A DNA stretch of 64,000 bases, from NCBI RefSeq assembly GCF_003367395.1, contig NZ_CP031417.1, positions 3,844,001 through 3,908,000 of the forward strand, read 5' to 3'. The notes beneath the pieces were generated by a model. The model did not search any database and was not told the origin of the DNA. It saw only the letters and a program-made list of their open reading frames with translations. Each line of letters starts with the position of its first letter. Positions within the stretch are counted from its first letter, which is position 1. Source of the stretch: Pseudolabrys taiwanensis (GTDB lineage: Bacteria; Pseudomonadota; Alphaproteobacteria; Rhizobiales; Xanthobacteraceae). The position numbers and the translations under genes are program-made. Positions 1 to 64,000 of this stretch are shown piece after piece.

Positions 1-969
1 GATTGCCCCCGCGAGCAACGTTATGCGCGGCGGATCGGCCGCGAGGCGCGTCGTGGCCACGACGCCCGTCAACCCTGGCACGCACTCGGCCACGTGCACG
101 CGCGCCCGGCCTTCGCCCGGCTTCACCTCGCCGCGCCGCTTAGCCCACCCTTGCGCATGCCACACCTGCCACGGGCCGGGCCCCAACAGATCGTCGTCCA
201 GACTGACGATCGCGTCGCATTGCTCGAGCGCGTAGATCGGCTCTGCCACGCGGCCAAAAGCAAGCTGCATGGCCGTTTGCCGATTGGCGCAACCGACCGG
301 CTCGAACCGGTGAATCCGTGCCTCCGGCAATGCGCTAATCAGCGTTCGCAATTGACGGATGATTGTGGGCGACGTGATATCGCCAACAACAAAGCGCAGC
401 CCCATTCCCCCTTGCGCAGTCCACTGCGCGCGGGCCGTGTTCACCATGCTCTCGATAGCGGCCCATGTTGTCGGCTGCCCCTTTTGCAGAGGCGTCTTCG
501 AGCGCATCGGGTCATAGAGCTGCAACAGCGCCGCCTGCATGAAGGCGTCGCTCGCGCCCCGCGCCGCCGGATGCTCCGGGTTGCCGTCGAGCTTGGTCGG
601 CCGCCCATTATAGACCGTTGCCAGCACCGGCTGGGCGTAACCCTCGAACGTCACCGCGGTCGCGAAGTGGCGTGCGATACCGGGCGGCGCGTTCTCGGGC
701 TGGTTGACGTAAGGCAACGCCGCATCAGAGCGACCTTCGCCGCAACCCGCGAGGCTCGCCATCATCAGCGACGCGCCCATCAGCTTGAGAAACGTGCGAC
801 GGCCGGTGCCGGCAAGGATCGTGGCAGCGGCGGGAAATTCCGCCTCCACCCAGCGCCGAAACTCATCGTCGTCGGTCAGTTCTTCGACGCTCGACCACTG
901 CCGGCTACCACCCTGGGTCAACCTGTGTCGGATCGCAGCGAGATCGAATGGGGCGGATCGCTGGGTCAT
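1..969 (-). CDS. actB: ActB-like molybdopterin oxidoreductase subunit of alternative complex III (3' end outside window)
   Basis: About 323 N-terminal residues are visible; the rest lies left of base 1. The start ATG at 969 overlaps the actA stop in an ATGA. Near residue 55 there is a Tat-like twin-arginine stretch (GRRTFLKLMGASL followed by a hydrophobic run and AGCG), as in the Tat-variant form found in ActB. A molybdopterin-oxidoreductase-like segment follows (NGRPTKLDGNPEHPAARG). In alternative complex III, ActB is the large periplasmic subunit that in its full form carries iron-sulfur clusters and passes electrons from quinol toward cytochrome c or an oxidase. The iron-sulfur part, usually C-terminal, is not in the window. 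Confidence rests on the signal, the DGNPEHP motif and the actA neighbour. Confidence 0.85.
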   Translation of the reverse strand, partial: MTQRSAPFDLAAIRHRLTQGGSRQWSSVEELTDDDEFRRWVEAEFPAAATILAGTGRRTFLKLMGASLMMASLAGCGEGRSDAALPYVNQPENAPPGIARHFATAVTFEGYAQPVLATVYNGRPTKLDGNPEHPAARGASDAFMQAALLQLYDPMRSKTPLQKGQPTTWAAIESMVNTARAQWTAQGGMGLRFVVGDITSPTIIRQLRTLISALPEARIHRFEPVGCANRQTAMQLAFGRVAEPIYALEQCDAIVSLDDDLLGPGPWQVWHAQGWAKRRGEVKPGEGRARVHVAECVPGLTGVVATTRLAADPPRITLLAGAI

Positions 970-1622
970 CGGTGGCACACCGTGCAATGCGTGATCTCAC
1001 CGAGGCGCAGATGGTAGGCGGCCGCCAGTTGGCTTGCGGCCGGTGTCTTCGCGTCTGGCTTCCAGTTCATCGTGGTGATCGCATCCTGCGGCCGCAGGTT
1101 AGGCGCCGGATCCCGATGGCAGTCGAGACAGAATTGCATCGTGAAGGCCTTCGCCTTCGCGGTGAGCGGCATCTCGTCGATGCGGCCATGGCAGGTCTCG
1201 CAACCCACGCCTTTCGCGATATGAATGTCGTGGCGGAAGTACACGTAATCGGGCAGCCGCGCGACGCGGCGCCACGCCAGCGGCTTGTTCTCAGCGAGGC
1301 TGTGCCGCACAGGCGCGAGCAGAGGGGCGTTGGTCCACACCTGCGAGTGACAGGTCATGCAAGTATGTGTCGGCGGCAGACCGGCACGCGCGCCGGTGTC
1401 GACGCCCGTATGGCAATAGCGGCAGTCTATGCCGAGACCCGAGACATGGTGCTGGTGGCTGAAGGGAACCGGCTGCGACATGGGATGGATATTCGCACCG
1501 GTGTAGTAGTCGGACCGGGCGAAACCGACCGCGGCTACGGTTGTTCCAGCCGCCAAAGCCAGTCCTCCTGCGGCCAGCAAGCGAAGCCATGCGTCCGCCG
1601 CTGAGCTGAATATCTGGGTCAT
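966..1622 (-). CDS. actA: ActA-like pentaheme cytochrome c of alternative complex III
   Basis: This 218-residue protein has one N-terminal membrane segment (about residues 11-34) and five CxxCH heme motifs: CRYCH, CMTCH, CETCH, CLDCH and CTVCH. Five hemes and a membrane anchor match ActA, the multiheme cytochrome that accepts electrons from the Act core in the periplasm. I chose ATG at 1622 (MTQIFSS) because the upstream in-frame extension to 1703 looks non-coding. The stop overlaps the ActB start by 4 bp, so the two are translationally coupled. The gene is divergent from the cytochrome oxidase operon starting at 1756, which fits electron transfer from this complex to that oxidase. Confidence 0.88.
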   Translation of the reverse strand: MTQIFSSAADAWLRLLAAGGLALAAGTTVAAVGFARSDYYTGANIHPMSQPVPFSHQHHVSGLGIDCRYCHTGVDTGARAGLPPTHTCMTCHSQVWTNAPLLAPVRHSLAENKPLAWRRVARLPDYVYFRHDIHIAKGVGCETCHGRIDEMPLTAKAKAFTMQFCLDCHRDPAPNLRPQDAITTMNWKPDAKTPAASQLAAAYHLRLGEITHCTVCHR

Positions 1623-1755
1623 CTCGGCTGCTCGACGCCCACAAATACTTCGCCCCTCGGCACAACGGAGCGGTCGCGCACTCGTTCCTCGCCATGGGAA
1701 CAAAGTTCACCGGCCTTGCGTTGGGGCACCAGGCGCGACGGGGACATTTTCCAAA
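1623..1755. promoter_or_regulatory. Divergent intergenic region between act and oxidase operons
   Basis: These 133 bases separate two divergent operons and must hold promoters for both, unless transcription enters from elsewhere. I see no clear -35/-10 pair or operator; the assignment is from gene arrangement only. Confidence 0.35.
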
Positions 1756-2106
1756 ATGACCGACCTTCATAGCGCTCCCTCATTCGAAAATTCGGATGTC
1801 GATGTACGTCTGCTCGCGGCGCTCGCATGCGGACTCGTCGGCTTTCTCATTGCTACGCCCGCGGCGCTCTGGTTGATCTACGGCGGCGCAGTCCCGAGCC
1901 AAGTGTTCCAAGCGCCGTCGATCGACGCTTCCGCTCCGCATTTACAGGTCGATCCCGCGCAAGACCTCGCCACGTTTCGCGCGTCAGAGAATGTACGGCT
2001 GTCGACATATGGCTGGGCGGATCCAGGTCGTCGAACCGTGCACATCCCAATCGAACGTGCACAAGGGATCCTCGTCGAGCGCGGACTTCCCGGCTGGTCC
2101 CGATAA
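1756..2106 (+). CDS. Small membrane protein leading the oxidase operon
   Basis: A 116-residue protein with one clear membrane segment at about residues 19-44. Its C-terminal part contains STYGWADPGRRTVHIPIERA followed by a GLPGWSR end. A YGW-D-R...IPI-RA...GLP pattern is common in a small protein family encoded just upstream of cytochrome oxidase subunit II genes and inside act clusters. No catalytic residues are apparent. Its place, 24 bases before ctaC on the same strand, suggests a role in assembling or tethering the oxidase or the Act complex, which is inference. Confidence 0.7.
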   Translation: MTDLHSAPSFENSDVDVRLLAALACGLVGFLIATPAALWLIYGGAVPSQVFQAPSIDASAPHLQVDPAQDLATFRASENVRLSTYGWADPGRRTVHIPIERAQGILVERGLPGWSR

Positions 2107-2130
2107 ATCCGTCCGCCGGCGAAGGCAGCG

Positions 2131-3081
2131 ATGTGGCGTAATTGGATCCCCTTCTGGCACTCAGGCGCTTCCTCTTATGGCGGCGACGTCGATTTATTGT
2201 TCATTGGCTTGCTGACGGTCAGCCTGCTGGTGACAGCGTTGCTGTTCACGCTGTTGCTCACTTTCGCGATCTGCTACCGGGCCACCAGGGACGCCGACCG
2301 CGGCCATCGGATCAAGAAGAGCTGGCACTGGGAGGTTGGCTGGACCACGGCCACATTCGTCGCCTTCCTCGGTCTATTCGTTTGGGGCGCGACTCTCTAT
2401 CTGCGCATATTCGAGGCGCCGGACCATGCATTGTCGATCTACGTGGTAGCGAAACAGTGGATGTGGAAGGCGCAACACCCCGGCGGCCAGCGAGAGATCA
2501 ACGAGTTGCACATTCCGGTCGACCGTACGGTGCGACTGACGCTCGCTTCACAGGACGTGATCCATAGCTTCTTCGTCCCGGCGTTTCGCGTGAAACACGA
2601 CGTCGTGCCCGGCCGCTATCAATCGCTATGGTTCAAAGCCGAACGGACGGGCGTCTTCCAGCTTCTATGCGCGGAGTTCTGCGGCACCGACCATTCCGCT
2701 ATGACCGGACGCATCGTGGTCATGAAGCCGGACGACTATACGCGCTGGTTGTCACAACAAGACGTCGACGGCACGCTTGCGGCGCAAGGAAGCGCGCTTT
2801 TCCGCGAGCTCGGCTGCAGCGGCTGCCATATGGGCACCAGTACGGTGCGCGCGCCACATCTCGATGGATTGTATGGGCGTCCGGTGCCGCTCGCGGATGG
2901 CAGGGTCGTGGTCGCTGACGAACGCTATATCCGCGACTCCATCCTCCAGCCACGCGCCGAGGTTGCTGCCGGCTACGATCCGGTGATGCCATCGTTCGCC
3001 GGGCGCGTCGACGAAGAAGGGCTCATCAAACTGGTTGCCTATATCAAATCGCTGGCCAACGGCGCGGAGGCAAAACCATGA
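2131..3081 (+). CDS. ctaC: Cytochrome c oxidase subunit II with fused cytochrome c domain (caa3 type)
   Basis: 316 residues. Two membrane segments (about 21-48 and 70-92) precede a cupredoxin domain carrying the CuA ligands: H145 and the motif [12 protein letters not shown] (C180, E182, C184, H188, M191). A C-terminal cytochrome c domain has CSGCH (229-233) and a likely axial Met in PVMPSF. It receives electrons through its own heme c and passes them via CuA to subunit I. The fused heme marks a caa3-type enzyme, the kind often paired with alternative complex III. The stop overlaps ctaD by 4 bp (ATGA at 3078). Confidence 0.95.
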
Positions 3082-4685
3082 GCGCGGCCGAGCCGAACTA
3101 CCTGACCGCCGACTTCCGGCTCAGATCGTGGTTCGTCACCACCGACCACAAGCGCGTGGCGCTGCTTTTCTTCGCTACAATCACTCTCTTCTTCTTTCTC
3201 GGCGGGGCCGCCGCCACCCTCATTCGACTTGAGCTGTTGACGCCACGCGGCGATCTGGTCACCTCCGACGTCTACAACCGGCTCTTCACCATGCACGGCG
3301 TGATCATGGTATGGTTTTTCCTGATACCTTCGATCCCCACGACGTTCGGCAATTTCATGGTGCCGCTAATGATCGGTGCGCGCGATCTCGCCTTCCCGCG
3401 CCTCAATCTTACGAGCTGGTACCTGTTTCTGATCGGCGGCGCCGTCACCCTCTATGCGCTATTCACCGGCGGTGTCGACACCGGTTGGACGTTCTACACG
3501 CCGTTCTCGACCATGTACTCCAACGGTCACGTAGTCCTCGCCGTGATCGGCGTATTCATCACCGGCTTTTCCTCCATCCTGACCGGCCTGAATTTCATCG
3601 TCACCATTCACCGGCTGCGGGCCCCCGGACTGACCTGGTATCGGCTGCCCATCTTCTTGTGGTCGCTCTATGCGACGTCGGTCATTCTCGTTCTGGCGAC
3701 GCCGGTCCTTGCCATCACTCTGTTGTTGGTGGCGATAGAACGTCTTGCCGGGGTCGGCATCTTCGATCCCAAGCTCGGTGGTGACCCGCTGCTGTTCCAG
3801 CACCTGTTCTGGTTCTACTCGCACCCCGCCGTTTACATCATGATCCTGCCCGGCATGGGTGTCGTGACAGAGCTTGTCACCTGCTTCTCGCGCAAGATGT
3901 TGTTCGGCTACAAATTCGTCGCCTGGGCCAGCATGGCCATCGCCGCCGTCGGCTTCTTCGTCTGGGGCCACCACATGTTCGTCAGCGGTCAGTCTGTATT
4001 CGCCGGGATCGTCTTCTCGTTCATGAGCTTCGTGGTTGCCGTCCCCTCGGCAATCAAGGTGTTCAATTGGACGGCCACCTTGCACAAAGGCTGGGTCCAC
4101 TTCGATGCGCCGATGCTCTATGCGCTCGGCTTTATCGGTCTGTTTACGATTGGCGGGCTGACCGGACTCTTCCTCGCCTCGCTCGCGTTCGACGTTTGGG
4201 TCACCGACACTTACTTCGTCATCGCCCATTTTCACTACATCATGGTCGGCGGCATGGTCACGGCTTATTTCGGCGGCCTGCATTACTGGTGGCCCAAAAT
4301 CACCGGCCGGCTTTATCCCGAATACTGGGCGCGCGCCGCCGCCATCCTGATCTTCTTCGGCTTCAACATGACGTTCTTTCCGCAATTCATTCTCGGGATT
4401 CTCGGCATGCCGCGCCGCTATCACGCCTACGATCCAGCGCTGCAGGTATGGAACGTCCTGTCGTCGGCCGGTGCCTCGGTTCTCGCCATCGCCTATGCTT
4501 TGCCGCTGTTCTATCTCGGCTGGTCACTGTTCTGGGGCCGCAAGGCTGGGCCGAACCCATGGCGGGCCACCGGGTTGGAATGGCAGACGTCGTCGCCACC
4601 GCCAAAGCACAACTTCATCGAGACGCCGGTCGTCCGGCGCGGCCCCTACGAGTACACACCGGATCCGGTTCCGCAAAATGCCTGA
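3078..4685 (+). CDS. ctaD: Cytochrome c oxidase subunit I (heme-copper, caa3 type)
   Basis: 535 residues, the usual length for a type A heme-copper oxidase core with about 12 helices. Visible ligand motifs are MHGVIMVWF (heme a His), SHPAVYI (CuB His and the cross-linked Tyr), WGHHMF (two CuB His) and HFHYIMVGG (heme a3 and a His). [20 protein letters not shown] is the conserved loop feeding the D proton channel. It reduces O2 to water and pumps protons across the inner membrane. It overlaps ctaC by 4 bp and ctaE by 8 bp, so the operon is very compact. Confidence 0.97.
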
Positions 4686-5322
4686 AGCGCAACCAGCCTT
4701 TCCTTACGCAACGCTGCCGCAACAGCACGAAGCGGCGCAACTCGGCATGTGGACCTTCCTTGCCACCGAGATCCTCTTCTTCGGCGGTCTCGTCCTAGCC
4801 TACCTCGTCTACCATTACGGATATCCGCAGGACTTTGACGCCGCGGCCCGTCACACCAAGATCGTTCTTGGCACGACGAATACGGCGATCTTGCTGACCA
4901 GCAGCTTTCTCGTCGCCTGGGCTGTGACGGCGGGCAAAACTGGTTTTGGTCGCGGCGCCGCCGTATTGCTCGCGGCCGCGGCCGGCTTGGGCCTCATTTT
5001 CCTGGCGCTGAAAGGTTTAGAGTACAGCGAGGAGTATCGTGAGCGCCTCGTTCCCGCGCTTAACTTCAGCTTCGATGCCGCGCACGCGCGCGGCGCGCAA
5101 CTCTTTTTCGTGTTCTACTTCGTAGCAACCGGGCTGCACGCGATCCACGTGGCGGTCGGCATTGCGATCCTGTTGGCGATTGCGAACCGCGCACGACAGC
5201 AGCGCTATTCCGCCGACTACCATGCGCCGCTGACGGTCGCCGGACTGTACTGGCATTTCGTCGACGCAGTATGGGTCGTACTTTACGCCCTGATTTATCT
5301 ACCGGGACGGAGCGGCGCATGA
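4678..5322 (+). CDS. ctaE: Cytochrome c oxidase subunit III
   Basis: 214 residues with about five membrane helices. Typical subunit III features are [17 protein letters not shown] near the N terminus, GLEYSEEY in the middle and GLHAIHV...[13 protein letters not shown] at the end. ATG 4678 was chosen because it starts the conserved MPEAQPAF region and overlaps the ctaD stop; a longer open frame to 4471 lies entirely inside ctaD. Subunit III stabilises the catalytic core and the proton uptake route. The stop overlaps ctaF by 4 bp. Confidence 0.94.
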
Positions 5323-5612
5323 CCTGGGCTCCGCCACGCGCACTGCTGCTGTCCTGGCTTGCCCTGCTGGCACTGCTCGGGCTGACCTTGCTCATCGCCT
5401 ATCAGCCGCTCGGGGCTCTCAACTTTCCCATCGCGCTCGCCATCGCGAGCCTCAAGGTCCTGGTCGTCGCAGCGATCTTCATGGAATTGCGCGACATGCG
5501 TGGCTTGGTGATCGCCTTCGCTGCCGCCGGCGTGCTTTGGCTGTTCGTGCTACTATGGCTCGCGGGCGTCGACTTTATTACTCGAGCGCAGTTTCCGCCG
5601 ACCATCAATTAA
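5319..5612 (+). CDS. ctaF: Cytochrome c oxidase subunit IV-like membrane protein
   Basis: 97 residues with three predicted membrane helices and the short motif LKVLVVAAIFMELRDM, which resembles the K...FMELR core of the prokaryotic subunit IV family (CtaF/CyoD-like). It begins at ATG 5319 inside the ctaE stop codon and is the last gene of the oxidase operon. The role is probably structural or in assembly. The downstream 90 bases to the convergent kinase show no clear terminator hairpin. Confidence 0.85.
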   Translation: MTWAPPRALLLSWLALLALLGLTLLIAYQPLGALNFPIALAIASLKVLVVAAIFMELRDMRGLVIAFAAAGVLWLFVLLWLAGVDFITRAQFPPTIN

Positions 5613-5701
5613 TAGAGATATATAGTATATCGCGCGCCACGGCATCGAACTAAACATTATTCCGTTCCGGAACCTTTCGGCGCGGATTTTCTGCCGCCGC
5701 A

Positions 5702-7906
5702 TTACTTTGAAGGGCACGCGCCATCGAGGACATCGCGCACCTTCGCCGCCAGGTCTCTATAACTGAAGGGCTTTGTAATGAGATGAACGCCTCTGTCGAG
5801 CCGCCCGTGGTGGATGATTGCATTTCTGGCATAGCCGGTGGTGAACAGGACCTGCAATCCAGGACGTAACGCGACGGCTTGAGCCGCGACCTGAGCGCCG
5901 GTCATCCCGCCGGGCAGAACGACATCGGTAAAAAGCAGATCGAGACGCGGTTGCTTGCGGATCAGTTCGAGCGCGGCCGGCCCGTTATGGGCCTCAATCA
6001 CGGTATATCCAAGCTCTCGAAGGCTTTCTACTGAGTGAGTGCGGACATCATCATCGTCCTCCAAAACAAGGATGACTTCCGCCACGTCAGCCTCCGGCAC
6101 AGGCTCCTGCGGGGCGATATCTGCCGCTTCATGCGAGCCACCCCAGCGTGGCAGATAAATCTTAACGGTCGATCCCTCGCCCAATTCGGAATAGAGATTG
6201 ATATGTCCGCCGGACTGCTTGACGAAGCCATAAACTTGGCTGAGCCCCAGACCAGTACCATGGCCCGCTGGCTTGGTCGTAAAGAATGGTTCGAACGCTT
6301 GCGACAGGGTCTTGGCGTCCATACCCATACCGGTATCAGAGACCGAGATCAGGACATACTGTCCGGGAGTCACCTCGGCGTGTTGGAGCGCGTAGGCCTC
6401 GTCGATATGCACATTGGCGGTCTCAAGCGTCAGGTTGCCGCCATCCGGCATAGCATCGCGCGCATTTACCGCGAGATTGATGATGGCGGATTCAAGCTCG
6501 TTAGGATCGACCTCCACACGCCACAGTCCGACGCCGCGAACTACTTCGACGGACACCAATTCTCCCAGGGTGCGTGTGATTAATTCCGCTATCCCGGCAA
6601 CTAGGACGTTGAGATCGACCGGTTTCGGATCAAGTGGTTGGCGGCGCGCGAAAGCAAGCAGCCTTTGGGTCAGTGAAGCCGCGCGACGCGCGCCATTCAT
6701 GGCGAGCGTGGCGGCCCGCTGCAATCGGCCCGAGTTCTCGGGCAAGTTTCTCAGCAGTGCCTCCAGATTGCCAATGATGATTTGAAGTAGGTTATTGAAA
6801 TCGTGCGCGACGCCTCCGGTAAGCTGGCCGACTGCTTCCATTTTTTGAGACTGACGTAAGGCCTCTTCCTGTTTCTGCAGTTGCCGTGTGCGCTCGGCTA
6901 TTTGTGCCTCAAGATTTGCGTTGAGTTCATGCAGAGCTTGTTGTGCTTGTTTCCGGTGCTCGATCTCTTTGCGCGATGCTTGCGCAAGCTGGGCATTGTC
7001 GATCGCGACAGCGGCCTCAGCGGCTAGACCGGCCAGGCCGCGCTCGGATCGTTCGGTGAATATCCCGACTTGCGCATGCCCAAAAAACAAGCCGCCGAGC
7101 ACATCGCCATTGCGAGACATCACCGGGACCGCGAGATAACTACGCACCGGGAGATGACCCTCCGGCATCCCCTTGCGCGGTGCATTGCGTCCGTATCGCA
7201 GGTCTTTCGTGATGTCGTCCGAGCGTACAATGCCGACCCCCGAAAACGTCGGCGCGAACACATCGGTATTTCTCGGCATCGGAAATTTGCTGAACGCTTC
7301 GCGGGGAACCCCGGACAAGGTATAAAGCATGTAGCTTTCGCCCGCGTCGTTCTCGACATTGTAGAAGAAAGCTCCGAACTGCGCGCCGGTTAGTTCGACG
7401 CCCGCATCGGTTACGACTTGCACGAGGCGATGAAGATCTGTCTCCGCCCCTAATGCTGAGCCGGTGCGGTTTAGCACCTCCAGCGCCCGGCGTTCTTCGC
7501 GCAGGGCATCTTCCGTCAGGCGCTGCGTGGTGCGGTCCCGCAGGATTTTGACGAAACCGACAAGCCCCCTGTCCGCCTCGATGATCGGCGAAAGCTCGCC
7601 GGAGGCCCAGAAGCGCGTGCCATCCTTGCGGACGCGCCAGCCTTCCTCACCGCCGCCGCGCCCGATACGGGTCGCGTCCGCTATTTCCTTTTCGAGCTGC
7701 CGCAGGTCCCCATCGACGAATATCCGATTAAGCGGTTGACCAAGCATTTCGTGTTCGGACCAGCCCAATATCCTCTCGGCGCCCGTGCTCCAGCTCGTGA
7801 CCCGCCCTTCCTGATCGGTGCTGATGATGGCGGTGTCTCGGGCGCTGTTGACGATTTGTCGCCATTGCGAGGCGGTTATCGCCGCCGGCACGAAATCAAC
7901 GCCCAT
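5702..7906 (-). CDS. Hybrid histidine kinase: PAS-GAF-HisKA-HATPase-receiver
   Basis: 734 residues, apparently cytosolic (no membrane segment). Order: PAS (about 10-125), GAF (about 150-310), coiled coil (310-360), HisKA with phospho-acceptor H368 in GGVAHDFNN, ATPase domain (N box NLAVNARDAMPDGG, G boxes DTGMGM and GHGTGLGLS) and a C-terminal receiver with LVLEDDDD, LLFTDVVLPGG and ITKPFSY. It should sense a signal through PAS/GAF, autophosphorylate and relay within itself to its receiver. No separate response regulator is adjacent, so the output partner is unknown. It converges with the oxidase operon; a redox or oxygen signal is only an inference from location. Confidence 0.93.
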   Translation of the reverse strand: MGVDFVPAAITASQWRQIVNSARDTAIISTDQEGRVTSWSTGAERILGWSEHEMLGQPLNRIFVDGDLRQLEKEIADATRIGRGGGEEGWRVRKDGTRFWASGELSPIIEADRGLVGFVKILRDRTTQRLTEDALREERRALEVLNRTGSALGAETDLHRLVQVVTDAGVELTGAQFGAFFYNVENDAGESYMLYTLSGVPREAFSKFPMPRNTDVFAPTFSGVGIVRSDDITKDLRYGRNAPRKGMPEGHLPVRSYLAVPVMSRNGDVLGGLFFGHAQVGIFTERSERGLAGLAAEAAVAIDNAQLAQASRKEIEHRKQAQQALHELNANLEAQIAERTRQLQKQEEALRQSQKMEAVGQLTGGVAHDFNNLLQIIIGNLEALLRNLPENSGRLQRAATLAMNGARRAASLTQRLLAFARRQPLDPKPVDLNVLVAGIAELITRTLGELVSVEVVRGVGLWRVEVDPNELESAIINLAVNARDAMPDGGNLTLETANVHIDEAYALQHAEVTPGQYVLISVSDTGMGMDAKTLSQAFEPFFTTKPAGHGTGLGLSQVYGFVKQSGGHINLYSELGEGSTVKIYLPRWGGSHEAADIAPQEPVPEADVAEVILVLEDDDDVRTHSVESLRELGYTVIEAHNGPAALELIRKQPRLDLLFTDVVLPGGMTGAQVAAQAVALRPGLQVLFTTGYARNAIIHHGRLDRGVHLITKPFSYRDLAAKVRDVLDGACPSK

Positions 7907-8138
7907 CTCCGCCCTCTAGACCCGACTGCCCCGCGTCATAACGCGACGATTTTTCTCTGGTTCCAAAGAGGAACTCACTAGCCCATCGCCTCCGGGACGG
8001 GTTCCAGGCTCTCACTCTCATTTCATGTCGGATTGATCTGAACCGCCGCGGGTTCTAACGCGTTTTCTCAGCAGACAACCCGCCGGATTTTTCTCTCTCC
8101 AATACGGATACTCCTTGGCCTCCACGGAAGGAGGAAGC

Positions 8139-8363
8139 ATGCCTATGATCGAAGCCGGCATCATTGAGCCACCAGTTTGTCCCCTCTGTGGCGCTCCCAC
8201 TCGGCTAAGGGAAGCTCGAAAAAGTCCGACGAAGTCGGATAAGGATATATATGAGTTTCAATGTACCGCTTGCCACGTGCTCTATCCGGTTGTGGTGAAT
8301 AGCTCAGTCCAGGAAACTCGCTCGCAGGGCGCGCCTGCCGATCTGGCCGGGTCGGAAGGCTAG
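8139..8363 (+). CDS. Small zinc-ribbon protein
   Basis: 74 residues. Two Cys pairs, CPLCGAP and CTACHV, about 30 residues apart, form a probable zinc ribbon. ATG 8139 is favoured over TTG 8115 because GGAGGAAG sits just before it. The window holds related ribbons at 12485-12700, 13008-13178 and 23928-24127, all short and with two Cys pairs, a family common in Bradyrhizobium-type genomes and without assigned function. Its location beside XRE-type regulator genes gives no firm hint of its job. Confidence 0.65.
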   Translation: MPMIEAGIIEPPVCPLCGAPTRLREARKSPTKSDKDIYEFQCTACHVLYPVVVNSSVQETRSQGAPADLAGSEG

Positions 8364-8622
8364 CATTGCTGCAGCGGTCGCTTTGGACTAGGCCGCTCTT
8401 CACTAGGGTGGCTGCCTTAGAAAGTGGGCGAGGCGTACGTTTTATTAGTTCGAACTAGTTGAGCCGCGCGTACGCGGGCAAGGAGGTGAGTCCAGCCGTC
8501 CTGCGACCGTCGAGTCGCGTTCGTCATACCTGTTAAACAGTCGCTGATAGCCGTCATCTTTTTGTTTGAGACGCGCCAAACTGTACTTGGATGTGCCGCA
8601 ACCTCGACGCCATGGGGCTGTG

Positions 8623-8997
8623 ATGTCAGGCCGTCCATTGAGCGCCGTGGACGTGGCGGTCGGTCAGCGGCTGAAGATAGCCCGTATGGCCAAGAAGCTC
8701 ACCCAAACGAATTTGGGTCAGGCCGTCGGCCTCACCTTTCAACAAACCCAGAAATAGGAGATAGGCAAGAACCGTATCGGGACCGGGCGCCTCCATGCGA
8801 TGGCCGAGGAGCTCGGGTTTCCCGTGTGCTATTTCCTCGAAGGCTCGATCAAGCCTGCCCATGTAGCTAAGGGTCGGGGTCGTAAAGCGACGTGGCGGCC
8901 GCTTGCCGGGTCAGCGCGGCGGCAGGGCGAGCAGAGGATCAAGAAGCGGACTATGAGCGACCTGCGGGAGAACGGCGGCGTTCTGCGCTTGCGCTAA
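8623..8997 (+). pseudogene. XRE-family regulator interrupted by an in-frame TAG
   Basis: Residues 1-44 form a helix-turn-helix start (SAVDVAVGQRLKIARMAKK..LGQAVGLTFQQTQK). A TAG at 8755 replaces the Tyr codon present in the intact paralogue at 11960 (QKYETGKNRIG there, QK-stop-EIGKNRIG here). The same frame continues to 8997 with GRLHAMAEELGFPVCYFLEG, then departs from the paralogue. One base change therefore separates it from a full gene. Either it is a recent pseudogene, or the 44-residue product acts as a minimal DNA-binding peptide, or there is a sequencing error. The tail end overlaps the SDR remnant on the other strand. Confidence 0.8.
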
Positions 8998-9766
8998 GCG
9001 GGCAGTGCGATCCTCGACAAATTCTCGCAGGCTGCGAGGAGCTGATGTTGAAGGTTCTCATCCAGAGCTTCGGGGTTCGGCGCGCGCCGATTAAGGTGGT
9101 AGAAATACTCGCCTGTCACCCGCGCTTGCGGATCGTCGCTGACCGCCAACCAGGCTTGGGTGCGATGCGCCTGATCCATGTCGTCTGGCGCGGCCGGGCC
9201 GCCCATTTTCGTCGGCACCCAGCCGGCTCCAGCGCATTGCAAAGCACATCGGGCCAGCGCCGGGCGAGCGCCGAGGCCATCATCGCATTGTAGAGCTTGC
9301 TCTCCGCGTAGGCCGTCGATCCGTCCCACGGCCGCTTTTCCCATAGCAGATCGCGAAAGTTGGCGCTGACGCGATGGTGCATTCCGGAGCTGAGGTAGAC
9401 GAGCCGCTGCGGTCGCCTCATGCGCGCTGTGATAACGTACGGGGCCAGAACGTCGATTGCGAAAAGATGCGGGAGGCCGTCCTCGGTCACAGGGCGCCGC
9501 GGCTCGCGATAGCCTATGGCGACATTGTGGATGACAGCCTCGAAGCGCCCTAAATCGTTGGCCTCTTCGGCGACACGCCGCGCGCCGGCTAGCGTCGAGA
9601 CATCTCCGATCACGACCGCGTCGGCGGCCGGCAGTGCCCGGCGCGCATCTTCCGCGCGCTTGCCGTTGCGGGCATGGAGAACAACCTGATGACCTTGTTC
9701 GACGAGAAGATGCGCGGCCATCAAGCCAAGCCCCTCGGATGAGCCAGTTATGAAGATGCGTGACAT
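8994..9766 (-). pseudogene. Short-chain dehydrogenase/reductase with a frameshift
   Basis: The 5' part reads as an SDR: FITGSSEGLGL (cofactor glycine motif), HNVAIGY, YLSSGM and the catalytic YAESK. Near 9221-9224 the frame is lost after CNALEP. The expected continuation GWVPTKMGGPAAPDD...TGEYFYH is found in the next frame and ends at 8994. Restoring one base (GAGCCGG to GAGCCGGG) rejoins the two, so this is one gene with a single-base deletion or a sequencing error. Start ATG 9766 follows AAGGAGA. It lies 22 bases after the NmrA-type gene on the same strand and is probably co-transcribed with it. Confidence 0.82.
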
Positions 9767-9788
9767 CAAAGTCTCCTTGTAGGGGAGT

Positions 9789-10652
9789 TCAGTGCTGCGT
9801 GATCAATTCGCGAAGCACCGTTTCGAACGTGACGGTGCCCGTGCGCTGCTCGGTCCGGTTTCGCTCGAAATCGATCCAGCCCTCATTGAAGCCGTCGAGC
9901 ATCCGGATACGAGCGGCCGGATGCTGCATCCCCTGCGCGCGGAACTGCGCTTCCCAGGTTTCGCGGGGGATAGCGACCGCTTCAACGGAACGCCCAAGCG
10001 CAGCGGCGAAGCCGGCGGCCTCATCATTGGCGCTGTACTTGCGCGGGCCTGTGAGTTCGATCGTGCGCGTGCCTGTCCATGTTTCCTGCAGTAGCTCTGC
10101 CGCGACCCGACCGATGTCCTTGACGCTCACACGGTCTATCGCATGATCGAGCGGCTGCAGATGGCTATGGATTTGCCCCTCACGCGCCGCCGCCACGTCC
10201 CAAGACGCATTCTCCATGAACCAGGCTGCGCGCAGGAAGGCGACAGGAATGCCGGTTTCCGCAAGGGCGTGCTCGTATATCCCACCCCAGTTGAGGAGGT
10301 TGAACTCGCGCACCTGAGCCCCGACCGTGGAGAGCAATACCACACGGGCCGGCTTGACCTTCGAGATCGCGCGCGCCGCGGCAGCGACACGATGCCGACT
10401 GTCGGTGAATGCGGCGTCGGAATCGTAATTGGGCGGGTTCATCAGGAACAGGCCCTCAACCCTCTCGAAGGCGCGTTCCAACGCCGTTTGGTCGCCAGCA
10501 TCGGGAACGACCGCGATCTCGCAGCCGCGTGCTTTCCACGCGGCGCCCTTTTCCTCGCTCCGTACGACGGCGCGGATCTGATGACCTGCATTAAGCAGAG
10601 CGGTCGCGGCGACCGCACCGACCTTTCCCGTTATTCCCGCAATGGCGAACAT
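9789..10652 (-). CDS. NmrA-type NAD(P)-binding oxidoreductase
   Basis: About 287 residues of an atypical SDR: an N-terminal glycine motif AGITGKVG for NAD(P), VVLLSTVGAQ and FLRAAWFMEN, typical of NmrA/quinone-reductase-2-like proteins. The substrate cannot be read from sequence. The Shine-Dalgarno GGAG sits right against the first ATG (10658) but is well placed for the second (10652), which I chose. It is divergent from the LysR regulator at 10763 and probably forms an operon with the broken SDR downstream, an arrangement typical of a LysR-controlled redox or xenobiotic response. Confidence 0.82.
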   Translation of the reverse strand: MFAIAGITGKVGAVAATALLNAGHQIRAVVRSEEKGAAWKARGCEIAVVPDAGDQTALERAFERVEGLFLMNPPNYDSDAAFTDSRHRVAAAARAISKVKPARVVLLSTVGAQVREFNLLNWGGIYEHALAETGIPVAFLRAAWFMENASWDVAAAREGQIHSHLQPLDHAIDRVSVKDIGRVAAELLQETWTGTRTIELTGPRKYSANDEAAGFAAALGRSVEAVAIPRETWEAQFRAQGMQHPAARIRMLDGFNEGWIDFERNRTEQRTGTVTFETVLRELITQH

Positions 10653-10762
10653 CTTCATCTCCGTGCTTCATAGGTTCCGACCCGGGAGATAGCGCCCGAG
10701 CGGGCTTTGCATTAGCGTAGGGAGACTCAAATCACTTTTGCGGAAAGATCTGGAATAGATTT

Positions 10763-11674
10763 ATGGCGTTCGACGGCCGACTTCTTGACGGGGTTAGCGT
10801 TCTCGCCAGCGTCGTAGAGAGCGGCAGCTTCACGCGCGCAGGCGAGATCCTCGGCCTGTCGCCGTCCGGCGTAAGCCGGTCGGTATCGCGGCTGGAGGAG
10901 CGCATTGGGGTGCGTCTGCTGGATCGGAGCACACGATCGCTGAGACTTACGAGCGAGGGAGAGCGGCTTTATGAACTTGCCGCGCCGCACCTTCTCGGCA
11001 TCGAGGAGGCGGCCAACCTCACGGCTGGCACACTCGGACAGGTGCGAGGCACGCTGCGCGCCAGCGTGAATCCGATCTTTGCCCGCAATGTGCTGGCCCC
11101 TCGCTTGCCGGAGTTCTCCCAGCGCTATCCGGGGCTCCAACTCACCCTGATCCAGCATCCTGATGCCGGCGATCTTATCGCCGACGGGATCGATGTGGCG
11201 ATCCGGTTCGGCCCGCAGTCCGGCTCGACCATGTCGTCACGGCTGCTCCTAGAAACCCGCGTCCTGACTGTGGCGTCGCCGGCCTACCTCACATCGCGCG
11301 GCCGTCCCGGCACGCCCGGTGACCTGGAAAAGCACGAGTGTCTTGAGTTTGTGGATCCCCAACGGGGCCGTCCGTTCGAGTGGGAGTTCCGGCGTGATGC
11401 GCAAGCCGTTGCGGTGAAGAACCATGGCCGTTTCACCTTCACCGATGTGGATACGATGATCACGGCCTGCCTGGCTGGTACCGGTATCGCCCAGGTGCTC
11501 GCCTTCGGCGTCGAAAGGCATATGGCGGACGGTTCCCTGGTCGAGCTTTTCCCAGACTGGCCCGACGAAACCTTTCCTCTTTATGCGGTGCGGCCGTCGC
11601 GTCGACTGGCGCCTGCCAAAACCGAGGCCTTCCTCGAGTTCTGCATAGAGATTTCGAAGGCTGCTGCGACCTGA
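10763..11674 (+). CDS. LysR-family transcriptional regulator
   Basis: 303 residues. The N-terminal winged helix has LASVVESGSFTRAGEILGLS and SRSVSRLEERIGVRLLDRST; the C-terminal periplasmic-binding-like effector domain includes DGIDVAIRFGP and the loop near VASPAYL. It starts 110 bases from the divergent NmrA-type gene. LysR regulators usually control a divergent neighbour, so the NmrA-SDR pair is the likely target (inference). I did not find an unambiguous T-N11-A operator in the shared region. Confidence 0.92.
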   Translation: MAFDGRLLDGVSVLASVVESGSFTRAGEILGLSPSGVSRSVSRLEERIGVRLLDRSTRSLRLTSEGERLYELAAPHLLGIEEAANLTAGTLGQVRGTLRASVNPIFARNVLAPRLPEFSQRYPGLQLTLIQHPDAGDLIADGIDVAIRFGPQSGSTMSSRLLLETRVLTVASPAYLTSRGRPGTPGDLEKHECLEFVDPQRGRPFEWEFRRDAQAVAVKNHGRFTFTDVDTMITACLAGTGIAQVLAFGVERHMADGSLVELFPDWPDETFPLYAVRPSRRLAPAKTEAFLEFCIEISKAAAT

Positions 11675-11959
11675 GGAACGGCCCCGCGCCGGCTGTCCTC
11701 GGCTGTGGAGTTAATCTCAACTCCACTAGGCAAAGAGCTCAAGCGCCGTCCACAAGGCGCTGCCGGGTTTCGTCAACACGGAATCCACACGAGGCGGGGT
11801 TGTCCGATGGACCGTGCGGGTGAGGAGACCGTCGAGCTCCCATGCCGTCGGATGGATGGCTCGAGGCGCCCCTTCTCCCCTTGGATAGGTGCTATCTTTT
11901 GGTTGAGGCCCGCTAAAATTGTGCTTGTATGGGCTACAACGTCGATGCCAGGGCATGTA

Positions 11960-12376
11960 ATGGCAGACCGTTCATTAACTGCCGTGGACGTGCTGGTCGG
12001 CCGGAGGCTGAGGATGGCCCGCATGACCAAGGGGCTCACCCAAACGAGTTTGGGTCAAGCCGTAGGCCTCAGCTTCCAGCAAATCCAGAAATACGAAACG
12101 GGCAAGAACCGCATCGGGCCCGGTCGGCTTCATGCGATGGCTGAGGTGCTGGGTGTCGCGGTGTCGTATTTCTTTGAAGGGCCGCAGTTCGCGGCGTCTG
12201 CGGGGGACGCTGAAATGGAGGCGATCCACGAGGCCCTAAGCACCCAGGAAGGTGTGCGCATTGCAACTGCGCTTTCCAGCATCTCAGATGCGAAGCTGCG
12301 GCGCAGCATCGCCGACTTGTTGGAGGAGATCATCGTGAGCAAGGACCGAGCAGCCGAAGGTCGCCGTAGACGTTAG
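11960..12376 (+). CDS. XRE-family helix-turn-helix regulator
   Basis: 138 residues. A helix-turn-helix spans about residues 8-65 (VGRRLRMARMTKGLTQTSLG, LSFQQIQKYETGKNRIG, GRLHAMAEVLGVAVSYFFEG), followed by a helical C-terminal tail ending in a basic run. ATG 11960 is chosen because homology with the paralogue at 8623 starts there. About 80 bases upstream are also similar to the leader of that paralogue, so the promoter was duplicated with the gene. The target is unknown. Confidence 0.83.
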   Translation: MADRSLTAVDVLVGRRLRMARMTKGLTQTSLGQAVGLSFQQIQKYETGKNRIGPGRLHAMAEVLGVAVSYFFEGPQFAASAGDAEMEAIHEALSTQEGVRIATALSSISDAKLRRSIADLLEEIIVSKDRAAEGRRRR

Positions 12377-12484
12377 CGCCAAGGTGAAGCCATGCCTCAC
12401 ACGTGAGTAAGGTCAGCCGCGCGCCTTTTTCGTCGACGACGACGGTGCTCGCCTTTGGATGAAGGAGCCGACTGGAGGGCAGTG

Positions 12485-12700
12485 TTAGTTCGGGTATTCG
12501 AGGAGGGCATTGCCGTCGGCGTCAACGGATCTGCTTGCCTCGTGGTGACACTGCTGACAGGTAAAGCGTTGCAACTCATATTTGTCGCCCAGCTTTGGAT
12601 GTGGCGATCGCCGCGTCAGCAACATCTGGCCATGACAGAGCTTGCAGGCGAGAACGTCATGCGCACCGAATCTGCTGGATTTCTGCTCTATCAGGTACAT
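12485..12700 (-). CDS. Small zinc-ribbon protein
   Basis: 71 residues with two Cys-x-x-Cys-His pairs, CKLCHGQM and CQQCHHEA, separated by about 27 residues, and a core RRSPHPKLGDKYELQRFTC. The pattern matches a very common short zinc-ribbon family of Bradyrhizobium-like genomes. The CxxCH strings could suggest heme, but there is no signal peptide, so zinc binding in the cytoplasm is far more likely. Function unknown. Confidence 0.65.
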   Translation of the reverse strand: MYLIEQKSSRFGAHDVLACKLCHGQMLLTRRSPHPKLGDKYELQRFTCQQCHHEASRSVDADGNALLEYPN

Positions 12701-12821
12701 GCAACCCCGAGGATTCTATTGCGGGAGCGCTAGCAAGTCTCTCGGCTACCGACGTTCTGGCGCGCTATACCGATGATTGGAGTTTAGACGGGCCATGATT
12801 TGACGACAAGCCGCGCTAGCG

Positions 12822-12923
12822 ACGAGCCACCACACCGCTAGCACGCCAAAGATTGTGCTGCCAATTGCCTTCAACCTATTTGTCGCGCGGCCCGACGCTG
12901 TTGGTGTGGAATTCGAGGCATGA
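12822..12923 (+). pseudogene. Remnant of a PilZ-like gene (copy 1 of a duplicated module)
   Basis: Two pieces of the PilZ-like gene at 23586-23843 are recognisable: one encoding TPKIVLPIAFNLF (compare TAKIALPNAFILL) and one encoding DAVGVEFEA-stop (compare DVVGVEFET-stop). About 50 bases between them are missing, and the 5' half is gone. The stop is TGA at 12921. The zinc-ribbon gene follows at the same distance as in the second copy, so this is a decayed paralogous locus and not a chance match. Confidence 0.7.
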
Positions 12924-13007
12924 GCGTATTGATGCGGTGTGCCTTAATAAGATCGACTTTGCGAAGGCCGAGTGCAACATTGGCAGTGGTATTAATCGGA
13001 GGTCATC

Positions 13008-13178
13008 ATGTCCACGGCTGTGCTGGCCGTTTGCCCAAGGTGTGACCTGCCGCTCACATACCGATGCACGGAGAGGGTAGCGCGCGCAGGTTCTCACGAA
13101 GAGCTTGACGTGTTTGAATGCATGGCATGCGGCCGTTTGGCCACGTGTATCACGAATACCAAGCAGCCAAAGCCATAG
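13008..13178 (+). CDS. Small zinc-ribbon protein (intact member of the PilZ/ribbon duplication)
   Basis: 56 residues, below usual gene-caller limits. Two Cys pairs, CPRCDLP and CMACGRL, frame the core LPLTYRCTERVARAG. The start ATG is preceded by CGGAGGTCATC, a strong ribosome site. It is paralogous to 23928-24127, which has lost its frame. Downstream of a PilZ remnant. No function can be read beyond probable zinc binding. Confidence 0.68.
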   Translation: MSTAVLAVCPRCDLPLTYRCTERVARAGSHEELDVFECMACGRLATCITNTKQPKP

Positions 13179-13798
13179 AACGACATTAACGACCGCTCGG
13201 CCGTGGCGTCCTGGGACACCCCTGATTAGGTGCTCGGATCGCGCCGACGCGATCGAGGTCACCTTTGAACCTTCGTTCAATAAGTACATTGGATCGAACG
13301 TGCAGGATCAATGCCGTAGGCCGCGGATTTCGCGATTGCATTCGTTCAAAGGCGCACGGGCAGTCTATGCGACGCGGCTATGAGGCGAGCGGGAAGCCGG
13401 CCGCGCCACGCTGTGCGCATTGTTAGGGCGCTATGGATCGATCGGAGATAACTTGAAGTTACAACAAAGCGAGGCCTATTCACCACTTTCAATGCTCGAA
13501 ATGTGGAAAAACCGAAATTATCGATCATTTGCACCAATTGCTGGTGCCCTAATCTAACCAGGCTAGAACTCCCGACGCTCACTCAACGCCGCCTCGATGG
13601 CGCTCACCGAATCGCCGACGCAGTCCACGATCTTCTTAAGACAGTCCGGTGATCCCAAATTTCTGGCTCCAGTAGTGGAGTTCATAATCTTCGCCGACGT
13701 TGATCCGCCCGCGGTCGTGGATGCCGCGGTTGAGTTTGCTATTGTCCATACGTTCTCCCACACGTTAGGCGTTCCGCTATCCAAAGTGTGAGCGCGCC
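13179..13798. other. No convincing gene; overlapping open frames on both strands
   Basis: No recognisable protein or RNA. Between 13563 and 13796 both strands are open (73 residues leftward, 64 rightward), but neither product resembles a family I know and neither has a clear ribosome site. The rest looks like decayed intergenic sequence. Confidence 0.3.
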
Positions 13799-14275
13799 AT
13801 GTTGAATCCGCTTGCCGGTAATGACGCGACGGACGGCGATTTGCAGGCTGCTTTCAGTCATCGGCGTGTGGCCTCTGTCCGGACACCATGTTCCTTTGAT
13901 GCAGCTATGTTCGACGATTGTGGCGATGTGCGCGCGCGGTACAAGCTCCTTTCCTCCGCTTTGCGGGAGAGCTCTTCGAGTTTGTATCACCTGCGCAACT
14001 TCAAGATCGACAAGATCAAATTGACAGCAGTTTTACCAGCGCCATGGCGTCGGAGCGGAGAGTACCGCGATTGTGAGGGCATTGGTGGGCTTGGCAACGG
14101 GCTCGGGCTCACCATTACCGCAGAAGGCGTCGAGGGCCGCAGCCAATGTGATGAACTGATAAGGCAAGGCTGCCAGCAGGCCCAAGGGTTCTTGTTCAGC
14201 AAGTCTGTGCCGGCTGCAGAAGTGCCCGGATTATATAGCCTTCACGCGCAAGGCGGTCGCAAGGCATCTGCTTGA
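13799..14275 (+). pseudogene. Decayed EAL-domain gene (C-terminal part)
   Basis: From about 13966 the translation resembles the end of an EAL phosphodiesterase: SSSLYHLRNFKIDKIK, then after a shift DSSFTSAM, then AIVRALVGL in that second frame, then back to the first frame with GNGLGLTITAEGVEG and GCQQAQGFLFSK. At least two indels, near 14018 and 14094, break the reading frame. The catalytic EAL motif region is absent. An intact homologue is the C-terminal half of the protein at 25027-27429 (FDKIKIDRSF, TTAEGVETAEQ). It is a relic and should not hydrolyse c-di-GMP. Confidence 0.78.
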
Positions 14276-14540
14276 CGTGTGCGAAGGCGGGGCTCCGCGG
14301 TCCGCCCTGGCTGCACGTGCTCATGTCGGATGATGTTAGCAGTAGGACAACTCTTGCTGCGGCGCGCTTTCTCCGATGATCAGCGGTTGGGGCTGGTAAT
14401 TAGCGTTTCCAAGTACTGAGAGCCCGTAATCGGGACCATTCGGTGGCAGTTGCAATGGGTCGCACGGCTACGGGTTTGCGTTAAATCAACGCGCCTGTCT
14501 GTAACTCGGTATTCCTCGCGGGTGGCGGAGGATTACTGAA

Positions 14541-14699
14541 GTGGGCCAGATGGCGGATCTGTACCGAGCACAAGCTGCGCAATGCTTCGAGCGGGCGTTC
14601 GGAGCGCCCGATAAAGAACAGCGGGCCTTGTGGGAACAATTAGCCCGTTATTGGGAGATGATGGCCGACGCCCTCGAGGTCCAGTTTGAGCCGCGTTAG
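14541..14699 (+). CDS. Small conserved-looking protein of 52 residues
   Basis: The frame GTG 14541 to TAG 14699 encodes a mostly helical peptide with MADLYRAQAAQCFERAFGAP and LWEQLARYWEMMAD. GGAGGA lies about 8 bases before the GTG; an internal ATG at 14550 is the alternative start. Similar 50-60 residue proteins (YR.-A-.C...A...LW..LA..W..MA) are frequent and uncharacterised in Bradyrhizobium-like genomes. No membrane segment or metal site. Confidence 0.55.
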   Translation: MGQMADLYRAQAAQCFERAFGAPDKEQRALWEQLARYWEMMADALEVQFEPR

Positions 14700-14904
14700 T
14701 CGTCCCGTGGGGGGATGGCTCGCCGACTCTATGCGATCAATCGGGAATGTTTGCGCCATTCGGCGGACCGGCTTGTCAGAGTGCCTGAGCTGTTTGAGCT
14801 CAAGTCGTCCCGCCTTTCACGCCAACGGGCCGGATGGACAATAATGCGCCTGCCGCCGTTGACCCGCATGGAGGCCCGATCGCTCTCGTGCGGGTATTTT
14901 GCTC

Positions 14905-15036
14905 CTAGTCTCGCCGTACCAATAAATAAGCGAACAATCTTGATAGGGCTGTTGATAGAACTTTGTACGATGGGAGCTGACTGATTGCGGCGCCGGCCAT
15001 CAAGCCGAGAGATCCAAAGAGCACGGACCAGCCCAT
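14905..15036 (-). CDS. Possible small membrane protein or remnant
   Basis: A leftward frame open from about 15230 to the TAG at 14905 encodes a charged stretch (KGKKRARALTEEYRRLNQQ) and then a hydrophobic segment VLFGSLGLMAGAAISQLPSY. The only good ATG (15036) would give 43 residues starting inside the hydrophobic part. The longer product looks more protein-like but lacks a start, so this may be the tail of a truncated membrane-protein gene. Weak call. Confidence 0.3.
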   Translation of the reverse strand: MGWSVLFGSLGLMAGAAISQLPSYKVLSTALSRLFAYLLVRRD

Positions 15037-15231
15037 CACGAGGGCGAGAAATGACGCTTGCGAGGAATAGCCGCATCGTGGTTGCTGGTTGAGCCGCCTG
15101 TATTCTTCCGTGAGGGCGCGCGCACGCTTCTTGCCCTTCGGCCAATAGTGCGGTGCGTTTCCACAATCGAAAAGCGCCAGGAAAAATGTTTCCTTTTGAC
15201 CTGGCCTCTTTTCGCGACTCGCGCGTTCAGC

Positions 15232-18200
15232 TCAAAATGCGGCGCGGGCCTCGAGCGATCCACCGTTGCTACTGGAATGGCTGCTGAAGCGCCCGTCATA
15301 ACTGACGCGCAGACTCAAATTCTTGCCTTTCCAGACGTCGAAGCCGGCAGAAACCTCGGCCAGCGCCTGATCGAGCGGCGAGGTGACTGTAAAGGGTGCA
15401 ATGCTCGCCGGCGCGCCCTCGAAGCTCGCCGTCGCACGGAAATCGTCCTTGTTCAGGAACCGTACGCCGGCCTGCACATACGGCCGCCATGTGTAGCCGT
15501 CTTGCTGCCATTGCGTACCGATCTCGACCGCCGGCGCCGCAGACAGCACCCAGTCGTTCTGGCTCCGCACATTCAGGTTGAGGGCACCTGCTCCGCTTTC
15601 ATTAATACCGCCGCGCCATAGTCCCACCGCATCGAAGTCGATGTGCGGCTTGACGTAGAAGGCCAGCGTGCCAAAGGCATAGGCAAAACGCAGCCGCAGA
15701 TCGAGCGTGCCCGTATCCGCATTCCCGGCTGCCGTGCCAGCGGTGGGGATGCCGTAACGACTGGTGTCGTAGCGGGCGAGGCTGCCGCTCACGCTGCCGG
15801 CGACAAGCCAGTTGTCGCGGATGTATTTGAGCGCGGCACCGCCATGGAAAATGTTTCCGTTTGCAGAAGAGGTGTCGGTGTCGATCGAGGAGCGCTCGTA
15901 GCCGGCACCGGCATCGAGATACCAGTTGGGCGCAAACTCGCCTTGCACGCCTCCCGTGAGGCCGGCAGCGCTCTCCTTGAAGCCGGAGTAGCCATCATGC
16001 CCGCCGAACGTCGCGACATGCCCGCTCGGCCGCAGCCAGTAACAATTCCCTTCGCCCATCAACGAGGCTTGGCTGCTCGACAGCGGGCAACTGAACAGCG
16101 AATTGGCGAAGCTAAAGCTTGACCAGAGCGCGGCCTGGCTCTGCGCCAGATAGGCTTCCGGCGTAAGACGATCGAGACCGTTGACGAAGGCGCCGTGATC
16201 TAGCCCGGCGAGATATGTCAACATACTGCCGAGACTGCCACCGCCGGCGACAAAAGCCTGCTGGAGATTATCCCCTACCATCTGTTGATTTTGGGTCATT
16301 CCCGGCGGCGCGAAATTAACGGCGAGCACGTTCAGTTGAACGTCGGTCGGGTTCGGGTAAAGGAGCTGAAATTTCATCACGGCCGTGTCGTGCACGGTGA
16401 GGCCGTTATCGGCTGTGCCTCCGGCCGCAGACACGATGGTGAAAGCCTGCGACATCGAGTTCATGCTCATGTTCAGGAAGTGCGGCACCACAGTGCCGGC
16501 GAGCTGTGCGGTGCCGCTCACGTTGAGCCGGTCGGAGGTCATGCCGGTGGCGTTTACGTCCACAGCAAATGTCCCGCCCACGTTCTGCACGAAATTGCCA
16601 GTGAGGGTTGTTGTTTGCAACGTGCCGACGCCGCCCGGCGCCAGCGTGCCGCTGTTGGTGAGCGCGTTGCCGGCGCCGACGTTGACCGTCGAACCACTGT
16701 TGAAGAGGCCGCCCGAAAGATTGTTGAAGATGTTGACGCCACTGCCAAGATCTACATCGCCCGTGATGATGCCCGAATTGTTCACGGTGTCGCCGCCGCC
16801 GCCGCCGAGGATCGCGGCCGTGCCGCCGGTCACCGTCGCGCCCGAGCTGATGGTGATGTTAGACATGCTAAAGGCGGTCTGGATACCGGCCGTTGCGCCG
16901 GAGATCGTGCCGCCATTCACCGTTATATCGGCCGTGCCAAAGGCTCTTGCATAGATGCCGCTTGCTCCATTCGAGCGGATATCGCCAGTGTGCGTCACCG
17001 TAACATCGCCGCCGCCGCCAGTAGCGCGCGCATCGATGCCGTTGCCCTGTGCCGTGATGTTGCCGCTGCTGGTGACGACGGCGCTGGAGCCGCTTGCCGC
17101 ATTGGCATAGATGCCGCGGCCCGTGGCCGAGGTGATATCGCCGGTGTGCGTCACTGCGACACTGGCACTCGCATTATTGAAGCTGTTTCGCGCAAAAATG
17201 CCGTCGCCAAAGGCGGCGATGGCGCCGGTACTGGTCACAGATACTGCTGTGCCGCTTGCCGCATTGGCATAAATACCGCGCCCGTGGGCCGAGGCGATAT
17301 TGCCGGCGCTACTCACCGTGACATTGCCAGTGGCCGCACCACCCGCAGCCCTCGCATAGATGCCGTCGTTATCGGTGCTGATATTTCCGATAATGCCGAC
17401 GTTCACGGCACCGCTGCCCGAAAATGCGCGGATGCCGGTGCCCGTGCCCGCGTGGGTCGTGGTGATATCGCCGGTGTGCTGCACCGTGACACCGTGAGCT
17501 CCGTGCGCATAAATGCCGTCACCGCCCCCCGAAATCGTGCCGCTGCTGGTGACAGTGACGACCCCGGTGCTCGAATAAGCAAAGATGCCTCGGCCGGTGG
17601 GCGAGTTCGAGGTGAGGTTGCCATCGTTACGAACCGTCGCGTCGAGGACACCGCGCGCATAAATGCTACTGGCGTTGAGCCCTCCGCTGGTGATGTTGCC
17701 ACTGTTGTTGACGTATACCGTACCGACATCCGACTTAGCGGAGATGCCGAAGGCACCGGCAGTGAGATTGCCAAGGTTGGTGACCGAGACCGGCCCGTTG
17801 GATGACGTGGCCCGGATGCCATTGCTATTGCTACCCGAGGTGAGATCGCCGGTCTGCTGCACGGTGACACCGGCATCCCCGCTCGCGAGAATACCAAAGC
17901 TTGACGCCGTAATGGCGCCCCTATTGATGATGGTGATCGTGCCGCCAGCGCCCCCGTTCAGCGAGAGTGCGCTGATGCCGGCGCCGATCGAATGGATGTC
18001 GCCGGTGTTGTTGATCGTGACCCCACCATAAGCGGATGCAGTGATGCCGGGTAAGGTGACCGCCGAAATGGAGTGCGGCGCGACGTTGCTGTTGATCGTG
18101 ACGGTGTCGCTTGCGCCATACCGAAAAAACAGGATGCCGGCCGTGCCAGCGGCCGGTGTGATGTTGGTGGTCAGCGAATTGACGTTGAGCGTGTCAACAG

Positions 18201-18552
18201 TGGCGCCGTTGAAATCAGTGGTGCTGCTGACGCCTCCAGACTGATCGCCGGTACAGGTGGCTGTCGTGCCGGCGATTGTACATGCCGCCGGTCCGGCCTT
18301 GGCCGGACGGGGCGTCATCATCCAGAGCGCGCCAGTCGCCACAGTGCCCAAGAGTGCCGCGCGCCAACTCCGCCCCTCGTTTAGCCCACGGAAAGTATCA
18401 GAGCCGTGGCCGGCCAGGGCGTGATAGTTATAGAGGCCATTGGGAGTGATCCGGCCGCGCAACGACGCACCCACAGCAGCAATTTTCGCATTGTCGCGGC
18501 GCGCCGCCGCATCGGGGCCCGCGCGCCCCTCAGCTTTCGACCGACACCGCAT
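15232..18552 (-). CDS. Autotransporter (type Va secreted) with repetitive beta-helix passenger
   Basis: 1106 residues. A long N-terminal extension precedes a signal sequence (about 62-86, cleavage after PRPAKA). The passenger, roughly residues 90-800, is built of imperfect repeats of about 30 residues around patterns such as GNITS..GRGIYANAASG and VTHTGDI, typical of a right-handed beta-helix. The last ~270 residues form an autotransporter beta-barrel ending in the expected Phe (EARAAF). The ATG at 18552 follows GGGGGA and an in-frame stop. The passenger is Gly/Thr/Ser rich with few Cys. Probable roles are adhesion or surface display; no protease triad is visible. The repeats create long open frames on the opposite strand, which I discount. 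Confidence 0.9.
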   Translation of the reverse strand: MRCRSKAEGRAGPDAAARRDNAKIAAVGASLRGRITPNGLYNYHALAGHGSDTFRGLNEGRSWRAALLGTVATGALWMMTPRPAKAGPAACTIAGTTATCTGDQSGGVSSTTDFNGATVDTLNVNSLTTNITPAAGTAGILFFRYGASDTVTINSNVAPHSISAVTLPGITASAYGGVTINNTGDIHSIGAGISALSLNGGAGGTITIINRGAITASSFGILASGDAGVTVQQTGDLTSGSNSNGIRATSSNGPVSVTNLGNLTAGAFGISAKSDVGTVYVNNSGNITSGGLNASSIYARGVLDATVRNDGNLTSNSPTGRGIFAYSSTGVVTVTSSGTISGGGDGIYAHGAHGVTVQHTGDITTTHAGTGTGIRAFSGSGAVNVGIIGNISTDNDGIYARAAGGAATGNVTVSSAGNIASAHGRGIYANAASGTAVSVTSTGAIAAFGDGIFARNSFNNASASVAVTHTGDITSATGRGIYANAASGSSAVVTSSGNITAQGNGIDARATGGGGDVTVTHTGDIRSNGASGIYARAFGTADITVNGGTISGATAGIQTAFSMSNITISSGATVTGGTAAILGGGGGDTVNNSGIITGDVDLGSGVNIFNNLSGGLFNSGSTVNVGAGNALTNSGTLAPGGVGTLQTTTLTGNFVQNVGGTFAVDVNATGMTSDRLNVSGTAQLAGTVVPHFLNMSMNSMSQAFTIVSAAGGTADNGLTVHDTAVMKFQLLYPNPTDVQLNVLAVNFAPPGMTQNQQMVGDNLQQAFVAGGGSLGSMLTYLAGLDHGAFVNGLDRLTPEAYLAQSQAALWSSFSFANSLFSCPLSSSQASLMGEGNCYWLRPSGHVATFGGHDGYSGFKESAAGLTGGVQGEFAPNWYLDAGAGYERSSIDTDTSSANGNIFHGGAALKYIRDNWLVAGSVSGSLARYDTSRYGIPTAGTAAGNADTGTLDLRLRFAYAFGTLAFYVKPHIDFDAVGLWRGGINESGAGALNLNVRSQNDWVLSAAPAVEIGTQWQQDGYTWRPYVQAGVRFLNKDDFRATASFEGAPASIAPFTVTSPLDQALAEVSAGFDVWKGKNLSLRVSYDGRFSSHSSSNGGSLEARAAF

Positions 18553-18848
18553 TCATTCCCCCATGTCCATTCCCGACCAGCGGCAATTTCCTCGCCCCGC
18601 GCGCCTTCGTGCGCATCGGCACACAAGCAGTCGGCGCCTCGGTGCGCCGTGACAGCGGCTCCTAGAGCGCTGGGCGGGGGCCGTGACGACAAGATTCGCC
18701 GGTCGAACACATTTTGAATTTTACCGCCTCCTGTCTATTCGTCATTGACTGGCAGTCTCAAAGACTTGTCTATTCGTTCCAAGCCGGTTGCGCGGCTCCG
18801 CCGTCCACGAGATTGTTCAACGTGATCTGGCAGTGACATGGAATCGCA

Positions 18849-19871
18849 ATGAACGCACCGACCCCCGCGGTGCACTTCGACACCAACGATCTCCCCGAGA
18901 ATGACCGTTTCAACGCCTGGCGTTCGGCCGTGCACGCACACCGGGTCTGGTTGCCGGAAGGTGCCGATCCGGCCCGGTTCACCGCGCTCGTCGACGCCTG
19001 GACCCTTGGAGAGATCGTGCTCGCGCATTCGCGGTTGCCCGCGGTTTGTCTGGCGCGCACGCCTGAGATGGCGCGCGCCGACGCCGAGGACTGGGTCTCG
19101 TTGGCATTCCAGTTGGGCGGGACGACGGTGTTTACCCTCGATCAGGGTGATCTTGTGCGCACCGTTGGCCCTGGTGAAATCATCGTCTTCGATATGACAC
19201 GGGATTTCAGATCGGAAACGACCGTGCACGAGGTCATCACCTGCGCCGTTTCGCGACGCGCAATGCGGCAGGCTGTGCAGGAGATTCCGCCGCATCACGG
19301 GCTCTTGATCGAAGGCGGCTGGGGACGCCTGCTGGCCGATTACATGCTCTCGCTGGTACGGCAGCTTCCGCAGATGGCGGCCGCGGATGCTCCGGCCCTT
19401 AGCCGCACCCTGGTTCACCTGGTGGCGGCGTGTTTGAAAACGGCGTCTGACGCGTCATCGACGCCATTGAGCCGGCGCGTGGCCGACGTCCGTCACCGCG
19501 CTGAGACTTACATCGAACAGAACCTGACCTCGCCCAAGCTCGACCCCTCAGGCGTTTGTAAGGCACTCGGCATTTCCAAAGCGCGCCTTTATCGCGCTTT
19601 CATGCACGCCGAAGGCGTAACCAGCTACATTCGAAAGCGGCGCCTTGAAACGATCCATGTCCTCCTCAACGACCCGCGGGAAATGCGCAGCATCAGCGAA
19701 ATCGCGTACCAGTACGGCTTTGTCAGCGAAGCGCATTTCAGCCGCGTCTTCCGGCAGAAATTCGGCTTCAGCCCGCGTGACGCCCGCGTCGGCTTGCCCG
19801 TTACGTTGGACGCCGACGAAAGCGATGATGAAACCATGGTCTTTCGTCGCTGGGTCCGGCATTTGAGTTGA
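18849..19871 (+). CDS. AraC-family transcriptional regulator
   Basis: 340 residues. The N-terminal part resembles AraC_binding_2 sensor domains (QLGGTTVFTLDQGD, GEIIVFDMTRDF). The C-terminal double helix-turn-helix includes LTSPKLDPSGVCKALGISKA and ISEIAYQYGFVSEAHFSRVF followed by FGFSPRD. It is divergent from the autotransporter gene, 296 bases away, and may control it or the TIGR03032-like gene that follows on its own strand (inference). The inducer is unknown. Confidence 0.9.
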   Translation: MNAPTPAVHFDTNDLPENDRFNAWRSAVHAHRVWLPEGADPARFTALVDAWTLGEIVLAHSRLPAVCLARTPEMARADAEDWVSLAFQLGGTTVFTLDQGDLVRTVGPGEIIVFDMTRDFRSETTVHEVITCAVSRRAMRQAVQEIPPHHGLLIEGGWGRLLADYMLSLVRQLPQMAAADAPALSRTLVHLVAACLKTASDASSTPLSRRVADVRHRAETYIEQNLTSPKLDPSGVCKALGISKARLYRAFMHAEGVTSYIRKRRLETIHVLLNDPREMRSISEIAYQYGFVSEAHFSRVFRQKFGFSPRDARVGLPVTLDADESDDETMVFRRWVRHLS

Positions 19872-20025
19872 ATGCTCACGGCGACCTCACCCGCGATCGC
19901 TACGGCTCACATGCGGCGATGCCGCGCGCGGACGCAGCCATCAATTATGCCGCGCCGGACGGAAGAGAATCGAGCAGGGACGAGACCGGTCTAGGCGGCA
20001 TCGTTCTAATCGCAAAGGTGACCCA

Positions 20026-21186
20026 ATGGATGAATGTTTGATTGGTGCCGATGGTGGGCAGAAGGCACCCGTCCATTCCATGTCAGCAGGAGCGGACACG
20101 CTACAACAGTCAACAGTTGCGCCGGAAGCGCCGCCGTCCACTAAAATTAGCTGCACGCGCGGATTGACGGCCTGGCTTTTGCGCAACGATGTCAGTATCG
20201 CTTTCAGTTCTTATCAGAGTGGTCGGCTTTATCTGGTTGGCGTTGACAGACAGGAACGCATTTCATTCCACGAGCGTTTTTTTGCCCGTTCTATGGGGCT
20301 ATGGGCCGATCCGCAGCGCATCTTGCTGGCAACGCTATTTCAAATCTGGCGATTAGAGAACGTTCTCGGTCCGGACCAGCGGACTAACGAGGGCGCAGAC
20401 CGCCATTATGTGCCACGGATCGCCCACACGACCGGCGATCTCGACATTCATGACGTGACCGTCATGGCTGATGGTCGCATTGTATTCGTCAACACAAGCT
20501 ATTCGTGCCTGGCGCTACTTAGTCCGACCCATTCCTTTCGCGTATTCTGGAAGCCGCCCTTCATCTCCAAGCTGGCGCCCGAGGACCGTTGCCATCTGAA
20601 TGGGCTGGCCATGCGTGACGGCGCGCCTGCTTATGTTACCGCAGTATGCCAAAGCGATGTGGTCAACGGCTGGCGCGATCGGCGCGCCAATGGAGGCTGC
20701 GTGATCGACGTACACAGCAACGCAATCGTTAGCGAAAGCCTGTCCATGCCGCACAGCCCGCGTTTGCATCAGGGCAGGCTTTGGGTACTCAATGCTGGCA
20801 CCGGTTACCTGGGTACCATTGATCTGACGAATGGTGAATTTACTCCACTAACGTTCTGCCCGGGATTCTTGCGCGGACTTGCGTTCCACAATGGCTACGC
20901 GCTTGTGGGCCTGTCGCTGCCGCGCGACGGGTCTTTCTCGGGGCTCGCACTCGACCTCGAACTGAATAAGCGCAATGCCGAGCCTTGGTGTGGGATACAG
21001 ATCGTCGAGTTAGCCACCGGCAACATTGTCGAATGGATTAAGTTAGAAGGCGAGGTCACGGAGTTATTCGATGTGCAGGTAATCCCCGGCGTACGACACG
21101 CGACCGCGACCGGAATCTTGTCCGACGACATTCAGCGTTTGGTAACTTTCGAAACGGTAACGACACCGTCGTCGGAGTCGGTTTAG
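20026..21186 (+). CDS. TIGR03032-family protein (six-bladed-propeller-like, function unknown)
   Basis: 386 residues without signal peptide or membrane segment. Hallmarks of the TIGR03032/DUF4915 family are HLNGLAMRDGAPAYVTA, GGCVIDV, LSMPHSPRLHQGRLWVLNAG and TGYLGTIDL. The repeating glycine-rich strands suggest a beta-propeller. The family has no proven biochemical role; some members lie beside large surface proteins or tetratricopeptide proteins, as this one lies near an autotransporter. Start ATG 20026 is the first in the frame. Confidence 0.82.
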   Translation: MDECLIGADGGQKAPVHSMSAGADTLQQSTVAPEAPPSTKISCTRGLTAWLLRNDVSIAFSSYQSGRLYLVGVDRQERISFHERFFARSMGLWADPQRILLATLFQIWRLENVLGPDQRTNEGADRHYVPRIAHTTGDLDIHDVTVMADGRIVFVNTSYSCLALLSPTHSFRVFWKPPFISKLAPEDRCHLNGLAMRDGAPAYVTAVCQSDVVNGWRDRRANGGCVIDVHSNAIVSESLSMPHSPRLHQGRLWVLNAGTGYLGTIDLTNGEFTPLTFCPGFLRGLAFHNGYALVGLSLPRDGSFSGLALDLELNKRNAEPWCGIQIVELATGNIVEWIKLEGEVTELFDVQVIPGVRHATATGILSDDIQRLVTFETVTTPSSESV

Positions 21187-22369
21187 CTTGATTGCACTGG
21201 ATACTGCCTTCCATCCTCGCGTCGGCAGGTCGGGTGTCACCAGCATGGGTGCCGGAGGACGGCGTCTCATGGCCGATGAGGTGCGGGTGCGGCCTGAAAT
21301 TCCTTTTGCTACTCAATGGCCCGTTTTGACCCTCACCTTCGGCTAAGTGCTTGCAGGGCCGCATTTTGTCACTTCTCGACCGCACCAATCTTCTTTTTCG
21401 ATATTGATTCCACTGGGCTTTTTTGGCCCTGGCCCTCACCTTGCGCATAGGTGAGGGAATAGATGTTCGCAGCGTTCCCCGGCAGATGCCCGGCTTCGCG
21501 GGCGAGGCGGTCGCCGTGGGCGCTCTGGGTATAGAGCGCTGGGGGATTTGATTCTGGCGGTCGTGCATTGGAATGACTTCCAAGCGATCACCACTTGGGT
21601 GGGCCAGCTCGATAAGGCACAGACAACGCTCAACATGCTTTGGCGAATGACCAAGCAAGTTGATCCTGGTGATAAGTGGGTTTCCACCAATGCAGGAGCT
21701 GACTATTTTTCCAAGGTGAGATGGGGACCCGTGTCGCCGAACGGCGCGGGACGACAATTCATGTGCTTTCCCAAGGTGGCCGGGGCAGTTGAAGCACCGC
21801 CACTATGCCGGTCACATCAGGAGCTCAGCGCACACGCCTACGATCTGACCGACGATCGCGCATAGACCTGCGGCCGCGTGCGTCCCACTGATGCCAGTTA
21901 CGTGTATCCCGGCGTAGCCATCGCGCAGTCTCGTATCCGTCCCAGGACAACGGCAACGAAAGAGGCCGCCAACTAGGCGGCCTCCGGGCTCGGCAAGTGG
22001 GCAAGGGGGTGGGGCGATCCGAGCCCTCCCTAGGTGACATCAAGGATAGCCAAAACCAACATGAGTCGCGACTTTCTAAACAAATGGGGCAGCGGTAATT
22101 CTGTGTTGCTTGGACCGGAGCGCCAAGGTTCCCCCTGGTTCCTAGACGGGGCGCGCCGGAGGAGGTTGTCGGTCTCGAGAATGGCGAGGTGCAGGCTGGA
22201 AGCGGGCGCCTGAAGGCCTTCCTTGCAAACGCTGCGTATGTGATGCCGACACGGCGAGCATCTGCGTATTTTAATCGATTGCAGCTATCGCTGGCGCGTG
22301 GTTCTGAAACGTTCCAATCCCAGAATATGGTGGTAAAGATTGAGGCGATACACCACGCCGGCGTGAATC
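21187..22369. other. Long region without a convincing gene
   Basis: About 1.2 kb. Open frames exist on both strands (a leftward one overlapping the preceding gene and a rightward one at 21548-21865) but their products are low-complexity or Arg/Pro-rich and match nothing I know. The only clear structure is the perfect hairpin at 21962-21984. The region is probably intergenic debris of an accessory segment. Confidence 0.45.
21962..21984. terminator. Perfect 9-bp hairpin
   Basis: GAGGCCGCC and GGCGGCCTC form a perfect 9-bp GC-rich stem around the loop AACTA. No T run follows, so it is either a Rho-independent-like terminator of weak type, a REP-like palindrome, or an RNA end structure. There is no gene directly upstream. 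Confidence 0.5.
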
Positions 22370-22522
22370 ATGGACCGTACGATCGCCAAGCTTAATATTG
22401 AGCATTTTCGGCGGCTGCTAGAAGCCGAGACCGACCAGCAAAAGCGCGAGACGATTCTCCGGCTATTGGTGGAAGAAGAGGCCAAGCTTGAGGCCGCCAA
22501 CCGCGCGTATGAAAGCCCCTAA
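22370..22522 (+). CDS. Small helical protein of 50 residues
   Basis: ATG 22370 to TAA 22522 encodes a charged helical peptide with AKLNIEHFRRLLEAETDQQK and RLLVEEEAKLEAANR. The pattern AKLNIEHFR.LL..ETD..KRET..RLL.EEEAKL recurs as an uncharacterised short protein in Bradyrhizobium-type genomes. It may form a coiled coil. No clear ribosome site is seen upstream. Confidence 0.6.
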   Translation: MDRTIAKLNIEHFRRLLEAETDQQKRETILRLLVEEEAKLEAANRAYESP

Positions 22523-22532
22523 GCGGTCTGCG

Positions 22533-22730
22533 TCAGCCGAGCGGCTGGTGCCGTTCATCCCACGGCCGCCAGTGGGTCGGCTGAACATCCAGCCGTTCCC
22601 TTGTCATGGCATTCATCCAACCATTGAGGATGTGGCGGCAAGGAAAGACGAGCGCATGTTCACCGTCCGCGTCGATAACGGCGAGTTCCAGGTCCCGGTC
22701 GAATGGCGCTGTCGAGGCTCGTTGCCACAT
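22533..22730 (-). CDS. Small conserved-looking hypothetical protein
   Basis: About 65 residues, with core DLELAVIDADGEHALVFPCR and DVQPTHWRPW. This combination (D.DLELAVID.DG.HALVFPC.....W.......DV.PTHWR.W) is familiar from short Rhizobiales proteins of unknown function. The open frame extends to 22763; ATG 22730 is the nearer plausible start. It is convergent with the 50-residue gene at 22370. Confidence 0.5.
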   Translation of the reverse strand: MWQRASTAPFDRDLELAVIDADGEHALVFPCRHILNGWMNAMTRERLDVQPTHWRPWDERHQPLG

Positions 22731-22945
22731 CCACGAAATCTGCCCGTCTACGCGCCGAAACATTTTGACTCAAATCACGGCCCTTGGAAGAAATTTGGAC
22801 CCACTTTGAGGCACGAGTTCTTGTTCGCCGACGCCTTATCGCGGTCTATGGTGGCCGTTACAACCGTAACTACGTGCCGGCCTTGACCGAAGCTTCGGCT
22901 CGTGCAGGGCTAAGACGGCTGAAGAGGCGTTGCCTCCGGTGACGG

Positions 22946-23148
22946 TCACTTCACGAGATCGAGCACTTCCACCACACGGCCGGTTTCGTCGCGGACGCAT
23001 AAACGTCTTGTGCCCCACCCGGATAGTTTTTTGTTATATCATTGACCACAAGCGCGGCCATGCAAATAGCAGCTGCGTCATCGGGCAATTCCTCACCTTC
23101 GGCATCAATAGGGCCGTCCGGTTGCACCAGGAAATAATAACGGGGCAC
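22946..23148 (-). pseudogene. DUF6894-like small protein with a frameshift near its end
   Basis: GTG 23148, preceded by GAGAAGG, starts PRYYFLVQPDGPIDAEGEEL, the hallmark of DUF6894 (PRYYFhv.dG....D.EGeEL). In the open frame the C terminus becomes DVYASATKPAVWW, unlike the family. Shifting one base at the G run near 23012-23025 restores VRDETGRVVEVLDLVK and a stop at 22946, a typical family ending. So a one-base deletion has altered about the last 25 residues, unless it is a sequencing error. Confidence 0.65.
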
Positions 23149-23179
23149 TTGCGCAGCCTTCTCTCGACTAGACCGAGAA

Positions 23180-23353
23180 CTAACGTTCCGCCACGGCCGT
23201 TCCTGCGTGGAGAGCAAAAATCATCGCCTGTACCCGCGCGGCTACGGAGGTCTTCTCGTAGCCGTATGCAACGATCCGGAAATTTTCGATGATCTCCCAC
23301 CGCCAATCGTCGCCTTCTTGGAAGACACGATAGAAAACGAAGGGCGTGCTCAT
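23180..23353 (-). CDS. Small hypothetical protein of 57 residues
   Basis: MSTPFVFYRVFQEGDDWRWE then YGYEKTSVAARVQAM. ATG 23353 is chosen because the upstream extension to 23482 is low-complexity. The pattern F.YR.FQ....WRWE followed by a short Ala-rich helix is seen in uncharacterised short Rhizobiales proteins, often near DUF6894 genes, as here. No metal site or membrane segment. Confidence 0.5.
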   Translation of the reverse strand: MSTPFVFYRVFQEGDDWRWEIIENFRIVAYGYEKTSVAARVQAMIFALHAGTAVAER

Positions 23354-23585
23354 CGAATCGCTCCCGTCTCCGGCGGGAGGCGCGATGCGTCTCTCAGCCA
23401 CCGACGCCCCGTTGACATCGGCCGATGATGCGGAAGCAACGCTTCCTGGCCGGTAACGTTTCAAGCTCCCAGCGGGGTACAAAAATACACAAGTTCCGGC
23501 TTGATCGCAATTTATAGAGGCGGCCCACCGCGCAGTAAGGACTTATCTCAACCTGCTTTTCAGGTCTGACCGGTACCTAGTGTCC

Positions 23586-23843
23586 ATGAACGTAATAGCA
23601 TTTCCGGTGCGGCGGTTACCCGCATGCCCGGCTGAAATCCCCGCCCATATTGCAAGAATGGATGGAGAGCCGTTGCCCTGCACTTTGCTCGAACTCACCT
23701 GGAGAGGCGCGCGCGTTAGCACGGCAAAGATCGCGCTACCCAATGCCTTCATCCTGTTGCTAAGTGGCCACGGTTTGATCGAGCGAAAATGTCGCGTGAT
23801 CTGGCGCGAATGGGACGTTGTCGGCGTAGAGTTTGAGACGTGA
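23586..23843 (+). CDS. Single-domain PilZ-like protein
   Basis: 85 residues. ELTWRGARVSTAKIALPNAF and VIWREWDVVGVEFET resemble the small PilZ proteins of Rhizobiales (S..GA.i......lP..F.L.......r.C.V.WR....iGV.F). The N-terminal RxxxR signature of c-di-GMP binders is not obvious (RRLP is present near residue 9), so binding cannot be assumed. Start ATG 23586; GTG 23580 is an alternative. Its decayed paralogue is at 12822-12923, also followed by a zinc-ribbon gene. A complete GGDEF-EAL protein lies 1.2 kb downstream. Confidence 0.65.
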   Translation: MNVIAFPVRRLPACPAEIPAHIARMDGEPLPCTLLELTWRGARVSTAKIALPNAFILLLSGHGLIERKCRVIWREWDVVGVEFET

Positions 23844-23927
23844 GCACGGTTGGCGCATCGCGCCGTAACGCGATCGATTTCACTGCAAGTTGAGTAGAGC
23901 ATGCGTGAGGCCCAATGGGAGTTCATC

Positions 23928-24127
23928 ATGTCCACCACCGACAGGAACGTGCTGCCCGTTTGTCGCAAGTGCAGGCTGCCGCTGAGCTTCCGGCGCACCG
24001 AGACAGTGGCGCGCGCAGGTACTTGTGAAGCATTCGATTTGGCGAGTGCGCGGAATGCGGCCAGACGGCCGCATTCGCCAGGACTGCCGCGCTTAATGAT
24101 CGCGCGGCCGCGGCGTCGCCTCAGTGA
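23928..24127 (+). pseudogene. Zinc-ribbon gene with a frameshift (copy 2 of the duplicated module)
   Basis: ATG 23928, after GGGAG, starts a product similar to the intact ribbon at 13008: VCRKCRLPLSFRRTETVARAG. After the Asp-Leu codons near 24041 one base is missing. In the shifted frame ECAECGQTAAFART follows, which supplies the second Cys pair, and the frame ends at TGA 24127. In the unshifted frame the second pair is lost. The end overlaps the last codons of the convergent cytochrome gene. Confidence 0.75.
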
Positions 24128-24438
24128 GGACGTAGAGTAACGATGTAGGAAGCAATGTCGCCGGCATCGCCGGGGCTAATTGCAGCCATGCGTGCGGCTC
24201 CCATTGGCGAGTGACCAAATGCCAAATAGACAACCCACTGATTGGCATTCAATGGCGATCGCGCGATATCGCGAAATGCCGGGGCTCTCTGCACATTGCT
24301 CGAAGGTTCTTTGCTGATGTTGTGACACTGAGCGCATTGCTCCCGCGCCAGTTTCTGGCCACGTTGCGTATCGTCCGGCGCGGCGAACCCGAGTGTTGGA
24401 ACGGTTGTCAGGACGACCGCGATCACGAAGGGGCGCAT
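24121..24438 (-). CDS. Small periplasmic class I cytochrome c
   Basis: 105 residues with a cleavable signal peptide (cleavage after GFAA, about residue 20), one heme motif CAQCH, and a later Met in GHSPMGAARM that could be the axial ligand. The helix DAGDIASYIVTLR is the usual C-terminal cytochrome c helix (compare ..DI.AYI..L). It would carry electrons in the periplasm. No neighbouring oxidase or dehydrogenase identifies a partner. Confidence 0.85.
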   Translation of the reverse strand: MRPFVIAVVLTTVPTLGFAAPDDTQRGQKLAREQCAQCHNISKEPSSNVQRAPAFRDIARSPLNANQWVVYLAFGHSPMGAARMAAISPGDAGDIASYIVTLRPH

Positions 24439-24584
24439 TGTCCGTCTCCTCGTCCTCCAGCTTCGTTTGGCAGTCTAGCGGATCGAGGATAGTACACGGG
24501 TGTACGATTCTACGCCGCCGAAGCCTTCGAGCGACTCGATTCCGCCTTGCTTGCACTCGCGCGCCACTTCTGTTCGAAGCCCGG

Positions 24585-24776
24585 CTATCGCACGGCTGCA
24601 CCGCTAAAGAGCTCCCACACTCGGTCTACAGGTCGATGTCGTCCAAGGAGATAACCTTGCGCCTCCGAACAGCCTTCAGAAGGGACCAACGCCAGTTGCT
24701 CCTCTGTTTCGACACCTTCGGTAAAATCGAAATAGAACTCTTGAAGACCGGGTTCCAATTCTTCAAAATACCGCAT
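24585..24776 (-). pseudogene. Fragment of an EAL-domain gene (C terminus)
   Basis: EGVETEEQLALVPSEGCSEA followed by QGYLLGR is the signature end of an EAL domain (compare AEGVETAEQ...EGCTQVQGFHFSEP in the protein at 25027). Only about 45 residues are left; the preceding stretch to 24776 does not match the domain. It is on the opposite strand to the intact MHYT-GGDEF-EAL gene 250 bases away, so it comes from a separate gene. Confidence 0.75.
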
Positions 24777-25026
24777 CGAAGTTTATGCACTTATACAACT
24801 ATTTAAGCTTATGCCGTCCGAAACTCGCTCGGCGCTATATCTGCCGTGATTGGAGTTCTCGTCGCCATAGATCAATTTTCGGCCACCCAAACTCCCCGCG
24901 CGAACGCAGCCATCCTTGCTGGTTTACCCCGCATTAAACATAGCAACCGCGCGGGCGGACAATTGACAATAATCAAGCGTTATTTACCGTTTATCTGGCT
25001 TCGTTCCGAGCAAGCGGATCACCCGG

Positions 25027-27429
25027 ATGTATCAGATGATCAATTGCCTGACTTCCCAGCACGATTGGCAACTCGTCGCACTGGCAATTGGCGTCTGCTT
25101 CCTTGCCACAATCACCACCGTAGGTTTGTTTCGTCGCGCCCAAGCATCTGAAGGCCGTAGCCGCTTGGCATGGCTCTCCCTCGACGCGATCTCGGCGGGC
25201 TTTGGTATATGGGCGACACACTTTATCGCGATGCTCGCATTCAAACCACCATTTCCCATCGGTTATGGCCTGACGCTCACGATGCTCTCGTTAGGTGTCG
25301 CAGCTCTCATAACCGGCATTGGGCAATACCTTGTGCTTCAAGCAGGTAGTCGGCCTGCCACCATCGCCAGCGGAGGACTCATCGGCGCCGGCGTCGCCGC
25401 AATGCATTACCTCGGCATGGGCGCCATGGAAGTTCCAGCGCACCTTTCGTGGTCGTACCCACTCGTGCTCTTGTCGCTGGCGCTCGGCATCTGCCTTGCC
25501 GCCGCGGCCTTCTACGTCGCTGCGTATCGGCTCAATTGGATGGGATCCGTCGTTGCCATCTTATCGTTCACCTTCGCCATCGTCGGCACGCATTTCACCG
25601 CCATGGCCGCCGTCACGTTCGCTTACGATCCGACTATCTCGATAGACAATACGGACCTCGTACCGGCCTCGCTCTCCCTTGTGATTGCTGTCGCGGTCAT
25701 CCTTTTCCTTGGCCTCTGTCTCATCTTCGCACTTTCCGACTGGCGAACGCGTGAAAGACTGCGTCAGCAGAAGGGACAACTTGATACGGCGTTGGAGAAC
25801 ATGTCGCAGGGCCTATGCATGTTCGACTCCGAAGGTCGTGTCCTGCTCTTCAATGAGAAATATGTCGAGATAACCTCAATCCCAGCCGATACACTACGCC
25901 ATTCTACCTTGATCGATATTCTCAGTGAGCAGAAGACCGGCGCGAAAATCGAAGACCCGGAGGGGTTTGCCAGCCGGATTATCAGCGCCGCGCGCAAGCG
26001 CGAACCTCTGAACACCCTCGTTGAACACCATAATGGCCGCATCATTCGCGCTGTTACAGGACCCATGAAGGACGGTGGCTGGGTGGCCACCCTGGAGGAC
26101 ATCACCGACTGGCAGAAGGCCCAGGAAAAGATCTTTCATATGGCGCGCCACGACGCGCTGACCAACCTGCCCAATCGCGTTCTGTTTAGGGAGCACCTGG
26201 AAGCTGCTCTTACGCGGGTGAACAGGAACGAATGCGCCGCCATTCTGTGCCTGGACCTCGACCGCTTTAAGTCGGTCAATGACACACTTGGCCATCTAGT
26301 CGGCGACGACCTCTTGAATGAGGTAGCTCGTCGCCTTGTTGGATGTCTTCGAGAAGGGGACATGGTCGCCCGCGTCGGCGGCGATGAGTTCGCCATCGTG
26401 CAGTCCGGCAAGGATTTGCACGCCTCAGATGTAGCGGCCCTGGCTGGGCGCATCGTCGAGGTCGTTAGCGCGCCTTATGAGATTCAAGGCAATCAGATCG
26501 TCATCGGCACCAGCATCGGCATTTCTTTCGCCCCAGAGGACGGCACCGTCGCGGAGAAACTGCTGAGGAATGCGGACCTGGCCATGTACCGCGCCAAGGC
26601 CGACGGTCGTGGCACCTATCGGTTCTTCGAGCCTGGCATGGATGCAAAGGCGCAGGCCCGGCGGCTGCTCGAGCTCGAACTAAGGGGCGCGCTCGCCCGA
26701 CAGGAATTCGAACTGTACTACCAGCCCATCCAGGATCTCGAAAGCGGCGAAATTATCGAGATGGAAGCTCTGATCCGCTGGAAGCACCCGCTCAGAGGCT
26801 TTGTCGCCCCCATGGACTTCATCCCCGTTGCGGAGGAAACCGGGCTCATCACCCAGATTGGCGATTGGGTCCTCGCGCGCGCATGCAAGGATGCTGCCGC
26901 CTGGTCCCGTCCGCTGAGCGTGGCGGTGAATATGTCACCGGTCCAGTTCAAGAGCCAAGCGCTTCTGCGCTCAGTGGAAGCGGCGCTCTCGACATCGGAA
27001 TTGCCGGCGGCCCGGCTTGAGCTCGAAATCACCGAAGCCGTACTAATGGATGAGAGCGACGCCACTCTCGGAATGCTTCACCAACTCCGTAATCTCGGCG
27101 TCCGGATTTCCATGGACGACTTCGGCACGGGCTACTCGTCGCTCGGCTATCTGCGCAGCTTCCCCTTCGACAAGATCAAGATCGATCGCTCCTTCATCCG
27201 GGACCTAACGAGCCGGGCGGATGCGATGGCAATTGTTCGCGCGGTGACAGGACTAGGCCGTAGCCTCGGCATCCCGACGACGGCGGAAGGCGTGGAAACT
27301 GCCGAACAAGTGAACCTCCTTCGGCGGGAGGGATGCACCCAGGTACAAGGCTTTCATTTCAGCGAGCCTAGACCAGCAAGCGAAGTCGAATATATGCTCT
27401 CAGGCCGCAATCTGCGGATCGTCTCCTAA
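25027..27429 (+). CDS. MHYT-PAS-GGDEF-EAL c-di-GMP signalling protein
   Basis: 800 residues. The N-terminal half holds an integral-membrane MHYT sensor with three repeats of the motif (ATHFIAMLAF, AAMHYLGMGAM, GTHFTAMAAV), proposed for this family to bind copper and sense diatomic gases. A PAS domain follows (about 255-370), then GGDEF with an intact GGDEF signature (RVGGDEFAIV, likely active cyclase) and EAL with EALIRW, ELEITE, DDFGTGYSS and KIDRSF (likely active phosphodiesterase). A nearby ATG at 25036 is an alternative start. It could set c-di-GMP levels for the exopolysaccharide locus at 38-45 kb, which is inference. Confidence 0.94.
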   Translation: MYQMINCLTSQHDWQLVALAIGVCFLATITTVGLFRRAQASEGRSRLAWLSLDAISAGFGIWATHFIAMLAFKPPFPIGYGLTLTMLSLGVAALITGIGQYLVLQAGSRPATIASGGLIGAGVAAMHYLGMGAMEVPAHLSWSYPLVLLSLALGICLAAAAFYVAAYRLNWMGSVVAILSFTFAIVGTHFTAMAAVTFAYDPTISIDNTDLVPASLSLVIAVAVILFLGLCLIFALSDWRTRERLRQQKGQLDTALENMSQGLCMFDSEGRVLLFNEKYVEITSIPADTLRHSTLIDILSEQKTGAKIEDPEGFASRIISAARKREPLNTLVEHHNGRIIRAVTGPMKDGGWVATLEDITDWQKAQEKIFHMARHDALTNLPNRVLFREHLEAALTRVNRNECAAILCLDLDRFKSVNDTLGHLVGDDLLNEVARRLVGCLREGDMVARVGGDEFAIVQSGKDLHASDVAALAGRIVEVVSAPYEIQGNQIVIGTSIGISFAPEDGTVAEKLLRNADLAMYRAKADGRGTYRFFEPGMDAKAQARRLLELELRGALARQEFELYYQPIQDLESGEIIEMEALIRWKHPLRGFVAPMDFIPVAEETGLITQIGDWVLARACKDAAAWSRPLSVAVNMSPVQFKSQALLRSVEAALSTSELPAARLELEITEAVLMDESDATLGMLHQLRNLGVRISMDDFGTGYSSLGYLRSFPFDKIKIDRSFIRDLTSRADAMAIVRAVTGLGRSLGIPTTAEGVETAEQVNLLRREGCTQVQGFHFSEPRPASEVEYMLSGRNLRIVS

Positions 27430-27541
27430 CGGAATGATGCAGATGCACCGACGAGGCATTTTTGGGGCAGCCACATAGGATGCGCGCAGGAGCCCCTCTC
27501 TACGGCGGCTGGGCCCGTCAGCGCCGGTTTCGCGACTTGCC

Positions 27542-29332
27542 TTATGACTTTCCGCCGGGCCGGATGGCGGCGAATAGCTGCTTTGCAGCGCCGGCGATGA
27601 TGCTGCTCTCATCCGGATCGATCTTCAGCAAAGCTGATGCAAAATGCTTGGCCTGCTGCAACGTAATATGGGGCGGTAACGGCGGGACATTCGGGTCAGT
27701 CCTGAATTCCAGCACTACAGGCCGATCCGATGTCAATGCCTCCTCCCAGGCGCGGGCGACGCCGCCCGGCTCATCGATATACATCCCTTTGAGACCGATC
27801 AGCTCGGCGAACCTATGGTACGGTACGTTCGGGATTTTCTGCGACGCGTCGAACTTTGGATCGCCTTCCATGACGCGCTGCTCCCACGTAACCTGATTAA
27901 GGTCTTCGTTGTTCCAGACGGCGCAAACCCACACGGGATTCCGCCACTCTTTCCAATACTTGGCGACGGTGATCAACTCGGCCATGTTATTCATTTGCAT
28001 CGCGCCATCGCCGACCAGCGCGATCACCGGCCGATCGGGGTAGGCCAATTTTGCCGAAATGGCATACGGCACTGCCGCGCCCATCGACGCCAGCCCGCCT
28101 GAAAGCGAGCATTTCATGCCGCGCCGCACTTTAATGTCCCGCGCATACCAGTTGGCGCATGATCCGGAATCGCTGGTGACGATCGCATCGCCTGGAAGCC
28201 GCGGCGACAACTCCCACGTCACCCGCTGCGGGTTGATCGGCGAGGCCTCTGCGAGCGCCCGCTGCTCCAAAGTCTGCCACCACTCCGTGGTCCATCCGGC
28301 GATAGTCTTGCGCCAGCCGCCATCGGTCTTTTGCTCAAGCATCGGCAGCAGCGCGCGCAAAGTCTCGACGCTGTCGCCGATGAGGTTGAGCTCCATCGGA
28401 TAGCGGAGGCTCAGCATGTCGGCTTTGAGATCGATCTGCACGCCCCGGGCTTGGCCTTCCTTCGGCAGGAACTCCGCATAGGGAAAGCCGGAGCCGACCA
28501 TTAGCAGGGTGTCGCACTCGGCCATCAGGTCGTAGCTAGGCTTGGTGCCGAGCAGGCCGATCGGGCCGGTTACCCAAGGCAGATCGTCCGGCAGCGCCGC
28601 CTTGCCGAGGAGCGCCTTGGCGCAGCCCGCGCCGAGCCGATCGGCAACGGCCATCAGTTCGTCCGTGGCGGCGAGCGCGCCGGCGCCGACCAGCATCGCG
28701 ACCTTATTGCCCTTGTTGAGGATATCCGCGGCGCGGCGCAGATCGGCTTCGAAGGGCACGACCCGCGGCGCTGTATAGCCGACGCCCGAATGCAAGGTAC
28801 CATGCGCGCGCGGCGGCTCTTCGTAGGGCATTTCCTGAAGATCGTTCGGAAGCACCACCGCCGTCACCCGCCGTTCGCCGACGGCGATGCGCACCGCGCG
28901 GTCAATGAGGTGACGCACCTGCGCGGGTGCCGACGCCTGCTGCACGAAAGCACCGGCGACGTCGTGCAACAGCGCCGGCAAATCGACCTCCTGCTGATAG
29001 TGGCCTCCTATGGCGTTGCGCGCCTGCTGTCCGCAGAGCGCCAGCACCGGCATGTGGTCAAGTCGAGCATCGTAGAGCCCGGTGACGAGATGCGTTGCGC
29101 CCGGCCCGGACGTGGCGATGCAGACGCCGAGTTCGCCGGTGAATTTGGCATGCGCCGACGCCATAAAGGCGGCCATTTCCTCGTGCCGCGCCTGCACGAA
29201 CTCGATCTTGCCCTTAGCGCGCTGCAAGGCGCCAAACACCCCGTTGATGCCATCGCCCGGGTAACCGAAGATGCGGCGCACGCCCCACGAAGCGAGGCGT
29301 TGCACGATAAAATCGCTAACGGTTTGCGACAT
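27542..29332 (-). CDS. Thiamine diphosphate-dependent enzyme, PoxB/acetolactate-synthase-like
   Basis: 596 residues in the three-domain order of the family: N-terminal pyrimidine-binding domain (GYPGDGINGVFGAL with the catalytic Glu in QARHEEMAAF), central domain, and C-terminal diphosphate domain with VGDGAMQMNNMAEL..WNNEDLN, the GDG-x(~27)-NN cofactor motif. The pattern resembles pyruvate oxidase/dehydrogenase (PoxB) and the broad set of thiamine diphosphate enzymes in Rhizobiales; the true substrate is uncertain. ATG 29332 follows GAGG. It stands alone between convergent and divergent neighbours. Confidence 0.87.
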   Translation of the reverse strand: MSQTVSDFIVQRLASWGVRRIFGYPGDGINGVFGALQRAKGKIEFVQARHEEMAAFMASAHAKFTGELGVCIATSGPGATHLVTGLYDARLDHMPVLALCGQQARNAIGGHYQQEVDLPALLHDVAGAFVQQASAPAQVRHLIDRAVRIAVGERRVTAVVLPNDLQEMPYEEPPRAHGTLHSGVGYTAPRVVPFEADLRRAADILNKGNKVAMLVGAGALAATDELMAVADRLGAGCAKALLGKAALPDDLPWVTGPIGLLGTKPSYDLMAECDTLLMVGSGFPYAEFLPKEGQARGVQIDLKADMLSLRYPMELNLIGDSVETLRALLPMLEQKTDGGWRKTIAGWTTEWWQTLEQRALAEASPINPQRVTWELSPRLPGDAIVTSDSGSCANWYARDIKVRRGMKCSLSGGLASMGAAVPYAISAKLAYPDRPVIALVGDGAMQMNNMAELITVAKYWKEWRNPVWVCAVWNNEDLNQVTWEQRVMEGDPKFDASQKIPNVPYHRFAELIGLKGMYIDEPGGVARAWEEALTSDRPVVLEFRTDPNVPPLPPHITLQQAKHFASALLKIDPDESSIIAGAAKQLFAAIRPGGKS

Positions 29333-29491
29333 GGGACCTCGGAGAAGATGGCTGCCTGGAAGAAGACGGTTGATTGAAGGTCAACCGCCGAATTTCCGTG
29401 CAGTTCCTGAGTACGCCTGAAATGCGCTGCGGCGGGAACATGCGCGTGGCTCTGTCGGTTTGTGTGTGAGGGGGCAGTCACGGAGAACACC

Positions 29492-29710
29492 ATGAGCATC
29501 GCTGCATATAGTGTGAAGCGCGCAAAGGACGGTTGGAGCGTGGAACACGACGGCGAGTTGGGCGGCTCCTACATCTCTAAGGAGGCCGCCTTTGAAGCGA
29601 TCGCCATGGCCGCTTCCAACGCCATAAAGGACGGTCACGAGGTTAGGATCGTAGTTCCCGGCCATGAGGGCAAGGAAGCCGCTCTAGGGGTGCCACGCAC
29701 GCCTCGTTAG
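29492..29710 (+). CDS. DUF2188-like small protein
   Basis: 72 residues: YSVKRAKDGWSVEHDGELGG, SKEAAFEAIAMAASNAIKDG and EVRIVVPGHEG, the W.V......S...sK.eA...A...A......v.I..pdG pattern of DUF2188. ATG 29492 is preceded by ACGGAGA. Proteins of this family are small, cytosolic and of unknown role. It is divergent from the PoxB-like gene. Confidence 0.72.
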   Translation: MSIAAYSVKRAKDGWSVEHDGELGGSYISKEAAFEAIAMAASNAIKDGHEVRIVVPGHEGKEAALGVPRTPR

Positions 29711-29988
29711 TCGACGCATCATCGGGTTGGTTTTGCATACCAAGAGACCAAGGACCGGCCTTTCCTTAAGGACCGACACTTCCAGTTTGTTCTGAGCGAT
29801 CTATTGCGGACAGCCGAAGCAGGGCTCGCCACAAGTTACGCGGCGACTGGCGCCGGCATCGCCATCTCTCGCGGCACAAGCGCGGTGCGGAAAGGGGCGA
29901 GTGCCGCCGTCGTTGCGATCTGCCGTCAAATTTTCTTGAGAATATCGCAAGGATGCCGCTACCAAGGTTCTATTCGAGCCGCCGCGAG

Positions 29989-31506
29989 TTACCATTTCTT
30001 CCCGAAAACCGGCGTCAACGATTTGAAGTACGGTTCGAGCGCGCCGCGCTCCGCCGGAGTCAATCGAGCCAAATAGCGTTCGAGCTGCGCCGCCAGCGGT
30101 TTGCTGTTTGCCGAATTGGCGAGCGCCAGTCCGGCGAAGGCGAAGATGGCGCTATCCACGTTCGTCATCACGCCGCCCGGCGTGGCGACTTCGGGACGCC
30201 CCATCGAGCTGACGAGCGTCGCGGTCGTGAGCATCGCCAGCTCCTTACCACGTAGTGCGGCCGCCTGATTCATCGCGACCTGCATGCTGAAGTCGAACTC
30301 GAACGCCGGGTTCGGCGGATACTTCTCACCCAGCATGTTCAAAGCTGCGGCATCGCCGCTCGCGGCCATATCGACCAACCCGGACAGATCTTCTTTGCGG
30401 GGGGCGTTGCCGGCCCGCAAGATCTGGGTCGCCAATTCGTAGGTCGTCAGCGGGAGCTGTCGAACGTCGACCCCGATCCGTTGCAGCGTGTTTTTCGCGG
30501 TCTGATCACCGCGGCGTGCGAGATCGACCATCTCCAGCGAATAATGGGACATCCGGGCGTAAGAAAGAAGAAAACTTTCGCGTGGTGTGTAGGCGCCAAC
30601 TTTCATGCCTCCGGCCGGTGTGGGAGCACGCATGAGCTTCACCTCCGTCGCGCCCTGGCCGTAGAATGCTACGTAATGCCCCGCCTCGGCGATACCGATC
30701 CGTTCGGCGATGGCCATCCAAAGAATCGCCCGGTCGCGCTGACGTTGATAAGCTGGGTTGTTGATCATGTTCGACGCCAGCGCGTAGGCGCAGATGCCGC
30801 AGCCGAAGTAATAGCCGGCTTCGAAACGGCCGAGCGCCGCAGGCATGTCGTCCTTCGACATTGCCAAGTAACCGGACATCAGCAGCATCAGCGCCTTCGT
30901 CGCGTCGGCATTGGGTTGCGCAGCGTCGAAAGCCTTCTTGGTAACCTCGTCGAGCGTGCCGACAGCCCATTGGTCGGCCGGCTCTCGGCGTTTGATCCAG
31001 GGCGGCGCGATATCGGTCGAATTTTGCGCCAGCCCAACCAGGATGCGCTGCGTGTAAAGCGCCCTATCGGCGGCCGGACCGGATTGTTGCGAGGACGACG
31101 GCGGCCGGACCGGAGCGGGGGCCGGGGCAGGCTCGGGCACGGCCGGGGGCGATGCTGGCGGGGCCGGCTGCGGAGCTGGCGCCGGTGGAGTCGGGGCTGG
31201 TTGCGGCGGGGCGGGAGCCGGCCGCGGCTCGGGAGCAGTTTGCTTTGGTGGCTCGGGCGGCACCGCCTTCGGCTGCAACGCATAGACGACTGCACCAAGC
31301 GCGGCAACGCCGACGGCGGCCAGCACGCCGGGGTGCTTGTACCACTGCACAGGCGGTGGTGGCTCCTGCCGTTGACCACCGGTGGCTAAGTCGGACGATG
31401 AGGCAGCACTACTCTTAGCCTCGCGCGACGCGCAGATTGGGCAGGTCTCGTGTGCGCCGGCGTCGAAGGGGTGCCCCTGGACGCAACGAACCATTCGCCG
31501 GGTCAT
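29989..31506 (-). CDS. Zinc-ribbon, single-pass membrane protein with Pro-rich linker and helical repeats (third gene of the ExbB-type operon)
   Basis: 505 residues. The N terminus has CVQGHPFDAG then CPICAS, a probable zinc ribbon. A membrane segment follows at about residues 60-80 (LAAVGVAALGAVVYAL), then a long Pro/Ala linker (about 85-140), then a helical region (about 150-505) with Sel1/TPR-like features. The ribbon side would be cytoplasmic and the repeats periplasmic. Its start overlaps the stop of the coiled-coil gene upstream by 4 bp. I recognise no family for the whole protein. Confidence 0.7.
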   Translation of the reverse strand: MTRRMVRCVQGHPFDAGAHETCPICASREAKSSAASSSDLATGGQRQEPPPPVQWYKHPGVLAAVGVAALGAVVYALQPKAVPPEPPKQTAPEPRPAPAPPQPAPTPPAPAPQPAPPASPPAVPEPAPAPAPVRPPSSSQQSGPAADRALYTQRILVGLAQNSTDIAPPWIKRREPADQWAVGTLDEVTKKAFDAAQPNADATKALMLLMSGYLAMSKDDMPAALGRFEAGYYFGCGICAYALASNMINNPAYQRQRDRAILWMAIAERIGIAEAGHYVAFYGQGATEVKLMRAPTPAGGMKVGAYTPRESFLLSYARMSHYSLEMVDLARRGDQTAKNTLQRIGVDVRQLPLTTYELATQILRAGNAPRKEDLSGLVDMAASGDAAALNMLGEKYPPNPAFEFDFSMQVAMNQAAALRGKELAMLTTATLVSSMGRPEVATPGGVMTNVDSAIFAFAGLALANSANSKPLAAQLERYLARLTPAERGALEPYFKSLTPVFGKKW

Positions 31507-33248
31507 CGGGGCGCGTTTCCTTTCGTGATCTTCATGGCGCTCGCATAGTCGTCGAGCTTGATCGTGCCGGCCATCACGCGGTTGGCGATGAACGAGGCAA
31601 ACTCCGGCGGAAAGCCCTTGCTGCTCATCTGCGCGACCAGATCATCGCGTTTGACGGTCGCGGGTGGAGCAGCGGCGCCAGGCGATGGCGGCTGCATCAC
31701 CAATCCGATCCACTGCGAGGCAACGCCGGCGGTGATGGCGCCGGTCTCGCTCATCGACCTGAGCAGCGCGATCATGCGGCCGGGATTTTCCGCGGGCGCC
31801 GGCGCGTTCCGCGTCGATGCGGGAGTCGGCTGTTTTTCGACGCTCCGGATGCGACGCTCCAATTCGTCGGCGCTCCACCAGCCGCGTGAGGCGCGCGTAA
31901 GAAACTCCTGGGCGAGAAGCGGCGGGACGGCCGCCGCGGTCAGTCGCCGTCGGGAAGCGTCGAGCGTGTCGGCGCTGGGCGTGATACCTGCGGAATTTCC
32001 CGATTTAGGGGGTGTGAGCAGTGCCGCATAGTCGGTCAGTTGCGACTGGTTGATACTCCCGGCCGCGAACCTTCCCGTCAGATCGTCGATCAACCGGTTC
32101 GTGGCTTCCGTATTCGTAGCCTGCTGCTGCGACGGCGCCGCGTTGAGGCGAACGCGGTACATCTGAGAGAGAATCTTCGCGACCTCCTTGCGGTACACGG
32201 CAGAGTCGGGAGCGCAGGTCAGAGAATCGCAGGGAGCATTGTCGATCCGCTGCTGGAACCAGCGCTGCTCGTCCGCGCTCAGTTGCTGTTGAATGAGACC
32301 GTTCTCTGTCGCCTTGATTACAGTGAGAAGACGAAAGGGATTGCTCCTGCCGATTTGGACCGAAGCGGAGATCGTCCCGCTGTTGGTGGCAAGGGCACGG
32401 AATTCGGCAGCGCAATAGCTGCGGTTCAAACTCGGGCCGTCGGAATTGTTCGCCGCGCTCCTGGTTTCGGCATTCAGATACGCGGCGTAGACCGCAAGAA
32501 CCTCTCCGCTGCGCACTCGTCTCGCATTCCATGCACTGCTGAAGGTCAACCCGACGGCCGGGTCGCGATCCGCAAACCTCCGAGCATAATCGTCATAACC
32601 GCGCTCACGCAGAGGGCCGCGCGAGATCGGATCGAATGGTTGAGCCCCGGATTCCGGTACAAGCGAGGCCACGCTCGAGCCGTCAGGGAGTCTGCGCGAG
32701 ACTCTCAGATCGATGATCGCATCGCCGCAGTCGGGATATCGTAGCTCCAGGAACACGGCTGTCGCGTCTTCCCAGGTCTTCAATTGCTCCTGCAGCGCGA
32801 CGATCTTCGCCTGCAGCACCGCAGGATCGAAAGCCCGTAGCCGCGCCACCTCTTCCTTCAAAGCCTGCGCCTCGGACTCGAGACGCGCGCGCTCTGCTTC
32901 GACCCGCTTGAGCTGCGATACCGACTGATCGAGCCGCGTCTGCAGCCGCGCTATATCGCCTTCGGCCTGGGCGAGCTTGGCGAGGCTGACTTCGATCTGG
33001 CGCTGCAACGCATCGAGGTCCTGCTTGGTGAAATCGCCTTTCTTCATGCGGTCCACGACGCCCGCAAGCTCCTGGCGCACACCCCCGATCGACCTGTTGA
33101 CGATGGCGGCGATCTGCTCCGCAGTGAAGTCCGGGATGTAGTACTGCATGGCGAAGACCATCAGGATGAGGAAGGCGCCCATGGCCTTCGTCATCACCGC
33201 CATCAGCGCGACTTCGCTGGTGTCGGACTGGCGCCGCCGCCGCTTCAT
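31503..33248 (-). CDS. MotB-position protein: one membrane helix, coiled coil, no OmpA domain
   Basis: 581 residues from ATG 33248, whose ATGA overlaps the upstream channel gene. A basic N terminus (KRRRRQSDTSE) precedes one membrane helix (KAMGAFLILMVFAMQYYIP, about residues 18-36), as in MotB, TolR and ExbD partners. A coiled coil follows (about 80-150). The rest includes a globular region with several Cys and a Pro-rich linker near residue 480. I see no OmpA-like peptidoglycan-binding domain. The Asp that carries protons in MotB aligns by eye with Val, so any ion route must use another residue, for example the Glu near position 12. Operon order implies it pairs with the MotA/ExbB-like protein. 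Confidence 0.72.
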   Translation of the reverse strand: MKRRRRQSDTSEVALMAVMTKAMGAFLILMVFAMQYYIPDFTAEQIAAIVNRSIGGVRQELAGVVDRMKKGDFTKQDLDALQRQIEVSLAKLAQAEGDIARLQTRLDQSVSQLKRVEAERARLESEAQALKEEVARLRAFDPAVLQAKIVALQEQLKTWEDATAVFLELRYPDCGDAIIDLRVSRRLPDGSSVASLVPESGAQPFDPISRGPLRERGYDDYARRFADRDPAVGLTFSSAWNARRVRSGEVLAVYAAYLNAETRSAANNSDGPSLNRSYCAAEFRALATNSGTISASVQIGRSNPFRLLTVIKATENGLIQQQLSADEQRWFQQRIDNAPCDSLTCAPDSAVYRKEVAKILSQMYRVRLNAAPSQQQATNTEATNRLIDDLTGRFAAGSINQSQLTDYAALLTPPKSGNSAGITPSADTLDASRRRLTAAAVPPLLAQEFLTRASRGWWSADELERRIRSVEKQPTPASTRNAPAPAENPGRMIALLRSMSETGAITAGVASQWIGLVMQPPSPGAAAPPATVKRDDLVAQMSSKGFPPEFASFIANRVMAGTIKLDDYASAMKITKGNAPR

Positions 33249-34114
33249 GACGCGGCGCCCGGCATCTCCTGATCGATGTAGACGCGGTTGATCAGGTTCG
33301 CGAGGCAATATTGGCCCGCGGCGTTGAGTGCCAGTTCCTCCTGCTCCTGGACGCTGTGCTGCGCGAAAGCCAGGATGGCGCTGGCGAGAAGCGCGACCAG
33401 CGTCGTGTAGAACGACACCGACAGCCCGCCGACGACGCGTCCGAGATCCATGTTCTTGGGATCGATCAGATGCAGCGCCAGCGACAAGCCGATGACGGTG
33501 CCGAGGAAGCCGATGGTCGGGATCAGCCACGCCATGTAGCGCAGCATCTGGTAACGCAGATCGACGCGATCACTCATCAGGCTCAGCGCATTGGTCAGCA
33601 GCGTCATCGACTGCTCGACCGATTTGCTGGCCTGTAGCTGCAGGATCGTCATGTCCATCAACGCCGGCAGGAAGCCGCTGTCTGCATCGTGCAGCGGCGC
33701 GACACGGATGCGGATCGGCCCGAGCTCGTGGACTTCGAGCATCGTCGTCGAATCTTCGGGCAGAAATTTCGCGGCGAGGAAGGCGCGCTCTCGCTGTGTC
33801 ATCCGCCAACGCACGAACAGATCAGCGAGCGACCAGGCCAGCAGCAGATAAGTGATGTTCTGAATCGTGAAGGGATACGGGAAGATGCTGTAGGGCTGAC
33901 GGTCTAATAAAAGGGCAGCACCTGCCGAGCCATAAGGCAGAATCAGTGTGAGCAATGTGATCACGGCCGCCGCTGCACACATCGCGATCATCCTGGCGCG
34001 GCTGCGTGACGGAACAGCGGGCCAGATCGGGTTGAACGGATCTGAAAGCGGATCAGACGATGTGGGTAGCCCGACGACCGGGGGATGTGCACCGGCAGCA
34101 TTATCGCTCGTCAA
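33245..34114 (-). CDS. MotA/TolQ/ExbB-family channel protein
   Basis: 289 residues with about four membrane helices: two in the N-terminal half (about 41-70 and 80-101) and two in the C-terminal half. The last two carry the family signatures MAWLIPTIGFLGTVIGLSLA and SVSFYTTLVALLASAILAF (the conserved G-LGT-IG and TT-AL patterns lining the ion path). Such proteins form pentameric stators that couple proton or sodium flow to work on a partner. It is the first gene of a three-gene overlapping operon and lacks the long cytosolic tail of ZorA. No flagellar, Tol or TonB genes are nearby. Confidence 0.85.
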   Translation of the reverse strand: MTSDNAAGAHPPVVGLPTSSDPLSDPFNPIWPAVPSRSRARMIAMCAAAAVITLLTLILPYGSAGAALLLDRQPYSIFPYPFTIQNITYLLLAWSLADLFVRWRMTQRERAFLAAKFLPEDSTTMLEVHELGPIRIRVAPLHDADSGFLPALMDMTILQLQASKSVEQSMTLLTNALSLMSDRVDLRYQMLRYMAWLIPTIGFLGTVIGLSLALHLIDPKNMDLGRVVGGLSVSFYTTLVALLASAILAFAQHSVQEQEELALNAAGQYCLANLINRVYIDQEMPGAAS

Positions 34115-34398
34115 TGCAATATCTCCTGCGGGCGATCCGCGTTGTTACAATCGTCACAAAATACGAACAGACATCGGAAGGGCGAATTCCGAGCGACAGA
34201 GAGTTGCCCCAGCACGGCGGTAATAATTGCAAGTGATACATGTTCTGTAAACTTGAAAATGTACCGATTGCGTGGCGCATCGAACGACGTCCGTAGAACT
34301 GCGCGATACGCCGGCGCGGCCATGACGACAGCCTTCGCGGCGGCAGCTAATGAAACCCGGCAGCGCATTCGTCGAAACAGCTTTCGTGGGGAAATCGG

Positions 34399-34902
34399 AT
34401 GAGCGACCTGATTGCAGCCGATGCACTGAAACTCTACTTCGTGCGGCTCGCGCAGAAGCAAACTGCCATCGGCATCTTCTACGCGACATGGAATAGTCTC
34501 GGCTCGCTTCTGCCGCCGGTAGTCGACGTTTCCGACTGCGAGGCCATCGAACTCGACTGCCTCGGCGGCATCGTATTCTCGGGCGCTCCCGTGCTTCATG
34601 TGCCGTCTGATCGCCATTCGTTCACAGCCCTAGCCTACTCCGAACATTCATGTGTATTGACGGGATTCTTCCCGCAGATTCTAGCCGACGACGGCTCCGG
34701 CGAATGTGCGGACTATGCGGTGTTCGAACCTGTCCGCCGCGCACCGGACTATCGGGCCCTTGCGGCGGCCATGAGCAACGGTGAATTGCTCGAGGATTGG
34801 AGCCAGACTCTCAGCATGTTTGACGCGGGCCAAAGTGCATGGAAGATGGCCGTAAGGGAGGAGTTGGAGCGCCGCGGCGTGCCCTACGCGCCGATCGAAT
34901 AG
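34399..34902 (+). CDS. Hypothetical protein of 167 residues
   Basis: A soluble-looking protein with no signal peptide. Its N-terminal segment DALKLYFVRLAQKQTAIGIF and a middle beta-rich part (SCVLTGFFPQIL) are well formed, and the C terminus is helical (WKMAVREELERRGVPYAPIE). I do not recognise the family. It is divergent from the ExbB-type operon (284 bases) and convergent with the VIT gene (89 bases). A role linked to either neighbour is possible but unsupported. Confidence 0.6.
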   Translation: MSDLIAADALKLYFVRLAQKQTAIGIFYATWNSLGSLLPPVVDVSDCEAIELDCLGGIVFSGAPVLHVPSDRHSFTALAYSEHSCVLTGFFPQILADDGSGECADYAVFEPVRRAPDYRALAAAMSNGELLEDWSQTLSMFDAGQSAWKMAVREELERRGVPYAPIE

Positions 34903-34991
34903 CTTCCAATACTCGATCCACGGACGATGCCGACGCCCGTTCTCCAGCGAACGGCGGCTGGATGTGAACGGCGCGGTGCTGCCAGCTTGAC

Positions 34992-36479
34992 TCAGCATTG
35001 CAGGCCGAACTGGCGCGCGAGCGTCCGCATCACCGGCTTGAGCTGTCCACGATCCTCCGGAAATAGTTCGCTGAGACCGTGGACGGCGACGGGCTCCGTC
35101 GGGCCAGCGGCGATCGCGAGCAGCGCGATCGCGATGTGCTCTGGTGTCAGATGCAAGCCGTAGGCCGCATCACGCACCGGTGTGTGGCGAGCGACCTCGC
35201 GCATCAGCTCTGCTGTCGAATCCGAAAGATGCGCCGGGTCGCCGCTGCGCAGCGCAAGTAGGCCATCGGGGCGCCAAGTAACAGTCTGCGCCGACCGGAT
35301 CAGCGATCGGCCCAAGTCCGAAAGCTCGGGCTCATAAACGGCCGCACGGCCACGATGTGCCAGCCAAGTGCGCCATCGAACGAGTAGTGGAGGAGTTTGA
35401 CGTGCGAAGAGCGGCCACCGCCAGACCGATCGTTCGGATCGCCCCGGTCGTGGCCGACCGGCAATATGATCGTCGTCGGGCGGCAGAACCGGAGCAACGG
35501 ACGTATCGGCAGGGATCTCGGGAGCCGTCGTCGCTGGGATCGGCCGCAACGGTCCACTGGAAGCCAACAGCGCAACCTTGCGCATCACGGGCAAGACACC
35601 GCTGGCTTCGCCATCCGGTCCGACGAAAACCAGGCTGGTCTCTGCCGTCATCAGGTTGGCAGAGAGCGCGAGTGTGCGAATCTCGTCACGATGCGCGGGA
35701 TCGATCGGGGCCTGGCCGAAAGCCGCGATCTTTCGGGTGGCTTCGAGTGCCACTTCAGCCGCTTCATCTTCGGCTGCGATCGATCGCCCAATGTTTGCTG
35801 GGACGGCCACTGCAACCGCAATTGGCCCCGCGCCGACTGCAATCACCGCATCGCGTGCAATTGCGTGCCCATCCACTCGAACATCGATATTCGGCTCAGC
35901 CTCGACGATCAGAGTCACCCTGTGGGAGATGTCTGTCAGGCGCGGTGACAGGTGATCCGGCAGAGCCGGCACGGCGCGGTCAGGGTCGGCGCCCGGACGG
36001 AGTGTCAGGACCGTGATGCCTGCTGGCAGCGCGACAACGCTCTCTGTCCGGACCAAGACATGCTCGCCGGGCAGGATGCCTGCGATCGAGAGCGTGCGCC
36101 AATCACCCTTGAGCTGCTCGAAGAGGATAGCGCGATGGCCGTCGACGGCCGCCGTGTCGTAGCGGTTCTCCGCGCGGCGACGCGCCTGCGCGCGGGCCCG
36201 CCAGATCCGATCGCCAATACCGACCGCAACGCCGTGCACAATCTCCCTGTCGATCGTCGGCGGAAGCGTTAGCACGGCCTCGATCAGAACGGTCTCCGTA
36301 TTGGAGAAACGGCGCTCGACGATCAGCCGCGCGGCAGGTGGCACCAGTCGAAGGCGCATCTCGGTGGCCGAAAGCAACAGAGGCGGCACTGGAATCGGCG
36401 CCGGACGCAGCAAAGGCGCGAGTGGGTCGGTTAGCCCGATGGGCCGGATCGATGGCCCGTCACCGCCGGAGCTGTCCAT
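34992..36479 (-). CDS. VIT-domain protein
   Basis: 495 residues. The N-terminal ~150 residues match the VIT fold of inter-alpha-trypsin-inhibitor proteins: RRFSNTETVLIEAVLTLPPT, VGIGDRIWRARAQARRRAE.RYDTA, and LSIAGILPGEHVLVRTES. Most VIT proteins continue with a von Willebrand A domain, but I find no DxSxS metal site, so the middle is divergent or different. There is no clear signal peptide or membrane anchor. It starts one base after the MerR-like gene stops, so the two are co-expressed. Confidence 0.75.
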   Translation of the reverse strand: MDSSGGDGPSIRPIGLTDPLAPLLRPAPIPVPPLLLSATEMRLRLVPPAARLIVERRFSNTETVLIEAVLTLPPTIDREIVHGVAVGIGDRIWRARAQARRRAENRYDTAAVDGHRAILFEQLKGDWRTLSIAGILPGEHVLVRTESVVALPAGITVLTLRPGADPDRAVPALPDHLSPRLTDISHRVTLIVEAEPNIDVRVDGHAIARDAVIAVGAGPIAVAVAVPANIGRSIAAEDEAAEVALEATRKIAAFGQAPIDPAHRDEIRTLALSANLMTAETSLVFVGPDGEASGVLPVMRKVALLASSGPLRPIPATTAPEIPADTSVAPVLPPDDDHIAGRPRPGRSERSVWRWPLFARQTPPLLVRWRTWLAHRGRAAVYEPELSDLGRSLIRSAQTVTWRPDGLLALRSGDPAHLSDSTAELMREVARHTPVRDAAYGLHLTPEHIAIALLAIAAGPTEPVAVHGLSELFPEDRGQLKPVMRTLARQFGLQC

Positions 36480-36480
36480 C

Positions 36481-36864
36481 CTACCCCTTCCCCGCGCCAG
36501 CCGTACGCCGACGCTTGATCGATCTTTGCTCTGTCAGCACCTCGCTCAGACGGACCTTGGCCAGATCGCCGAGGCGCTCGGCATCAGAGCAATTTCCGAT
36601 GATGTCGGGCGCGACCACCAACGTGATGCCGTCCGCTATGGGAATTGGCACGCCCTCCCGCGCGTTCATCAGCAACCGGATTGCAGCATTTGGAAATCCC
36701 AGTGTCTTAAGGCGCTGGAAGCGTCGGATCGCGCGCACATGCGGATCGCCATAGGTCGCATAAGTGCGTCCTCCCTCAGGTGCAGGCACGAAACCTTCCG
36801 CGATGAGAAAGCGGATCTGGCGAATGCTGACGTCGGCCGCCACAGAGAGTTCAGCAATCTTCAT
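36481..36864 (-). CDS. MerR-like transcriptional regulator
   Basis: 127 residues. The N terminus MKIAELSVAADVSIRQIRFL..GFVPAP..GRTYATYGDPHV is a MerR winged helix with the usual (R/K)-Y second half, and the helix RAIRRFQRLKTLGFPNAAIR follows. The C-terminal effector part is short, without the Cys pattern of metal sensors. The ATG overlaps the stop of the truncated hydrolase upstream by 4 bp. It is directly followed by the VIT gene, its probable target or partner. Confidence 0.8.
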   Translation of the reverse strand: MKIAELSVAADVSIRQIRFLIAEGFVPAPEGGRTYATYGDPHVRAIRRFQRLKTLGFPNAAIRLLMNAREGVPIPIADGITLVVAPDIIGNCSDAERLGDLAKVRLSEVLTEQRSIKRRRTAGAGKG

Positions 36865-37277
36865 GGGTTTCTTTTAACATATACTATGTCGAAAGCAAGT
36901 TGGCGTCGCGCGGCGGCTCTGATCGGATCGGCCGCACCCGACAGCGAGGAGTTGGCCTTGAGGAAGAAGCCCTGCACATTGGCGAAGCCGACGGACGTCA
37001 TCTCGGTCGCGTGGTCGCGGTAGTTGACCGGATAGGCGATGAGCTTGTTCGGCCAGGGCACCGGCGTCTCGAACCGCACCTGATCGAGCGGGACGGGCTT
37101 GGCGCCTGCGGCCGCCTTCAGCAGCGCCGGCTTGAGCTTGTCGAAATCGGCAATCAACCGCACCGGGCCGACCGGGGGCCATTCCTCGGGGTCGATCCCC
37201 GCCGCGGCCGTTACGTCGCGCACGGTCCCGTCGATGACGACGCCGATACGGCCGCCGTCGAACCTCGCAATCTTCAT
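36861..37277 (-). pseudogene. Truncated fumarylacetoacetate hydrolase-family gene
   Basis: The first ~118 residues are a normal FAH-family N-terminal part: KIARFDGGRIGVVIDGTVRD, PWPNKLIAYPVNYRDHATEM and FFLKANSSLSGAADPI. Full members continue with about 160 more residues carrying the metal-binding Glu and Asp; here the frame ends after VYVKRNP. The catalytic core is therefore missing. The break coincides with the MerR-like gene start, which suggests a deletion or insertion that placed the MerR-VIT pair here. Confidence 0.8.
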
Positions 37278-37703
37278 CCGTTTCCTCCTTCAACCGTCGG
37301 ACCATCGGGGAATGTCCGGCCGCGAAAAAGTGCCGAATGAGGATAGCGACCATCTCAGGATGAGATCGGAGCGGCTAGGCCATTTCGTAGGGCGTCATAA
37401 ACTTCGGCGACAATGTTTGCGGGCGCCGCAAAAATCGGAAATCGGGTTTTGTCTTCCGCGACTGGAGAGCGGGAATACTGCTCGCATACTGCGTCGGCTC
37501 GCTTGTGCCGGGACGCTATGGAGTCGAGCGCCACTTGAATTCGTGACGATGCTGATGGTCGGACGTGCGGGGACTATCGCCAGCTTCGCTTGATCCCGGA
37601 TTAGGATTCGGCGGGCCACTGCACGGCTTCGTGACCCAAGGGTCCGCCCACTTGAACTCGCACAAAGGTACATCTGGAGCTAGATAGCACTTGAAAACAC
37701 TTA
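37278..37703. other. Intergenic stretch without a gene
   Basis: 426 bases between the truncated hydrolase and the 3' end of the glycosyltransferase. Open frames here lack family resemblance, and no strong hairpin with a T run is evident. Confidence 0.4.
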
Positions 37704-39221
37704 TCAAGATGCCGCCGGGTCACGGTCAGGCTCGGGCACCGTCGCATCGACCGCCAGCGCTTGCGCGTCGGATAGTTTCCGGATCGGATAGATGTGGGCG
37801 GTCTTATCCCACACTAAAGACCTTCCCGTGACAGTGTGCTGAATGAACACGTAGCTGGCGCGAAGCATGGCGAAGAAATTGAGAATATTGGACACCAGCA
37901 TGCGCGGCCCGGCCATCGCGCCCTGACCGAAGCCGTATATTCTCGTCGTGAAATACATGCGCTGGAAAATGCGATTGATTAGGAACGCAATATTGATTGA
38001 AAGAAGAACGCCGTAGGTGGGCGTGCCGAGAAGCCAATATGGCGCCCGCTCCGCGGGCGGCACAAACGAAAACAAGAATTCCACGGCAATAAGGCCGAAC
38101 ATCACGATATAGGCGAGAACGGCAGTCGGCGAGGTCAAGAGCCCCTTGCGGTCCCGCAGGAAGAAGTACTTGGCGCCAACGGTCGCACCCCAACCGTGCT
38201 CCGACCAGCCTTGGAAGGCTATACCAAGCAGCCAGCGCGCGCGCTGGCGATACGCGGCACGGAAATCGGACGGAAAGAACTCCCGCGTGGCGATTGGAAG
38301 CTCGCGCTCGACGCGGATGGGCTGCGAGATTTCGTTCGAGGTCTCGATCGTGAAACGCACAGGAAACCGCACGAAGATTTCGCGCATGCCTAGCTTCTTC
38401 AGTCTAAAGGCGATGTCGTAATCTTCCGTCAGACTGGAGGTTGAGAATACCTCGCCCTCCCGGTCGGCCCGAAGCATCGATATCGCGCGGCGGCTGAAGC
38501 ACGTCGAAACCCCTGCCGACGGTACAGTCCCCGTAATGCTCTCGCGTACGACGAGGTCCTTCGAATGCCACTCGGCGAACTCGTCCATATAGGTGCCGGC
38601 CACAAGCTCCGTAAGGCTGCGCTGGAACGAATAGACCGGTAGCTGAATCAGATCCATTCGATCGAGGAGATAATTGAACAGCCGAAGTTCGTATGGATGG
38701 ATGACGTCTTCGGCGTCATGCATGGCGATCCCGCCGAAATGGGTCCCGGTCCTTTCCTCGTAAGATAAAATGTCTCCCAATATGACATTAAGACAATCCG
38801 CCTTGCTGGTGGGACCGTCACGGGGAACGATCGACATCGATACGCCGGAGAATCGCTTGACCGCGTCTTCCACCTCTTGGATCGTGCGCGGATCGTTCTG
38901 GTACACGCCAACGAATATGCGATAGCTGTCATACTGGATCAGCGTCTTGCTGGTCTCCAGCATCGCGGCGATGACGTCGCTCTCCTGCCATGCCGGCACC
39001 ATGATGGCGATCGGCACCTCAGGCTTTGCCCTCAAGGCCTCTGCCGACAGAGAGGCATAGCGCGCCCGTATCCAAAACCACCGATAGAACTCTCGCAACC
39101 AATAATAGCAATCGACGAAGGCATCATCGAGGCTGGACAGCAGAATTACCACCGTCACGATGACCGTCAGCACCTCAAGCGCGTGCTGAAACGTAACGAT
39201 GAGATATAGGTAGAGAGACAT
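37704..39221 (-). CDS. NfrB-like membrane glycosyltransferase (GT2) without C-terminal sensor domain
   Basis: 505 residues. Helices near the N terminus (about 10-35) precede a cytosolic GT2 domain with IAIMVPAWQESDVIAAML, HDAEDVIHPYELRLF (metal-binding D-D region), SLTEDYDIAFRL (catalytic TED) and QRARWLLGIAFQGW, then several more membrane helices. LVWDKTAHIYP near the end resembles the stretch that in E. coli NfrB precedes a C-terminal MshEN c-di-GMP domain; here the protein stops about 35 residues later, so that domain is absent. It begins 6 bases after the BcsB-like gene. The WecB neighbour suggests UDP-ManNAc as substrate (inference). Confidence 0.83.
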   Translation of the reverse strand: MSLYLYLIVTFQHALEVLTVIVTVVILLSSLDDAFVDCYYWLREFYRWFWIRARYASLSAEALRAKPEVPIAIMVPAWQESDVIAAMLETSKTLIQYDSYRIFVGVYQNDPRTIQEVEDAVKRFSGVSMSIVPRDGPTSKADCLNVILGDILSYEERTGTHFGGIAMHDAEDVIHPYELRLFNYLLDRMDLIQLPVYSFQRSLTELVAGTYMDEFAEWHSKDLVVRESITGTVPSAGVSTCFSRRAISMLRADREGEVFSTSSLTEDYDIAFRLKKLGMREIFVRFPVRFTIETSNEISQPIRVERELPIATREFFPSDFRAAYRQRARWLLGIAFQGWSEHGWGATVGAKYFFLRDRKGLLTSPTAVLAYIVMFGLIAVEFLFSFVPPAERAPYWLLGTPTYGVLLSINIAFLINRIFQRMYFTTRIYGFGQGAMAGPRMLVSNILNFFAMLRASYVFIQHTVTGRSLVWDKTAHIYPIRKLSDAQALAVDATVPEPDRDPAAS

Positions 39222-39227
39222 GCGAGA

Positions 39228-41096
39228 TCATCTGCTCGCGCGACCGCGGAAGTACAGCACGAGTACCTTTCTGGCCACGAACACAATCACGACCAGGACG
39301 GCGAGGACAATCAACACGGTCAGTCCGTAGCGCTCCGCCAAAGACTGCAGACCCGACGCCGAATTTTGCAGTGTCCCGAACAAGGGGCTGGAGACCGATG
39401 GCGCATCGCTCCAGACTACACCGCTCGTGGACACCAATGCATTGGCGCCGCCGCCGCGAAGATAGAGAGCCGGTGGCGTCGGAATCTGATCCGGCTCGGA
39501 GAGAACAACACGCAGCTGTTTGCCGTTAGGGTCGGAAAACAAGCCGGCGAGCGCCGACGACGCGACAGGAGGCAGATTTAAGCTCTCAGCACGGGACGGG
39601 ATCGGAATCTTCAATCCTTCCGAGCCGGCCACCTCGAAGATTATCGCTGTTTTGGTCAGGCTCGCCAGGTCGCTCGGCGATAAGCCGAAACGGACGTCAA
39701 TGTCTTCCGCCGTCGATCCGAAGACAGCAAGCAACCGCGCAGCAAACGCAAGATAGCGGCCGGCAACGTCCGGATCGCGTGCAGCGTCGGGTAGGACGAC
39801 GGTGCCTCCCTTCGCCAAGCCGCGGGCGACCGCCGAGAAGCCGCTTCCCGAATCGTCATCGAATGTCACACCGGAGCCCGGCATGATCTGCACGGCATTG
39901 CCTCCGCCAGGACGCACGCAATAGCCGCGCTCCGTGGCGCGATCGACGACGAGGCGCAAGCTGTTGCTGAAGTTCAGCGCCTGGCTCGGCAGGGGGAAGC
40001 TGATCTCATTGTCGCCCGGCCGCAAGCGTGCTGCGGTGACCAGTTGGCCGTTCAGATACACGGTCAAGATCGGGGCTTCGCTACTCCAATCCGGCGCCAC
40101 TGCGACGCGAAGCTTCACGCTTCTCGCCAACCGGCCGCTTTCCGCCAGAAGCGGAAAGTTCAGAGTCCATTCGCCAGTTTGGCCGATATTCTGTGCCGGC
40201 GGCAGGGATGAAAACTCCCGAAAGTTGTCGCCAACCGGTTTCACGCCGTTCGGACTGCGTGACGCGATGGCCGCATTGCCGATAATCGTGCCCGGCGCCA
40301 TCTGCCAGAGTTTCGTCAAGGCGACGACGTCCCTCGATGGATCGATGACGATGTCGAGCTTGTCGTTATCCCGCACGAGCACTGCGGCGTTCTCATCGAT
40401 CGGCGCCCGTTTGTCGCGCTCCAGCCGGATGGCCGCCGGACTGTTGTCGCGTGTGCTTTGAATACGCGGATTGATCCCGTCCGCGATCATCAAGACGGCT
40501 AGATGAAGCGCCGCTTGTGCGGCCCTGGGATTCAGTGGAGTACTTTTGGGCAGGACAATCTCGGCATTGTGCGGCAAAAGCCTCACGGCGTCGACGAGAG
40601 ACTGAATCTGATCGGGATTGATGTTGAAGCTAATGCCAGTCGTTGGCAGGATTGAAATAATGTTGGCGATGTCGGAATCGTTGGCGCAAGGATCGCCGTT
40701 AGCGAGTAGTTCAGCTTCGAACCGAATGTTGAGCGCACCATTAGCCGCGATCAGCTTGCGGTCGATCGCGATATCGCGATCGAGTGGCTGCAGGCCGTCG
40801 GCCTGCTTGATCGCGATCGAGTCAACGGGCTGGCCGTTGGCCGTAACGAGCAGGCTTCCGCGAAAAAGATTCGGTGCGGAAATCTGACCGTGGAGTTTAA
40901 GCCTGAGCTGCGACAAGGACTCGGGGCCTGGCAACGAAAAGAAAACGGTCGTCGACGCACGCGAGCGCAATTGGATCCCGGTGGAGAAACCGCGATCCTG
41001 CAGGTCGACGCTGATTGCGCGCGGCTCGGCAGCCAGTGTCGACGCGCAAAGAGACACCAGCAAAGCGACGACCGTGACGAAGAAGCGGATAGACAC
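39228..41096 (-). CDS. BcsB-like periplasmic/inner-membrane polysaccharide protein
   Basis: 622 residues from a GTG start preceded by AGAGAGG. A signal peptide (cleavage after STLAA, about residue 23) leads into a large periplasmic beta-rich region resembling BcsB, the partner of cellulose synthase (motifs such as SRASTTVFFSLPGPESL, ERGYCVRPGGGNAV, FAARLLAVFGS), and one C-terminal membrane helix (about 592-614). In cellulose export BcsB guides the polymer through the periplasm and anchors the synthase. Here it lies between wecB and the NfrB-like glycosyltransferase with gaps of 15 and 6 bases, so it probably serves that synthase. Confidence 0.8.
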   Translation of the reverse strand: MSIRFFVTVVALLVSLCASTLAAEPRAISVDLQDRGFSTGIQLRSRASTTVFFSLPGPESLSQLRLKLHGQISAPNLFRGSLLVTANGQPVDSIAIKQADGLQPLDRDIAIDRKLIAANGALNIRFEAELLANGDPCANDSDIANIISILPTTGISFNINPDQIQSLVDAVRLLPHNAEIVLPKSTPLNPRAAQAALHLAVLMIADGINPRIQSTRDNSPAAIRLERDKRAPIDENAAVLVRDNDKLDIVIDPSRDVVALTKLWQMAPGTIIGNAAIASRSPNGVKPVGDNFREFSSLPPAQNIGQTGEWTLNFPLLAESGRLARSVKLRVAVAPDWSSEAPILTVYLNGQLVTAARLRPGDNEISFPLPSQALNFSNSLRLVVDRATERGYCVRPGGGNAVQIMPGSGVTFDDDSGSGFSAVARGLAKGGTVVLPDAARDPDVAGRYLAFAARLLAVFGSTAEDIDVRFGLSPSDLASLTKTAIIFEVAGSEGLKIPIPSRAESLNLPPVASSALAGLFSDPNGKQLRVVLSEPDQIPTPPALYLRGGGANALVSTSGVVWSDAPSVSSPLFGTLQNSASGLQSLAERYGLTVLIVLAVLVVIVFVARKVLVLYFRGRASR

Positions 41097-41111
41097 GGAA
41101 TGCCTCTCTTT

Positions 41112-42335
41112 TCAATCGATAGAATTCTCATCCGACGATACAGTCGTCGGGTCGACGGGTCCCGCCCCGAGTACTTGACCGCTAATGGTCGATGAAGGAT
41201 CGCGAATGTGGATACGTTCCGCGATGGCGGCGACAATGCGATCTGCCGCATGCCCATCGCCATAGGGAAAGCGCGGCTGTGCCATCGCCTGATACGCTTG
41301 GCTGTTGTCGTGCAGTTCCGCGATTGAGTGATGTAAGCGATCGGGGAGCGTCCCAACCAAACGCGCCGCTCCACAATCGACTGCTTCCGGCCGCTCTGTC
41401 ACGTCCCGCAGTACGAGAACGGGTTTACCCAGCGCCGGAGCCTCTTCTTGCAGACCGCCGCTGTCGGTCACTACAAGCCAACTCGCCTTCAGCGCGGCGA
41501 CGAGCGTTGGATAATTTTGCGCAGGCACCAGCCGAATTCGCTCGTGGCCCGACATCACCCGCTCGGCGAGCCGCTGCGTATCGGGATTGGGATGGACTGG
41601 GAAGTAAAGCCCGACATCAGGGTAGCGCTCGACCACGGCCCGCAGAGCGCCGAGCATGCGCTCAAGCGGCGCGCCGGCATTCTCGCGACGGTGCGCCGTC
41701 AAGAGGATGGGCTTTGGCACGTCGGGAAAGTCGGCGGGCAGCGGCAGGGTGCGGCCGGCCATATACAAAAGCGCGTCGATCACCGTATTGCCAGTGACGA
41801 TGCAGTCTTGCTCACGCACGCCCTCGGCTCGCAGATTGGCCGCAGCCTGGGCCGTCGGCGCGCAATGAAGCGTCGCCGCAAGTGCGACGACGCGGCGATT
41901 GAATTCTTCCGGAAAAGGAGCGCGCAGAACTCCCGTCCGCAGACCTGCCTCGACATGGATGAACTCCAGCCGACGGTGGAATGCGACCATGGCGCTCGCC
42001 ATCACCGTTGTAGTGTCGCCCTGGGCGATGACGCAGGTCGGCGACAAGCGATCGGCGAGCACGTCGAAGCGCTCCATGATCTTCGCCGCGATCTCGATGA
42101 TCGAATTACGTTGTCGCTCGACCGCGATGCGATGATCAATCTGAAGCTCGAAATCGGCGATTGCCTGATCGAGCAATTCGAGGTGCTGGCCGATGGCGAC
42201 GACCCGGACGTCAGCCCAGCGCACTTCCCGCAAGCGCCGAATGATCGGTGCCATCTTGATGACTTCGGGCCGCGTTCCGATGATGCAGACGAACAGCGGA
42301 GACTGCTTGGTTGCTGCCCGGGACGCCATCATCAT
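41112..42335 (-). CDS. wecB: UDP-N-acetylglucosamine 2-epimerase
   Basis: About 407 residues. It has the full non-hydrolysing epimerase pattern: CIIGTRPEVIKMAPIIRRL, VIAQGDTTTVMASAMVAF, HVEAGLRTG.....PEEFNR, LLTAHRRENAG, FPVHPNPDTQ and SDSGGLQEEAPALGKPVLVL. It interconverts UDP-GlcNAc and UDP-ManNAc in the cytosol. The open frame reaches back to GTG 42368, but ATG 42335 is preceded by ACGGAG and begins just after the stop of the small membrane gene, so I prefer it. It should supply UDP-ManNAc for the glycosyltransferase of the same operon. Confidence 0.92.
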   Translation of the reverse strand: MMMASRAATKQSPLFVCIIGTRPEVIKMAPIIRRLREVRWADVRVVAIGQHLELLDQAIADFELQIDHRIAVERQRNSIIEIAAKIMERFDVLADRLSPTCVIAQGDTTTVMASAMVAFHRRLEFIHVEAGLRTGVLRAPFPEEFNRRVVALAATLHCAPTAQAAANLRAEGVREQDCIVTGNTVIDALLYMAGRTLPLPADFPDVPKPILLTAHRRENAGAPLERMLGALRAVVERYPDVGLYFPVHPNPDTQRLAERVMSGHERIRLVPAQNYPTLVAALKASWLVVTDSGGLQEEAPALGKPVLVLRDVTERPEAVDCGAARLVGTLPDRLHHSIAELHDNSQAYQAMAQPRFPYGDGHAADRIVAAIAERIHIRDPSSTISGQVLGAGPVDPTTVSSDENSID

Positions 42336-42345
42336 GAACGCTCCG

Positions 42346-42504
42346 TTATCGGCCAACAATGTGCGCACTAATTAGAAAGAACGCGGCAATCCCGGCAAGC
42401 ATGCCAAGCAGAGCGCCTGCCATTCCGGCAAGATAGGCCCCCACAAAACCCAGCATAATGAACAAGGCTGCCCCGGCGACGATCATAAGAAGCGGCCTAA
42501 ACAC
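42346..42504 (-). CDS. Small membrane protein leading the polysaccharide operon
   Basis: About 52 residues from GTG 42504 (or 46 from ATG 42486) to TAA 42346. Almost the whole product is hydrophobic, with two short helices: MIVAGAALFIMLGFVGAYLA and GMLAGIAAFFLISAHIV, with several Gly residues. The stop lies 10 bases before the wecB start. Its place as first gene of the operon suggests it belongs to the synthase complex, but no family is recognised. Confidence 0.5.
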   Translation of the reverse strand: MFRPLLMIVAGAALFIMLGFVGAYLAGMAGALLGMLAGIAAFFLISAHIVGR

Positions 42505-42591
42505 ATCATACTCATTCAGTTGGCTGGAAACGCCTCAAGCGGCCCGGCATCGAAAACCTGCCGCCGGTACGCTTAACAAGTTCAAAAGCAA

Positions 42592-42975
42592 ATGCCTTCA
42601 AATGGCCGACTAGGGCTAACGGGATACTGGCAACCGCCCACTATCATTACCGTTCAGGTGCGCAGGGGATGGCCAATGGATGCCGGCTCGGAAATGGGAC
42701 GTGAACGTCCCGTCGTTACCGGTTTGTACCAACATGACGGAACCGAGAGAACGTACGGAACTCCGTCATGTCAGGCTTCTTGGCCTCATCGAACCCCGTC
42801 GAAAGTTGGCCGCGATGCCCTCGCAATTGTGTTTGCTTGGATCGCGTTCGCGTCGATTCTATGGCAACCGACGACGCAACTCATCCTGATCGGTGGCGCA
42901 TTTTGTCTTGCGGCGCCCCTTGGCGGGCGTCTGACGGCAGCAGCCAACAAGCGCTCTTACCGCTGTCTTGGCTAA
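42592..42975 (+). CDS. Possible small membrane protein in the divergent region
   Basis: A 127-residue open frame whose last third is hydrophobic (ALAIVFAWIAFASILW, LILIGGAFCLAAPLGG); the first two thirds are low in resemblance to any protein. It lies in the 580-base gap between the divergent polysaccharide operon and the NfrA-like gene, on the latter's strand. If real, translation may start at an internal ATG such as 42676. Weak call; the rest of the gap must hold the divergent promoters. Confidence 0.33.
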   Translation: MPSNGRLGLTGYWQPPTIITVQVRRGWPMDAGSEMGRERPVVTGLYQHDGTERTYGTPSCQASWPHRTPSKVGRDALAIVFAWIAFASILWQPTTQLILIGGAFCLAAPLGGRLTAAANKRSYRCLG

Positions 42976-43084
42976 CGTATTACACGTTGCTGGGGTTACC
43001 CTAAAACGTTAGATTTCGTTCACGATTCTCGTAAGGAGCGTACCGCTCTTTTGTGATTGCCGTCCGTGGTGTGTTTGCGTCCCG

Positions 43085-45169
43085 TTGGTTCATGCAGGGT
43101 TGCAAGCATTGTCGGTTCAGCCGTCATCCAGCCGTGGCAGTCGTGGCTCCGTAAGTCTGCGGAGAAGTGGTTACGGCCTCAGAACCATTGTTGCCGCAGC
43201 GGCTGTGGTAACATTGTGTTGGGCAACGTCTGCCCCTGCATCCGCGCAAAACGCCCCCCTTGTCGGCAATGCCTGGTCGCTCGCCGACGAAGCCTATCGC
43301 GCCTTTGACTCGCGCGACTATGCGCGCGCCATCGATACAGCGCGGCAAGCGATTGAGCTACGGCCGGACTTGCCGCAATTGCGGCGGCTGCTCATCAACT
43401 CACTCGCTGCGGCCGGCGACCTCACCGGCGCGCTGGAACAAGCAGATAAGGCAGTAGCCGACAAGGCGTCGGATGCGGAACTCGAAACTCTGCGACAGTC
43501 GCTCAAAACGCAGATTGCAGCCGGTCAGCAGTCGGGACGTACACAGGCAGCGTATAAAGCGGCAGAAGAAGGATATCGTGCTTATGCACGGCGCAATTAT
43601 CGCGCGGCGCTCGCAGCCGCCAAGAGCGCGATAGCGCAGGATCCGTCCCGGCCTAATTACTACGCTTTGCGGATCGACGCGCTGCAGGGGCTCGGACGCC
43701 TTGAAGAAGCGGAGCGCGAAGCGACCGCCGCTCTCGCCCGCTTTCCGCACGAGGCAAGCCTCCAGTTGCAGCGCGGCTATTTGAGGCAACGGCTGCATCG
43801 GCCCGGCGCCGCCGGTGCCGACTTCAAGGCTGTCGTCGATGCACGATCACTGACGGCTGAGCAGAGGCGCAATGCCCGGCTCTCGCTGGTCGACGTCCTC
43901 CTTGCAGAGAAGCGGCCACGAGAGGCCCTGACCGCCCTCGCGCCGCTGTCGCCCGCCCGAGGGTACGACTTTGCTATCCGACAGGGTTATGCCTACCAGG
44001 CGTTGGGGCGTCAGGAAGACGCGCTGCGCGCCTTCGACGTTGCGCGCCGACACGCGACACGCGGCCCACAACGCGCAGCGGCGATCCGGGGCGGCGTTGG
44101 CGCGCTGGTGGCGCTCGGTCGCAAGGAAGAGGCCAGTACCCGCTTCAAGCAGGCATACGAGGCCGGAGAACTCGCCGACACAAGCAGCGTCGATCTCGCT
44201 TACCTAGCGCAACAAGTCGACGATCGACCTCTGGCCTTCCTGCTATTCCAGCAAGCCGACACGAAAGGACAACTGCGTGGAAGGGCTTTGCTCGACGCCG
44301 GCTACCTCGCGCGCAGCCAGTTCGACAACGCGGCGGCCATCAACTATTTCCGGCGCGCGATCGACGCCAACGACAGGGGCGAGATTAATCTCGACCGACA
44401 ACGTCTGTTCGAGGTGCGCCGGGACGTCGCCACGGTCAGTCGGACATGGGGTGCTACGGCCGCGCTGATCTTCGGCTCGATCGGCGTCGTGCCAGGCCTA
44501 CCTGTCTCGTTCCCTTCGGTAGGGCGAACGTTGCAGCTTGGGGAAGAATTTTACTGGCGGCCGCCCGGTATCGGATTCCGCGACGGCGCGACCTTCGAGC
44601 TTTTTGGCCGCGCGTTCACCACGCTCTATGACGCGACCGGCGGTCCAACAGGAAGCAACACGACCCAAGGTGCTTTCGGCGCCCGCTGGAAGCCGATCAC
44701 AGACATCAACTTGGTTCTCGAAGTCGGCCGCATGTTGAAGATCGGCGAGTACGCACGCAACGACTGGCAGTTCCGGGTGGCCTACTCGGCCAATGAAGGC
44801 GGTGACCTGCGCTGGGACGTAAACCATTGGCGCTATTGGCAAGTCTATTCTGAAATAAACGGCTTTGCGCAGGCGCATCAGATCCTGGCCAGCGCGGAGG
44901 CTCGCTACGGGCACTCCTTTCGGCTGGATGCAATCAGTCCCAACGTTGTGTTATCGCCGTTCGTCGCCGTCGGCGCGGCATACGACACGACGCTCGCCAC
45001 CCGCCAAGCCGTTGGCGCGGGGCCAGGCCTCAATCTGAGGGCTTGGTTTAGAGAGGACCACTACACCGCTCCGATGTCCTATCTGGATCTCAACGTACAG
45101 TATCGCCTTCGCATCAACGGCGACCGGCGCGCGGAAGGCTGGTTCTCGTCGCTTTCGCTTGTGTACTGA
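43085..45169 (+). CDS. NfrA-like TPR and outer-membrane protein
   Basis: 694 residues from a TTG start; the true start may be slightly inside. A signal peptide ends near ATSAPASAQ. About 400 residues of tetratricopeptide repeats follow (AYRAFDSRDYARAIDTARQA, YRAYARRNYRAALAAAKSAI, LGRLEEAEREATAALARFP, LGRQEDALRAFDVARRHA). The C-terminal ~200 residues are beta-rich and resemble the C-terminal domain of the phage N4 adsorption protein NfrA (GAFGARWKPITDINLVLEVG ... SYLDLNVQYRLRI). TPR plus barrel suits an outer-membrane exporter for the polymer made by the divergent operon. Confidence 0.72.
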   Translation: MVHAGLQALSVQPSSSRGSRGSVSLRRSGYGLRTIVAAAAVVTLCWATSAPASAQNAPLVGNAWSLADEAYRAFDSRDYARAIDTARQAIELRPDLPQLRRLLINSLAAAGDLTGALEQADKAVADKASDAELETLRQSLKTQIAAGQQSGRTQAAYKAAEEGYRAYARRNYRAALAAAKSAIAQDPSRPNYYALRIDALQGLGRLEEAEREATAALARFPHEASLQLQRGYLRQRLHRPGAAGADFKAVVDARSLTAEQRRNARLSLVDVLLAEKRPREALTALAPLSPARGYDFAIRQGYAYQALGRQEDALRAFDVARRHATRGPQRAAAIRGGVGALVALGRKEEASTRFKQAYEAGELADTSSVDLAYLAQQVDDRPLAFLLFQQADTKGQLRGRALLDAGYLARSQFDNAAAINYFRRAIDANDRGEINLDRQRLFEVRRDVATVSRTWGATAALIFGSIGVVPGLPVSFPSVGRTLQLGEEFYWRPPGIGFRDGATFELFGRAFTTLYDATGGPTGSNTTQGAFGARWKPITDINLVLEVGRMLKIGEYARNDWQFRVAYSANEGGDLRWDVNHWRYWQVYSEINGFAQAHQILASAEARYGHSFRLDAISPNVVLSPFVAVGAAYDTTLATRQAVGAGPGLNLRAWFREDHYTAPMSYLDLNVQYRLRINGDRRAEGWFSSLSLVY

Positions 45170-45190
45170 CCGGCTCACCTAAGGGGTGGC

Positions 45191-45383
45191 GATTGAAAAG
45201 TACCGCGTCCGCGCGCCGCCATTACGCGGATGTGCAGTCCGCAGGATTTGGCGTGTGATGGGCGCGGAATCGGGTTGGATTTTGGTCCACGCTGGTGGTA
45301 CACAGGACTTAGCCGAGCGCGCCGCAACTAATTGATTTCATTAAGCTATGAGTGCAGCAGGGACAATCCTCTCCTGGGCACCA
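45191..45383 (+). repeat. Direct repeat copy A (~190 bp), left flank of a possible island
   Basis: By eye about two thirds of the bases match 59632-59824 over the full length, including the exact strings CCATTACG, GGACTTAGCC, TAATTGATTT and CCTCTCCTGGGCA. Both copies are in the same orientation, 14.4 kb apart. Copy A ends just before an integrase fragment. It may be an attachment-site flank or one copy of a dispersed element. Confidence 0.65.
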
Positions 45384-45419
45384 AAGAGCTCCTAGCTCAT
45401 TGAAATCAATAATTTTTTT
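45331..45419 (+). terminator. Long inverted repeat with a T7 tract
   Basis: ATTGATTTCATTAAGCT (45331) and AGCTCATTGAAATCAAT (45394) can pair at 15 of 17 positions around a 46-base loop, and seven T follow at 45413. This could be a terminator for the NfrA-like gene 160 bases upstream or part of a mobile-element end. The right arm is missing in repeat copy B. Confidence 0.5.
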
Positions 45420-45435
45420 GACCGTTCAGTAGGTT

Positions 45436-45735
45436 GTGGCCGCCCGCGTGACGCACCAGGGTGGTTCATATGCCTCTGCCGATGACGCGACCTCGGAATC
45501 ACCCGAGACCGGGATCTATCGGCTCCGCAAACGCGTGCCGGCGCATCTCCAAGAGGTCGTCGGCAAGGTCGCAGAGAAGCTAAGCCTTAAGACCCGGGAG
45601 CATGGCGAGGCCAAGAAGAGGCTCGCCGTCGCATTGGCGGCCGTGGAGCAACGCTGGGATAACCTTGCCGCCAGCCCGCGACGGCTGACGGAAAGGGAGG
45701 CTCAAAATCTCGCTCGTCAATTTACGGTCCATTCC
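45436..45735 (+). pseudogene. N-terminal fragment of a tyrosine integrase (DUF6538-like arm)
   Basis: About 100 residues resemble the N-terminal arm of phage/island integrases: GIYRLRKRVPAHLQEVVGKV, KLSLKTREHGEAKKRLAVA and RRLTEREAQNLARQFT. The core-binding and catalytic domains with the R-H-R-Y residues are absent; after about 45735 the frame runs antisense into the end of the next gene. It is the remains of an integrase at the edge of a possible island, next to repeat copy A. Confidence 0.72.
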
Positions 45736-45795
45736 GCCCGACACGACAGCTGCCGTCACGCCGGACGGATGGACTTCGTCGCGAACACGATCGTC

Positions 45796-46560
45796 TTACT
45801 GAGCGGGCGGCGGCGGGACGTGCGTGAGCCACCAGTCGAGCGTGGTCGAGCTGAGGCGTGGGTGGGCGCCGCCTGGAACGAGCGCTGCCTCGCCGACCTT
45901 GATGCCGAAATAAGGCGCCTGCGGATCGACGATCACCTTACGCGTGTCATGATCGTATTCGAGGACCTTCCCGACCGCCTGGTCCAAGGTGAATGTGCCG
46001 GGGCCCGCGATCTCGATCGTGTCATTTGCCGGCACAGCAAGGGCGGCCGCCGCGACCGCTGAAGCGACATCCTCCGCCGCTATCGGCTGGAACAATACGG
46101 GCGGCAAACGCACGACACCATCCGTGGTCGAGAACTGTGCGATCGCGCGGATGAACTCGAAGAACTGCGTGGCATGGACGATCGTGTACGGCGTAGGTGA
46201 GCTCTTGATGAGCTGCTCCTGGGCGAGCTTGGCGCGGAAATAGCCGCTGTCCTGCAGCCGCTCGGTGCCGACCACCGAAAGAGCGACGTGATGCTGGACG
46301 CCAGCCGCCACTTCAGCCGCGGTGATGTTCTTGCCGGCGGTCTGGAAGAAGTCCATTGCCGCCTTGTCCTCGAAGGACGGTGAGTTGGCGACATCGACGA
46401 CAACCTTGGCACCGGCGAGAGCTTTGGCCAGGCCTTCGCCCGTAATCGTGTTGACGCCAGTGCTGGGCGCGGCGGCAATCGCCTCGTGCCCCTTCTGTTT
46501 CAGCTTCTCGACAACTTTGGACCCAATGAGACCGGTTCCGCCAATAACAACTATCTTCAT
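45796..46560 (-). CDS. NmrA/SDR-type NAD(P)-binding protein
   Basis: 254 residues. An N-terminal Rossmann motif KIVVIGGTGLIGSKVVEKL is followed by VVVDVANSPSFED, HHVALSVVGTERL and YFRAKLAQEQLIKSSPTPYT, typical of atypical SDRs annotated as NmrA or nucleoside-diphosphate-sugar epimerase. ATG 46560 follows GGAAGAGG; the extension to 46713 is rejected for that reason. Substrate unknown. It is the first gene inside the left repeat, convergent with the integrase remnant. Confidence 0.85.
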   Translation of the reverse strand: MKIVVIGGTGLIGSKVVEKLKQKGHEAIAAAPSTGVNTITGEGLAKALAGAKVVVDVANSPSFEDKAAMDFFQTAGKNITAAEVAAGVQHHVALSVVGTERLQDSGYFRAKLAQEQLIKSSPTPYTIVHATQFFEFIRAIAQFSTTDGVVRLPPVLFQPIAAEDVASAVAAAALAVPANDTIEIAGPGTFTLDQAVGKVLEYDHDTRKVIVDPQAPYFGIKVGEAALVPGGAHPRLSSTTLDWWLTHVPPPPAQ

Positions 46561-46989
46561 GACCTCTTCCTCTCGGTGAGCATTCGCGAGGGTGTTTCGT
46601 CGCACTTCGTTTGTTCCTGGCCGTCGATTTCGCCCGTCGCTTGCATCGCGGCGCGGGCTCATCAGCGAGCACGAAGGCGTCGCATGCGCAGCCAACTCGT
46701 CGCTATCGTGCAAGTGGCCATACGCCGCCAGCCGATGGGCTGGAGAGACCTAAACCTTAGGTTAGCGTTGCAAAGACCGGGCGGGTTGGGCGCGGCAACG
46801 ATGCAGGATTGGATGGCTGGCGGCGACGGCGCTATCTCCGCGCGCGATCAGGCGATCGCATTCGGAATCGCTCGGGCCCCCGATGCGCCTACACCATCGG
46901 GGGGCCAACCCGATGCTTGAGGATGATTCTCGGCGCACGCTATGGAAAGCAGACTCGCTCCGATGGCGCAGCACTTAGGGAGACGGGTC
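46561..46989. other. Divergent intergenic stretch, no clear gene
   Basis: 429 bases between the NmrA-type gene and the CBS gene. Open frames on the plus strand give Arg/Gly-rich products without resemblance to known proteins. It must hold promoters for both neighbours; no motif stands out. Confidence 0.4.
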
Positions 46990-47427
46990 ATGCTGATCGA
47001 AACATTGCGTCCGATGACATCGGCGCGTCTCGCGACGGTAACAGCGAACGCGACGCTCCTCACCGCGGCTCGCGTCTTGTCTCGTCCTCAAGTTGGACTT
47101 CTTATCGTCTGTGATGAAAGCGGGCGGGTGGCCGGAGTTCTAAGTAAGTCCGATGTCATCCGGCATTTGACGAATGCTGGCATAACCGAGGCCTCCGCCG
47201 CCAACGTGATGAGCCGGGGTGTCGTTTCGTGCCGTCCCGAAGACGATTTGTATGCAACCTGGCAAAAGATGACCGCTCGGAGCCTTCAGAATATGCCGGT
47301 GCTCGACGCCGATTTGATGCCGCTCGGCGTCCTCGATATTCGCGACGCGCTCCGGGCACTCTTCATGAACGAAGAGTACCAGGAGCGACTGTTACAGAAC
47401 TATATTGATGGCGTCGGCTATCAGTGA
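46990..47427 (+). CDS. Two-CBS-domain protein
   Basis: 145 residues, a CBS pair: LIVCDESGRVAGVLSKSDVI in the first half and MPVLDADLMPLGVLDIRDAL in the second. ATG 46990, preceded by GGGAG, is preferred to 46942. Stand-alone CBS pairs usually bind adenine nucleotides and act as energy sensors or regulatory partners. The partner is unknown. Confidence 0.88.
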   Translation: MLIETLRPMTSARLATVTANATLLTAARVLSRPQVGLLIVCDESGRVAGVLSKSDVIRHLTNAGITEASAANVMSRGVVSCRPEDDLYATWQKMTARSLQNMPVLDADLMPLGVLDIRDALRALFMNEEYQERLLQNYIDGVGYQ

Positions 47428-47533
47428 CACCAGAACCGAGAGGCAACCGGTCGGCCTTTTCGCCGTGAGGCACCCCTGTTGCGTGGGCGAAATGGGGTAA
47501 TGCTGGCAAGGCCGCGCGGCGGGCTTCGATCCG

Positions 47534-48238
47534 TCAGGCGACCAGCAATTGCAGTATCACCGTCGTGCCGAAGCCGTGCTTACTTTCAATGATAATGCGA
47601 CCGCCGGCGTCCTGGACAAATCGTGCGACCATCGACAGGCCCACGCCACCTAATCCGCCGGATTTGGTGGTGAAGAAGGGATCGAAGGCCCGGGCGACGG
47701 TCTCCGGTGTCATGCCGATGCCGGTATCGGCGACGCGCAGCTCAATCACCTGGCCGATATCGAGCGCGGCGGCCTCGGCGCGTATCGAGATCATCCCTCC
47801 GCCCGGCATGGCATCGCGGGCGTTGAACAGAAGATTGAGCAACGCGTTTTGTAGAGCCAGAGGATCGCAAATCACCGCCGGCAGATCGGGAGACACCTGA
47901 ACGTCGAGCGCGATCGTGCGATCCCATGCAAGGCCGATGAACCTCTCCACCTCGTCGAGATAGGGTGCGAGCGTCACCGCTCGCACCGCGGCGGCGCGTT
48001 CGCTCGCGGTGCCGATAGTCCGCCGCACGAGCGCGCCGGCCCGTTCGAGCGAGGTCGTCGCCCCAGCGAGAACGGAATCGAGACCGGCGGTGCGGATCGT
48101 CGGATCCCGTGCGACGATGCTCACCGCCGCTGAAGCGATCTGAATCAGATTGCCCAAGTCATGGACAAGACCGGCGATCGGTTCGGCGCGGGCCGCAAGG
48201 AATCCAGCGGAGGCAATATCTGCTTGTGTTTGGGACAT
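47534..48238 (-). CDS. Small cytosolic histidine kinase
   Basis: 234 residues with no sensor domain of note. GLVHDLGNLIQIASAAV is the phospho-acceptor helix (H in VHDLGN), and the ATPase domain has NALLNLLFNARDAMPGGG, VADTGIGM and GGLGGVGLSMV. ATG 48238 follows GGGAG. It lies 35 bases after the HD gene on the same strand, so it may be co-transcribed. Being sensorless, it may take signals from a partner protein; no response regulator is adjacent. Confidence 0.87.
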   Translation of the reverse strand: MSQTQADIASAGFLAARAEPIAGLVHDLGNLIQIASAAVSIVARDPTIRTAGLDSVLAGATTSLERAGALVRRTIGTASERAAAVRAVTLAPYLDEVERFIGLAWDRTIALDVQVSPDLPAVICDPLALQNALLNLLFNARDAMPGGGMISIRAEAAALDIGQVIELRVADTGIGMTPETVARAFDPFFTTKSGGLGGVGLSMVARFVQDAGGRIIIESKHGFGTTVILQLLVA

Positions 48239-48273
48239 CGTCTCGTCTCCCGTGGGCGGGCTGGGCGCGGCAG

Positions 48274-48927
48274 TCACTCGTCGAACGGCGCATTCATGAC
48301 GAGGTCGACGGAAGAGGGAGCCCGATATCCAGGGACAAAGCGGTCGCCGAAATCGTGGACGAAGTTGTCGTAGCTGGTCTCGGGGCATGACCGTGCAATG
48401 CAACAGAAGCGATTCGTCATCCGAGACTTCATGCCGAGGCGCGGAAACTCGTCGACAATCTTCCTGACTTCGCCCGATGGAATGCGACCATATTGCAGGC
48501 CTACCACGTCAAAACAGATGCCGGCCGTGCACAAGGCAACCTCGGCTTCCTTGTATAGGCCAATCGAGGGAGTCGAGTTGAGGGCGACGCTGTCCCAGAT
48601 CAATTGAGCGCGACGTTTGTCGAACCCTGCCTCGGTGACGAAGCTGCGCGCGAGATCCGCGCCTTCGACCTCGAAACGGCGCGGCCCGGCGAAGGCCTCG
48701 TTGAGCGTGATGTCGTGCAGGAGGCTCCCAACGGCGACGACTTCCGTGTCGTGCTCTAGGTTCTGCAATTGGCCGAGCCGCGCTGCAAATAACCAGGAGC
48801 GGACAACGTGATTGAAGAGGTAAGGCTCGCATTTCTCGCGGGCGTACTCTATCGCTTGGCCGACGATCGGCGTTGCCGGAACCTCAATGCCAGCCATGAT
48901 TTGCGTCGCGGTCGATGTCGTATCCAT
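48274..48927 (-). CDS. HD-domain phosphohydrolase-like protein
   Basis: 217 residues. The HD pattern is YLFNHVVRSWLFAARLG (first His), AVGSLLHDITLN (HD pair) and later NSTPSIGL. YLFNHVVRS is the usual start in cyanamide-hydratase-like HD proteins, so a hydratase or nucleotide hydrolase is possible; the substrate cannot be read. It precedes the small histidine kinase on the same strand. Confidence 0.8.
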   Translation of the reverse strand: MDTTSTATQIMAGIEVPATPIVGQAIEYAREKCEPYLFNHVVRSWLFAARLGQLQNLEHDTEVVAVGSLLHDITLNEAFAGPRRFEVEGADLARSFVTEAGFDKRRAQLIWDSVALNSTPSIGLYKEAEVALCTAGICFDVVGLQYGRIPSGEVRKIVDEFPRLGMKSRMTNRFCCIARSCPETSYDNFVHDFGDRFVPGYRAPSSVDLVMNAPFDE

Positions 48928-48965
48928 TGCCGTTCTCCTGATGCGCGCCTGTGCTTCTCTGTCGG

Positions 48966-49379
48966 CTATTTGATAGGACGCGTCAGAATGGTCTCTTGGG
49001 TATCGACCACGAACACCGCCAGCAGGCGCGCAGGCTCAGTAGCGCTCGCGTTTTCGCTCACGCGGTGGCGGTCACCCGGAAATTCCGAGAAGCTTTCGCC
49101 TTCGCGGTATGTCTTGACCGGCCCATTGTTGACCTGGCTTCGGATCGCGCCCGCCAGGACCGTTGCATAGATGAACGCAGAACTCGGATGGACATGCGCC
49201 GAGGACGTGCCGCCGGGGGCGTATTCGACCAGCACGCCCCTGATGCTCTTGCCAGGGACATTCGGCAACGGCTGGTCATAGACGAGCGTGATCCGTGCAT
49301 CGTCCGGAGCATTAGCGGTGAATGCCGCCATTGAAAGGCTAGCTGTCAGCGCGGTCGCGCAAAGGACTCGCATAAGCAT
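48966..49379 (-). CDS. Exported cupin-domain protein
   Basis: 137 residues with a signal peptide (cleavage near AFTANA). The cupin metal motif is G...H.H...E-like: GTSSAHVHPSSAFIYATVLAG for the first part and GDRHRVSENAS for the second His. It would be a small periplasmic beta-barrel, perhaps metal-binding. It lies in a run of leftward genes with the alpha/beta hydrolase and the HD protein. Confidence 0.82.
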   Translation of the reverse strand: MLMRVLCATALTASLSMAAFTANAPDDARITLVYDQPLPNVPGKSIRGVLVEYAPGGTSSAHVHPSSAFIYATVLAGAIRSQVNNGPVKTYREGESFSEFPGDRHRVSENASATEPARLLAVFVVDTQETILTRPIK

Positions 49380-49484
49380 GGTATTTTCTCTCTCTGTGGT
49401 GCTGTCTGAAGGAGAGGCCGCCGATCCACACGGGGGGACAGTGGACCGGCGACCTCTTTCGCGCTGCCGTGACGAGTCGCCCGG

Positions 49485-50474
49485 CTACGCAGTGACAAAG
49501 GCGAGAAGGTCCGGGTTCACCACGTCGGCATAGATCGTGCACAAGCCGTGCGGATAGTTCTTGTAGACCTTGAGCGTGGGCTTCTTCAGGAGCTTGACGG
49601 AGAGCAGCGCCGAGTCGGCGATCGGCACGATCTGGTCGTCTTCGCCATGCATGACGAGCGTCGGCACGTTGATGGCTTTCAGATCTTCGGTGAAGTCGGT
49701 TTCCGAAAAGGCCTTGATGCCGTCGTAGTGCGCCTTGGCGCTGCCAGCCATGCCCTGCCGCCACCAGTTCTGGATCACGCCCACGATCGGCTTGGCGCCG
49801 GGACGATTGAAGCCGTAGAAGGGGCCGCTCGGGAAGTCGATATAGAATTGCGCACGGTTGGCCGCGAGTGTCTTCCGCAAGCCGTCCAACACTTCGAGCG
49901 GCAGGCCGCCCGGATTAGCCGATGTCTTCACCATGATCGGCGGCACGGCGCCAATGAGCACGAGCTTTGCGACGCGGCCCTGCGGCTGGCCATATTTGGC
50001 GACGTAGCGGGTCGCTTCGCCGCCGCCGGTGGAGTGACCGATGTGAACGGCGTTCTTCAGATTGAGGTGCTCCATCACGGCGGACGCATCGGCGGCATAA
50101 TGGTCCATGTCGTGGCCGTCGCTCACCTGCGCCGAGCGGCCATGGCCGCGCCGGTCATGGGCGACAACGCGGAAGCCCTTGCTGAGGAAGTAGAGCATCT
50201 GCGTGTCCCAATCGTCACTGCTCAGCGGCCACCCGTGGTGGAAGACGATCGGCTGGGCGGTCTTCGGGCCCCAGTCCTTGTAAAAGATCTCCGTGCCGTC
50301 TTTGGTCGTGATCGTGCCCATGGTGTTCGTGTCCGTGTTTGTGTGAGAGGGAGATGTACGCGCCATGTCGGCGAGGCCGACCGACGGCATTCCGGACGCG
50401 ACGGCGGCCATCAACGTGCCAAGCACGACATCGCGGCGCGTTGCATGTTCCGAGGAGAGCGTGCCTTTAGTCAT
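49485..50474 (-). CDS. Tat-exported alpha/beta hydrolase (non-heme chloroperoxidase-like)
   Basis: 329 residues. An N-terminal twin-arginine signal (ATRRDVVLGTLMAAVASGMP) shows export by the Tat route. The hydrolase core has IFYKDWGP, oxyanion region FHHGWPLSSDDW, nucleophile S148 in GHSTGGGEATRY, an Asp in MHGEDDQIVP and a His in YPHGLC. The core closely follows the cofactor-free haloperoxidase/esterase family, which is usually cytosolic, so the signal peptide is notable. Real activity is likely esterase or perhydrolase. Confidence 0.9.
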   Translation of the reverse strand: MTKGTLSSEHATRRDVVLGTLMAAVASGMPSVGLADMARTSPSHTNTDTNTMGTITTKDGTEIFYKDWGPKTAQPIVFHHGWPLSSDDWDTQMLYFLSKGFRVVAHDRRGHGRSAQVSDGHDMDHYAADASAVMEHLNLKNAVHIGHSTGGGEATRYVAKYGQPQGRVAKLVLIGAVPPIMVKTSANPGGLPLEVLDGLRKTLAANRAQFYIDFPSGPFYGFNRPGAKPIVGVIQNWWRQGMAGSAKAHYDGIKAFSETDFTEDLKAINVPTLVMHGEDDQIVPIADSALLSVKLLKKPTLKVYKNYPHGLCTIYADVVNPDLLAFVTA

Positions 50475-50916
50475 CGATCTAGTCCTTGTGTGCGATGAAC
50501 GTCGTCAGCGTTAGCGCAACAAGGATGCGCTCCTCGGCTGCTGCGGCCTATTCGACAGAGGCATCTCTTTGGCAATGCCAAGATGTAGGGCGCTTAAGCG
50601 TTGCGACAGGCGCGCGCTGTGCGGGGGTATGCGGCGCCGGGGGGCGCAGGGTCTATCGGCCGGATCGTTAGCTGTCCGTTAGGTCAGGGCTCGCCGAGGT
50701 CTGGTCCAGCACCCATCGCCGGACGGCGTGGCATTCATGATCTCGCGCCAGCCGGAACCGCCATGCACACGAGGGGCCTATGGAATTCCATAGGGTGGCC
50801 AGCCCTCCGGCAGACGTTAGTGTCGCGGGTGAACGGCAAACCCGGCGTGCGGCGCGAGTGCTAGACTGGATGGCGAGGCCGCAGAGAAAAGGTCGGCCCA
50901 ACAGGAGCGGCCGATC
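50475..50916. other. Divergent intergenic region, no gene seen
   Basis: 442 bases between the exported hydrolase (leftward) and the six-PAS kinase (rightward). Short open frames look like noise. Promoters for both neighbours must lie here; AGGAG about 10 bases before 50917 is the kinase ribosome site. Confidence 0.45.
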
Positions 50917-53900
50917 ATGGAACCAGTACTCATCCAGAGGCGCATTGTGATAGCCGGCGCGGCGGCTGTTGTGGGCACCGCCGCGGTTTGGACCACCGCG
51001 GCTCCGTTCGGTTTGCTGGCGCCCTTGGCCGCGCTTTTTCTATTCGCCCGCGGCGGCACAATCTGGATGCTTCATGCGGCAATGTCCTTTGGACTGATGG
51101 CTTCGGTGCTCGTTGCGACACTCCAGACAGGCTACGACGGTGTCACACACGCTCCCGCCAGCGCATGGGCGACGTTCTTTGCCATAGCTCTCTGCATCGG
51201 CGCGGTGGTAACGACCAGTGCTGCATTGGCGTCTGACGGAAACCTTCGGCTCGCCGCGGGAAACAGCGCGCGTCCTATCACCGTTGCGGCATCGAGCTCT
51301 CGCGGAGGCGAGAACCTCATCCATCCGGACGACAGAGCCACGGCGGCGCATGCAGCCGCCCGTGCATTCTGGACAGGCGTTCCTCAAGTCAAACGATATC
51401 GGCGCCTCCAGGCCGACGGCAGCTATCGTTGGACGGAGACACGCTCGGAGCCGGGATACAGCGTGAGTGTCGATATCGACGACGTGGTGACAGGGACGGA
51501 GCCAACGACGGCGTTGGGCGCGTCAGCCGAAACTGAGGTCGAGCCATTGCAGTCGGCCAAGGTTGTCGAAAGCTTGTTCGGAAATGGGTGGGCGTTCGAT
51601 CCGGCCGGGCGGTGGATCTTTCTGCATCCTTTCGCTCAGAAATCTCTCGGTGTGACGCTCGACGATCTGAACGCATCGTTGAAAGAGGGGCACACCGCTT
51701 GGAAACGGTTGCTTCATCCGGAGGACTATGACCGGGTTGCCGCCGAGTGGCGTCGCTGCCTTGAGACCGGCGACGACTTCAACATTGAGTTTCGCTTTCG
51801 ACGGGCGACCGGCCTTTATGCGTGGGCCAGAACGGCGGCGCGATCGTCGCGCGACAGCCAAGGTCGGATCACGGGATGGTATGGCATCGCGCTCGACAAC
51901 GATGTCTACAAGAAGACGGTAGAGGCCTTGCGCGGCCGCGAACGGGAGCTCTCGCAACTTGTGGACATGGTCCCGAGCCATCTCTGGCGGCTGGCCCCGG
52001 ATGGCGAGCCGATCTTCTTCAACAAGCGCATGGTGGACTTCCTCGGCTTCGATGCTGCCGGCACAGAGAGACCGAACGGGAGAGGGATAGAGGCGCTGAT
52101 AGATGCCGTGCATCCGGATGACACGGCTGAGTTCAGAGAAAAGCTCGAGCGCTGCCTCGCGACCGGCGAGCCGTTTGCGATGAGATATCGTCTGCGCCGC
52201 GTCGATGGCATCTACCGGTGGATGTCGAGCGGTGCGGTGCCGATGCGCGGTGCCGACGGACAGATCGTGCAATGGTACGGCCTTTGCCACGATATTGATG
52301 ATCAGATGTATGCCGAGGAGGGACTGAAGCGGAGCGAACGCGAGCTGCAGCAGCTTGTCGATGCCTTGCCAATCCACATCTGGAGTTGGACGCCCGACGG
52401 CAAGCTGGCCTACGTCAACAAGCGATCTTTAGAGGATCTCGGCATCTCCGGGGCGCATTTTGAAGACGTCACCAAGGTGGCACAAGAGCGGGTTCATCCG
52501 GAAGATGCCCCCGAAGTGCTGCGCAAATCGGTCGAGTGCCTCAAAACCGGCGCGCCCTTCGTCATGCGGTATCGCCGGCGCTGGAAGGGCGGCAACTATC
52601 GTTGGATAGAGGGGCGGTGCGACCCTCTGCGCGATCAAGACGGAGCGATCGTGCGCTGGTACCAGGTTTCCATCGATATCGACGATCAGATGCGGGCCGA
52701 AGAAAAGCTGCGGAACAGCAAGCGGCAACTGGAGCAAATGATCAGCGCCATACCCGTCAATGTCCTGAGCTTCGATCCTTCGGGCAAGATCACGTACACA
52801 AGCAAGCGCTATCTGGAGATGGTCGGTTCGCCGCTGGCGCACATTCAGGACTTCGATGCACTCGCCAAGGATCTCGCTCACCCTGAAGATTTTCCGACAA
52901 TGCACCGGAAGGCAGCACATGGCTTCGCGACCGGCGAGCCTTTCGTGAACCGGTTTCGTCGGCGCGACATACATGGCGTCTATCGCTGGATAGAGGCGCG
53001 CGCGCAGCCGCTGCGCGATGAAGATGGTGCAATCGTGCAATGGTATATCGCTTCGATCGATCTCGAAGACGAGGTGCGCGCGCTGCAGGCCTTGCGCGAA
53101 AGCGAACGCTCGCTCCGGCAACTCGTCGAAACGCTGCCGGCGATGATCTACTGCGCGACGCCGGACGGCGAACCGACCTATCGCAGTCAGCTGCTCCGCG
53201 AATTCCTTGGGTTCGATGTTGATTACATGGATGGGTCGGGCAACTCACGTCTCGAATCGACGCTCAATTTTGTGATTCACCCCGACGATCTGGCAAGGAT
53301 CAACGAAAAGTATGCGCACTCGCTGTCGACGGGTGAGCAGTATGCGGCGAGGCATCGCCTGCGGCGCTTTGATGGAAAGTGGCGATGGGTCGAGACGCGC
53401 GCCACGCCGCTGCGCGATTCCGAGGGGCACATTGTCCAATGGAACGGCGTCTGCCTGGACATCGACGGCGAGGTCAGAACGCAGGAAGAGTTGCGCTTGG
53501 CTCAGGAAAAGATGGCGCGCGCCAGTCAAGCGGCGAGCCTCGCCGAATTGTCGGCCTCAATTGCGCACGAGGTCAATCAACCGCTCGCCGCCGTTGTGGC
53601 AAACTCTCACGCGTGCCAGCGCTGGCTGACGATCGAACCACCGAATCTCGAACGCGCGCAAAGGACCGTGGAGCGCATCATTCGCGACGCGAACGCCGCT
53701 GCTGATGTCGTGAACCGAATTCGCGCGCTCTTCAAAAGATCGATGGAAGTCAGGAGTTCGACGGCCGTTGGCGAAATCATCATGGACGCATGCGGTCTCC
53801 TGGCCGAGGAGGCGCAGCGGCGTAGCGTGCGTGTGGACGTCGATATGGCGACGGATATTCCACCTCTCGCGTTGGACCGCGTGCAGATTCAACAGGTTCT

Positions 53901-54210
53901 GATCAACCTGATGCGCAACGGCATGGAGGCGATGGAGTCTAGCGCCGACACCAAGACGCTGGGTGTACGGGCGGGCAAAAACGGCAATGTTGTTCAGATC
54001 GAAGTGAGCGACCGCGGACGAGGAGTAGAGAACCCCGAGAAGATATTCGAGCCGTTCTTCACAACAAAAGAGAGTGGCATGGGAATGGGGCTGGCGATCT
54101 GCCGTTCGATTGTAGAATCGCATGGAGGCAAATTGCTGGTCGAAGACAACGACGACGGCGGGGCGACCTTCATTTTCACCTTGCCGATCGGGGCTTCGAG
54201 CGCGCCATGA
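50917..54210 (+). CDS. Membrane histidine kinase with six PAS domains
   Basis: 1097 residues. About four membrane helices fill the first 105 residues. Six PAS_3-type domains follow, most carrying the phrase HPDD or HPED and YRW(I/M/V)E; the first is truncated. HisKA has H884 in ELSASIAHEVNQPLAAVVAN and the ATPase domain has NLMRNGMEAM, DRGRGVENPEKIF and GMGMGLAICRS, the FixL-like HisKA/HATPase class. The six PAS domains look tandemly duplicated. The stop overlaps the first of three response regulators, which are its likely partners. Confidence 0.93.
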   Translation: MEPVLIQRRIVIAGAAAVVGTAAVWTTAAPFGLLAPLAALFLFARGGTIWMLHAAMSFGLMASVLVATLQTGYDGVTHAPASAWATFFAIALCIGAVVTTSAALASDGNLRLAAGNSARPITVAASSSRGGENLIHPDDRATAAHAAARAFWTGVPQVKRYRRLQADGSYRWTETRSEPGYSVSVDIDDVVTGTEPTTALGASAETEVEPLQSAKVVESLFGNGWAFDPAGRWIFLHPFAQKSLGVTLDDLNASLKEGHTAWKRLLHPEDYDRVAAEWRRCLETGDDFNIEFRFRRATGLYAWARTAARSSRDSQGRITGWYGIALDNDVYKKTVEALRGRERELSQLVDMVPSHLWRLAPDGEPIFFNKRMVDFLGFDAAGTERPNGRGIEALIDAVHPDDTAEFREKLERCLATGEPFAMRYRLRRVDGIYRWMSSGAVPMRGADGQIVQWYGLCHDIDDQMYAEEGLKRSERELQQLVDALPIHIWSWTPDGKLAYVNKRSLEDLGISGAHFEDVTKVAQERVHPEDAPEVLRKSVECLKTGAPFVMRYRRRWKGGNYRWIEGRCDPLRDQDGAIVRWYQVSIDIDDQMRAEEKLRNSKRQLEQMISAIPVNVLSFDPSGKITYTSKRYLEMVGSPLAHIQDFDALAKDLAHPEDFPTMHRKAAHGFATGEPFVNRFRRRDIHGVYRWIEARAQPLRDEDGAIVQWYIASIDLEDEVRALQALRESERSLRQLVETLPAMIYCATPDGEPTYRSQLLREFLGFDVDYMDGSGNSRLESTLNFVIHPDDLARINEKYAHSLSTGEQYAARHRLRRFDGKWRWVETRATPLRDSEGHIVQWNGVCLDIDGEVRTQEELRLAQEKMARASQAASLAELSASIAHEVNQPLAAVVANSHACQRWLTIEPPNLERAQRTVERIIRDANAAADVVNRIRALFKRSMEVRSSTAVGEIIMDACGLLAEEAQRRSVRVDVDMATDIPPLALDRVQIQQVLINLMRNGMEAMESSADTKTLGVRAGKNGNVVQIEVSDRGRGVENPEKIFEPFFTTKESGMGMGLAICRSIVESHGGKLLVEDNDDGGATFIFTLPIGASSAP

Positions 54211-54854
54211 CGATGGGCGACCATATTGTCTACATTGTCGATGACGATGCGCGGATCCGCGAGGCGCTGAGCGAGCTGTTGGAGGCGCACGGCATACGCG
54301 CCGTTGCCTATGGGTCGGCGGGCGAATACGTGGAGGCCGACAAGCCCGATTTGCCGGCGAGCCTTATCCTCGACGTGGAGCTGCCTGATATCAATGGCCT
54401 CGAATTGCAGAAGCAGATCGGCGGCAGCGACCATCCACCGATCGTTTTCATTACCGGGCACGGCGATATCCCGTCGTCGGTACGCGCGATCAAGAGCGGC
54501 GCTGTCGACTTTCTGACCAAACCCTTCAGCGACGAAGATTTGCTAGCGGCCGTACGCACCTGCCTGTCGCAGGACCGGCATGCGCGGATTGAGCGCGCCG
54601 AGTTGACGAATATCCGGGAGCATTACGAGACGCTAACACCTCGCGAGCGGGACGTCCTGCCGCTGGTCGTCAGCGGCCTTCTCAACAAGCAAGCAGCGGC
54701 AGAGCTGGGCATCAGCGAGGTCATGCTCCAGGTCCATCGAAGGAATGTAATGCAGAAAATGGCGGCTGCCTCGCTCGCTGATCTCGTGCGCATGGCTGAG
54801 AAGCTCCAGATTCCGGTCACTCATTCGCGCCGCGCGGAGAGGAGCGACCGGTGA
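54207..54854 (+). CDS. FixJ-type response regulator 1
   Basis: 215 residues. Receiver domain with DDD at 12-14, phospho-acceptor D56 (LILDVELP) and K105 (FLTKPFS); LuxR helix-turn-helix at about 140-200 (LTPRERDVLPLVVSGLLNKQ, LGISEVMLQVHRRNVMQKM). This is the FixJ/NodW arrangement. It overlaps the kinase by ATGA and the next regulator by GTGA, so it is translationally linked to both. Confidence 0.93.
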   Translation: MTMGDHIVYIVDDDARIREALSELLEAHGIRAVAYGSAGEYVEADKPDLPASLILDVELPDINGLELQKQIGGSDHPPIVFITGHGDIPSSVRAIKSGAVDFLTKPFSDEDLLAAVRTCLSQDRHARIERAELTNIREHYETLTPRERDVLPLVVSGLLNKQAAAELGISEVMLQVHRRNVMQKMAAASLADLVRMAEKLQIPVTHSRRAERSDR

Positions 54855-55249
54855 ACAGTGGCAAAGGAACAGTTGCCGTCGTCGACGACGACATGAGGCT
54901 TCTGGAGTCGCTGGAGAACCTGCTCGAATCGGCCGGTTATTCGGTGCGCACGTTCGCCTCGGCCAAAGCGCTATTGGACGGCGGACTGTCGGAGATCGAC
55001 TGCCTCATCACCGATATCGGCATGCCTGTCATAGACGGCTTCGAACTTCTCGATCTCGCGAAAAAGGCCCGGCCGGATCTGCCGGTATTCCTGATCACGG
55101 GCCGACATGAAATCGGCGATCAGAAGCGCGCGAATGCAAAGGACATCAGCGGTTTCTTTCGTAAGCCCTTTGACGGGCCCACTTTATTGGCAGCTCTCGG
55201 TGACGCCTTACGCGTAACAGTTGGAGATGACGATGACGGAGCAAGGTGA
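54851..55249 (+). CDS. Stand-alone receiver protein (response regulator 2)
   Basis: 132 residues, a receiver only: VVDDDMRLLES, phospho-acceptor D55 in LITDIGMP, ITGRHE and FFRKPFDG. There is no output domain. The GTG start overlaps the previous stop. It may be a phosphate sink or a relay that competes with the two FixJ-type regulators flanking it. Confidence 0.9.
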   Translation: MNSGKGTVAVVDDDMRLLESLENLLESAGYSVRTFASAKALLDGGLSEIDCLITDIGMPVIDGFELLDLAKKARPDLPVFLITGRHEIGDQKRANAKDISGFFRKPFDGPTLLAALGDALRVTVGDDDDGAR

Positions 55250-55919
55250 GGTTCGGAGAAAGACGCCGTCCAAGTCTGAGCGCAAGGGGGACGATCCGCT
55301 GGTCATTATCGTTGACGACGATCTCGCAGTTCGTGAGGCGCTTCAGGAGCTGCTTCTCTCGGCGGGAATGCAGCCGATGTGTTTTTCTTCGACGCGGGAG
55401 TTTCTCGAGGCCGATGTTCTTGACCTGCCCGGGTGTCTCATCCTCGATGTCCGCATGCCTGGCGCAAGCGGCCTCGATCTACAACGTCAACTGACGGATA
55501 AAGGGAGCACCAAGCCGATCATCTTCTTGACGGGCCACGGCGATATTCCGATGACTGTGCAGGCGATGAAGTCGGGCGCCGTCGATTTCCTGACCAAGCC
55601 GGTCCGGGATCAGACATTGTTGGATGCGGTAATTGCCGCGATCGAGCGCGATGCCGCCGACAGAGCCAGAGCCGCGGTCGTGCAGAGCACGGTCAGACGC
55701 CTTGAAACGCTCACGCCGCGCGAGCGGGAAGTGATGGCGGAGGTGGCGCGCGGACGGCTCAACAAACAGATAGCCTTCGATCTTGGCATCAGTGAAGTGA
55801 CCGTGAAACTCCATCGGGGCAACGTCATGCGCAAGATGGAGGCTGCTTCGGTCGGCGAGCTCATTCGCGCCTGGGAGGTGCTGCCCGGCGACATCAAGGG
55901 GCGCGCAACTCAACCGTAA
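55233..55919 (+). CDS. FixJ-type response regulator 3
   Basis: 228 residues. Receiver with VIIVDDDLAVREAL, D72 (LILDVRMPG) and FLTKPVRD; LuxR helix-turn-helix with LTPREREVMAEVARGRLNKQ and LGISEVTVKLHRGNVMRKM. The start at 55233 is chosen over 55227 because GGAG sits right before 55227. The gene begins inside the previous coding region and closes the kinase operon. Confidence 0.93.
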   Translation: MTEQGEVRRKTPSKSERKGDDPLVIIVDDDLAVREALQELLLSAGMQPMCFSSTREFLEADVLDLPGCLILDVRMPGASGLDLQRQLTDKGSTKPIIFLTGHGDIPMTVQAMKSGAVDFLTKPVRDQTLLDAVIAAIERDAADRARAAVVQSTVRRLETLTPREREVMAEVARGRLNKQIAFDLGISEVTVKLHRGNVMRKMEAASVGELIRAWEVLPGDIKGRATQP

Positions 55920-56061
55920 GCAAATCGAACGTGTCGAGGCACGATGGGGCTAAACCAATGATTAGGTCGCCCCATGCTTCGAGCCAATCGACCAGTCTCG
56001 ATCGGGAGTGGAGTCTGAGCGCCATCAGGCGCCGGCTTGCCGCTCACAGATGGAGACTCGC

Positions 56062-56811
56062 ATGAAGAGGTTTTCGAACAAGGTTGCCGTCATCACTGGC
56101 GGCAACAGTGGAATTGGCTTCGCCATTGCGCAAGCGTTGGTCGCAGAGGGCGCCGAGGTGGTGGTGGTCGGCCGTCGGGCGGATGCCGTGGAAGCCGCCG
56201 TCACGGCGCTCGGCGGTCGTGCGACCGGTCTTTCCGGCGATGTCAGCGATCTTGCGACGCACGATCGCGTCGCCGCGCTGGTGGCGGAGCGGTTCGGCGG
56301 CGCCGACATTTATGTTGCGAACGCAGGGATCAATCTCATCCAGGCCAGTCCCGAGGTCCGCCCCATGGATTTCGATGCGCAGTTCTTCACGAATGCGCGC
56401 GGCACGTTCTTTGGCGTACAAAAGATCGTACCAATGCTGCGCGACGGTGGCGCGATCCTGCTAACCAGTTCCATTGCCGCGCGTAAGGTGCTGGCGGGGC
56501 ATGCGGTCTATGCCGGCAGCAAGGCAGCGGTGGAAGCTTTCGCCCGAAGCTGGGCACTAGAGCTCAAGGACAGGCGCATTCGCGTGAATGTGCTCAGCCC
56601 AGGGCCGACGGCCACGCCGATCATCAAGAAACTTGGTGTCGCGGCCGACGCTCTGCCTGACTTCGAGCGGCAAGTGGCCCAAACGATTCCGCTGGGGCGA
56701 TTGGGCGAAGCCGAAGAGCTCGCGCGTGCTGCCATGTTCCTATTATCGGCCGATAGCACCTTCGTTACGGGGGTCAATCTCGCCGTCGATGGCGGCATCA
56801 GCCTTGTGTGA
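56062..56811 (+). CDS. Short-chain dehydrogenase/reductase
   Basis: 249 residues, a classical SDR: VAVITGGNSGIGFAIAQAL (cofactor), NAGINL, LLTSSIAARKV (Ser), YAGSKAAVEAF (Tyr and Lys) and NVLSPGPTATPI, ending GVNLAVDGGISLV. VVVVGRRADAV after the second strand favours NADP. ATG 56062 follows GGAGA; the extension to 56008 is discarded. Substrate unknown. Confidence 0.92.
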   Translation: MKRFSNKVAVITGGNSGIGFAIAQALVAEGAEVVVVGRRADAVEAAVTALGGRATGLSGDVSDLATHDRVAALVAERFGGADIYVANAGINLIQASPEVRPMDFDAQFFTNARGTFFGVQKIVPMLRDGGAILLTSSIAARKVLAGHAVYAGSKAAVEAFARSWALELKDRRIRVNVLSPGPTATPIIKKLGVAADALPDFERQVAQTIPLGRLGEAEELARAAMFLLSADSTFVTGVNLAVDGGISLV

Positions 56812-56852
56812 CCGAGGCCAATTGAACGATGTCCTCCCCCCTCGGACCGGCG

Positions 56853-57731
56853 TCAGCGCCGGCCCGAGAGCCAGGCCGCGACGTTGAGAGCGTAGCGTTG
56901 CGTGTCGGCCAACGCTTCGGGAAAGCGCTGCATTCCGTCTCCCGGCGGCTCGGTCACGAAGCTCGGGCAACCCGACCGCGTGTCCCAGTTGTAGTCGGCG
57001 AAGTGATGAAAGGTACTCTGCGCGAGGCCGGGACCACCGTACTTGCCCGCCTCGAAGGCGACGGCGATGTTGAAGCGGGCGCCGGTGACCTTGCTCGTTC
57101 CTCGCACGATCACGCGCGCAGCTTCTCCCTCGGGCGCGCCGATCCCGCCTTCGTGCGGATGAGCGGGCAGGAAGCGGATCGCCCCTGTCGGTGATGTCTC
57201 GTTCGCGAGAATTGGGTGGGGCGGGCCGATAAGTTCTATCGCCTGATAATCGCCGTTCGCACCGGAGTGGAAGTTCGGCCAGGAGATGTGGCTCGTGAAC
57301 GGATCGTCGATCTTGTGATGTGCCGGATCCGGGTCCGCATGGGTCGTGTGGAAGTAGTGCGCCTTGCCAATGCCGCCGAGTGTGCAGACGGAAGACCCGA
57401 GGTCCATGTGGTCGCGCGTGACCAGCAGCCCGCCGCCCCGCGCGCGGAACCGGGAGATCGCCGCGCAGTCTTCTGGCGTCAGCCCGTCACCGCTGTCGAC
57501 GGCGAACAGCCACAACTGATCGACGTTGCCGGCATCGATCGTCGAGAGTATCGGATCGGGCCGCCCCGGCGGTTCGCGATCCCGCACTGTCACGTCATAT
57601 AGCGTATTGCCCGCCTCATCGCGCGCGCTGCTCAGGAGCGCCGCAAGCCGACTGAACCGCTTGATCGACCAGTCATCCTCGGTTGTCGGAATCGTCGTCT
57701 GAAGCAGAATCCTTGTCGGTCTAGCGGCCAT
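56853..57731 (-). CDS. Hypothetical protein, possibly glutamine-amidotransferase-like
   Basis: 292 residues, cytosolic. TRILLQTTIPTTEDDWSIKR at the start and DQLWLFAVDSGDGLTPEDCA then FRARGGGLLVTRDHMDLGSS resemble the ThuA or class I glutamine-amidotransferase-like alpha/beta fold, but I see no Cys nucleophile elbow in the expected place. A conserved-looking stretch is HHKIDDPFTSHISWPNFHSG. ATG 57731 follows GGAGAAA. It is 110 bases downstream of the metallo-beta-lactamase gene on the same strand. I cannot assign a function. Confidence 0.6.
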   Translation of the reverse strand: MAARPTRILLQTTIPTTEDDWSIKRFSRLAALLSSARDEAGNTLYDVTVRDREPPGRPDPILSTIDAGNVDQLWLFAVDSGDGLTPEDCAAISRFRARGGGLLVTRDHMDLGSSVCTLGGIGKAHYFHTTHADPDPAHHKIDDPFTSHISWPNFHSGANGDYQAIELIGPPHPILANETSPTGAIRFLPAHPHEGGIGAPEGEAARVIVRGTSKVTGARFNIAVAFEAGKYGGPGLAQSTFHHFADYNWDTRSGCPSFVTEPPGDGMQRFPEALADTQRYALNVAAWLSGRR

Positions 57732-57841
57732 GGCGCTTTCTCCGTCCGTACTTGTCAGAATCAAAGGTCGCGCCGCAGCAGGGCGTGAACTCATCAACGC
57801 GATGAGCCCACGCCTTCGTACGGCTGCGATGCGACAAACAG

Positions 57842-58759
57842 TCAGTAGTCCCAGAACACCGGCACCCACCGAAAGTGATCGCCGTCGACTGCCACATGGC
57901 CGACTGAGGGGAACGGCAGATGAGTGGCCACCAGCATCTCGCCGGTGCCGGCCAACTCGCGCAAGAGACGGATGCGGACGCGCGCCGCTTCTTCCGGATC
58001 GTGTTCGAAGCCGTTGTACCAGTCAGGCTGCTCGAACCCGACCGCAAACACAGCGTCGCCGGCGAACGTCAGTGCTTCGCCGCCGGACGCCACGCGGACC
58101 ACGCTATGCCCGGGTGTATGGCCGCCGGTGCGACGGACGACGACACCTGGCGCGACCTCGTGCTCCTCATCGAACTGCCGCAGATGGTTGTGGTAGACCT
58201 TCGTGAACTGCTTGGCCGCCGCCCGAAGCGCGTCGGGGAATCCCGGCGGCATGGCGGTGTGGGAGAAATCGGGCGCCTCCCAGAATTTGACCTCGGCAGC
58301 CGCCACATGGATCTGCAGGTCCGGACGCAGCCGATCCTTCACGCCCTCGACGAGCAACCCGCCAACGTGATCCATGTGCATGTGTGTCAGCACCACGTCG
58401 GTCACGGACGTAAGATCAATGCCGGTGGCTTGCAGTCGGTTGATCAGCTGCCCGGCCCGCGGCAGGTGGAGGTCTGGGTCGGATCCCAGCCCAGCGTCAA
58501 TGAGGATGGTCTTGTCGCCGCTGCGTACCAGGACCGCATTCAGCGCCCAGTCGAATGCCTTCTGCGGCAGGAACATTTCCTTCAACCAGGCCGACCGCAC
58601 GGCCGGGTCGGCGTTGTGTCCCAACATCTGCGTCGGCAGTGGGAGCACGCCATCACTGACCACCAGCACTTCAATGTCACCGACCCGCACCGCGTAGCGC
58701 GATGGGACCAACTCTTCGGACCCCGATCCACCGGGGCTTTTGATTGTGTCCAATTGCAT
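57842..58759 (-). CDS. Metallo-beta-lactamase-fold hydrolase
   Basis: 305 residues. The metal site is VVLTHMHMDHVGG (HxHxDH), with TGGHTPGHSVVRV (third His), LTFAGDAVF (Asp) and ATHLPFPSVGH (last His), a complete two-metal set. Sequence order resembles the lactonase/MBL-fold family rather than true beta-lactamases. ATG 58759 was chosen because AGAGGAT precedes it. There is no signal peptide, so it is cytosolic. Confidence 0.9.
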   Translation of the reverse strand: MQLDTIKSPGGSGSEELVPSRYAVRVGDIEVLVVSDGVLPLPTQMLGHNADPAVRSAWLKEMFLPQKAFDWALNAVLVRSGDKTILIDAGLGSDPDLHLPRAGQLINRLQATGIDLTSVTDVVLTHMHMDHVGGLLVEGVKDRLRPDLQIHVAAAEVKFWEAPDFSHTAMPPGFPDALRAAAKQFTKVYHNHLRQFDEEHEVAPGVVVRRTGGHTPGHSVVRVASGGEALTFAGDAVFAVGFEQPDWYNGFEHDPEEAARVRIRLLRELAGTGEMLVATHLPFPSVGHVAVDGDHFRWVPVFWDY

Positions 58760-59631
58760 GTTTCGATCCTCTGACCGCCGCCTTAAACACGGCAACGGCG
58801 ACGCTATGTGGAGGCGTCTTCGCGGTCGATTGGATCGAGGGAGAGGACAAACCATACCACGGCATAGGTCGTGTCATTTGCGCCGTCCGCGTGCATGTTC
58901 GTACTAGCTAATATGAATGCATGGATTGAAAGCCGCACGGTTAGACAATTCGCGCCGCACCAGTTTCGCCAGAAATACTCGCGGTGGAACGTGACGAACG
59001 TGGTCACACTGGACGAAGCCGCAATGATATCAAAGTCAGCCGGCAATGCTCCGCGGCTGATAACGGTCTGGTTGTCGATTCGAGTCCGGGGCGCTCGTTA
59101 CGGCTGACTAGATGCAGTCGCTTCGTTTGATGAGGAACGAAGGCATCGAGCGCTCAGTCAAGCTGTTTGGCAGACAATTTATCTATGTCGTTTCGTGAGT
59201 ATTGCACCCGTAGGATTGTTCGATACGACACGAGCCCCCTTCAGTTTGCTTCCTTTCGCTCAAACTTGGTGGACGTCCCGAGGGAGACTTTATCTGCCGC
59301 GGGCAGAGCTTTGCCGGTAACCGGCAAAACTTGAAGACCTGCACATGCGCTCAAACCCGGAGTGCCACGCCGTCGGCCGTCTCGGATCGGCAAAACCTTT
59401 TGGCAGGGAGGCCGGGGTCACCCGGTCGCCCTTTAGTTGCTGCTTGTTTGACGCGACTGCACCGCGCCGCCGAACCGTCAACGGAGCGATGAGTATGGGT
59501 CGGGGCAGCCCGGAGCCCCTTCCTGCGGCCAGCGCCGCTTTGGCTGATGCCCTTCAGTATCAATCCGGTGTGTCCCAGGTCGCTTGGCTAGCGCTGAGGC
59601 TGGAGCCCGTCGGGGGCCGGCTATGAAGCGC
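58760..59631. other. Long stretch without a convincing gene
   Basis: About 870 bases. Short open frames occur on both strands (for example 58804-59046 leftward and 58871-59107 rightward), without family resemblance or good ribosome sites. At 59040-59100 a string similar to a tRNA T loop and a GAT anticodon loop appears, but stems do not pair well. Most likely decayed intergenic sequence next to repeat copy B. Confidence 0.45.
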
Positions 59632-59824
59632 ACAATGAAAGTGGCGCCTCCGGGCCCGGCCATTACGGGGATATCAGGATCCCGCAGGACTCGGGCGTGC
59701 GGTTGGGGGCGAATTGGATCGGCTCTTGGTCGACCATGGCGGTACGAAGGACTTAGCCTAACGCGTCTCAAATAATTGATTTTATTCTGTTTTAAGTGCG
59801 GCAGGGACATTCCTCTCCTGGGCA
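59632..59824 (+). repeat. Direct repeat copy B (~190 bp), right flank of a possible island
   Basis: Second copy of the element at 45191-45383, in the same orientation, sharing CATTACG, GGACTTAGCC, TAATTGATTT and TCCTCTCCTGGGCA. It lacks the right arm of the inverted repeat and the T7 tract found after copy A, and is followed within 100 bases by the RNase D-like gene. Confidence 0.65.
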
Positions 59825-59915
59825 TTAAACGACCGGCAAAGCGGCCTCGCGGGGCTGCTTCTTGTTTTTGGGACGGCGGCTTGCATCTGTTCCGCCCGGT
59901 CAGTATCCATCGCCC

Positions 59916-60533
59916 ATGACCATCCGCCTGCACCGCGGCGACCTGCCGGACCTCTCCGCCTACAAAGGCTCCGTGGCGATCGACACCGAGACCATGGGTC
60001 TCGACCCGAACCGCGACCGCCTCTGCGTCGTCCAGCTTTCGCCCGGCGACGGCTCGGCCGACGTGGTGCAGATCGGCGCCGGCCAGACGCGCGCGCCCAA
60101 TATCGAGCGCCTGCTGGCCGACAAATCGGTGCTCAAACTGTTCCATTTCGCGCGATTCGACCTCGGCATCCTGGCCAAGACCTTCGGCGTCATGCCGGAA
60201 CCGATCTATTGCACCAAGATCGCCTCGCGCCTCGTGCGCACCTACACCGACAGGCACGGCCTCAAGGACCTGGCGCGCGAACTCATCGGCGTCGACCTGT
60301 CCAAGCAGCAGCAGTCGTCCGATTGGGGCGCCGACGCGCTCACGGACGCCCAGGTGGCTTATGCCGCCACCGACGTGCTGCACCTGCATGCGCTGAAGGA
60401 AAAACTGGACGTCATGCTCGCGCGCGAGGGCCGCGCGGCGCTGGCGGCTGCCTGCTTCGGGTTCCTGCCCGATCGGGTGCGACTCGACCTCGCCGGCTGG
60501 GCCGAGCAGGACATTTTCTCGCATTCGGTGTAG
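59916..60533 (+). CDS. rnd: Ribonuclease D-like 3'-5' exonuclease
   Basis: 205 residues, only the exonuclease domain; long RNase D proteins have C-terminal HRDC domains that are missing here, as is usual for the short alphaproteobacterial form. The DEDDy catalytic set is visible: D23 and E25 in AIDTETMGL, D82 in FHFARFDLGIL and Tyr/Asp in VAYAATDVLHL. It trims RNA 3' ends. ATG 59916 is preferred to 59862. It opens a run of core genes. Confidence 0.9.
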   Translation: MTIRLHRGDLPDLSAYKGSVAIDTETMGLDPNRDRLCVVQLSPGDGSADVVQIGAGQTRAPNIERLLADKSVLKLFHFARFDLGILAKTFGVMPEPIYCTKIASRLVRTYTDRHGLKDLARELIGVDLSKQQQSSDWGADALTDAQVAYAATDVLHLHALKEKLDVMLAREGRAALAAACFGFLPDRVRLDLAGWAEQDIFSHSV

Positions 60534-60699
60534 ATTGGGCGGCGTATTCGGACCGGCCGCGGCCCGATGCCTCGTCGTCATTGCCGCCGATGGGCCATAT
60601 TCATCGGTCATGTTGCGTTGCGGGGGCGGGACTTCCAACGCATTGAACAGCCAGCGAAGCGCGGGCGCTCGGGTCGAGGACCGCTAAACCGATGCCCGT

Positions 60700-61443
60700 A
60701 TGCTCGATCGAATGTCAGGCAGCCGCGCCATCACGATGAACCGTGTGATTACAGCCCGGACCGACCCGCAGACGGCGCGCTCGCATTGGACGATGAGCAG
60801 CCGCGACAGCGACCGCGCCTTCCGCGCCGCGCGCCGGCACAGCCAATTGGTCCGCGTCCTGCGCATTGCCATTCCGATCACCGTGGTGGCAACGCTCGCT
60901 TTGCTGTTCCTGGTTACCTATCTCAATCCTTTACGCATGCTCGCCAAGCTGCCCATCGACATCAGCGATCTGATCGTCTCGGGCACCAAGGTCACAATGG
61001 AGAAGCCACGCCTGTCCGGCTTCACGCAGGACTCCCGCGCCTACGAACTCTCGGCGGACGCCGCGGCGCAGGATATGACCAAACCCGACTTCATAGAACT
61101 GCGCGGCATCCGCGCGAAAATGGATATGCAAGACAAGACCTCGATGCTGATGACGGCCGCAACCGGCCTCTACAATTCGAAGACCGAGATTCTGCAGCTT
61201 CAGCGCGACATCTTCCTGTCCTCGACGAACGGCTATAAAGGAAAGCTGAGCGAGGCGACGATCGACACCCGCAAGGGTCATGTCGTCTCCGACAAGCCGG
61301 TCGAGTTGGAAATGCTGCAGGGAACGCTCAACGCCAACAAGCTGGAGATCGTCGACAACGGCGATCTCGTGCGGTTTCACGGCGGCGTTGTCATGGACAT
61401 GCTGCTCAGCGACGAGGCCAAGAAAAAGGCCGCGAAGAAATGA
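60700..61443 (+). CDS. lptC: LptC, lipopolysaccharide export protein
   Basis: About 247 residues from ATG 60700, though an internal start is possible. One membrane helix (about residues 53-75, LRIAIPITVVATLALLFLV) is followed by a periplasmic OstA-like beta-jellyroll (SDLIVSGTKVTMEKPRLSGF, GLYNSKTEILQLQRDIFL). LptC links the LptBFG transporter in the inner membrane to the LptA bridge. It overlaps lptA by ATGA at 61440. Confidence 0.87.
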   Translation: MLDRMSGSRAITMNRVITARTDPQTARSHWTMSSRDSDRAFRAARRHSQLVRVLRIAIPITVVATLALLFLVTYLNPLRMLAKLPIDISDLIVSGTKVTMEKPRLSGFTQDSRAYELSADAAAQDMTKPDFIELRGIRAKMDMQDKTSMLMTAATGLYNSKTEILQLQRDIFLSSTNGYKGKLSEATIDTRKGHVVSDKPVELEMLQGTLNANKLEIVDNGDLVRFHGGVVMDMLLSDEAKKKAAKK

Positions 61444-62099
61444 TGCTTCGCGCGCTTATTCTTCTGCTGAGTCTGTCGGCCGCGGGCGCCGCTTTGGCGC
61501 AACCGCAATCCCAGGCCTCGAAGGGCCCGCCCAATGCATTGCAGGGCTTTTCGCAGAACCGCGATCAGCCGGTGCATATCGAGGCGGCGACGCTCGAGGT
61601 GCGCGACAAGGAAAAGGTCGCGACTTTCACGGGTGATGTGCGCGTGAAGCAAGGCGATACCGGCCTGCGCTGCAAGCGGCTCATCGTCTTTTATGAGCAG
61701 GACAACGCCACCGACGGCAGCAAGGCCACAGACAACAAGACGATGACGGCGGCAACGCCCGGCCCGAACGGCGAGCAGCGCATCAAGCGCCTGGAGGCGC
61801 ATGGCCAGGTGGTGGTGACCCAAAAGGAGCAGACCGCCACCGGCGAGCTCGGCATCTTCGACATGAAGACCAACACCGTCACGCTCACGGGCAATGTCAT
61901 CATGACCCAGGGCCAGAATGTCCTGCGGGGCGAGAAGCTCGTCGTCGACATGGCGACCGGCGTTTCGCGGGTCGAATCCGGCAAGGGCAATGGCGGCCGC
62001 GTGCAGGGCTTGTTCCTGCCGGGCAGCACCGACATAAAGCCGGGCGCGACGCCGGGCCAACAGCCGGCCCGCCCGGCGCCGGGACGGAACACCAATTGA
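61440..62099 (+). CDS. lptA: LptA, periplasmic lipopolysaccharide bridge protein
   Basis: 219 residues. A signal peptide ends at ALAQ (about residue 21). The OstA-like repeats include HIEAATLEVRDKEKVATFTG and GNVIMTQGQNVLRGEKLVVD, typical of LptA. The C terminus is Pro/Gly-rich. LptA carries lipopolysaccharide between LptC and the outer-membrane LptD. Translationally coupled to lptC. Confidence 0.92.
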   Translation: MMLRALILLLSLSAAGAALAQPQSQASKGPPNALQGFSQNRDQPVHIEAATLEVRDKEKVATFTGDVRVKQGDTGLRCKRLIVFYEQDNATDGSKATDNKTMTAATPGPNGEQRIKRLEAHGQVVVTQKEQTATGELGIFDMKTNTVTLTGNVIMTQGQNVLRGEKLVVDMATGVSRVESGKGNGGRVQGLFLPGSTDIKPGATPGQQPARPAPGRNTN

Positions 62100-62208
62100 C
62101 ATCGCGCGCCAGGGGCCCGCGCCCTTCGTCGCGGAATCAGCTATTCTTGAATGCCTCGCGGCTCGCGGGGATAGCGCCGAACCGGCCGATGCGCTGCGAG
62201 GTAGACCA

Positions 62209-63243
<1,035 letters not shown>

Positions 63244-63263
63244 TTGCGGCAGCCCAGGCCGCA

Positions 63264-63296
63264 TGCACAACATTTGTGCATTCCCGCACTGCGGAA
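63264..63296 (+). promoter_or_regulatory. Two adjacent hairpins between lptB and rpoN
   Basis: TGCACAA-CAT-TTGTGCA is a perfect 7-bp inverted repeat (63264-63280). Directly after it TTCCCGCA-CTGCGGAA can pair with one bulge. There is no T run. They may attenuate read-through into rpoN or bind a regulator. Confidence 0.45.
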
Positions 63297-63372
63297 TCAC
63301 ATGGCGCAACCCGACTGAACTGGTGTAGCCTTTTCTTAGCAAGAATCGGACCAGTTTCCGCCGGGAAACCCC

Positions 63373-64000
63373 ATGGCTTTGTCGCAAAGACTGGAGTTCC
63401 GTCAGACCCAAGCGCTGGTGATGACGCCGCAGCTGATGCAAGCCATCAAGCTGCTGCAGCTCTCCAGCCTCGATCTGGTGGCCTATGTGGAAGGCGAACT
63501 CGAGCGCAACCCGCTGCTCGAGCGCAGCAGCGACGACGACACCCCTTTTCCCGGCACCGAGCCGCCTGAGCCCGCCGTCGAGGCCCGGGACGACACCGCC
63601 ACCGACTGGATTGGCGAGGAGCTGGAGACCAGCCGCAGCGCCCTGGAGCAGGGCCTGGGCACCGAGCTCGAGAACGTCTTCCCGGACGACGGCGGCGACA
63701 AGCCGGCAATGCCGGAGGCCCCGGCACCGGCCTATTCGGAATGGTCGGGCACCGGTTCGGGCGGCGCCGAGGACGGCGATTACAATCTCGAAGCCTTCGT
63801 GTCGGCCGAGACGACGCTGGCGGCTCATCTCGCCGAGCAGATGGCGTTGGCGATCCCCGATCCGGCGCGCCGCATGATCGGCCAGTACTTGATCGATATG
63901 GTGGACGAGGCCGGTTATCTCACCGGCGACCTCATCTCGGTGGCCGAGAAGCTCGGCGCTTCGCTGCGTGAGGTCGAAGACGTTCTCGCCATTCTGCAGT
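63373..64000 (+). CDS. rpoN: RNA polymerase sigma-54 factor (3' end outside window)
   Basis: The first ~209 residues are present. Region I is typical: ALSQRLEFRQTQALVMTPQL and MQAIKLLQLSSLDL, followed by an acidic linker (region II) and the start of the core-binding region (ETTLAAHLAEQMALAIPDPA). It directs transcription of nitrogen and other genes with activator ATPases. Position after lptB is the usual order in alphaproteobacteria. Confidence 0.94.
   Translation, partial: MALSQRLEFRQTQALVMTPQLMQAIKLLQLSSLDLVAYVEGELERNPLLERSSDDDTPFPGTEPPEPAVEARDDTATDWIGEELETSRSALEQGLGTELENVFPDDGGDKPAMPEAPAPAYSEWSGTGSGGAEDGDYNLEAFVSAETTLAAHLAEQMALAIPDPARRMIGQYLIDMVDEAGYLTGDLISVAEKLGASLREVEDVLAILQ

Follow-up and report, generated by a model that had tools for sequence, protein, structure and literature searches.

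What kind of polysaccharide machine is encoded by the five genes at positions 37704-45169 of a 64,000-nt stretch of the Pseudolabrys taiwanensis genome (GCF_003367395.1, NZ_CP031417.1, 3,844,001 to 3,908,000; referred to here as the window), and how might it be controlled? An earlier note read the locus as a hybrid, in which a synthase lacking the C-terminal MshEN domain had been combined with a cellulose-type BcsB. The reading favored here, with a probability of about 0.78, is that it belongs to the known Nfr type of synthase-dependent exopolysaccharide operons (NGR in E. coli, PGR in Acinetobacter), whose products are phage-receptor polysaccharides, with a synthase that is probably not switched directly by c-di-GMP.

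The five genes and their products

Four of the genes form a leftward operon in the order 52-residue membrane protein, WecB, BcsB-like subunit, and NfrB-type GT2, and the NfrA-like gene is divergent. The gaps within the operon are 10, 15, and 6 nucleotides, exact if WecB starts at its ATG, and all five frames are open at the positions given in the earlier note, so that the tight operon and divergent TPR/beta-barrel gene described there are borne out by the ORF coordinates. The order small protein-wecB-bcsB-nfrB is repeated in a Pseudolabrys strain and in a Phyllobacteriaceae MAG, and the locus is therefore not a chance assembly. The divergent intergenic region (42505-43084) is, from the layout, the presumed site of both promoters. 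It contains one perfect 10-nt inverted repeat, at 42732-42771, and a promoter scan of 37300-45500 returned three candidates against 2.3 expected, which is chance level. Rfam and tRNA scans of the whole window gave no matches.

The GT2, BcsB (PF03170), and NfrA_C (PF13283) assignments of the earlier note all hold in profile searches. The synthase (37704-39221, minus strand; 505 aa) is a processive GT2 enzyme matching PF13641 (E 4.9e-33) and PF13632 (E 1e-32), and reaches 656 bits on NF012033/PRK15489, where the cut-off is 537. Against the model of E. coli NfrB it gains 544 bits and misses the equivalog cut-off of 1170; it is therefore classed as an Nfr-type variant rather than as NfrB sensu stricto. 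Identity to E. coli NfrB is 44% across 478 residues, and the catalytic motifs HDAED (168), TEDYD (265), and QRARW (326; QxxRW) are intact at residue numbers that are those of the E. coli protein. Hydropathy places transmembrane segments at 13-31, 368-386, and 397-415, and the C terminus lies only 31 residues past the WDKT motif. Pfam gives neither an MshEN nor a PilZ match in the protein, confirming the absence of the C-terminal MshEN domain claimed in the earlier note, and a PDB sequence search with the synthase returned nothing relevant. The possibility that a separate protein supplies MshEN in trans was rejected, as a profile search found no MshEN anywhere in the genome.

The membrane-anchored periplasmic subunit (39228-41096, minus strand; 622 aa) scores 53.2 bits on PF03170, for which the cut-off is 21; its homolog in locus L038 scores 40.3, and that in L037 scores 18.8, below the cut-off. 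It contains the duplicated carbohydrate-binding and flavodoxin-like domains and the C-terminal transmembrane anchor by which BcsB is recognized. Its predicted structure has the BcsB fold: BcsB entries fill each of the nine best rows, aligned over at most 476 residues, in what was a re-alignment of chains ranked by Foldseek rather than an independent search. A PDB sequence search with the BcsB profile returned nothing relevant. The protein is some 86 residues shorter in a single region, which corresponds to the first alpha/beta (flavodoxin-like) region.

The wecB/nfrC gene (41112-42335, minus strand; alternative GTG start at 42368) encodes a non-hydrolysing UDP-GlcNAc 2-epimerase. It matches PF02350 (Epimerase_2) with an E value of 3.9e-93 and TIGR00236 (wecB) with 369 bits against a cut-off of 210, in agreement with the earlier assignment, and falls under the cut-off of the NeuC model. 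It is the sole Epimerase_2 match in the genome, and its position beside nfrB agrees with the rule, given in the available text of PMC8669469, that wecB adjoins nfrB where no other pathway has wecB.

The NfrA-like exporter (43085-45169, plus strand; 694 aa) matches NfrA_C with 189 bits (cut-off 25) over residues 519-688 and carries TPRs (TPR_19). Its N terminus resembles a signal peptide by eye; the start codon is TTG, and the true start may be slightly downstream. A PDB sequence search with this protein returned TPR proteins only. A DUF6538 ORF adjoins the gene.

A proposed route for the polymer and its control

As judged from the families of the proteins, WecB would convert UDP-GlcNAc to UDP-ManNAc, which the NfrB-type synthase would polymerize at the inner membrane, handing the chain to the periplasm. 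There the BcsB-like subunit, anchored beside the synthase, would take and guide the chain, and NfrA would move it across the outer membrane. The polymer, sugar, and control that we infer for this clade are read from sequence comparison. MshEN, through which c-di-GMP switches on E. coli NfrB, is absent from the variant, and we would guess that direct binding of c-di-GMP does not switch this synthase. Output may then depend on how the operon is expressed and on how the synthase assembles with the short BcsB and the 52-residue membrane protein. Another mode of control, as the earlier note had it, is possible.

E. coli NfrB is activated by c-di-GMP (PMC8669472), and MshEN is kept in 1,705 of 1,841 NfrB homologs and so is typical, not universal (PMC8669469, available text). 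The P. taiwanensis genome contains 28 GGDEF matches (27 above cut-off) and five PilZ matches, two of the latter in equal-length, side-by-side frames, and a GGDEF-EAL protein is encoded 10 kb from the locus. Signaling by c-di-GMP is therefore present in the organism, and loss of MshEN is no proof of independence from it. The operon could still be controlled by c-di-GMP, through a PilZ protein in trans or through an unrecognised site on the synthase, for which BgsA provides a precedent. We consider this a real but lesser possibility: the residues that follow WDKT are too few for a BgsA-like C-terminal domain, the genome lacks an MshEN match, and the operon itself has no GGDEF or PilZ match.

The identity of the sugar is a separate matter. 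The polymers of E. coli and Acinetobacter are described as chemically uncharacterised (PMC8669472, PMC8669469, PMC12507263; available text), and the same machine might produce something other than a ManNAc polymer, either because WecB feeds a mixed chain or because the synthase uses UDP-GlcNAc. We regard this as doubtful, given that the wecB of the operon is a dedicated, sole copy and that both the E. coli and the Acinetobacter receptors require wecB (PMC8669472, PMC12507263). Of the reading in the earlier note, what stands is a self-contained set for polysaccharide synthesis and export that has its own WecB and no MshEN; what does not stand is the mixture of two systems.

The clade of synthases without MshEN

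In a GT tree of 50 rows, the synthases without MshEN form one clade (support 100/99), corresponding to one change. For this tree 10 rows were dropped (L028, a near-duplicate of L027; the long or distant L036, L029, L030, L031, and L088; and four database rows without MshEN), 20 more were thinned, and E. coli NfrB was added. In a quick tree of 79 rows, drawn from 209 sequences, the distant L036, which also lacks MshEN, falls outside the clade, corresponding to two changes. Database proteins in these trees were classed by tail length (at least 90 residues), not by profile. The WecB tree (29 rows) has the same grouping as the GT tree with support 100/100, and places the window, L037, and L038 together (99/92). 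At the level of sequence, the synthase and WecB show a common history inside the clade.

The exporter may have a history separate from that of the rest of the machine, as suggested by its placement in a quick tree of NfrA. There the window protein is sister to the NfrA of the Pseudolabrys locus L038 (SH-aLRT 99), and the pair is closer by path to NfrA of the MshEN class than to that of L040, which sits on a very long branch. The nfrA gene lies outside the operon in P. taiwanensis, and the stretch examined for L037 does not show one.

Bradyrhizobium-like records and a Pseudolabrys MAG (L064, L069, L097, L111, and L040) encode an NfrB without MshEN whose synthase and WecB fall in the same clade. 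Unlike P. taiwanensis, they have neither BcsB nor the 52-residue protein in the stretches examined. By gene content, then, the distinctive variant is an NfrB of the MshEN-less clade together with a shortened BcsB and a leading 52-residue protein, and no published description of it was found among the papers listed in literature searches. For five of the 10 other BcsB matches, an MshEN-less GT match shares the length of the longest contig (P0002/P0013, P0004/P0015, P0006/P0018, P0007/P0021, and P0010/P0054), which is a test of coincidence rather than of the contigs themselves.

The first gene of the operon (42346-42504, minus strand), recognized as an ORF with homologs, encodes a glycine-rich membrane protein that falls in no Pfam or NCBIfam family above cut-off. 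Homologs lie directly before wecB in L037 and L038, and a database search gave six matches of 46-52 residues; two of these are the L037 and L038 proteins, leaving four further relatives. The family has the invariant pattern LG..GA...G..GA..G...G. That the small ORF is a product of chance was rejected, since L037 and L038 have an ORF equally long and in the same position, and there are four further relatives. The gene heads the operon in all three BcsB-bearing loci of the MshEN-less clade with known neighborhood; no other locus that was searched has it. One relative, P0135, is named YeaQ/YmgE-like in one source; Pfam gives no such match.

The 52-residue protein is a candidate accessory or control subunit, and a small and testable one. 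It can be speculated that the clade gave up c-di-GMP control and that, in the branch with BcsB, this glycine-zipper protein attaches either to the synthase or to the trimmed BcsB, gating the synthase. We think this improbable, but if the protein did replace the MshEN switch, control of polysaccharide secretion by such a small protein would form a new class. The synthase is a naturally MshEN-free enzyme, and comparison of this clade with its MshEN-bearing sister could reveal the role of MshEN and of the missing BcsB segment.

NfrA_C was absent from all 23 other genomes of the genus that were searched, some of which are only about 80% complete, and the GT is present in five of 297 genomes of the order, that of P. 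taiwanensis included. Together with the adjoining DUF6538 ORF, this might point to a locus that is recently acquired, non-functional, or decaying. Such a reading is very unlikely: the frames are all open with the catalytic motifs intact and the spacing still tight, composition has no break at the locus, and the gene order is the same in two other genomes.

BcsB in nfr loci and comparison with named systems

The neighborhoods of nfr loci were surveyed in 80 named loci, the best of 563 matches that were confirmed for this GT, a sample that is not random and in which loci clipped by contig ends were kept. BcsB lies beside nfrB in 74 of these 80 (genes whose ends lie within 3 kb of each other being counted as adjacent), WecB is present in 69, NfrA_C in 69, and an MshEN-type tail in 73; GT, BcsB, WecB, and NfrA_C occur together in 60. 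The tail model derives from the C termini of P0104, P0109, and P0127, of which only P0104 is listed with Pfam MshEN, and is broader than Pfam: the Achromobacter synthase L101 has no Pfam MshEN at E 0.01, though its tail has the RLG..L and LG..L pattern. Under a stricter motif pattern, 14 of the 73 are lost. Among the best 80 of 563, those nearest to this operon, BcsB is thus an ordinary part of nfr operons. It is not universal: of 11 loci of the class that are more distant and were retrieved through their NfrA_C (L026-L036), nine hold the GT and one of these nine has BcsB, and the E. coli nfr operon has none. A component usual in the nearest operons is therefore absent from the best-studied case.

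These counts bear directly on the hybrid of the earlier note. That MshEN is missing while a BcsB-like protein is present, and that BcsB is not universal, would fit the recruitment of a cellulose-type BcsB in place of MshEN, but such a machine is scarcely credible, as 72 of the best 80 of 563 loci have both BcsB adjoining nfrB and an MshEN-type tail, the P. taiwanensis protein aligns with BcsB of the nfr type (hhalign E 3.7e-38) and has no sequence match to E. coli BcsB, and a profile search found no other BcsB in the genome. BcsB proteins of the MshEN class likewise have no match to E. coli BcsB in the same sequence test. The borrowing of BcsB from a resident cellulose operon was rejected for want of a second BcsB match.

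With the cellulose synthase BcsA-BcsB-BcsC the locus has in common the BcsB fold and, in general terms, the combination of a synthase with a subunit in the periplasm and a TPR-barrel exporter. However, the synthase is not BcsA-like (BLAST against E. coli BcsA, E 0.053), and a BcsA-type GT2 with PilZ beside BcsB is not found. No PgaB or PgaD of the PgaCD/PNAG system is present among the operon's recognised genes. With the E. coli N4 glycan receptor (NGR; NfrB-NfrA-YbcH with WecB) it shares the NfrB-type GT2 motif positions, the TPR and NfrA_C exporter, and dependence on WecB; the E. coli system differs in having the c-di-GMP-binding MshEN on NfrB and in drawing WecB from the ECA cluster. The nfr clusters of Achromobacter, Pseudomonas, Burkholderia, and others (wecB-bcsB-nfrB-nfrA) have the same four genes with BcsB adjoining nfrB. 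They differ in the MshEN-type tail on NfrB and in the length of BcsB, for which 72 uncurated ORFs give a median of about 745 aa, and the 52-residue protein was not found in them.

Clustering of nfrA, nfrB, and wecB with a BcsB homolog is described for A. xylosoxidans in PMC8669472, and the Acinetobacter PGR locus, which provides the receptor of phage StAb3, has NfrB-like, BcsB-like, and WecB-like proteins (PMC12507263). With the gene set published in these sources, as far as their available text goes, the earlier note's own ground for refutation, a prior description as a named polysaccharide system, largely applies. By the description in PMC12507263, PGR (pgr genes) resembles the P. taiwanensis locus in its NfrB-like synthase and its BcsB and WecB homologs. 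Its additional components are a protein similar to PgaB, one that is GGDEF-like and lacks the motif, and the porin PgrG, which is not called NfrA in the available text.

An Nfr-type operon and the company it keeps

The locus is an Nfr-type polysaccharide operon from a branch that lacks MshEN; its BcsB is trimmed, and it carries a new small protein. The genome consists of one contig of 5.59 Mb. In order of transcription, its minus-strand genes encode a 52-residue membrane protein (42504-42346), WecB (42335-41112), a BcsB-like protein (41096-39228), and the GT2 synthase (39221-37704), separated by 10, 15, and 6 bases; the gene for the NfrA-like putative exporter lies on the opposite strand (43085-45169, +). 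This is the layout that the earlier note had given, down to the gaps, and Pfam also supports its BcsB-like and NfrA-like names. For the four larger proteins, the naming is backed by Pfam and NCBIfam, that of NfrA and BcsB by Pfam alone. An adjoining group at 31503-36479 (-), whose products are an ExbB/MotA-like membrane protein, one with weak coiled-coil matches, and a VIT-domain protein, has no apparent connection with the genes for the polysaccharide.

The synthase is 44% identical to Escherichia coli NfrB over 478 residues and matches BcsA at E 0.053 only. Its catalytic motifs carry residue numbers identical to those of E. coli NfrB, in which the mutated positions D169, D267, and W330 lie at these motifs (PMC8669469). 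The c-di-GMP residues of E. coli NfrB are placed from 490 onward. The window's synthase ends at residue 505 and lacks the MshEN region, as had been claimed.

A synthase alignment was searched against GTDB representative contigs, and the best 80 of 563 confirmed matches were retained; Pseudomonas, Burkholderia, Paraburkholderia, Caballeronia, and Achromobacter are represented among them. Among these 80, a BcsB gene adjoins the synthase gene on the same strand in 74, WecB and NfrA_C are each present in 69, and all three occur together in 60; an MshEN-type tail is found in 73, and in 72 it shares the locus with BcsB. The idea of an unusual hybrid, in which BcsB stands instead of MshEN, is therefore abandoned: the gene combination is usual among the window's near relatives, but not universal. 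Nine more distant synthase-holding loci of the class have the tail in 8 cases and BcsB in only 1.

Nor is the gene set undescribed. In A. xylosoxidans, nfrA, nfrB, wecB, and a BcsB homolog are clustered (PMC8669472), and the PGR locus of Acinetobacter encodes NfrB-, BcsB-, and WecB-like proteins (PMC12507263); in the latter, mutation of pgrD (BcsB) or pgrF (WecB) confers resistance to phage StAb3. PMC8669469 states that wecB adjoins nfrB where the genome has no second wecB, a rule that the window obeys, because the whole genome has no Epimerase_2 match other than that of the window. Pseudomonas sp. LP_7_YM encodes a DUF4434 protein directly past nfrA (L063:14121-14996); no such gene was recognised adjoining the window's nfrA.

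The MshEN-less clade

A 50-row tree unites the MshEN-less synthases in one clade (bootstrap 100, SH-aLRT 99) that requires a single change; in a fuller quick tree of 79 rows, the distant MshEN-less synthase of L036 brings a second. Such homologs were already implied, since PMC8669469 reports MshEN in 1,705 of 1,841 NfrB homologs. BcsB accompanies the synthase in the window, L037 (a Phyllobacteriaceae MAG), and L038 (Pseudolabrys sp. Root1462), and was not found near it in the stretches covering the Bradyrhizobium-like L064, L069, L097, and L111 and the Pseudolabrys MAG L040. The WecB tree divides the clade along the same line, and among 10 other BcsB matches, contigs of identical length hint at 5 further BcsB/synthase pairs. 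The L097 record, named Frankia sp. RB7, is probably mislabelled or contaminated, because both its synthase and its WecB fall with Bradyrhizobium. Exchange of exporters may be independent of that of synthases, as the NfrA of L040 (L040:11496-13907) sits on a very long branch (3.61) and lies farther in path distance from the window's NfrA than do MshEN-class NfrA proteins.

The 52-residue protein and c-di-GMP signalling

The 52-residue protein is genuine and, so far as observed, specific to the clade. A 52-codon gene directly precedes wecB in all three BcsB-bearing loci of the clade, and its stop codon and the start of wecB appear to overlap in L037. When a profile of the three proteins was run against 15,122 short ORFs from 96 loci, they alone scored below E 1, the next best reaching E 3.6 and 3.7. 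A protein database search gave six matches of 46 to 52 residues among 49 candidates, two of them the L037 and L038 proteins and thus four new relatives. Eleven alignment positions, most of them glycine or alanine, do not vary, and no Pfam or NCBIfam family matches at cut-off. By analogy with PgaD and BcsF, small partners of other synthases, we propose it as a candidate accessory or gating subunit.

The genome has no MshEN match, and its 28 GGDEF (27 above cut-off) and 5 PilZ matches indicate that c-di-GMP signalling exists in the organism. None falls inside the operon; the nearest lies in an MHYT-PAS-GGDEF-EAL protein (25027-27429, +), encoded roughly 10 kb away from that of the synthase. Independence of the synthase from c-di-GMP stays a best guess, because BgsA of Sinorhizobium binds c-di-GMP with no recognisable domain.

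Distribution and possible mobility

NfrA_C was absent from all 23 of the genus's other genomes searched, some of them no more than about 80% complete, and from all 16 in one sample of the order; it occurs in 12 of 289 genomes of the class. Counting the window's own genome, the synthase was found at order level in 5 of 297 genomes (E 1e-60) and at class level in 13 of 289 (E 1e-50). This patchy distribution suggests horizontal spread; GC content shows no break. Just past nfrA lies an ORF with a DUF6538 match (45436-46062, +; 47 bits), which may be a recombinase or mobile-element remnant, since such domains presumably occur at the start of tyrosine recombinases.
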